Source of the DNA: a virus
Direction: 5' to 3' (one strand)
Virus record (IMG/VR): IMGVR_UViG_3300042878_001846
Span: 1-24,339 of that record
Length of the DNA: 24,339 bases
Below are positions 1 through 24,339 of the stretch, in pieces. Position 1 is the stretch's first letter, and each line of letters begins with the position of its first letter. Both the position numbers and the translations under genes were made by a program. The notes beneath the pieces are model-generated. The model saw nothing but the letters and a program-made list of their open reading frames with translations, had not been told where the DNA came from and made no database searches.

Positions 1-612
1 AGATTTTTAGATTTGAATAGTTCAACTGGTTATCCTGATATTAGGAGACCTTTGACTGAAGATGAATTTTGGGTTGATGAACCTTATAAATCCTACTATG
101 GTTACGGGTGGATGAGAAGATATAGAGAAAAGTTAATGGAACATGTTTCACATTTAGGGAATATGGAAATCTGTATTGCAAGAGGCACCGCAGTATTTGG
201 GCCTTATGACAACTTTGATTTGAAAACTTGTCACGTGGTTCCTGCATTAATCAAAAGATTATTGAGTGGGGAAGACCCTTTCGTTGTGTGGGGGTCTCCT
301 GATGTCGTACGAGACTTTTTATACGTGAAAGATGTGGTAAAAGGTGGATTGTTAATTCTTGAAAAAGGAGAATCCATGAGACCATATAATTTGGGATATG
401 GTGGGGGAATAACTATAGGTGAGATTGTGAATACGATAGTCGAAGTAAGTGGTTTAAATCCTGAAATAACTTGGGACAATTCTAAACCCACTACCATTCC
501 TTTCCGAGCGGTTAGTATTGAACGAATAAAAAATGAACTTGGATTTGAGCCATCGTATACTTTTCAAGAGGGTATACAAGAAACTTTGAATTGGTTTAAT
601 AATCATGATTAA
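1..612 (+). CDS. NAD-dependent epimerase/dehydratase, GDP-L-fucose synthase-like, C-terminal part
   Basis: The frame is open to base 1, so the gene enters from the left edge and its Rossmann GxxGxxG part lies outside the window. The visible part begins at the LNSSTGYP strand, which corresponds to the SS..YG active-site segment of extended SDRs. It continues through a YGWMRRYRE helix, where the YxxxK tyrosine sits and Lys appears to be Arg. Then come the substrate-binding stretch with PYDNFD and HVVPALIKR, the VVWGSPDVVRDFLYVKDV strand typical of the GDP-fucose synthase/WcaG group, and the final GFEPSYTFQEGI helix. It probably makes or finishes a deoxy-hexose nucleotide together with the GDP-mannose dehydratase-like gene at 1735. 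It overlaps the next gene by 8 bases. Family membership is confident; exact substrate is not. Confidence 0.85.
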   Translation, partial: RFLDLNSSTGYPDIRRPLTEDEFWVDEPYKSYYGYGWMRRYREKLMEHVSHLGNMEICIARGTAVFGPYDNFDLKTCHVVPALIKRLLSGEDPFVVWGSPDVVRDFLYVKDVVKGGLLILEKGESMRPYNLGYGGGITIGEIVNTIVEVSGLNPEITWDNSKPTTIPFRAVSIERIKNELGFEPSYTFQEGIQETLNWFNNHD

Positions 613-1735
613 TTATCGATTTAAAAAAAACGTTTTGTTGATAAATCAGAGTCCTTCCCTTGGAAGTATTTCTGATATAACAAAACTCATTGAAGAGGTA
701 AGACCAGAAAGCCACGCTATAATTTGGGGACCTTGGGAAGCTACTGATTTTAGATTTGAAGAATACTTAAAACACAATTATAAAGAATTCCCAAATCATC
801 CAATAAATTTTTTAGAATTTGAAAATACATTACTTAAATACAACATAAAATGTTATCTTCTTGTTGGATGTGATTACAGTGACGCTTACTCTAATATAAA
901 AACAAATCCAATAAAAAACTTCGAGGTTTTATTTTGGCCAACAGCATTACTTCATTACACTTACTATGGAATGATAAATTTTTATGGTAAAAAACCTTCC
1001 GATCTGTTTAATCCATATAAAACTATTGATAAACTTTATTTGAATTTGAATAATCATGATAGGAATCACCGTATTATGATGATGGATTTATTATGTAAGT
1101 TCGAGTTGTTTCACTGTGGTATCAATACATGGAACAGTGAAATACATGAGGGACAGTTTAAGTATTTTAAACCACAAAAGTTAATTTTTGATGACTTCAA
1201 TGAAAAAATAACTCAATCAACAAGAATTTTTTCAGAAAAATTACTTACTGCACCTAATTTAATTGATGTTGTCACAGAGACATGTCCAATTCTTGGTGGT
1301 TGGGATTTTCGTGAATCAAATAAAGGATATATTTTTCATACTGAAAAAACCTTCAAAAGTATTTTACTTGGTAAACCTTTTTTAGTTTTAGGTAATAAAG
1401 GACAAAATATGAATTTACAAAAGTATGGAATTACTTTATTTGAAAATATTTTTGATTATTCGTTTGATAAATCTGAGTCATTATATTTTAGGTGTTTGGG
1501 AATTATAGATAATCTTTATGAATATAAAAGTAAAAATTTTGGTGAAGTACGGGATATGGTAATCAACATGTTAATCTCTAATATTGACACAGCAACGGCA
1601 ATTGTTTATAATGATGTATATATTCCAATTTTGTTGAGACAAATAATTCATGAAAATAAAGATGATTATAAAGTTCTTTTTAAAAATTATGATGAATGGA
1701 GGTTAAACGAAAACATATTTAAAGAGATATATTAA
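605..1735 (+). CDS. Putative glycosyltransferase-like protein (GT10/exostosin-type C-terminal motif)
   Basis: This 376-residue protein has no signal peptide or membrane segment. Two motifs are shared with the proteins at 4404 and 13532. The first is a strand followed by N.....HR (LNLNNHDRNHRI, about residues 146-157). The second is VVTET (222-226), followed about 20 residues later by HTEKTF (245-250) and a PFLVLGNKG loop. The arrangement '(V/I)TET ... (T/S)EK(T/S)(F/Y) ... P' recalls the nucleotide-sugar-binding half of GT10 fucosyltransferases and exostosins, where a Glu-Lys pair contacts the donor. Its position between two GDP-deoxysugar genes supports a role in transferring such a sugar. 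The start is an ATG inside the end of the preceding gene, and the stop overlaps the next ATG (TAATG). The family call is inferred from motifs and context. Confidence 0.5.
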   Translation: MINYRFKKNVLLINQSPSLGSISDITKLIEEVRPESHAIIWGPWEATDFRFEEYLKHNYKEFPNHPINFLEFENTLLKYNIKCYLLVGCDYSDAYSNIKTNPIKNFEVLFWPTALLHYTYYGMINFYGKKPSDLFNPYKTIDKLYLNLNNHDRNHRIMMMDLLCKFELFHCGINTWNSEIHEGQFKYFKPQKLIFDDFNEKITQSTRIFSEKLLTAPNLIDVVTETCPILGGWDFRESNKGYIFHTEKTFKSILLGKPFLVLGNKGQNMNLQKYGITLFENIFDYSFDKSESLYFRCLGIIDNLYEYKSKNFGEVRDMVINMLISNIDTATAIVYNDVYIPILLRQIIHENKDDYKVLFKNYDEWRLNENIFKEIY

Positions 1736-2745
1736 TGAATGTACTAATAACAGGAGTCTTAGGTATGGTTGGGTCACATATGTTAGATTTTCTTTTAGAA
1801 AAATCAGAAGTGAAAATCTATGGATTCTGTAGATGGAATGAATCAATGGACAACATTGAGCATTTGACGGAAATCATCAACAATACTGAAAGAGTTAAAT
1901 TAATCTACGGAGACTTAAATGACTTTAGTTCGATAGTCAACGCATTAGATATATCTAAACCTGATTATGTTTTTCATCTCGGTGCACAATCTTATCCTCA
2001 AACAAGTTTTGATTCACCCATCGAAACATTACAAACAAATATCATTGGTACTGCTAATCTATTAGAGGCGCTAAGAAAGTCTCCATATAGAGACGCGATG
2101 ATACATGTTTGTGCTTCGAGTGAAATATTTGGGAGGGTAAGTAAAGACAAATTACCTATTGATGAAGAGTGTTCATTACATCCCGCGTCACCATACGCAA
2201 TTTCTAAAGTTGGAACTGATTTGATTGGTAGATACTATGGTGAAGCCTACAAAATGAATGTAATGACAACCAGAATGTTTACACATACAGGTCCGAGGAG
2301 AGGTGATGTATTTCATGAATCTACATTTGCGAAACAAATTGCAATGATAGAGTATGGATTACAGGAACCAAAAATATTTGTTGGTAATTTGGATTCACTT
2401 AGAACATATGCCGACGTAAGAGATGCTGTCAAAGCGTATTGGATGTTATTGAATATCAATCCATCACCTGGTGAATATTATAATATTGGAGGAGATTATA
2501 CTTGTAAAGTCGAAGACACTTTGAAATATCTTATATCCAAATCATTCATGAGAAATGAAATTGAAATTGTTGTTGACCCAAATAGATTAAGACCAATAGA
2601 TGCGGACTTACAAATACCCGACACAACCAAATTCAAAGAATTGACTGGATGGGAGCCGAAGATTCCTTTTAATAAAACAATGGACGACCTGTTGGATTAT
2701 TGGAGAGACAGAATAAATAAAGGTCGTAAATTTCTAAATAGATAA
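1735..2745 (+). CDS. GDP-mannose 4,6-dehydratase-like SDR
   Basis: A full-length extended short-chain dehydrogenase of 336 residues. The NAD(P)-binding glycine motif TGVLGMVG is at residues 6-13. ASSEIFG (127-133) supplies the Ser and Glu expected of 4,6-dehydratases, and YAISK (154-158) is an intact YxxxK. RMFTHTGPRRGD and the GNLDSLRTYADVRD segment match the GDP-mannose dehydratase group, where GNLD.+R is a substrate-pocket signature. The known family reaction is GDP-D-mannose to GDP-4-keto-6-deoxymannose, the entry point to GDP-fucose, rhamnose or related sugars. The partial epimerase at the left edge could take the next step. It could instead be an Rmd-type reductase, although the Ser-Glu pair argues for dehydration. 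It overlaps the previous stop by one base. Confidence 0.8.
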   Translation: MNVLITGVLGMVGSHMLDFLLEKSEVKIYGFCRWNESMDNIEHLTEIINNTERVKLIYGDLNDFSSIVNALDISKPDYVFHLGAQSYPQTSFDSPIETLQTNIIGTANLLEALRKSPYRDAMIHVCASSEIFGRVSKDKLPIDEECSLHPASPYAISKVGTDLIGRYYGEAYKMNVMTTRMFTHTGPRRGDVFHESTFAKQIAMIEYGLQEPKIFVGNLDSLRTYADVRDAVKAYWMLLNINPSPGEYYNIGGDYTCKVEDTLKYLISKSFMRNEIEIVVDPNRLRPIDADLQIPDTTKFKELTGWEPKIPFNKTMDDLLDYWRDRINKGRKFLNR

Positions 2746-2746
2746 A

Positions 2747-3169
2747 ATGGAGAAAAGAAAATACTTACCCACACTAGCGGAGTTAATTGACAGAATGAGT
2801 ATTTCGCAACTGAAAGAAGTTTTTATTCCTGAACACAAAGAGGAATATGCTCAAGAGATTAGAGATATCGAACATGATATTGATTTGATACTTCAAGAAA
2901 ATAAAGGAATTGTCGATGCTAAGACGGTTCGTGCGATTGTTGTTTTGGCTCAAACAAACTTACACATTTGGCACAATGAGTCCAATTATAGAAAAGGAAT
3001 TAAAGAGGGAAATAACTTAGAATTAACTCATGGGTTAAATGGAGTTCGTAATACTGCAAAAAATAGAATACAAGAAATTGTAGGTGGTAGAAAAGATTAT
3101 AAAACTGATTGTTTAGCTGCTGAGTTCAAGGATTGGGGAATTAGTTGGGATGATAAAAAAATCGACTGA
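2747..3169 (+). CDS. Small helical protein of unknown function
   Basis: A 140-residue soluble protein that is charged and predicted mainly helical from its composition (runs such as IRDIEHDIDLILQEN). It has no Cys motif or recognisable catalytic motif. Trp and His cluster in the middle (LHIWHNESNYR), and an acidic DWGISWDD tail ends the protein. I have the impression of similar small proteins in glycan clusters of large marine phages but cannot name a family. It starts one base after the preceding stop and precedes the oxygenase by 5 bases, so it is co-transcribed with sugar-nucleotide genes. Confidence 0.7.
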   Translation: MEKRKYLPTLAELIDRMSISQLKEVFIPEHKEEYAQEIRDIEHDIDLILQENKGIVDAKTVRAIVVLAQTNLHIWHNESNYRKGIKEGNNLELTHGLNGVRNTAKNRIQEIVGGRKDYKTDCLAAEFKDWGISWDDKKID

Positions 3170-3174
3170 AGATA

Positions 3175-3786
3175 ATGTATGATGTAAACAAATATGAATT
3201 ATCTGAATTAGGTTACACAGTAATCGATGATTTTTTACCTATTGATGTTGCTAAAAAAATACAAGATTTATTTTTCACACAAAATTCTTGGGAATTAATA
3301 CATCAAATAAAAGAAAATCATTATGAACATGTATTCAAAACCCAATCCCCTTATTTACCTAAAAGTAATGAAATCTATTCGGCTAAATTCAGAAGGTCAT
3401 TCACTTTGGAACAAAATGAGGATTTAAAAAGAATATACGATGAATTCTTTGTTCCCATACTCAGAGAAGTTTCTCCATTTGAATTAAATGAATTTGATAT
3501 TAGATGTCATAAGTCAGAAAATGGTGATTATTTTAGGACTCATATTGATGGTTATGCTGGAAGTATTAATTTGATTTATTATGTAAATGAAAAATGGGTT
3601 TGGGATTGGGGAGGAATTTTGAACATCGCAGATGATAATGATTTTGATTTCAATAAACAAATTTTACCCAAGTTCAATAGAGTTACGTTGTTGAATAATA
3701 AAGTTTTCAAATCTCCTCATTTTGTTTCATCAGTCGAGGAATTTGCCCAACATCATAGATATTCAATAGTATCTTTTAACAAATAA
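3175..3786 (+). CDS. 2OG-Fe(II) oxygenase, prolyl-4-hydroxylase-like
   Basis: This 203-residue protein has a double-stranded beta-helix oxygenase layout. The HxD iron-binding pair is H123-I-D125 (RTHIDGY). It is followed by the strand INLIYYVNEKW, a GG turn (WDWGGILNI), the distal iron ligand H182 (SPHFVSSV) and the 2-oxoglutarate-binding R195 (HRYSIVSF). An N-terminal segment (YTVIDDFLPIDVAKKIQ) is the usual prolyl hydroxylase opening. It would hydroxylate a small molecule, a sugar or a protein side chain, with oxidative decarboxylation of 2-oxoglutarate; the substrate is unknown. Unlike the oxygenases on the minus strand, it lacks the Leu-Ile C-terminus (it ends SFNK). Confidence 0.85.
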   Translation: MYDVNKYELSELGYTVIDDFLPIDVAKKIQDLFFTQNSWELIHQIKENHYEHVFKTQSPYLPKSNEIYSAKFRRSFTLEQNEDLKRIYDEFFVPILREVSPFELNEFDIRCHKSENGDYFRTHIDGYAGSINLIYYVNEKWVWDWGGILNIADDNDFDFNKQILPKFNRVTLLNNKVFKSPHFVSSVEEFAQHHRYSIVSFNK

Positions 3787-3789
3787 ATT

Positions 3790-4419
3790 ATGATAAAAAA
3801 TATAGATAATTATCCAATAGTTAGAGAACACAACTGGAATGAAGAAGAACTTATTCATTTTGAAAATAAAATAGTTGAAAGTTGGGACTCTGGTAAAATA
3901 CGAGGCCCTGTTCATTTGAGTGGAGGTAATGAAAAACCTCTTATCGAAATTTTCAAAAGAATTTCAGAGAATGATTGGGTATTTTCTACATGGAGGTCTC
4001 ATTATCATGCTTTACTTAAAGGAGTATCACCTGATTGGTTAGAAACTGAGATATTAGAAGGTAGATCAATAACAATTGTTAATAAAGATGAAAAATTTTA
4101 TAGTTCTGCAATCGTTGGTGGTATATTACCAATTGCGGTTGGGGTCGCTATGTCCAACAAAATGAAAGGTATTGATGAAACTGTATGGTGTTTTGTTGGA
4201 GATATGACATTCGAGACAGGAACATTTATGGAAAATTACAAGTATGCAAAAAATTTCAATTTACCAATCAGATTTGTTGTCGAAGATAATGAGGTGTCGA
4301 CCAATACACCAACAATCGAAACTTGGGTTAAGAAAAGTGAAATACCTGAAGATGTTATTTGGTATAAATATAAAAAAGAGTGGCCGCACTACGGAACAGG
4401 AAAATGGGTAATATTTTAA
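3790..4419 (+). CDS. Thiamine-diphosphate enzyme, E1-alpha/transketolase-N-like subunit (short)
   Basis: The 209-residue sequence contains the ThDP/Mg-binding fold. VGGILPIAVGVA is the GxxxPxAxG helix. The canonical GDG..(about 27)..NN motif is represented by GDM (137-139) and DNEVS (166-170). The usual E1-alpha runs to well over 300 residues; this one ends soon after the ThDP motif with PHYGTGKWVIF. The pyrimidine-binding half is a separate gene at 5603, so the two probably assemble into one enzyme acting on a 2-keto acid or ketose. In a glycan cluster such a pair could transfer a two-carbon unit to make a branched or modified sugar; that is inference. The asparagine pair is reduced to Asp-Asn. 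Confidence 0.8.
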   Translation: MIKNIDNYPIVREHNWNEEELIHFENKIVESWDSGKIRGPVHLSGGNEKPLIEIFKRISENDWVFSTWRSHYHALLKGVSPDWLETEILEGRSITIVNKDEKFYSSAIVGGILPIAVGVAMSNKMKGIDETVWCFVGDMTFETGTFMENYKYAKNFNLPIRFVVEDNEVSTNTPTIETWVKKSEIPEDVIWYKYKKEWPHYGTGKWVIF

Positions 4420-5606
4420 ATTTTGTGTATGACGGTGTCGATGTTACCGAACAAAGTATCCGAGGATATGCGGAAGGCTATCTTGGTTTATACGATTTTA
4501 AGGTATTCGATATAAATCAAATTCCTGACGACGGTGAAAAGTACTACTATTTTTTTGAACATCGATACTATTTGGCAGTAAAAAGTATTTCAGATGGCAA
4601 ATTACCGATAAGTGATGAAATATTAAATTTATTAAAAACTAATCCTAACTTTAATATAATTTTCAGTAATGATGCGGAATCGGATGATGATTTTTTAATT
4701 GAATATCTCGATAAGACATTCAAAGGTTTGGGTGTAGATACAAGTAAAATAGTGGTAATCAATTGTAATGAAAGAAATACTGACTTGAAAATTAGGTTAA
4801 ATACTTTAATAAAAACGCATACAACTAATAATGGTAAATTTGCGTACTCCAAAGAATTATCTAGATTTCCTTACCAATATAATGAAAAAAGAAATTTTTT
4901 ATTCATGTGTTATAATCGATCAGTCAAAAGTCATCGGTTTGCACTACTTGTTCACTTGATGAGACACAATATAATTGACACAATAGATTGGAGTTGGATT
5001 CGTGGACATGAAATTATGAAACATTACTTGAAATCGGAACATGATTTAATGAACAGTTGGTTTCTCAACGAGATTTTTAGTAAAAAGGAGATAATAGAGT
5101 ATAAAAGTGAGATAATGGATTTGGCTGAAGTACAAATAAAGAAAAGTGTCAATGAAAGTAATTACGAAGTTGATGGGGAAGGACATCGTTTTGATACACA
5201 GGCGTCTTATTCTAATAATCCATATTCAAATTCATATATCAATATTGTTACTGAGACCAATTTTTATAAGAATGATATTGTTATTTTGAGTGAAAAATCA
5301 TTTATCCCATTATATTTTTCACAAATACCGATTATCATGTCTAGCGTTAATCATATACAAAAAATGAGAGATAGACACGGATTTGATTTTTTTGATGATA
5401 TTGTGAATCATAGTTATGATAGAGAACCCGATTTCAAAAAAAGATTCAAAATGATTGTAGATGAAATTATTCGATTGAATGGAAAAAAAGAAGAAATTGA
5501 AATCTTCTTCAAAGAAAATAAAAATCGTTTTGATAGGAATGTTCGAATAGTTGAAGATTTAATAAAAGATAAAACAGATTATAATTTTTATAATAGTTTA
5601 AGATGA
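4404..5606 (+). CDS. Putative glycosyltransferase-like protein, divergent member of the TET/SEK family
   Basis: I prefer the ATG at 4404 (400 residues, MGNILNFVYDG) over a GTG at 4380, which would add eight poorly conserved residues and deepen the overlap with the upstream gene. Motifs match the proteins at 605 and 13532. NFLFMCYNRSVKSHRF is the 'strand-N-R-x3-HR' motif. VTET (282-285) is followed by LSEKSF (about 295-300) and a HGFDFFDDIVNHSYD segment, which parallels the GF.TF.....YD segment of the 13532 protein. It lies between the two ThDP-enzyme half genes and overlaps both (16 bases upstream, ATGA overlap downstream). No signal peptide or membrane segment. A nucleotide-sugar transferase role is plausible but unproven. 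Confidence 0.5.
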   Translation: MGNILNFVYDGVDVTEQSIRGYAEGYLGLYDFKVFDINQIPDDGEKYYYFFEHRYYLAVKSISDGKLPISDEILNLLKTNPNFNIIFSNDAESDDDFLIEYLDKTFKGLGVDTSKIVVINCNERNTDLKIRLNTLIKTHTTNNGKFAYSKELSRFPYQYNEKRNFLFMCYNRSVKSHRFALLVHLMRHNIIDTIDWSWIRGHEIMKHYLKSEHDLMNSWFLNEIFSKKEIIEYKSEIMDLAEVQIKKSVNESNYEVDGEGHRFDTQASYSNNPYSNSYINIVTETNFYKNDIVILSEKSFIPLYFSQIPIIMSSVNHIQKMRDRHGFDFFDDIVNHSYDREPDFKKRFKMIVDEIIRLNGKKEEIEIFFKENKNRFDRNVRIVEDLIKDKTDYNFYNSLR

Positions 5607-6142
5607 CACAGGATACGAGATATAAAGACGCACTTACAAACTCAATGACATTTTTAGGTAAACAATCCGACACGGTTTTTATCGGACAACAGACTTTGTA
5701 TCCTGGAAATCCTATGAGTACTACTTTGGGTAATGTACCAAAAGATAAAATAATTGAATTACCAGTAATGGAAGATTCTCAAATGGGTATGTCTTTAGGT
5801 ATGGCTATGACTGGAGATTTTGTCATTACATTTTATCCAAGATGGGATTTTCTGATTTGTGCTACAAATCAACTATTGAATCATTTGGATAAAATAAAAT
5901 TAATGAGTAATAATCAATTCAATCCAAACATAATTATTAGATTGGGTAAAGGATCTGATTACCCGATAGATCCGGGCCATCAACATAAAGGTGATTATTT
6001 TTTAGAGTATCAATCACTATGTAAAAATATTACTTTTCACAACCTATTATCTCATGAGATAATCGAAGATAAATATAAAGAAGCTTACGATAAGGGAGGA
6101 ATCCACGTTATTGTTGAATACCCACAATTATATACGCAATGA
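5603..6142 (+). CDS. Thiamine-diphosphate enzyme, E1-beta/transketolase-pyrimidine-like subunit (short)
   Basis: The 179 residues correspond to the pyrimidine-binding domain of E1-beta or transketolase. The catalytic Glu that activates the ThDP aminopyrimidine is E57 in PVMEDSQMGMSLGMAM. It is followed by the typical FYPRWDFLICATNQL helix and a G...DPGHQHKGD segment with H126 and H128. Normal E1-beta chains are roughly twice this size because they carry a transketolase C-terminal domain, which is absent here. It pairs logically with the ThDP-binding half at 3790, and the two are separated by a glycosyltransferase-like gene. The start overlaps the preceding stop (ATGA), as does its stop with the next gene. 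Confidence 0.75.
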   Translation: MTQDTRYKDALTNSMTFLGKQSDTVFIGQQTLYPGNPMSTTLGNVPKDKIIELPVMEDSQMGMSLGMAMTGDFVITFYPRWDFLICATNQLLNHLDKIKLMSNNQFNPNIIIRLGKGSDYPIDPGHQHKGDYFLEYQSLCKNITFHNLLSHEIIEDKYKEAYDKGGIHVIVEYPQLYTQ

Positions 6143-6930
6143 AAAAAATTACAGATTCTTGTGAATTAATAAGTAGTAGAGTTGATTTCAAACCAACTGT
6201 GGGAGTGATATTAGGTTCTGGATTAGGAAAAATAGTTGAAAAACTCCAAAATCCAATTATCATAAATTATCGAGACATACCCAATTTTTTAAATACAGGG
6301 ATTGAAGGACATAGTGGTAATTTAGTGTTTGGTCAAATAGGTGAAATCAACTTAGTTTTGATGCAGGGTAGGAATCATTATTATGAAGGTCATACGATGC
6401 AGGATATTACATATCCCATAAGAGTTATGAAATCATTAGGGGTTGAAAATTTGATAACTACCAATGCTGTTGGAGGAATTAATGAAACCTTTAAAGTTGG
6501 GGATATAATGTTAGTTAATGATCACATTAATTTGATGGGGAGTAATCCTTTGATTGGAGAACTCCAAGGAGAAAAATTTATCGATATGTCATCCGTGTAT
6601 GATAAAAAACTTATTAATGTAGGTTTATCATGTGGGAATAAAAATAATTTTGGAGTTAAAGAAGGTATTCTTGCGGCATTATCAGGTCCTACGTATGAAA
6701 CTCCTGCCGAGTATAGATTTTTGAAATTGATAGGGGCAGATGCGGTAGGTATGTCAACAATACCTGAAGTTATTGTCGGAAAACAATTGGAAATGAGAAT
6801 ATTTTCAATGTCGATAGTGACTAATGTGGTGGGGTCTTCTGATGTAAATCATAACGAAGTACAAACCGTGGCTAACCAATCAGTTAATAATGTTTGGTTA
6901 ATACTAAATGATGTGATAAAATGTCTTTGA
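6139..6930 (+). CDS. Purine nucleoside phosphorylase, family 2 (trimeric PunA/MTAP type)
   Basis: A 263-residue, full-length member. The diagnostic blocks are GSGLG (26-30), GRNHYYEG (77-84), TNAVGGIN (108-115), DHINLMGSNPL, GPTYETPAE (183-191) and GMSTIPE (204-210). Asn at the end of SIVTN (229) corresponds to the base-specificity Asn of 6-oxopurine phosphorylases, whereas methylthioadenosine phosphorylases have Asp. It should therefore split inosine or guanosine with phosphate into base and ribose-1-phosphate. In this context it could salvage purines for GDP-sugars or release ribose-1-phosphate as a sugar precursor; both are inference. It overlaps the neighbours by 4 and 10 bases, so it is firmly within the operon. 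Confidence 0.92.
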   Translation: MKKITDSCELISSRVDFKPTVGVILGSGLGKIVEKLQNPIIINYRDIPNFLNTGIEGHSGNLVFGQIGEINLVLMQGRNHYYEGHTMQDITYPIRVMKSLGVENLITTNAVGGINETFKVGDIMLVNDHINLMGSNPLIGELQGEKFIDMSSVYDKKLINVGLSCGNKNNFGVKEGILAALSGPTYETPAEYRFLKLIGADAVGMSTIPEVIVGKQLEMRIFSMSIVTNVVGSSDVNHNEVQTVANQSVNNVWLILNDVIKCL

Positions 6931-7355
6931 TTAAACGTAAAGTATATACTGGAGGCACATTTGATTTATTCCATAGTGGACATGTCAACTTCTTACGTCA
7001 ATGTAAAGAGGTTGGAGATTATGTGGTAGTATCTTTAAACACGGATGAATTTATACACAGATATAAAGGAGAATATCCCATCATTAATTATGAAGATAGG
7101 AAAAAAGTATTACTAAGTTGTAAATATGTTGATGAGGTAATCCCAAACAGTGAAGGTGAAGATTCAAAACCTACAATACTTTCTGTAAATCCAAAATTTA
7201 TAGTAATCGGAAGTGATTGGGCAAAAAAGGATTATTACAAACAAATGAATTTTACACAAAATTGGTTGGACGACAATGGGTTTGTTTTAATTTACATTCC
7301 ATACACTGAAGATGTTTCCACAACGGAAATTAAAAAAAGATTAAAACTTAATTGA
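6921..7355 (+). CDS. Cytidylyltransferase-like nucleotidyltransferase (TagD type)
   Basis: A 144-residue single-domain nucleotidyltransferase. The TGGTFDLFHSGH segment holds the HxGH nucleotide-binding motif (H18-S-G-H21), and the C-terminal VSTTEIKKR (132-140) is the ISTT.I..R signature. The family transfers CMP or AMP to a phosphorylated alcohol or sugar-phosphate: glycerol-3-phosphate cytidylyltransferase, heptose-1-phosphate adenylyltransferase and relatives. Length and motif spacing fit the TagD branch, but the substrate cannot be fixed from sequence. It would supply an activated building block for the glycan made by this cluster. It overlaps the phosphorylase gene by 10 bases and is the last gene before the only plus-strand gap. 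Confidence 0.85.
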   Translation: MSLIKRKVYTGGTFDLFHSGHVNFLRQCKEVGDYVVVSLNTDEFIHRYKGEYPIINYEDRKKVLLSCKYVDEVIPNSEGEDSKPTILSVNPKFIVIGSDWAKKDYYKQMNFTQNWLDDNGFVLIYIPYTEDVSTTEIKKRLKLN

Positions 7356-7362
7356 AAATTTG

Positions 7363-7377
7363 TATAATTTAATTATA
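7363..7377. promoter_or_regulatory. Perfect 7-bp inverted repeat containing TATAAT, possible promoter/operator
   Basis: TATAATT-T-AATTATA is a perfect palindrome with a one-base centre. It fills half of the 30-base gap between the nucleotidyltransferase and the gene at 7386, the only plus-strand gap longer than 5 bases. The TATAAT could be a -10 element placing transcription just ahead of the ATG, but no -35 at normal spacing is seen; TTGAAA lies only 5 bases upstream. It could also simply be AT-rich leader. Confidence 0.3.
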
Positions 7378-7385
7378 TTAAAACT

Positions 7386-8126
7386 ATGAAGACTGCGGTA
7401 TTAGTTTCAGGAATGTGTAGACAATTTGACATTGCGGTCAAGTCTTGGAAATTTTTGAATGACTTGGATTGTGATGTATATTTTTCGACTTGGAAAAAAT
7501 CAGTTCAATCGAGTAAAGTTTTAAACATGCACGTCGAAGAAGATATTACAGAAAACACTATCCTTGAACATATACCCACAGCAAAAATCAAAATTTATGA
7601 TGTCAATGATTTTGATTTTCCTGGAGACATATCTTATCATAATGACAAGCATCTTTTTTTAATGAAAAGTTCATTAAACATGATAAAAGAAAGTGGTGTT
7701 GAATATGATATGTTAATTGTGACAAGACCTGACAACTATTCATTTTACAATTATACACCCGAATTTTATTCCAACTTTGTCAATGAAGGAATTATTTATG
7801 GGCTTACTCCAATATACATCACAGGAAAACCTTCTAAAGAAATTTACTTTTTAGTAGAATATTTTTTTATGGGGGATTTCAAAACATTGTTTAATGTAAT
7901 TGATAGTCTTCCAACAACAATGCCTGGTAATATTCATACTGAATTCGCAAGAGAAATATTGAAGTTGGACTATTATGTTGTTCAATTACCCGATTTAGAT
8001 ATAAAATTAATAAGACCAAATGTGAGAGGATTAAAACCTGAAGAGATTAATAATGCTTCAGTTTTTGATAAATTCATGGATTGGGGACAAAATGAAGGAT
8101 TTAAAAGAAATAGAAATTTAATATGA
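7386..8126 (+). CDS. Putative glycosyltransferase-like protein ending in Asn-Leu-Ile
   Basis: A 246-residue soluble protein. It opens with a strand MKTAVLVSGMCRQF and DVYFSTWKKS, which resembles the start of viral and bacterial glycan-cluster proteins of the 'lisGq.R....s...W' type. The central strand MLIVTRPDNY has an acidic residue where GT-A enzymes keep their metal-binding Asp. There are no membrane segments. It is the only plus-strand protein with the exact Leu-Ile C-terminus seen throughout the minus-strand block (RNRNLI). It follows the palindromic gap, and its stop overlaps the next ATG in ATATGA. The glycosyltransferase role is a guess from fold-like motifs and context. Confidence 0.5.
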   Translation: MKTAVLVSGMCRQFDIAVKSWKFLNDLDCDVYFSTWKKSVQSSKVLNMHVEEDITENTILEHIPTAKIKIYDVNDFDFPGDISYHNDKHLFLMKSSLNMIKESGVEYDMLIVTRPDNYSFYNYTPEFYSNFVNEGIIYGLTPIYITGKPSKEIYFLVEYFFMGDFKTLFNVIDSLPTTMPGNIHTEFAREILKLDYYVVQLPDLDIKLIRPNVRGLKPEEINNASVFDKFMDWGQNEGFKRNRNLI

Positions 8127-9352
8127 AAAAATTATTTAGCTTCGGTGAATTATATGTGTCCGATTTTATCAAACAAGATGAAGAAGGAAGAGCTGGAAAA
8201 CACGATTTAACATTAGTGATAGATGAACGATATGGATCAGCAAGATTAGATAAATGTACTCCTATCCATTCAATGTTCGGGAAATATTGGTATAGAAGTG
8301 GGACTAACACAACCATGAGAAATGAATTGATGGGTATTGTTGAAAACATTTTGAAAGTACAAAAATTGGAAGACAATGATTTATGGTTGGATATCGCGTG
8401 TAATGATGGAACTCTTTTCAAATACGTGCCTAATCATATTAAAAAATTGGGAATAGACCCGACAGATGATACATTTACAGTTGAATCAAGACAGGTGGCT
8501 GATGAAATAATTCAAGATTATTTTACTTTGGAATCTTATAAAAGATCTCAGTTTGCGGAAAAAAAGGCTAAGGTAATTACCTGTATTGCAATGTTTTATG
8601 ATTTGGATGAACCAATTGATTTTCTGAATGATGTTAAAGAAGTTCTTGATGATGATGGGTTATTTGTTATACAAATGAGTTACACTCCATTGATGATTAA
8701 ACAGTTGGCGTTTGACAATATAACTCATGAACATGTTTATTATTGGTCTCTTTCTTCGCTAAATAAACTGATGTCTGAGGCGGGATTAAAAATTGTGGAT
8801 TGTCAACTTAATGATGTGAATGGTGGAAGTTTTAGAGTTTATATTAAGAAAGAAAACTCTGATGAAACTAAATTTGCAACTAGACCATATCGAGACGTTT
8901 GTAATGTTAAAGTTGAATCAATATTGAATTGGGAAAAAACTCAAAATTTGGACTCAGAAGAAACATGGTCAGATTTTTATCAAAGGGTACAAGACTTGAA
9001 AAAACAAACACTCGATTTTTTGAGGGAAGAAAAGGCAAAAGGAAAGAAAATTTGTGGTTATGGAGCTTCGAGTAAAGGAAACACCTTATTACAATATTTT
9101 GGAATAGACAATACTTTAATTGATGTAATTGCTGAACGGAGCCCGTACAAATATGGGTATAAAACAATAGGGACAAACATTCCAATATTATCTGAGGAGG
9201 ACGTTAGAAAAATGAATCCAGACTATATGTTAGTATTGCCTTGGCATTTCATTTCTGAGTTTATTGAAAGAGAACATGAATTTTTAGAACGTGGAGGTAA
9301 ATTCATTGTACCATGTCCGAAATTTGAAATAATTGGTAAAAATAATTTATAA
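8123..9352 (+). CDS. SAM-dependent sugar C-methyltransferase (Methyltransf_13/_11/_14 architecture)
   Basis: A 409-residue protein with the three-part layout of NDP-hexose C-methyltransferases. There is a short N-terminal domain, then a class I SAM-binding domain with motif I LDIACNDGTLF (89-99) and the catalytic-region ITHEHVYYWS (HEH at 202-204). The C-terminal Rossmann-like domain starts GYGASSKGN (312-320) and ends with LPWHFISEF. Known relatives methylate carbon 3 or 5 of 4-keto deoxysugar nucleotides. A 4-keto sugar is what the dehydratase at 1735 would make. The N-terminal domain normally holds two CxxC zinc knuckles; here only C45 is present, so the zinc site is lost or remodelled. 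It overlaps both neighbours. Confidence 0.85.
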   Translation: MKKLFSFGELYVSDFIKQDEEGRAGKHDLTLVIDERYGSARLDKCTPIHSMFGKYWYRSGTNTTMRNELMGIVENILKVQKLEDNDLWLDIACNDGTLFKYVPNHIKKLGIDPTDDTFTVESRQVADEIIQDYFTLESYKRSQFAEKKAKVITCIAMFYDLDEPIDFLNDVKEVLDDDGLFVIQMSYTPLMIKQLAFDNITHEHVYYWSLSSLNKLMSEAGLKIVDCQLNDVNGGSFRVYIKKENSDETKFATRPYRDVCNVKVESILNWEKTQNLDSEETWSDFYQRVQDLKKQTLDFLREEKAKGKKICGYGASSKGNTLLQYFGIDNTLIDVIAERSPYKYGYKTIGTNIPILSEEDVRKMNPDYMLVLPWHFISEFIEREHEFLERGGKFIVPCPKFEIIGKNNL

Positions 9353-11019
9353 TGTACGTACTTGGTATTTCATCCTTTTATCACGATTCATCCGCTTGCC
9401 TGTTCAAAGACGGGGAGTTGGTGTTTGCTTGTGAAGAGGAAAAATTTACGGGAATCAAACACGATAGTTCTTTCCCTTGTAGGACGATTGAATATATCTT
9501 CGGACATTATAACATAACCTATGATGATATTGAAATGGTTTGTTATTATGAAGACCTTAATCTGAAACTAAAAAGAGTATTGAGTAACATTAAGAAAAAC
9601 TTTTTTACATCACCGAAATATTCTTTGAAATCTTTAGTTAAAATCTTAAAAAATATCTCAGATGTAAATAAACATTTGAAGCCGTTTAAGGGTAGAGTTT
9701 TTTATTCGGAACACCATTTGGCTCATCAGTATTATTCTTTTTTCACTTCCGATTTTGAAAGGGCAATCTGTTTATCTATTGATGGAGTTGGTGAAATTGA
9801 TACTTTATCTTTTGGATTAGCAGATGATGATGGTATTGAATATTATGATTTAGGGAAATATCCTCATTCATTGGGGCTTTATTATTCTACAATGACTTCG
9901 TATTTGGGATTCAAACCAAATGAGGGAGAGTACAAACTAATGGGATTGGCGTCATACGGAGACCCTCAAATCTATATTGAAAAACTTAGAAGTTTAATAG
10001 AATTCAAAGATGGAGAATTAATCTGTGATATGAATGTTTTTTGTTGGGATAAGTCAGAAAAATTGATGTTCAACGAAAAACTAATAGAACATTTAGGGAT
10101 TTCACCAAGATTAACTGAAGAACAAATTACTACAATTCATCAAAATTTAGCCGCTGCGGTTCAACTAAGATACGAAGAAGTTTTATTCGATATTATCAAA
10201 AGCTTGAAAAATCTTGGTAGTAATAATCTTTGTTTAGGAGGTGGATCGGCATACAATGGTACTGCAAATGGAAAGATAGTGTGCAATTCTGATTTTGAAA
10301 AAATTTGGATTCCAGTTGCTCCATCTGACGCTGGATCCTGTGTTGGAGCTTGTATTCATTACCTTGTACAAAATAAAAAATTAAAGAAGAGAGTGACTAA
10401 GAATCCTTTTTTGGGTCCAAAATACGATGTTGAATTTTATTTGGGACACATTAAAAATTTGAATTTTTTTGAAATTCACGATTACAACACATTAATAAAA
10501 TACGTCGCGAACAAAATTCATGAGGGTAAAGTAGTTGGGTGGTATAGAGATAGAATCGAATTTGGAGCAAGAGCATTGGGACACAGGTCTATTTTAGCAG
10601 ACCCTACAGTTCCTGATATGAAATATAGAATTAATAAGTTGATTAAGAAAAGAGAGGGGTTTCGTCCTTTCGCACCTATGGTTATTAAAGAGAAACAAAA
10701 TGAGTTCTTCTACACAATTGATGATGTACCATACATGAATCAAATTGTTAAAGTTAGAGAGGAATATGCTGATAAATTATCTGCAGTTGTTCACGTTGAT
10801 GGAACCTCAAGAATTCAAACTGTCTATGAAAATACTGTCATTCACGACTTATTAATTGAGTTTGAAAAACTAAGCGGATTTCCAATTATATTGAATACAT
10901 CCTTCAACGTTAAAGATAAAACAATGGCACTGACTCCGTTCGATGCGATAGAAACTTTCAAAGACACTGATTTAGACTTATTAGTTTTAGATAATTATAT
11001 AATACACAAAATACTATGA
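9352..11019 (+). CDS. O-carbamoyltransferase, NodU/CmcH family
   Basis: A 555-residue protein, within the usual size range. The N-terminal GISSFYHDSSACLF (5-18) is the start of the Kae1-like domain. HHLAH (121-125) gives the metal ligands, followed by SIDGVGE and the glycine-rich CLGGGSAYNG loop. The C-terminal domain has GWYRDRIEFGARALGHRSILADP-type sequence (GARALGHRS) and the GFRPFAPMV loop. The family uses carbamoyl phosphate and ATP to carbamoylate a hydroxyl of a sugar or antibiotic. Here the likely target is a sugar of the glycan built by this operon. Carbamoyltransferases in glycan clusters are known from large cyanophages. The start overlaps the previous stop (TAATG). Confidence 0.92.
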   Translation: MYVLGISSFYHDSSACLFKDGELVFACEEEKFTGIKHDSSFPCRTIEYIFGHYNITYDDIEMVCYYEDLNLKLKRVLSNIKKNFFTSPKYSLKSLVKILKNISDVNKHLKPFKGRVFYSEHHLAHQYYSFFTSDFERAICLSIDGVGEIDTLSFGLADDDGIEYYDLGKYPHSLGLYYSTMTSYLGFKPNEGEYKLMGLASYGDPQIYIEKLRSLIEFKDGELICDMNVFCWDKSEKLMFNEKLIEHLGISPRLTEEQITTIHQNLAAAVQLRYEEVLFDIIKSLKNLGSNNLCLGGGSAYNGTANGKIVCNSDFEKIWIPVAPSDAGSCVGACIHYLVQNKKLKKRVTKNPFLGPKYDVEFYLGHIKNLNFFEIHDYNTLIKYVANKIHEGKVVGWYRDRIEFGARALGHRSILADPTVPDMKYRINKLIKKREGFRPFAPMVIKEKQNEFFYTIDDVPYMNQIVKVREEYADKLSAVVHVDGTSRIQTVYENTVIHDLLIEFEKLSGFPIILNTSFNVKDKTMALTPFDAIETFKDTDLDLLVLDNYIIHKIL

Positions 11020-11132
11020 AAAAAATTATTGATTGGTTCCTAAAAAAAATTAAGGAACGAAAAAGAAAAAAAGAATTAAAAAAGAAAATTGAAGAATTAA
11101 AGAAAAGAGATCCTTTTATTTACAACCATTAA
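11016..11132 (+). CDS. 38-residue basic amphipathic peptide following the carbamoyltransferase
   Basis: The ATG overlaps the carbamoyltransferase stop (ATGA), which is strong evidence for translation. The peptide opens MKKIIDWFLKKIKER, is about half Lys and Arg, forms a likely amphipathic helix and ends RDPFIYNH. Small proteins often follow carbamoyltransferase genes (for example the DUF5989 type), but the sequence does not obviously match that one. It could be a membrane-surface or nucleic-acid-associated helper. Its stop overlaps by 4 bases the stop of the converging SGNH gene. Confidence 0.65.
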   Translation: MKKIIDWFLKKIKERKRKKELKKKIEELKKRDPFIYNH

Positions 11133-11929
11133 ATCAAATTACTTGTGTAAGTTTGATTTTCATTTGGTAAATAATTTGGAAAGTTTGTTTCGATGTGGTT
11201 GAATAGTTTTTCGGCATATATTTTATTATGTATTGGTCCTGGATGACCTCCGTCTGTGCCATAATCTAAAAATGGATGAATAAAATATTCACCGTCGAAT
11301 CTATTAAATTCTTGGTATTCTTTAGGGATATTGAAACAACCATTCCACAACCAATTACATTTTTTAGACTCTAAAAATAATTTAATTATTAGATGATTTT
11401 TATACCAATTAATTAAATCTTCATTATCATTCTGAAGTTCTGTTAAATTATTTTGAATTTTTCTTCCCTCTTCAGTTTCTTTTAGGTAATTCCAAGAACT
11501 TCCTATTATAAATGGTTTGATTCCATTATTTTTTGTATACGCTTCACGCCTTTGTGGTGAAGTGTACATTATTAAAACTAAATCAGGTTTTATTAAATCA
11601 AAATAAGTCAACAAGCATCTGCTGATATAATCATTACTCTCACCTGAAGATGCTGAATTCAAATCTATTGCATTTGGTATCAATTTTGTAAATTGATGGG
11701 GCCATGTTTCGTTGTCATTTACACCGACCCCCTCTGTCAATGAACATCCGATTGACATAACCTTAAATCCTTTTTTATAGATTGAATCTCCTCTAAATCC
11801 TAATTCATTATAGGAATAGGTACAAAATCCACTTTCATCAGTGGCTAATTTGTTTTTTTTCTTTTTAAATCTGAAAATCAATGATGAGTTTTCAAACTCA
11901 TTAGGTGTCCAATATTTTAATGATTTCAT
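11129..11929 (-). CDS. SGNH-hydrolase-like protein, GCS-T-EGVG subfamily, copy 3
   Basis: A 266-residue protein, promoter-distal member of a tandem triplet. Block I is GCSLTEGVG (61-69), where the usual GDS is GCS; Ser is the expected nucleophile. The Gly block is SSGESNDYISR and the C-terminal DGGHPGP supplies the Asp and His. A family-specific YTSPQRRE stretch stands where the GxND block normally is. SGNH enzymes add or remove acyl groups on sugars or lipids, so the target could be an acylated glycan. The N-terminal 50 residues (SLKYWTPNEFE) are shared only with copies 1 and 2. It ends TSNLI. The start overlaps the upstream stop (TAATG). Confidence 0.75.
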   Translation of the reverse strand: MKSLKYWTPNEFENSSLIFRFKKKKNKLATDESGFCTYSYNELGFRGDSIYKKGFKVMSIGCSLTEGVGVNDNETWPHQFTKLIPNAIDLNSASSGESNDYISRCLLTYFDLIKPDLVLIMYTSPQRREAYTKNNGIKPFIIGSSWNYLKETEEGRKIQNNLTELQNDNEDLINWYKNHLIIKLFLESKKCNWLWNGCFNIPKEYQEFNRFDGEYFIHPFLDYGTDGGHPGPIHNKIYAEKLFNHIETNFPNYLPNENQTYTSNLI

Positions 11930-12711
11930 TATACTGTAACGTAATTTGGGAAATTGATTTGTATATGATTCATCAACTTTTCAGAATAAAGTTTATTATG
12001 TAGTGGCCCGGGATGCTTTCCTTCGGACCCCAAGTCGATTAATGGTTGCGTAAAATAATCTCCATCAAATCTATTTGGTTCAACGTACCCTTTAGGTATT
12101 TCAAAAGAACCATTCCACAACCAATTACAATTTTTGGATTCAAGAAACAATTTGATTATCTGATGGTTTTTAAACCAATTAATGAAGTCGGAATTTTCAT
12201 TTTGTAGTTCAACCAAAATATTTTGAATATTTTTTCCATCTTCAGTTTCCTCTAAATATCCCCAAGACATTGTTGGAATGAATGGTTCAATTCCGCCATT
12301 TTCGGTATATATTTCACGTCGTTGTGGAGAGGTATACATTATCAATACTAAATCAGGATTGATAATGTCATAATAGGTAATTAGAGACCTGCATATGTAA
12401 TCGTTACTTCTACCACCACATCCGAAATTAAAGTTAACCCCATTAGGAATCAATTGTGTAAATTGGTGAGGCCAAGTTTTATCATCATTTACACCAACTC
12501 CCTCTGTCAAGGAACATCCGATTGACATTACTTTGAATCCTTCTTTATTTATCGAATCACCTCTAAACCCTAATTCATTATATGTGTATGTACATAATCC
12601 AGTGTTGTCACTACCTGATGTATTAAACGTTTTATTTTTTCTTCCATCAAGTTGATACTTGTATGAAGAAATTTCAAATGTTTCAGGTTTCCAATAGTCA
12701 AGTGGGTTCAT
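11929..12711 (-). CDS. SGNH-hydrolase-like protein, GCS-T-EGVG subfamily, copy 2
   Basis: A 260-residue protein, clearly paralogous to its neighbours over the whole length. GCSLTEGVG is at 65-73, followed by WPHQFTQLIPN, GCGGRSNDYICRS, YTSPQRRE and a GKHPGP block with the catalytic-type His. Relative to the family it lacks a canonical GxND block. This copy is one of only three proteins of the 15-gene block that do not end in Leu-Ile or Ile-Ile (it ends YVTV). It stops short of the tail that the flanking copies carry after the common NFPNY/LPDY region. Start ATG at 12711; stop overlaps the ATG of copy 3. Confidence 0.75.
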   Translation of the reverse strand: MNPLDYWKPETFEISSYKYQLDGRKNKTFNTSGSDNTGLCTYTYNELGFRGDSINKEGFKVMSIGCSLTEGVGVNDDKTWPHQFTQLIPNGVNFNFGCGGRSNDYICRSLITYYDIINPDLVLIMYTSPQRREIYTENGGIEPFIPTMSWGYLEETEDGKNIQNILVELQNENSDFINWFKNHQIIKLFLESKNCNWLWNGSFEIPKGYVEPNRFDGDYFTQPLIDLGSEGKHPGPLHNKLYSEKLMNHIQINFPNYVTV

Positions 12712-12714
12712 CGA

Positions 12715-13527
12715 TTAAAATAATTTTTTATTATAAGATTGAGAATTATTTGATAAATAATCTGGTAAATTTTGATTTATGTAATTAAATAACTTGGTCA
12801 CGTATTCCTTATTATGTTTTGGGCCTGGATGGGAGTCGTCTTCACCTAAATCCATAAATGGTTCGTTCATATAATCTCCATCAAATCTATTAAATTCTTG
12901 ATAGTCTTCTTGTATACCAAAAGATCCATTCCAAACCCAATTACATTTTTTAGATTCTAAAAATAATTTAATTAGTAGATGATTTTTATACCAATTCATA
13001 AAATCGGAATGACGATTTTGCAGTTCAATCAAGTTATTACATATGTTTTTACCTTCATCAGTATCTCTTAAATATCCCCAACAAGGAGGTAGGAAAGGTT
13101 TCACACTATTGTGTTTCGTGTATACCTCACGTCTCTCTGGTGAAGTATACATTATCAAAACTAAATCAGGTTTGGCAATATCATAGTAACTCAACAAGGA
13201 ACGAACAATAAAATCATTGCTCCTTCCTCCACAACCAAAATTCAAATCAACACCATTTGGTATCATTTTTGTAAATTGGTGGGGCCAAGTTTCATGGTCG
13301 TTTATCCCAACCCCTTCAGTTAAAGAACATCCAATCGACATTATACGAAATCCTTTTTTATGGGTTGAATCTCCTCTGTATCCCAAATCATTATACGTGT
13401 AAGTACAAGATTTAGTTTTAGTACTTGTTGGAGACCTGAATTCTTTAACTCTTCTTTGACTATTGAGTTTGTATCTTAAAGACGAAATTTCAAATTCATT
13501 AGGGGACCAGTATTTTAATGATTCCAT
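12715..13527 (-). CDS. SGNH-hydrolase-like protein, GCS-T-EGVG subfamily, copy 1
   Basis: A 270-residue first member of the triplet. GCSLTEGVG is at 66-74, GCGGRSND at 98-105, and SHPGP with the candidate catalytic H233 near the end. It is alignable without large gaps to copies 2 and 3, with the strongest identity from GYRGDS through SPERREVY. The N-terminal 45 residues are more variable and basic. It ends KKLF, near the block's C-terminal pattern but not matching it. It begins 4 bases after the glycosyltransferase-like gene. Esterase or acyltransferase action on the glycan or on a virion protein is inference. Confidence 0.75.
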   Translation of the reverse strand: MESLKYWSPNEFEISSLRYKLNSQRRVKEFRSPTSTKTKSCTYTYNDLGYRGDSTHKKGFRIMSIGCSLTEGVGINDHETWPHQFTKMIPNGVDLNFGCGGRSNDFIVRSLLSYYDIAKPDLVLIMYTSPERREVYTKHNSVKPFLPPCWGYLRDTDEGKNICNNLIELQNRHSDFMNWYKNHLLIKLFLESKKCNWVWNGSFGIQEDYQEFNRFDGDYMNEPFMDLGEDDSHPGPKHNKEYVTKLFNYINQNLPDYLSNNSQSYNKKLF

Positions 13528-13531
13528 AATT

Positions 13532-14698
13532 TTAGATTAATGAATTGGGGTGTGATTTTTTTACAATTTCTTCGAGTCTGTCAAAGAAAAGTTTTTTACA
13601 TACTTCTTTACGAAATTGGTGATTTAAATATAATTCCCTATTGAATTGGCATATTTCCAAAACCTCTGGAGTGTTGTAAATTTTGGATAATTCAATCGCA
13701 GCATCCACAACGTGTTTCACTTTATTTTTTCCTGTCATATTATCATAATCCTCATTAATGACTGAATTGAAAGTTTGGAAACCCATATCTCGTAAATGTT
13801 TTAGGTGTCCTTTAGTTGCGGATACAACAAATGGTAATCCTAAATAAATTGATTTGTAAGTTTTCTCCGTGATATGTATTGCCTCGTCATATAACATGGT
13901 TTCAGTAATTATATCTACTTTACTCTTGTAGTACCATTCTGGATTAATTGTAAATAAGAATTCGTCGTGATATGATAATCTACTACCGTACATAACATCA
14001 CCTTCTAGTTGTATGGATTTGAACTCGAGACCATTTATTTTTAGTTTATAAGCCAAATCTAAATCAATTATTTTGAGAGGAGTGTAATTATCTACCCAAG
14101 TTAGCCGTGTTTCATCTAATAAACCTCTATTAAATAATTCTTCAATCATTTGATATTTGTGGTAAAATACCCTTCGATTTAAACATAAAAAATTTTTGTC
14201 AGGTTCTATTGTATTTTTTTTATTATTCTTATCAATATATTGGTTTAAATGATTATAAGTTGACAAGAAAAAGTGAGGGAAGAAAAATGTATTCAATGTG
14301 AAATTCTCATATTTCATTTTGTGTAAACCGATTTTTAAAGAATCATTTTTTACAAGAACCAATCTGTTGATGTCTATTCCATTGGATTTCAATTTATTTA
14401 AAAAGGACAAACTCAAGTTGTCAACTCTATTATGTGCTTCTCTTGAAAAATCAGCCATAAAGTAAAACTTTTTATCTTGAAGTTTTTTTAGTAAATCTAT
14501 GAATTCATCTGAAGTTGTGTATGTTGTGTATGGAAGTTTCGGACTGGTTTCCCAAACAAAAACTAGTAGGTTCAATTTGTTTGAATCGATTACGTCAGTA
14601 TCAACATTCTTGAATGAGATGTTTGTATCTATTTTTTCAAGCATTTCTTGAATGCCTGAACCTTTGAATGTATCTGTAAACCAAAAATCAATTTCCAT
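13532..14698 (-). CDS. Putative glycosyltransferase-like protein (TET/TEK motif family)
   Basis: A 388-residue protein. It has the clearest copy of the motif set shared with the proteins at 605 and 4404: NFLCLNRRVFYHKYQM (169-184), then IITET (263-267), ITEKTY (276-281), LPFVV and GFQTFNSVINEDYD. The spacing of TET and TEK and the following Leu-Pro-Phe strand resemble the donor-binding half of GT10-type and exostosin-type transferases. The N-terminal half (VFVWETSP, FYFMADFSREAHN) would be the acceptor-side Rossmann domain. No signal or membrane segment is seen. It ends HPNSLI, matching the C-terminal Leu-Ile pattern. It directly abuts the oxygenase upstream with no intervening base. Confidence 0.5.
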   Translation of the reverse strand: MEIDFWFTDTFKGSGIQEMLEKIDTNISFKNVDTDVIDSNKLNLLVFVWETSPKLPYTTYTTSDEFIDLLKKLQDKKFYFMADFSREAHNRVDNLSLSFLNKLKSNGIDINRLVLVKNDSLKIGLHKMKYENFTLNTFFFPHFFLSTYNHLNQYIDKNNKKNTIEPDKNFLCLNRRVFYHKYQMIEELFNRGLLDETRLTWVDNYTPLKIIDLDLAYKLKINGLEFKSIQLEGDVMYGSRLSYHDEFLFTINPEWYYKSKVDIITETMLYDEAIHITEKTYKSIYLGLPFVVSATKGHLKHLRDMGFQTFNSVINEDYDNMTGKNKVKHVVDAAIELSKIYNTPEVLEICQFNRELYLNHQFRKEVCKKLFFDRLEEIVKKSHPNSLI

Positions 14699-15196
14699 TT
14701 AAATTATTGTTTTTTTTGTTAAATGGTCTTTTTGTAAAAACCATAATAAAGAATATCTTTCACCATTCAATATTGGAGTTATTTCATGATCGATTCTTGT
14801 ATCGAATATGTATGTATTTCCAATTAATTTATTCAATGTATATTCATTAGGATTATATAATTTGAAATCACCACCTTCAAAATCATCATTTAACAAAACA
14901 CCAACTGCAAACATCCTATCATCTATCGAATCATTATGTTTTCCAAACCAATCACCTTCAACAAATTTATGAAAATGTATTTTATTTTTTATATAATTAA
15001 TTGTTAATTTTGTTTCGTCTTCAAAGAATTCTTTGAGTTTAAAAAATAACCATTTTGTATCCTCACTGTATACTATTTGTTGTGAAAAATATCTTCTGTC
15101 ACTTACGTATGAATGATTATTTACATTTTTAGTGTTATCCCAAACAATAGATTGACACTCTTCTTTACTAAATAATATTTTTTCCGTCAAAGTCAT
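14699..15196 (-). CDS. 2OG-Fe(II) oxygenase, prolyl-hydroxylase-like
   Basis: A 165-residue minimal double-stranded beta-helix oxygenase. The iron ligands are H87-N-D89 (GKHNDSIDD), the strand VGVLLNDDFEGGDFKLYN carries the GG turn, and the distal H137 (IDHEITPI) and R147 (GERYSLLWFL) complete the iron and 2-oxoglutarate site. It is closest in the window to the protein at 19678 (same HND pair and layout). Its first 29 bases overlap the sulfotransferase gene in another frame; the ATG at 15196 is kept because MTLTEKILFSKEECQSI gives a normal oxygenase N-terminus. It ends KKTII. Confidence 0.85.
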   Translation of the reverse strand: MTLTEKILFSKEECQSIVWDNTKNVNNHSYVSDRRYFSQQIVYSEDTKWLFFKLKEFFEDETKLTINYIKNKIHFHKFVEGDWFGKHNDSIDDRMFAVGVLLNDDFEGGDFKLYNPNEYTLNKLIGNTYIFDTRIDHEITPILNGERYSLLWFLQKDHLTKKTII

Positions 15197-15728
15197 GTAC
15201 TAAATTATGTGTGTCTTTTCTATATTTTTTATCATAACTAAGCATATCTAAATGTTTCGGATTGTATATATTTAAGTAATTCATTATCGATTCAAGGTGA
15301 GAGTTATCGATGTAGACATTTTCATATTTTATTTGTAATGTATTGAATTTATTTAGAATGGATTTCATGTAATCATATCTATTTTTTCTGAGTATTATTT
15401 CATTTTTATTTTCGAGAATCCAATTATTGGAAACTTCATAATCTACGTGCCAATAATTGCTGTTTCGAGCGACAATAAAACTTATGGCGGCTTCAACACT
15501 GTTTTCTCTAGTCAAACAAATTACTTTATCAAATTTGTTGATTATATAATTTGGTGGGATAAATTCTTCAATAACAATTTTTCTTATTATACTTGTTTTT
15601 TCAAAAACTGATAAAAAAGTTTTCTTATCATATGGAGTTTCATCCAATTCAATTTTTAATTCCTTCGATAACCACTTACATAAGTTAGTTGATCCACATC
15701 TTGTATGTGATAGAATTAAAATCCTCAT
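15168..15728 (-). CDS. Sulfotransferase-like protein
   Basis: A 186-residue protein from the ATG at 15728; a TTG one codon upstream is possible, but the ATG forms the usual TGATG overlap with the preceding stop. The N-terminus MRILILSHTRCGSTNL holds an RCGST loop (10-14) equivalent to the R.GST 5'-phosphosulfate-binding loop of PAPS-dependent sulfotransferases. LTRENSVEAAIS (72-83) fits the 3'-phosphate-binding R....A.S motif. It is short for the family, like many phage forms. It would sulfate a sugar or tyrosine. It ends GKNII, and its last 29 bases are reused as the start of the oxygenase gene. Confidence 0.75.
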   Translation of the reverse strand: MRILILSHTRCGSTNLCKWLSKELKIELDETPYDKKTFLSVFEKTSIIRKIVIEEFIPPNYIINKFDKVICLTRENSVEAAISFIVARNSNYWHVDYEVSNNWILENKNEIILRKNRYDYMKSILNKFNTLQIKYENVYIDNSHLESIMNYLNIYNPKHLDMLSYDKKYRKDTHNLVHDFDGKNII

Positions 15729-16777
15729 CAAATTAAAGTTTTGGATTTATCACTAAATTCATACAAATTATGAAACATGTATTTATTCTTACTTACTTTA
15801 CTGAATTCCTTTACGAATAATTCATGGTCAGGGTGAGACACATTCCAAACTTGTTTCAAATTGAATTCCTCATCACTAAATGTTCCCCAATTAGTTATTT
15901 TACCAAAAAATACTGCAACTTTTTTTCCAAAAATAGAATGCATTATATTATAAAATAACTCCATTTCCATGTAGTTTGAATCTTGTACTACAAATGATGT
16001 TTTAATATACTTCAAACTTGGTATTGTATTTATGAAATTTAAATTTTCTATCAGATTATCCCATTTTCCTCCTAATCTTGTTTTGTTTTCGTAAGTATCT
16101 TTTGTTCCTGCGTCTATACTAATCTCACAACTTTTAACGTATTTGTGTACATTTGGCATACTATCCCACATTTCTTTATTCCACATTGATGCGTTAGTAT
16201 GAAAATGAATGGACTTTAATTTGGGATATTTTTTTGGGTCAAAATTTCTTAAATAGTTTCTGAATCCAACTGATATGAAAGGGTCACCAGACCCTGTTAT
16301 GTACAATGTCTTAACGTCTTTGGAGTAAAAGGAGTCTATCTCTTCTATTGTTTTTTCTATTCGTTGTATCCCTTTTTTATCCTCAACAATCAAATCTACT
16401 CTACAAGATGGACATTTGTAATTACAAGTCCTATCAAAATTCATTACTAAGACTTTTGGACCCTCACTCAAAATTGGAGATTTAGGAGTCGATTCAGTTT
16501 TTAATTGAAGGGGACCAGATACCTCACCGAAGTTTATGAGTTTACTCAAATATGGGCATAATTCTTTATCACAGTATTTGAACGATCCGTCAATTATTGA
16601 ATCCCGAATATCAATCATCGGTTCACTATTCCAAACTTCTTTTAATGGGATTTCTGATGTTTCTATTTTGTTCGGAAGCCAAGATGGACAGCAGGCAAAA
16701 CAGACCTTAGTGTGTATTTCCAAGTTCTTGAATGGAACTGAACAAAAATAATTTTTTAAATCTATTTCGGGTTTCAT
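15728..16777 (-). CDS. Radical SAM protein with N-terminal SPASM-like cysteine domain
   Basis: A 349-residue protein. The 4Fe-4S radical SAM motif is C118-N-Y-K-C122-P-S-C125 in the order CX3CX2C. TGSGDPF (161-167) follows as the SAM-binding GGE-like segment. Before it, residues 12-74 contain C12, C26, C29, C30, C69 and C74 with EVWNS between them. This looks like the auxiliary-cluster SPASM region moved to the N-terminus, a layout known in glycan-cluster radical SAM proteins. Such enzymes modify peptides or sugars (epimerisation, dehydrogenation, C-C bonds). No obvious small precursor peptide lies beside it apart from the 50-residue ORF at 21216. It ends SKTLI. Confidence 0.85.
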   Translation of the reverse strand: MKPEIDLKNYFCSVPFKNLEIHTKVCFACCPSWLPNKIETSEIPLKEVWNSEPMIDIRDSIIDGSFKYCDKELCPYLSKLINFGEVSGPLQLKTESTPKSPILSEGPKVLVMNFDRTCNYKCPSCRVDLIVEDKKGIQRIEKTIEEIDSFYSKDVKTLYITGSGDPFISVGFRNYLRNFDPKKYPKLKSIHFHTNASMWNKEMWDSMPNVHKYVKSCEISIDAGTKDTYENKTRLGGKWDNLIENLNFINTIPSLKYIKTSFVVQDSNYMEMELFYNIMHSIFGKKVAVFFGKITNWGTFSDEEFNLKQVWNVSHPDHELFVKEFSKVSKNKYMFHNLYEFSDKSKTLI

Positions 16778-16812
16778 CTATTTTAATAATAATACATTTT
16801 TTAATTTTATCA

Positions 16813-17637
16813 TTAGATAGGTAATTTTACTTTATTTAGATTTTTTAATATTGGATATCCATCCCATTTTGATTCAAAAAAATTCGGAGTCGTTTCCGAA
16901 ATTAATTCCGGTTCATTTTCTTTTATCCAATTATATAACCTAGTGGAAATATATTCATATCCAATCTCATTTGGATGATCACAAACAAGCGATTTCATAT
17001 TTGAATTTTCTTTTAAATTTGGAAAAATAGATTGGTTGAACTTCATCATGTGGTTTATATTATGGAATTTCTCAAAAAAAATGTTTTGTTGGAAATTGAT
17101 TGGAGTATACAAGAATTTATATTTTTTAGAAATACAATGTTCCTCCATAATTTTGATATAAAAGATTTGTTCTAAAATTGGATCTATATCCAAGTTGTCG
17201 ATGAAATTCAAATATTCTTTTCCAATGTCATAACTATATACATTATAAACATTTTTTTCCATCAATGGATTTATATTCATAACCGTGGAATCTCTATAAA
17301 ACGAAAACCGAGTCGGAGAGGGGAGTAACCAAAGGAGTAAAACATCAAACTCGTCAGAAAAATTTTTATCATAATATTTTTCAAACCAAACTTTTACATT
17401 ACCCGAGGTAGATGAACCTCCAAAACCTAAGTTGATTAAAATATCATAATTGAGCTGTTTTTGAAGATATGAAGGCCAAGAATATTTGTGAAATCTTTCC
17501 TTACTAATATAATAAACTTCTTCTGTTTTTTTATACTTTATTTTACCCCCAACTTTGTATGAGACAACTTCAGGGTCATAACACCCAACTCCTTCTGTAA
17601 AAGAACAACCCATTGTAATCAAAAGTTTTTTTTTCAT
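16813..17637 (-). CDS. SGNH-hydrolase-like protein, GCS-T-EGVG subfamily, divergent member
   Basis: A 274-residue protein. GCSFTEGVG is at residues 10-18, preceded by a strand (KKKLLITM), so this copy lacks the 50-residue N-terminal extension of the triplet at 11129-13527. LGFGGSSTSGN is the Gly block and CDHPNEIGYEYI gives the C-terminal Asp-x-x-x-His-like site. Similarity to the triplet is confined to these blocks and a shared LLLWLLPSPTR segment that corresponds to LIMYTSPQRR. It ends KVKLPI, a near match to the Leu-Ile C-terminus. The start overlaps the upstream stop (ATATGA), and 35 A/T-rich bases separate it from the radical SAM gene. Confidence 0.7.
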   Translation of the reverse strand: MKKKLLITMGCSFTEGVGCYDPEVVSYKVGGKIKYKKTEEVYYISKERFHKYSWPSYLQKQLNYDILINLGFGGSSTSGNVKVWFEKYYDKNFSDEFDVLLLWLLPSPTRFSFYRDSTVMNINPLMEKNVYNVYSYDIGKEYLNFIDNLDIDPILEQIFYIKIMEEHCISKKYKFLYTPINFQQNIFFEKFHNINHMMKFNQSIFPNLKENSNMKSLVCDHPNEIGYEYISTRLYNWIKENEPELISETTPNFFESKWDGYPILKNLNKVKLPI

Positions 17638-18080
17638 ATAAGGGTATTTTTTTTTACATTCATAGGGTTATTATTCATGAATCCAACTAATGTGTATCTG
17701 TTTCCGATACAATTATTTACTTTGTGAATTTCTTCTCCTGAAAAGTAAATCATTTCTCCAATTTTGGGTTTATACTCAGTATTATCAAAAATTACTTCAC
17801 CCCCTGTGAAATTGTCATTAAGGAAAATTATAAAAGACCATGGATTGACGTGTCGATGTGGAATTATTGACTGGTTTATTGATTCGTTAAGCACTTGAAC
17901 TCGAAACTTTTTGAATATGAAAGTTGAAAATTTTTCGATTGGTAATTTTTTATTCATTAAATCAATAAAGTAAAACTTGTATATTTCGTCATCACAATAT
18001 CCATTAATATTTTCATCATATAAATTTGTAAAGTATTCACATTCTAAAGGATTTAAAAAATCTTCATAACAAACAATCAT
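17634..18080 (-). CDS. 2OG-Fe(II) oxygenase-like protein with HxH motif (tandem copy 2)
   Basis: A 148-residue protein closely paralogous to the neighbour at 18088. The usual HxD is H75-R-H77 (PHRHVNPWSF), followed by IIFLNDNFTGGEVIFD with the GG turn, the distal H119 (GEEIHKVNN) and R128 (GNRYTLVGF). Replacement of the iron-binding Asp by His is shared by its tandem sister, so it is not a sequencing artefact. The protein is complete with normal spacing and is probably an active or metal-binding jelly-roll. It ends KKNTLI. Seven A/T-rich bases separate it from the upstream gene. Confidence 0.8.
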   Translation of the reverse strand: MIVCYEDFLNPLECEYFTNLYDENINGYCDDEIYKFYFIDLMNKKLPIEKFSTFIFKKFRVQVLNESINQSIIPHRHVNPWSFIIFLNDNFTGGEVIFDNTEYKPKIGEMIYFSGEEIHKVNNCIGNRYTLVGFMNNNPMNVKKNTLI

Positions 18081-18087
18081 AGTAAAT

Positions 18088-18564
18088 TCAAATTAATTTT
18101 CCTGTTTTTATGTTTAAAGGATTATTCAACATTCCCCCAATTAATGTATATCTATCCCCAATACAGTTGTTTAGTTTGTGTCGTTCTTCTCCAGAAAAAT
18201 AAGCCATATCCCCTGTTTTGGGTTTATATTCAACAGTATCAAAAATTAGTTCCCCACCTGTAAAATTTTCATTCAGGAAAATAACAAACGACCAAGGATT
18301 GACATGAGTATGTGGAGATTTACATTGGTCTATAGATTCGTTTACCATTTGTATTCTTAATTTTTTGAAAATATAATTTGGAAATTTGTCAGTTTCAAAT
18401 TTATTTTCTGTCAAGTCGAGATAATAAAATTTTAGTACATCATCATCACCAAATTTATTATACGTCTGAATCCATTCCATAAATTCTACATCATTTGATT
18501 TAAACAAATTAATATAATATTCACATTCAGAATTATTCAAAAAGTTGGGTATGTAAATTATCAT
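18088..18564 (-). CDS. 2OG-Fe(II) oxygenase-like protein with HxH motif (tandem copy 1)
   Basis: A 158-residue protein. The iron motif is H85-T-H87 (PHTHVNPWSF), with VIFLNENFTGGELIFD, distal H129 (GEERHKLNN) and R138 (GDRYTLIGG). It opens MIIYIPNFLNNSECEYYINLF, a standard prolyl-hydroxylase-type first helix. It is alignable end to end with the protein at 17634, which lacks about ten residues of the loop around residue 30. It ends KTGKLI. It occupies the third position in the second copy of the SET / HxH oxygenase / oxygenase cassette. Confidence 0.8.
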   Translation of the reverse strand: MIIYIPNFLNNSECEYYINLFKSNDVEFMEWIQTYNKFGDDDVLKFYYLDLTENKFETDKFPNYIFKKLRIQMVNESIDQCKSPHTHVNPWSFVIFLNENFTGGELIFDTVEYKPKTGDMAYFSGEERHKLNNCIGDRYTLIGGMLNNPLNIKTGKLI

Positions 18565-18569
18565 ATCTA

Positions 18570-19124
18570 TTATATCAATACGGTATTTAATAAAAATTCT
18601 GAAGAAATATTTCCTGCAATAACAACCCTATCAATAGTTGATGTTGGTGTGTGTGTTGGAACATGCCATAAATATCCGGGGAAAAAAATGATTTCACCTT
18701 CTTTTGGGGTTATTGTAAGAACGGAATCATTATTATCTTTGATTAATAAATTACCTTCTCCGTTCTCCAAATTGGGGGGTATTTGTACATAGAAAACAAA
18801 TGTGTAATCAGTTTTTAATTGGGTTCTACCTCCATCTAATTTTGAGTGAGTGTGCCATATATAATTTGATGGAGGTAAATCTTTTGTTTGAATATAGGAC
18901 CACATACTGATTGCATAATCTACATGTCCACATTTTTTCAATTCGAAATATTGATTCACGACAAAATTTTTGATAGATTCAAATTCTCTACAAAAAAACA
19001 TCAGTTCATCTGTGTTTTGGGATGTATTACCGTTTGGTTGTTTCAGTAGGGATTTATTTTTATAAATTTTTTGAAGTATGTCTTCTTTATTAAACTCCCA
19101 ATTGTATTTTACATGATGTGTCAT
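18570..19124 (-). CDS. 2OG-Fe(II) oxygenase, TIGR02466/2OG-FeII_Oxy_5-like
   Basis: A 184-residue protein. MWSYIQTK.....YIWHTHSKL holds the family-type H91-x-H93, followed by TDYTFVFYVQIPPNLENGEG, a PGYLWHVPTHTP strand with the distal H154, and R166 in DRVVIAGNI. This arrangement (W....Q....H.H....G.YY...P) is the one used by the TIGR02466 oxygenases common in marine phages. It is paralogous to the protein at 20190: the YTF.FYVQ.P.NL and RVV.AGNI segments are nearly identical. It ends NTVLI. Its leader repeats that of the SET gene at 19144. Confidence 0.8.
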   Translation of the reverse strand: MTHHVKYNWEFNKEDILQKIYKNKSLLKQPNGNTSQNTDELMFFCREFESIKNFVVNQYFELKKCGHVDYAISMWSYIQTKDLPPSNYIWHTHSKLDGGRTQLKTDYTFVFYVQIPPNLENGEGNLLIKDNNDSVLTITPKEGEIIFFPGYLWHVPTHTPTSTIDRVVIAGNISSEFLLNTVLI

Positions 19125-19138
19125 TTTTTTTGATAGGG
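19118..19138 (-). repeat. Leader repeat, copy in front of the oxygenase at 18570
   Basis: Read on the minus strand the element is CCCTATCAA, an A-run, then ATGACAC. It includes the start codon. The same string with a two-base CG insertion precedes the unrelated SET gene (19611-19634). It may be a translation-initiation or transcription element. Confidence 0.45.
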
Positions 19139-19143
19139 AGTTT

Positions 19144-19617
19144 CTATATCAAGTTTTTCGGAGTAATCTTGAATTCTGAACCGTAGTTGGATAATAGTTC
19201 TTCACCACTATATATCTTTCGTACTGTTATTGGGTTAGTATGATTAATTGTATCGACATTGTTATTATTCAATCCACTATTAATAAAAGTTTTTGGCCAA
19301 ATATATATCCAATGACACCCTTTTTCTAATGGAAAGAAAATTTTACCGTACTCTTTTTCTATGTATTGTTCTTGGTTTTCTTTGTCAATATAAAATAATT
19401 TATTGTCAAAAGTTCCTAACATTGTTTTTTGTAATTCCATCGGTAATTGAGATAATTCGTTGTGGTCTATAGAATATATTCCACTTTCATCAAGCCAAGG
19501 ATTAAATATTGATTCACCAATTTCAATATCTCTAACTGCGAAAAATCCAACTCCGTGAATACGACTTGGCTTTAGCACACTCACTACATGATTTTTTATA
19601 TATTCAAATGGTGTCAT
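19144..19617 (-). CDS. SET-domain protein methyltransferase-like, copy 2
   Basis: A 157-residue compact SET protein. PSRIHGVGFFAVRDI (17-31) is the S.ihG.G.FA..dI opening strand. FINSG (111-115) stands where the knotted NHSC.PN motif normally lies. SGEELLSNYG (137-146) is the GEEL...Y block with the catalytic Tyr. SET enzymes transfer methyl from SAM to lysine, so a protein substrate is expected. It is shorter than eukaryotic SET domains and lacks pre/post-SET cysteines. It is paralogous to the protein at 20779, with shared YIKN, LKPS, GCHWI and GEELLSNY. It ends TPKNLI. Nineteen bases separate it from the next gene. Confidence 0.8.
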   Translation of the reverse strand: MTPFEYIKNHVVSVLKPSRIHGVGFFAVRDIEIGESIFNPWLDESGIYSIDHNELSQLPMELQKTMLGTFDNKLFYIDKENQEQYIEKEYGKIFFPLEKGCHWIYIWPKTFINSGLNNNNVDTINHTNPITVRKIYSGEELLSNYGSEFKITPKNLI

Positions 19618-19634
19618 TTTTTTCGTTGATAGGA
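19611..19634 (-). repeat. Leader repeat, copy in front of the SET gene at 19144
   Basis: On the minus strand it reads TCCTATCAACG, an A-run, then ATGACAC. It matches the leader of the oxygenase at 18570 except for the inserted CG. It sits at the downstream end of a 60-base gap (19618-19677) that is otherwise A/T-rich with no visible gene or terminator. Confidence 0.45.
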
Positions 19635-19677
19635 TTTTTTATTTTGTGTTAATTAATCCACTATTAATATAAATTTT

Positions 19678-20181
19678 TTATATAATTTTATTATTTGTTT
19701 TATGAACAACATCTTCGTGAGTTATAAACATTACAACACTTCTTCGGGTTCCACTAGTGACGATTTTTACTTCGTGGTCTCTATTGGCTTCAAAAACATA
19801 AGGAACCCCGATTTCTTTGGTGATAATGTATTTCGGATTATAAACAATGTACTCTCCTCCAGTATAGTCATCATTCAAATGAAATCCAGTAACCAAATAT
19901 CTATTTTTGCCAAAAGCGTGACGGTATTTAATATCGTCATCATTATGACGTAGAAAAAAATCATTTGTGTCGTACCGTAAAATCTGAAATTTCTGATTCG
20001 AAGAGTGGAATTTCAAATTCAAATGTTCTGAGACCCAATTTAACAACTTAATTTTTATAGGGAAAATGACTTCTGATTCAATAATTTTGACCTCATAACT
20101 TCTATCTCTTTTTCGGAACTCGTTTAAGTCATGAAAAAGATTTTCTACTAATGATATTTCTTCTGATGTTATTAATTTCAT
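19678..20181 (-). CDS. 2OG-Fe(II) oxygenase, prolyl-hydroxylase-like
   Basis: I use the ATG at 20181 (167 residues, MKLITSEEISLVENLF) rather than a TTG four codons upstream that would overlap the preceding stop. H79-N-D81 (RHNDDDI) is a canonical HxD pair, GFHLNDDYTGGEYIVYNP carries the GG turn, and H136 (RDHEVKIV) with the Arg of GTRRSVVMFI completes the site. It is closest to the protein at 14699 and is the third gene of the first SET / HxH oxygenase / oxygenase cassette. It ends NNKII. Confidence 0.85.
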   Translation of the reverse strand: MKLITSEEISLVENLFHDLNEFRKRDRSYEVKIIESEVIFPIKIKLLNWVSEHLNLKFHSSNQKFQILRYDTNDFFLRHNDDDIKYRHAFGKNRYLVTGFHLNDDYTGGEYIVYNPKYIITKEIGVPYVFEANRDHEVKIVTSGTRRSVVMFITHEDVVHKTNNKII

Positions 20182-20189
20182 TAGTATAA

Positions 20190-20777
20190 TCAAATTAGAT
20201 TAAGATTGTTAGGAGTTTTATTCAAAAAGTTATACGCGATGTTTCCCGCATATACTACCCTTAATTCGTCATTTTTCGGGGTTGGTATTGCAGTATGATA
20301 CATATCCGCAGGAAAAATGAATAAATCCATCTCATTAGGTAAAAATTTATGAATATTTCCGTCTTTAGTTCTAAAAACTATTTTCCCTTCATCCTGTACT
20401 AAATTCTTCGGTTGTTGAACATAAAATGTGAAAGTATAATCAGATTTAATAGTTGATCTATTTGTACTTGAGTGTAAAAGGAGATGTTGGTGCATATACG
20501 TCATATCAAAACCTTTTTTTTGTGTGTACACCCAAGAATGTTTTGCGTAATAATCAAATTTACTCCCAATAATTTCTTGTTCAATCAAATTTATTATTAA
20601 AGAATCAATCGATTGAAATTCAGCACATTCAAATTCAATCCAAACAGAATTGTCATTCGGAATTGTGCTAATTTGTTTGTTTTGTGCAAATCTGAATAGA
20701 AAATCATTTTTAGTAAATAATCCATCGTATCTACTTTTGTAAACAAATTCATTTTCTCCGATTTGTATTTTTTCCAT
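20190..20777 (-). CDS. 2OG-Fe(II) oxygenase, TIGR02466/2OG-FeII_Oxy_5-like
   Basis: A 195-residue paralogue of the protein at 18570. YAKHSWVYTQKK leads into MHQHLLLHS with H96-x-H98, then SDYTFTFYVQQPKNL, FPADMYHTAIPTP with the distal H161, and R173 in LRVVYAGNIAYNFL. It is complete with normal order of elements. Second gene of the first cassette, one base after the SET gene stop. It ends LNLI. The substrate is unknown; in T4-like marine phages related proteins are proposed to hydroxylate nucleobases or proteins, but nothing here distinguishes these. Confidence 0.8.
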   Translation of the reverse strand: MEKIQIGENEFVYKSRYDGLFTKNDFLFRFAQNKQISTIPNDNSVWIEFECAEFQSIDSLIINLIEQEIIGSKFDYYAKHSWVYTQKKGFDMTYMHQHLLLHSSTNRSTIKSDYTFTFYVQQPKNLVQDEGKIVFRTKDGNIHKFLPNEMDLFIFPADMYHTAIPTPKNDELRVVYAGNIAYNFLNKTPNNLNLI

Positions 20778-20778
20778 A

Positions 20779-21219
20779 TTATATTAAGTTGTTCTTCTCT
20801 AATTTTTCATATCTTGGATAGTTGCTAAGCAACTCTTCTCCTTTTCGTATGAAACGTAAGGATTTCATCGTATCTTTGTCTACGTTCGACTTTTTTTCGT
20901 AAATTCCGCTGTTTATAAAATAATATGGATTTGTAAAAATCCAATGGCAACCATTCGTAAGTTTCACATAAATGTTAGTATCATTAGGAAAATCAGAGGA
21001 ATAAATAAAAATTTCTTTAATATGATTTGAGACTTCATAGTCCAATTCATTTAACTGATTTTGAGTAATTGGGAAGTATCCAGTTTCCCCTGACCAATTT
21101 TCGAATAAAAAAATATCGTGAGGAATGTCTTTGATTGCAAAAACACCTATCCCTGAAATATTACTCGGTTTCAACTTTACAAAAACACAATTTTTTATGT
21201 AATTGTATGCGTCTATCAT
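20779..21219 (-). CDS. SET-domain protein methyltransferase-like, copy 1
   Basis: A 146-residue protein. PSNISGIGVFAIKDI (18-32), GCHWIFTNPYYFINSG (90-105) and KGEELLSNY (126-134) match the SET core as in the copy at 19144. The NHSC.PN motif is likewise reduced to FINSG in both, so this is a subfamily trait and not decay. Lysine methylation of a phage or host protein is the expected role. The ATG overlaps the stop of the 50-residue ORF (ATGA). It ends EKNNLI. Confidence 0.8.
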   Translation of the reverse strand: MIDAYNYIKNCVFVKLKPSNISGIGVFAIKDIPHDIFLFENWSGETGYFPITQNQLNELDYEVSNHIKEIFIYSSDFPNDTNIYVKLTNGCHWIFTNPYYFINSGIYEKKSNVDKDTMKSLRFIRKGEELLSNYPRYEKLEKNNLI

Positions 21220-21368
21220 AAATGTTTATTTATAAATAATTCGAAAAATTTACTAATTACATTCTCAACTCTTTGTTTTTCAGTATTTGATAATTGAGAT
21301 GTTGTTCTGTTTTTAACTTCCGTTAATGGTTTTTTTTTGTATAATAGAGGGTGTTTTGAAGTATCCAT
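21216..21368 (-). CDS. 50-residue hypothetical protein
   Basis: The ORF begins MDTSKHPLLYKKKPLTEVKN 10 bases after the Hint protein stop and ends FINKHL, its stop overlapping the SET gene start (TTATGA). This tight coupling, together with a Lys-rich, Thr/Ser-rich N-half and a helical C-half (QRVENVISKFFELF), supports a real gene. It has no Leu-Ile terminus and no recognised domain. It could be a substrate or adaptor of the following modification enzymes, but nothing beyond position supports this. Confidence 0.55.
   Translation of the reverse strand: MDTSKHPLLYKKKPLTEVKNRTTSQLSNTEKQRVENVISKFFELFINKHL
21226..21239. promoter_or_regulatory. 14-bp perfect palindrome containing T4-late-type TATAAATA on both strands
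   Basis: TTATTTATAAATAA reads TATAAATA on either strand. TATAAATA is the core of T4-like late promoters. The minus-strand copy lies 7 bases ahead of the SET gene ATG at 21219, which would give an almost leaderless transcript. It also lies within the coding region of the 50-residue ORF (Phe-Ile-Asn-Lys). It may be chance in AT-rich DNA. Confidence 0.3.
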
Positions 21369-21378
21369 TTTCTTAAAT

Positions 21379-24120
21379 TTATTTGTTATGTACTAAAATT
21401 TTATTTGCGTAAAAATTGTGATTATCTTCTACAGAAATGATATATGTTTGAGTATCAGTTCGACTTAATTCGATTATAGATTCAATTTTCACAGTTTCAT
21501 TGTCAGATAGATTTACAAAATCACCAATTTTAATTTCGATTACATTAGAAGGTAAATCGTATTTTTCATTAGTCCAATCTGGTCTATAAGATGCAAGTTT
21601 CAAGCCATTAACGTAATACGGGTGGTCAAAGGTTGAAGTAATTCGAATCCCATTTGATAAAGTGTATTCTACTAAATCATCATGTATTGGTTTGAAAGTG
21701 TTTGTTACTTTTTTAAGTTCCTGAGATTTTTTTTCTTCGTTATACGATAGTACTACATCTCCGATTTGTATATCTTCTATGTTTTTTTCAATATTGTCTT
21801 CTACCAAAATTTTTGTTCCTGCTATGAAACAAAATTTGTTGTGAGTCAGAATTCCGTTTGCAAAAAAGTTATGATTATTCGATACTTCAAATATGTAAGT
21901 TTGTGTTGGGGTTAATTCCAATTCTTCAATATTAACAATTCTTGTATTGGAACCATCAACTAAAGTTACACTATCTCCGATTTCTATTTGTGAAACATTT
22001 TCTCCCAGATTGTATCTATCAATTGTTAATAAAGGTTTATAAGATGATAAATTAAACCCATTTACAAAATACGGATGGTCGAAAGTACAAATTAATTCAG
22101 TTCCGTTTTCAAATGAATATCTTACCATATCATCATGAATCGGTGTAATTACATTTGTAACTTTTTGTTTCTCTTTAGTATTGTTTGGAATATTCAGTGA
22201 AATGACTTCATCTCCAACACTAATTTCTTCGATTGGCTTGACTGTCCCATCAGACATTTCAATCATGGTTCCTTTAACAAAACAAGCTCGGTTATGTACC
22301 AATATATCATTTGCGAAATAATTGTGGTTTATCTCGATTTTAGATAGATTGTAAACTTTAGTTTCTTCGTTCAATAATGTAACCTTTTCTAAAACTGCAT
22401 TGGTGTTGATAAGTTTCACAGAATCCCCGATTTCAATTTTTTGTACTGGTGTATCTAATTGATATAGGTTGTTAGACAATACATTGTCAAACGCAGACCA
22501 TCCTTTACCGTTCACAAAAATTGGATGGTCTAATGTGGATTTTAAAATACCTCCATTACTAAACTCATAGATTACTATTTTATCTACTTTTTTGGAAAAT
22601 ATATTTAAAACTTTATTGATTTTTGTTTCATCATTTGTGAAGTCGAATGAAACAATTGAATCCCCCACGACAACATCTTCAATATTTTTTGTTGTACCAT
22701 TCTCCATTTGAATTTTGGTTCCTGCGACAAAACAAGGTGCGTTGGCAGAGACAATACTGTGGAAGGCGGTGGATCCATTTATAATGTATGTATCCGAATC
22801 TTCAACATCTAATTCAACAAAAGATAAACCACTTTCTGACGACACATAAAAGTTTAATTCATCAACTTGAACTAATTCTCCATTCAAATCGTAAAGATAA
22901 TCTGTGATTGCGTTGATTTCGACAATGTATTTATAACTACTTTTGTTTGTTATACTGTTGTATACTAAATATTTTTTATTAATTCCTGAAAACAAAGAAT
23001 CACTATCTACCACCATTTCCATCATAGAGTTATATTTTAGATTTGCGACATCTTTGAAAACTACACTCGAAGTTGTTAGGAAAGACCCCTCAGGAAATTC
23101 ACTACCCTCGTAGTTCCAAGTTAATGAGTTCAAATCAGACTCACTTTGAGGTGATCCACTGATGGAATAAGATTGGATGTCATTACCAACTTGAATATTG
23201 GAAATTTCTTCCCAAGTTTCGTCCGCCATCAAAACTTCATGTGTAGATAAGATACCTGCCGAATCATTTTTAAACATGTTTGTTGCAAATTCGTAAAAAT
23301 GATAATCCTTTATCTTATTTGAATTTTCTTCTAAATCGATTGAAGTCGGTAGTTCAAATATTGAACTTATTTTGTAGCTGTGTAAAGGAAGAATATCCAA
23401 ATTAGACCCATATACTATTGAAAAAAATCTGATAGACGTAACGTGGTTGTTTTCATCTAAAGTAGATGAATGAAAATGGTATTGTTCAATTAGAGTATCT
23501 TCAGTAGATTTATCTTGAATAAAATTATCCCAATTTTCTTCAACCGTCCCGTTGTCAACATTTATTTTGTGAAAATCAATTGGATTAAATGATTCATAAA
23601 TGTCTTTTATTGTGGCATCTGGTATATTAGACGCATTTACCTCTTTAGTCAATGTGTCAAAAGTCCCCAAAGGTGAAGAATGATAATATCCAACACAATA
23701 GTCCGTAATTGAATCTTCGGTGAATAAGTTATACACATTCAATCTATTTTTACAATACACACTGTCAAATATTGCAGTTTCGTCGTACGCTAATCTTAAA
23801 ATGAACTTATCTTCAGCGTCAGGAACTGATGTTGGGTAGATTGAATTAATATTTTCATCATGTAAATTTATTGTGGTTACTGATGGTAAATTAGTATTAA
23901 CTTCATCAACAAGTTTATTAACAAAATCTATGTGTAAAAATGGCTTATAGATAATGTCTAAAGTTGTGATGTTGTTTGACGATAATACTGATAAAAATCC
24001 ACTAAAGTCAAAATTCACCAATTCTTGATCGATAAACCCAGTATCCGTATTTAACTCTAATAATCTTAAGTTTCCGTTCGAGTCTTTAACGAAATCTGCC
24101 GAGAATAATGTTCCTTTCAT
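21379..24120 (-). CDS. Large protein with three C-terminal Hint (intein-like) domains, probable virion protein
   Basis: A 913-residue protein. The ATG at 24120 is preceded in frame by a stop four codons upstream, so the N-terminus is real. Residues 3-30 (GTLFSADF, RLLELNTDTGF) resemble the metal-binding hairpin of ATP-grasp proteins, and similar starts occur in large marine phage structural proteins as far as I recall. Residues 40-285 are acidic, beta-rich and unassigned. Residues about 291-460 look like a degenerate Hint module. Then three complete Hint modules follow, at 463-610, 613-761 and 764-912. Each has Cys1, a T-x-x-H block and a final His-Asn. The protein ends one residue after the last Asn. 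No signal peptide or membrane helix. It likely self-cleaves. It heads the minus-strand gene string. Confidence 0.8.
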   Translation of the reverse strand: MKGTLFSADFVKDSNGNLRLLELNTDTGFIDQELVNFDFSGFLSVLSSNNITTLDIIYKPFLHIDFVNKLVDEVNTNLPSVTTINLHDENINSIYPTSVPDAEDKFILRLAYDETAIFDSVYCKNRLNVYNLFTEDSITDYCVGYYHSSPLGTFDTLTKEVNASNIPDATIKDIYESFNPIDFHKINVDNGTVEENWDNFIQDKSTEDTLIEQYHFHSSTLDENNHVTSIRFFSIVYGSNLDILPLHSYKISSIFELPTSIDLEENSNKIKDYHFYEFATNMFKNDSAGILSTHEVLMADETWEEISNIQVGNDIQSYSISGSPQSESDLNSLTWNYEGSEFPEGSFLTTSSVVFKDVANLKYNSMMEMVVDSDSLFSGINKKYLVYNSITNKSSYKYIVEINAITDYLYDLNGELVQVDELNFYVSSESGLSFVELDVEDSDTYIINGSTAFHSIVSANAPCFVAGTKIQMENGTTKNIEDVVVGDSIVSFDFTNDETKINKVLNIFSKKVDKIVIYEFSNGGILKSTLDHPIFVNGKGWSAFDNVLSNNLYQLDTPVQKIEIGDSVKLINTNAVLEKVTLLNEETKVYNLSKIEINHNYFANDILVHNRACFVKGTMIEMSDGTVKPIEEISVGDEVISLNIPNNTKEKQKVTNVITPIHDDMVRYSFENGTELICTFDHPYFVNGFNLSSYKPLLTIDRYNLGENVSQIEIGDSVTLVDGSNTRIVNIEELELTPTQTYIFEVSNNHNFFANGILTHNKFCFIAGTKILVEDNIEKNIEDIQIGDVVLSYNEEKKSQELKKVTNTFKPIHDDLVEYTLSNGIRITSTFDHPYYVNGLKLASYRPDWTNEKYDLPSNVIEIKIGDFVNLSDNETVKIESIIELSRTDTQTYIISVEDNHNFYANKILVHNK
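21385..21831 (-). other. Hint domain 3 (residues 764-912)
   Basis: Starts at Cys764 (CFIAGTKI), has STFDHP with Thr and His in the block-B spacing, and ends HNFYANKILVHN at Asn912. Only Lys913 follows before the stop, so C-terminal cleavage by Asn cyclisation would release a single residue, and N-terminal cleavage at Cys764 would free the domain. Confidence 0.85.
21838..22284 (-). other. Hint domain 2 (residues 613-761)
   Basis: Starts at Cys613 (CFVKGTMI), with CTFDHPYFVNG as block B, and ends NHNFFANGILTHN at Asn761. It is followed by Lys-Phe and then the Cys of domain 3. The +1 residue is Lys, not Cys, Ser or Thr, so protein splicing is not expected; cleavage is. Confidence 0.85.
22291..22734 (-). 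other. Hint domain 1 (residues 463-610)
   Basis: Starts at Cys463 (CFVAGTKI), with STLDHPIFVNG as block B, and ends INHNYFANDILVHN at Asn610. It is followed by Arg-Ala and the Cys of domain 2. All residues needed for the N-to-S acyl shift and Asn cyclisation are present, and the +1 residue is Arg. Confidence 0.85.
22741..23250 (-). other. Degenerate Hint-like module (residues about 291-460)
   Basis: STHEVLMADETWEEISNIQVGNDIQSY aligns position for position with the CF..GTKI.M.dGT.K.IE.I.VGD.V.SY opening of the true Hint domains (longest match ETWEEISNIQVGNDIQ). Ser replaces Cys1, and no T-x-x-H or final His-Asn is visible. It reads as an ancient fourth copy that lost activity and gained an insert. 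Confidence 0.5.
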
Positions 24121-24185
24121 ATTTTTTTATTTGTTAACCTTTAGTATAAATATACGAGAAATAAAAGTCCGTTCTATAGTGGTTT

Positions 24186-24210
24186 TTTCATATTGGTAAA
24201 ATATATGAAA
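24186..24210. repeat. 8-bp inverted repeat with 9-base loop
   Basis: TTTCATAT (24186-24193) and ATATGAAA (24203-24210) are perfect complements. They lie in the 124-base gap between the right-edge gene and the Hint protein. On the minus strand the hairpin is followed by an A-run rather than a T-run, so it is not a standard intrinsic terminator; it could be an operator or RNA hairpin in the leader. Nothing else stands out in this gap. Confidence 0.45.
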
Positions 24211-24244
24211 TAAGCTCAAAAAAATCTATTGGCTTGAGGTGAAA

Positions 24245-24339
24245 TTATCGTTTCTTTTTTTCTTCAGACTGGTATAGCTTCAATAGTTTGAGGGAATCTT
24301 TGTAATGCTTTTCAAGTCTGTCTAATTCTTCTACAGGGA
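24245..24339 (-). CDS. C-terminal fragment of a charged coiled-coil-like protein (enters from right edge)
   Basis: The minus-strand frame from the right edge is open for about 31 codons to a TAA at 24245. It reads PVEELDRLEKHYKDSLKLLK followed by LYQSEEKKKR, with heptad-like Leu spacing (L..L......L..L..L) and a basic end. Only the C-terminus is visible, so the function cannot be assigned. Its direction makes it the upstream neighbour of the Hint gene. Confidence 0.5.
   Translation of the reverse strand, partial: PVEELDRLEKHYKDSLKLLKLYQSEEKKKR

Follow-up and report, generated by a model that had tools for sequence, protein, structure and literature searches.

The window, which is the whole of a 24-kb virus record, contains a minus-strand operon headed by the gene for a large acidic protein and continuing through genes for proteins of the SET, 2OG-Fe(II) oxygenase, radical SAM, sulfotransferase-like and SGNH-like families (Table 1). 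Twelve of the 15 minus-strand ORFs from 21219 to 11129 end exactly in Leu-Ile or Ile-Ile when their ends are tabulated (NLI, NLI, KII, NLI, VLI, KLI, TLI, TLI, NII, TII, SLI and NLI); the other three end in LPI (16813-17637), KLF (12715-13527) and VTV (11929-12711). On the plus strand the sole such ending is that of the 246-residue protein (RNRNLI). These counts, together with the Pro-Ile ending of a 13th minus-strand gene and the varied terminal codons and stops, had been reported in a sequence-only reading of this DNA, and the ORF ends and codon counts confirm them. At a background of ~1.3%, as seen in P-SSM2, S-CAM7 and the core genes of related phages, at least 12 such endings among 15 have a binomial p of about 1e-20.

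Table 1. Genes of the window, with their C-terminal residues and the basis of each assignment.
Position	Strand	Product	C-terminus	Basis and remarks
21379..24120	-	operon-head protein, 913 aa, acidic; candidate docking partner and/or substrate		Pfam Hint/intein matches, AF2, Foldseek
21216..21368	-	50-aa ORF between partner gene and first tagged gene	NKHL	relatives in the same place end AKHL, NKHL
20779..21219	-	SET-family protein	NNLI	aligned with SET protein 19144-19617 (A2)
20190..20777	-	2OG-Fe(II) oxygenase family (cluster 8)	LNLI	family shared with 18570-19124
19678..20193	-	2OG-Fe(II) oxygenase	NKII	PF13640, E 8e-7
19144..19617	-	SET-domain protein	KNLI	PF00856, E 6e-5
18570..19124	-	2OG-Fe(II) oxygenase	TVLI	phrog_81, E 5e-14
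18088..18564	-	2OG-type protein	GKLI	paralogue of 17634-18080
17634..18080	-	2OG-type protein	NTLI	PHROG matches; terminal codons CTT ATA (CTC ATA, TTA ATA in relatives)
16813..17637	-	SGNH-like protein, degenerate end	KLPI	GCSFTEG motif only; relatives KIPI, TFI, SSI
15728..16777	-	radical SAM enzyme, variable linker from fold end to tag	SKTLI	PF04055; alignment A5
15168..15731	-	sulfotransferase-like protein	GKNII	weak PF09037 match of relative L003:3285-3848, E 0.004
14699..15196	-	2OG-Fe(II) oxygenase	KTII	PF13640, E 8e-7
13532..14698	-	388-aa protein; broad cluster shared with plus-strand 4380-5606 family	NSLI	no Pfam/PHROG match
12715..13527	-	SGNH-like protein, variant tag	KKLF	alignment A3; relatives QKLF, QKLL
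11929..12711	-	SGNH-like paralogue, untagged	NYVTV	A3: subgroup stops at fold end
11129..11929	-	SGNH-like protein, tag after variable extension	SNLI	A3
7386..8126	+	246-aa protein	RNLI	ORF ends; relatives DRNLI, DKSLI
4380..5606	+	408-aa protein	NSLR	ORF ends; NSLI in two close relatives

The tail follows the consensus of a Lys-rich stretch and then [KTNS]-[LI]-I-COOH, and the motif is broader than first stated, with Lys enriched at -4 to -7 and a terminal [LIF][ILF]. In close relatives the tag is limited neither to one strand nor to this part of the genome. Two of these relatives retain it on the 408-residue plus-strand protein, so that one tag has probably been lost from the window there, with AGA in place of ATA.

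In a set of 190 viral loci with 2,192 non-redundant ORFs, Leu-Ile ends are found 18 times as often as expected (277 observed versus 15) and Ile-Ile is 7-fold enriched at C-termini. The same short terminal motif is present on at least 12 protein families of mostly unrelated folds, the tagged share being 94% in the radical SAM family, 83-87% in the 2OG oxygenases, 87% in the sulfotransferase-like family and 100% in the SET family. Information content in the large 2OG and sulfotransferase-like families is 2.0-2.8 bits at both the penultimate and the final residue, versus about 0.3-0.6 further upstream. Only 3 of 173 core phage genes and 2 of 179 ORFs of the well-studied cyanophages P-SSM2 and S-CAM7 bear the tag. 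The enrichment and these two controls reject chance and composition as its cause. Among cultured phages no match was found for the 388-residue, SGNH-like and 408-residue proteins or for two lineage core proteins that were tried; a 2OG protein matched eight phages only, over half its length. Searches of the open-access literature returned no report of the tag. Within a locus the last residue (Ile versus Leu) varies less than expected (permutation p 0.0025), the pattern that one reader per genome would give. Shared ancestry or composition could partly account for this uniformity.

Several features of the gene ends indicate that selection acts on the peptide: 25 of the 27 possible terminal codon pairs are used, at frequencies close to background, and no nucleotide motif is found at or downstream of the tagged gene ends. 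All three stop codons occur after the tag, and the residues preceding [LI]I (Lys, Asn, Thr or Ser) are also selected. ATA is rather over-represented as the terminal codon (65% versus 48%) and tagged genes more often stop at TGA, consistent with ATGA stop-start overlaps, but against the evidence just given it is very improbable that Leu-Ile is an incidental product of translational coupling, of a promoter or of a conserved sequence at gene junctions; such nucleotide explanations are largely refuted and leave the tag unexplained. The alignments and structural models further argue that the tail is an added extension, because it is present in none of 63 cellular radical-SAM homologues, the linker between the end of the fold and the tag varies in length (alignments A3 and A5), and AlphaFold (AF2) predicts the tail to be disordered, with residues 345-349 of the radical SAM enzyme at a pLDDT below 50. 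Outside the system, then, homologues lack this appended motif.

The family of the operon-head protein (hereinafter the partner family) is the only common untagged family confined to tag-rich loci, being found in 76% of these versus 0% of tag-poor loci. With loci de-duplicated on the partner protein, at least three genes with [LIF][ILF] ends lie close to the partner gene in about 69 of the 73 distinct loci; in 34 distinct partner loci such ends occur on 205 of 325 downstream versus 55 of 206 upstream genes (Fisher p 2e-16). Around a distant partner subfamily tags are found on both sides (133/259 upstream, 161/275 downstream), and hence function cannot be read from position by itself; the distance between a tagged gene and the partner gene is in some cases tens of kb. 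On contigs of at least 40 kb, a median of 24% of the genes in the sampled locus are tagged when the partner family is present versus 2.6% when it is absent (p 5e-5), and four partner-negative contigs of this size, which are possibly incomplete, carry two tagged genes. Location and co-occurrence make this Hint protein's family the best candidate for a partner of the tag. The sequence-only reading had proposed a peptide, and not a DNA or RNA element, selected at the C-terminus of many unrelated enzymes, probably for a common partner; it had settled on no particular partner but had suggested modelling the tails against the Hint protein and other virion proteins. The results support it, and the observations that it held would speak against it, namely an equal frequency of Leu-Ile in all genes, the same tail in homologues from unrelated genomes and a nucleotide motif conserved at wobble positions, are not what the core-gene and cyanophage counts, the cellular radical-SAM homologues and the gene ends display.

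The operon-head protein is predicted to combine a circularly permuted ATP-grasp-like domain (residues about 1-285), a Hint/BIL-like domain (about 286-455) and three tandem Hint modules (about 462-912) with the end VHNK. The AF2 model of residues 1-455 has a pLDDT of 85.9, and in Foldseek searches the protein matches the BIL structures 6y75 and 2lwy (E 5e-8 to 1e-6), YgiC (7uk8, E 1e-4) and a glutathione synthetase-like structure (5oeu, E 5.5e-4). Its circularly permuted ATP-grasp fold is predicted together with metal/ATP residues, at global TM scores for this half that are low (about 0.3). Residues D9, E22, N24, T25, R109, D113, K172 and R231 are invariant in alignment A6, and a D/E.NT pattern is kept in distant relatives. 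The adjoining region has the A-type BIL/Hint fold with a C-terminal His-Asn: SAN stands at this place in the first Hint of the window protein and SHN in its close relatives L181 and L042, and the tandem modules end in HN. Many relatives possess a hypervariable Cys-rich C-terminal tail, which the window protein lacks. The family is far more acidic than the remaining proteins of these loci, ranking at the 0.9th percentile; the tags are basic. No homologue was recovered from the cultured-phage collection, and 39 cellular genomes with untagged radical-SAM relatives yielded none beyond one 37-residue fragment match. Nor did the open-access literature searched describe a phage protein of this ATP-grasp-Hint type.

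Together these patterns suggest that the tail probably serves to dock enzymes onto a common, previously undescribed modification machine. That this is a phage modification complex centred on the ATP-grasp-Hint protein is a proposal to which we give about even weight. In such a complex the Lys-rich linker with [KTNS]-[LI]-I-COOH would be a short C-terminal docking tag recruiting unrelated modification enzymes (2OG oxygenases, SET, radical SAM, sulfotransferase-like and SGNH-like proteins, methyltransferases and a Zn-finger protein) to a single shared partner, most likely the acidic operon-head protein with its circularly permuted ATP-grasp-like and Hint domains. What the enzymes modify would probably be the partner's C-terminus: the hypervariable Cys-rich tail in many relatives and the tandem Hint modules in the window. 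We infer physical binding, the partner as the dock and its C-terminus as the substrate. A more specific picture, which we hold only tentatively, is of an undescribed phage system in which the ATP-grasp-Hint protein has a variable, self-releasing C-terminal peptide and is modified by swappable enzymes, which join simply by gaining the Lys-rich [LI]I tag; the ATP-grasp domain would read this tag or use it covalently.

Parts of this arrangement recall known systems. In peroxisomal PTS1, encapsulin cargo-loading peptides and PDZ ligands, a few C-terminal residues likewise bring unrelated enzymes to a common partner; the phage system differs in tag sequence, in its phage setting and in its ATP-grasp-Hint linkage, and no shell, peroxisome or PDZ protein figures among the products identified here. 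RiPP/proteusin-type clusters pair a long conserved leader-like domain with a Cys-rich C-terminus that varies, next to radical SAM, 2OG and methyltransferase genes, an arrangement resembled by the loci of those partner relatives that have Cys-rich tails; recognition here seems to be by a tag on every phage enzyme rather than by a leader peptide, and the window protein ends in Hint modules with no Cys-rich core. Circularly permuted ATP-grasp ligases (YgiC and eukaryotic glutathione synthetase) are alike in predicted fold and in the invariant D...E.N pattern, but the partner is fused to Hint and was found here only in uncultivated phages. In A-type BIL domains the Hint fold comes with a conserved His-Asn that precedes a hypervariable C-terminus (PMC7765530), as in the partner family; the first Hint of the partner, in contrast, has no N-terminal Cys (Ala by inspection) and is joined to the ATP-grasp-like domain. 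Similar enzyme classes occupy the accessory regions of cyanophages, where P-SSM2-type modification clusters contain carbamoyltransferases, 2OG enzymes and methyltransferases (PMC7824862), but the tag is lacking there (2 of 179 ORFs across P-SSM2 and S-CAM7).

A degron would be a different use of such a tail: the basic and hydrophobic C-terminus would be recognised by ClpXP, FtsH, Tsp or another such protease of the host, which would keep the enzymes short-lived. Phage MuA ends in RRKKAI, a ClpX C-terminal signal (PMC8138137), and the tripeptide LPF alone can serve as a C-terminal ClpXP degron (PMC5143411). The tag consensus is likewise basic then hydrophobic, a likeness of sequence only; yet its last two residues are [LI]I, and its occurrence is confined to a single functional set of genes tied to a single family of phage proteins, a link that a degron does not predict. 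Nearly all genes of one operon being tagged, with the nucleotide-sugar and core genes of that genome spared, makes this explanation unlikely. We also consider it improbable that the tagged enzymes are loaded into or assembled on the virion, with the partner as a virion protein. Virus-derived encapsulins load cargo via C-terminal peptides, a precedent for this, and phage structural proteins can contain Hint domains (phrog_38766 match); but the N-terminal half of the partner resembles an ATP-grasp ligase and not a structural fold, many different enzymes would need packaging, and no virion protein was identified as the reader. Finally, an active ATP-grasp domain might ligate something to or through the tag's C-terminal carboxylate, the tail then being a substrate and not only a dock. 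ATP-grasp enzymes activate carboxylates, glutathione synthetase and YgiC are structural neighbours of the partner, and the invariance of D9, E22, N24 and T25, with D/E.NT kept in distant relatives, is consistent with activity; against the low TM scores of this half we regard such ligation as having a small likelihood.

If the tail is indeed a docking signal, phages would have evolved a plug-in code by which any enzyme can be recruited to a common substrate, a virus counterpart of peroxisomal or encapsulin targeting. It would offer a simple rule for spotting members of the system among unannotated phage genes, as well as a two-residue handle perhaps usable for engineered enzyme assembly, and would hint at a product of these phages, which may be a Cys-rich peptide or surface protein in modified form.

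The tagged operon of the window comprises 15 minus-strand ORFs (21219 to 11129), many of whose products share a Lys-rich C-terminal tail closing in [KTNS]-[LI]-I. A plain longest-ORF criterion served to call all ORFs of the window, which is the whole IMG/VR record of 24,339 bases. Reading of their ends found Leu-Ile or Ile-Ile at 12 of the 15 and Pro-Ile, Leu-Phe and Thr-Val at one each, in agreement with the count of the sequence-only reading. Five protein queries against viral contigs supplied the relatives (three longer contigs were examined piecewise), and families were built by single-linkage BLAST clustering; several functional labels, SGNH-like and sulfotransferase-like among them, derive from motifs or from weak Pfam hits. 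The first four scans yielded 2,192 non-redundant ORFs, of which 277, 108 and 93 end in LI, II and LL, respectively, against 15 expected in each case. The sequence-only reading had also asked whether [LI]I ends are equally frequent genome-wide. They are not: tagged families reach 100% (see table), the lineage core genes have 3/173, and 140 kb of the cyanophages P-SSM2 and S-CAM7, where genes for 2OG enzymes and carbamoyltransferases abound, give 2/179. The tag is real and specific. The 203-aa family, which a reading of its sequence suggests to be 2OG-like, lies within the nucleotide-sugar gene block and is tagged in 0 of 16 members; hence, tagging tracks context and not fold alone.

Features, C-terminal ends and tag frequencies
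Feature	Coordinates	Strand	End or domains	Tagged
203-aa family	3175-3786			0/16
Short gene pair	3790-4419 and 5603-6142	+	PF00676 (E1 dehydrogenase/TPP-binding) and, weakly, PF02779 (transketolase pyrimidine-binding) halves	
408-aa protein	4380-5606	+	NSLR (TTA AGA TGA); NSLI in two close relatives	41% (broad cluster)
C-methyltransferase	8123-9352	+	NNL/DNI (relatives)	
555-aa protein (carbamoyltransferase, labelled from sequence only)	9352-11019	+	KIL (relatives)	
50-aa ORF, between partner gene and first SET gene	21216-21368	-	NKHL/AKHL (relatives)	
Partner	21379-24120	-		
697-aa protein, radical-SAM PHROG match, same accessory region of fetched locus L020 (G001)	L020:11219-13312		NEN	untagged
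Radical SAM family				94%
Two 2OG families				87% and 83%
Sulfotransferase-like family				87%
SET families				100% and 88%
Methyltransferase family				83%
Small Zn-finger/DUF6171-like protein				77%
SGNH-like families				42-66%
Nucleotide-sugar epimerases				2%

The 408-aa protein of the window has apparently lost its tag through a single-base change, and the ends of the C-methyltransferase and the 555-aa protein are possible relaxed forms. The short gene pair in the sugar block appears from its sequence to be a split TPP enzyme.

Several lines of evidence establish the tag as a peptide signal. In tagged genes, positions -4 to -7 from the C-terminus show a 3- to 5.5-fold excess of Lys; Lys, Thr, Asn or Ser are preferred at -3; and Gly, Ala, Val, Trp and acidic residues are under-represented. 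In clusters 1 and 6, large families computed whole with no preselection of tagged members, information content is 2.0-2.8 bits at the last two positions versus about 0.3-0.6 at -6 to -12. As the sequence-only reading held, selection acts on the peptide and not on DNA or RNA: Leu codons are used as in the background, all stops are found, 25 of 27 possible [LI]I codon pairs are in use, and a search 3' of the stop found no motif. As a last codon ATA is somewhat in excess, an effect for which ATGA stop-start overlaps are the probable cause. Comparison with homologues, which that reading had proposed, shows that the tail is an addition. In radical-SAM proteins a conserved HNLxEF closes the domain, followed by a variable-length linker and then LI; in the model the last five residues have pLDDT < 50 and the rest is confident. 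None of 63 bacterial and archaeal homologues ends in [LI]I (with the caveat that most of these genomes exceed the phages in GC content, though even flanking genes at 35-45% GC reach only 1.2%), and the cellular homologue L260 terminates exactly at the fold-end equivalent. Likewise, untagged SGNH-like members stop at the common fold end, past which tagged members run.

The protein heading the operon is likely the partner of the tag. At 34 distinct partner loci, 205/325 genes at +1 to +11 have [LIF][ILF] as their last two residues versus 55/206 upstream; in a distant subfamily from a further partner-profile scan, tagged genes lie on both sides, so that this contrast is not significant there. At least three such genes are near about 69 of 73 distinct partner loci. 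For contigs of 40 kb or longer, 188/777 genes of sampled loci are tagged with the partner present versus 9/173 without it (Mann-Whitney p 5e-5, indicative since the contigs are fragmentary, some near-duplicates, and the list hand-compiled). The partner is the untagged family best separating tag-rich (76%) from tag-poor (0%) loci, and is unusually acidic, the tags being basic. Within loci, the terminal Ile-versus-Leu choice varies less than expected (p 0.0025), which fits a genome-specific reader; shared ancestry could contribute.

The N-terminal ~450 residues of the partner family are conserved and its C-terminus is variable. An AF2 model of residues 1-455 (pLDDT 85.9) matches BIL/intein Hint domains, YgiC and eukaryotic-type glutathione synthetases, the latter two being circularly permuted ATP-grasp enzymes. 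Since Pfam and HMM matches place the Hint at about 284-421, the ATP-grasp match is assigned to the first half. D9, E22, N24 and T25 are invariant in a 37-sequence alignment, and the pattern persists in relatives at about 25-36% identity.

In many relatives the Hint closes with EHN or MHN, followed by a hypervariable tail; the last 60 residues of 28 relatives contain a mean of 6.7 Cys versus 0.4 per 60 elsewhere. A-type BIL domains are described as carrying a conserved C-terminal His-Asn, occurring in hypervariable proteins and undergoing cleavage at the Asn without ligation (PMC7765530), making it plausible, by analogy, that the partner's C-terminal peptide is released by the same reaction. 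In the distant subfamily (loci L311-L347) a strong pattern marks the Cys-rich tail (MHN-SCWCPWNYCGHWCNSWYCPGC...), and the partner itself often has K-[LI] at its C-terminus. In the window partner, three further Hint modules replace the hypervariable tail (about 462-913). The tandem modules each start with Cys and end with His-Asn, with spacers of only two residues (RA, KF). This architecture is unusual, and polyprotein self-processing is possible. The chemistry of the system resembles that of RiPP/proteusin clusters; the window partner lacks a Cys-rich core, and hence we do not file the system there.

That the tail is a functional peptide tag is nearly certain. That it serves as a degron, a virion packaging signal or a site of covalent modification is in each case improbable, and about equally so. 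Docking on this particular partner stands at roughly even chances, and the simplest account would be a docking tag by which modification enzymes are brought together on the partner. New enzymes would then enter the system through the gain of a short tail.
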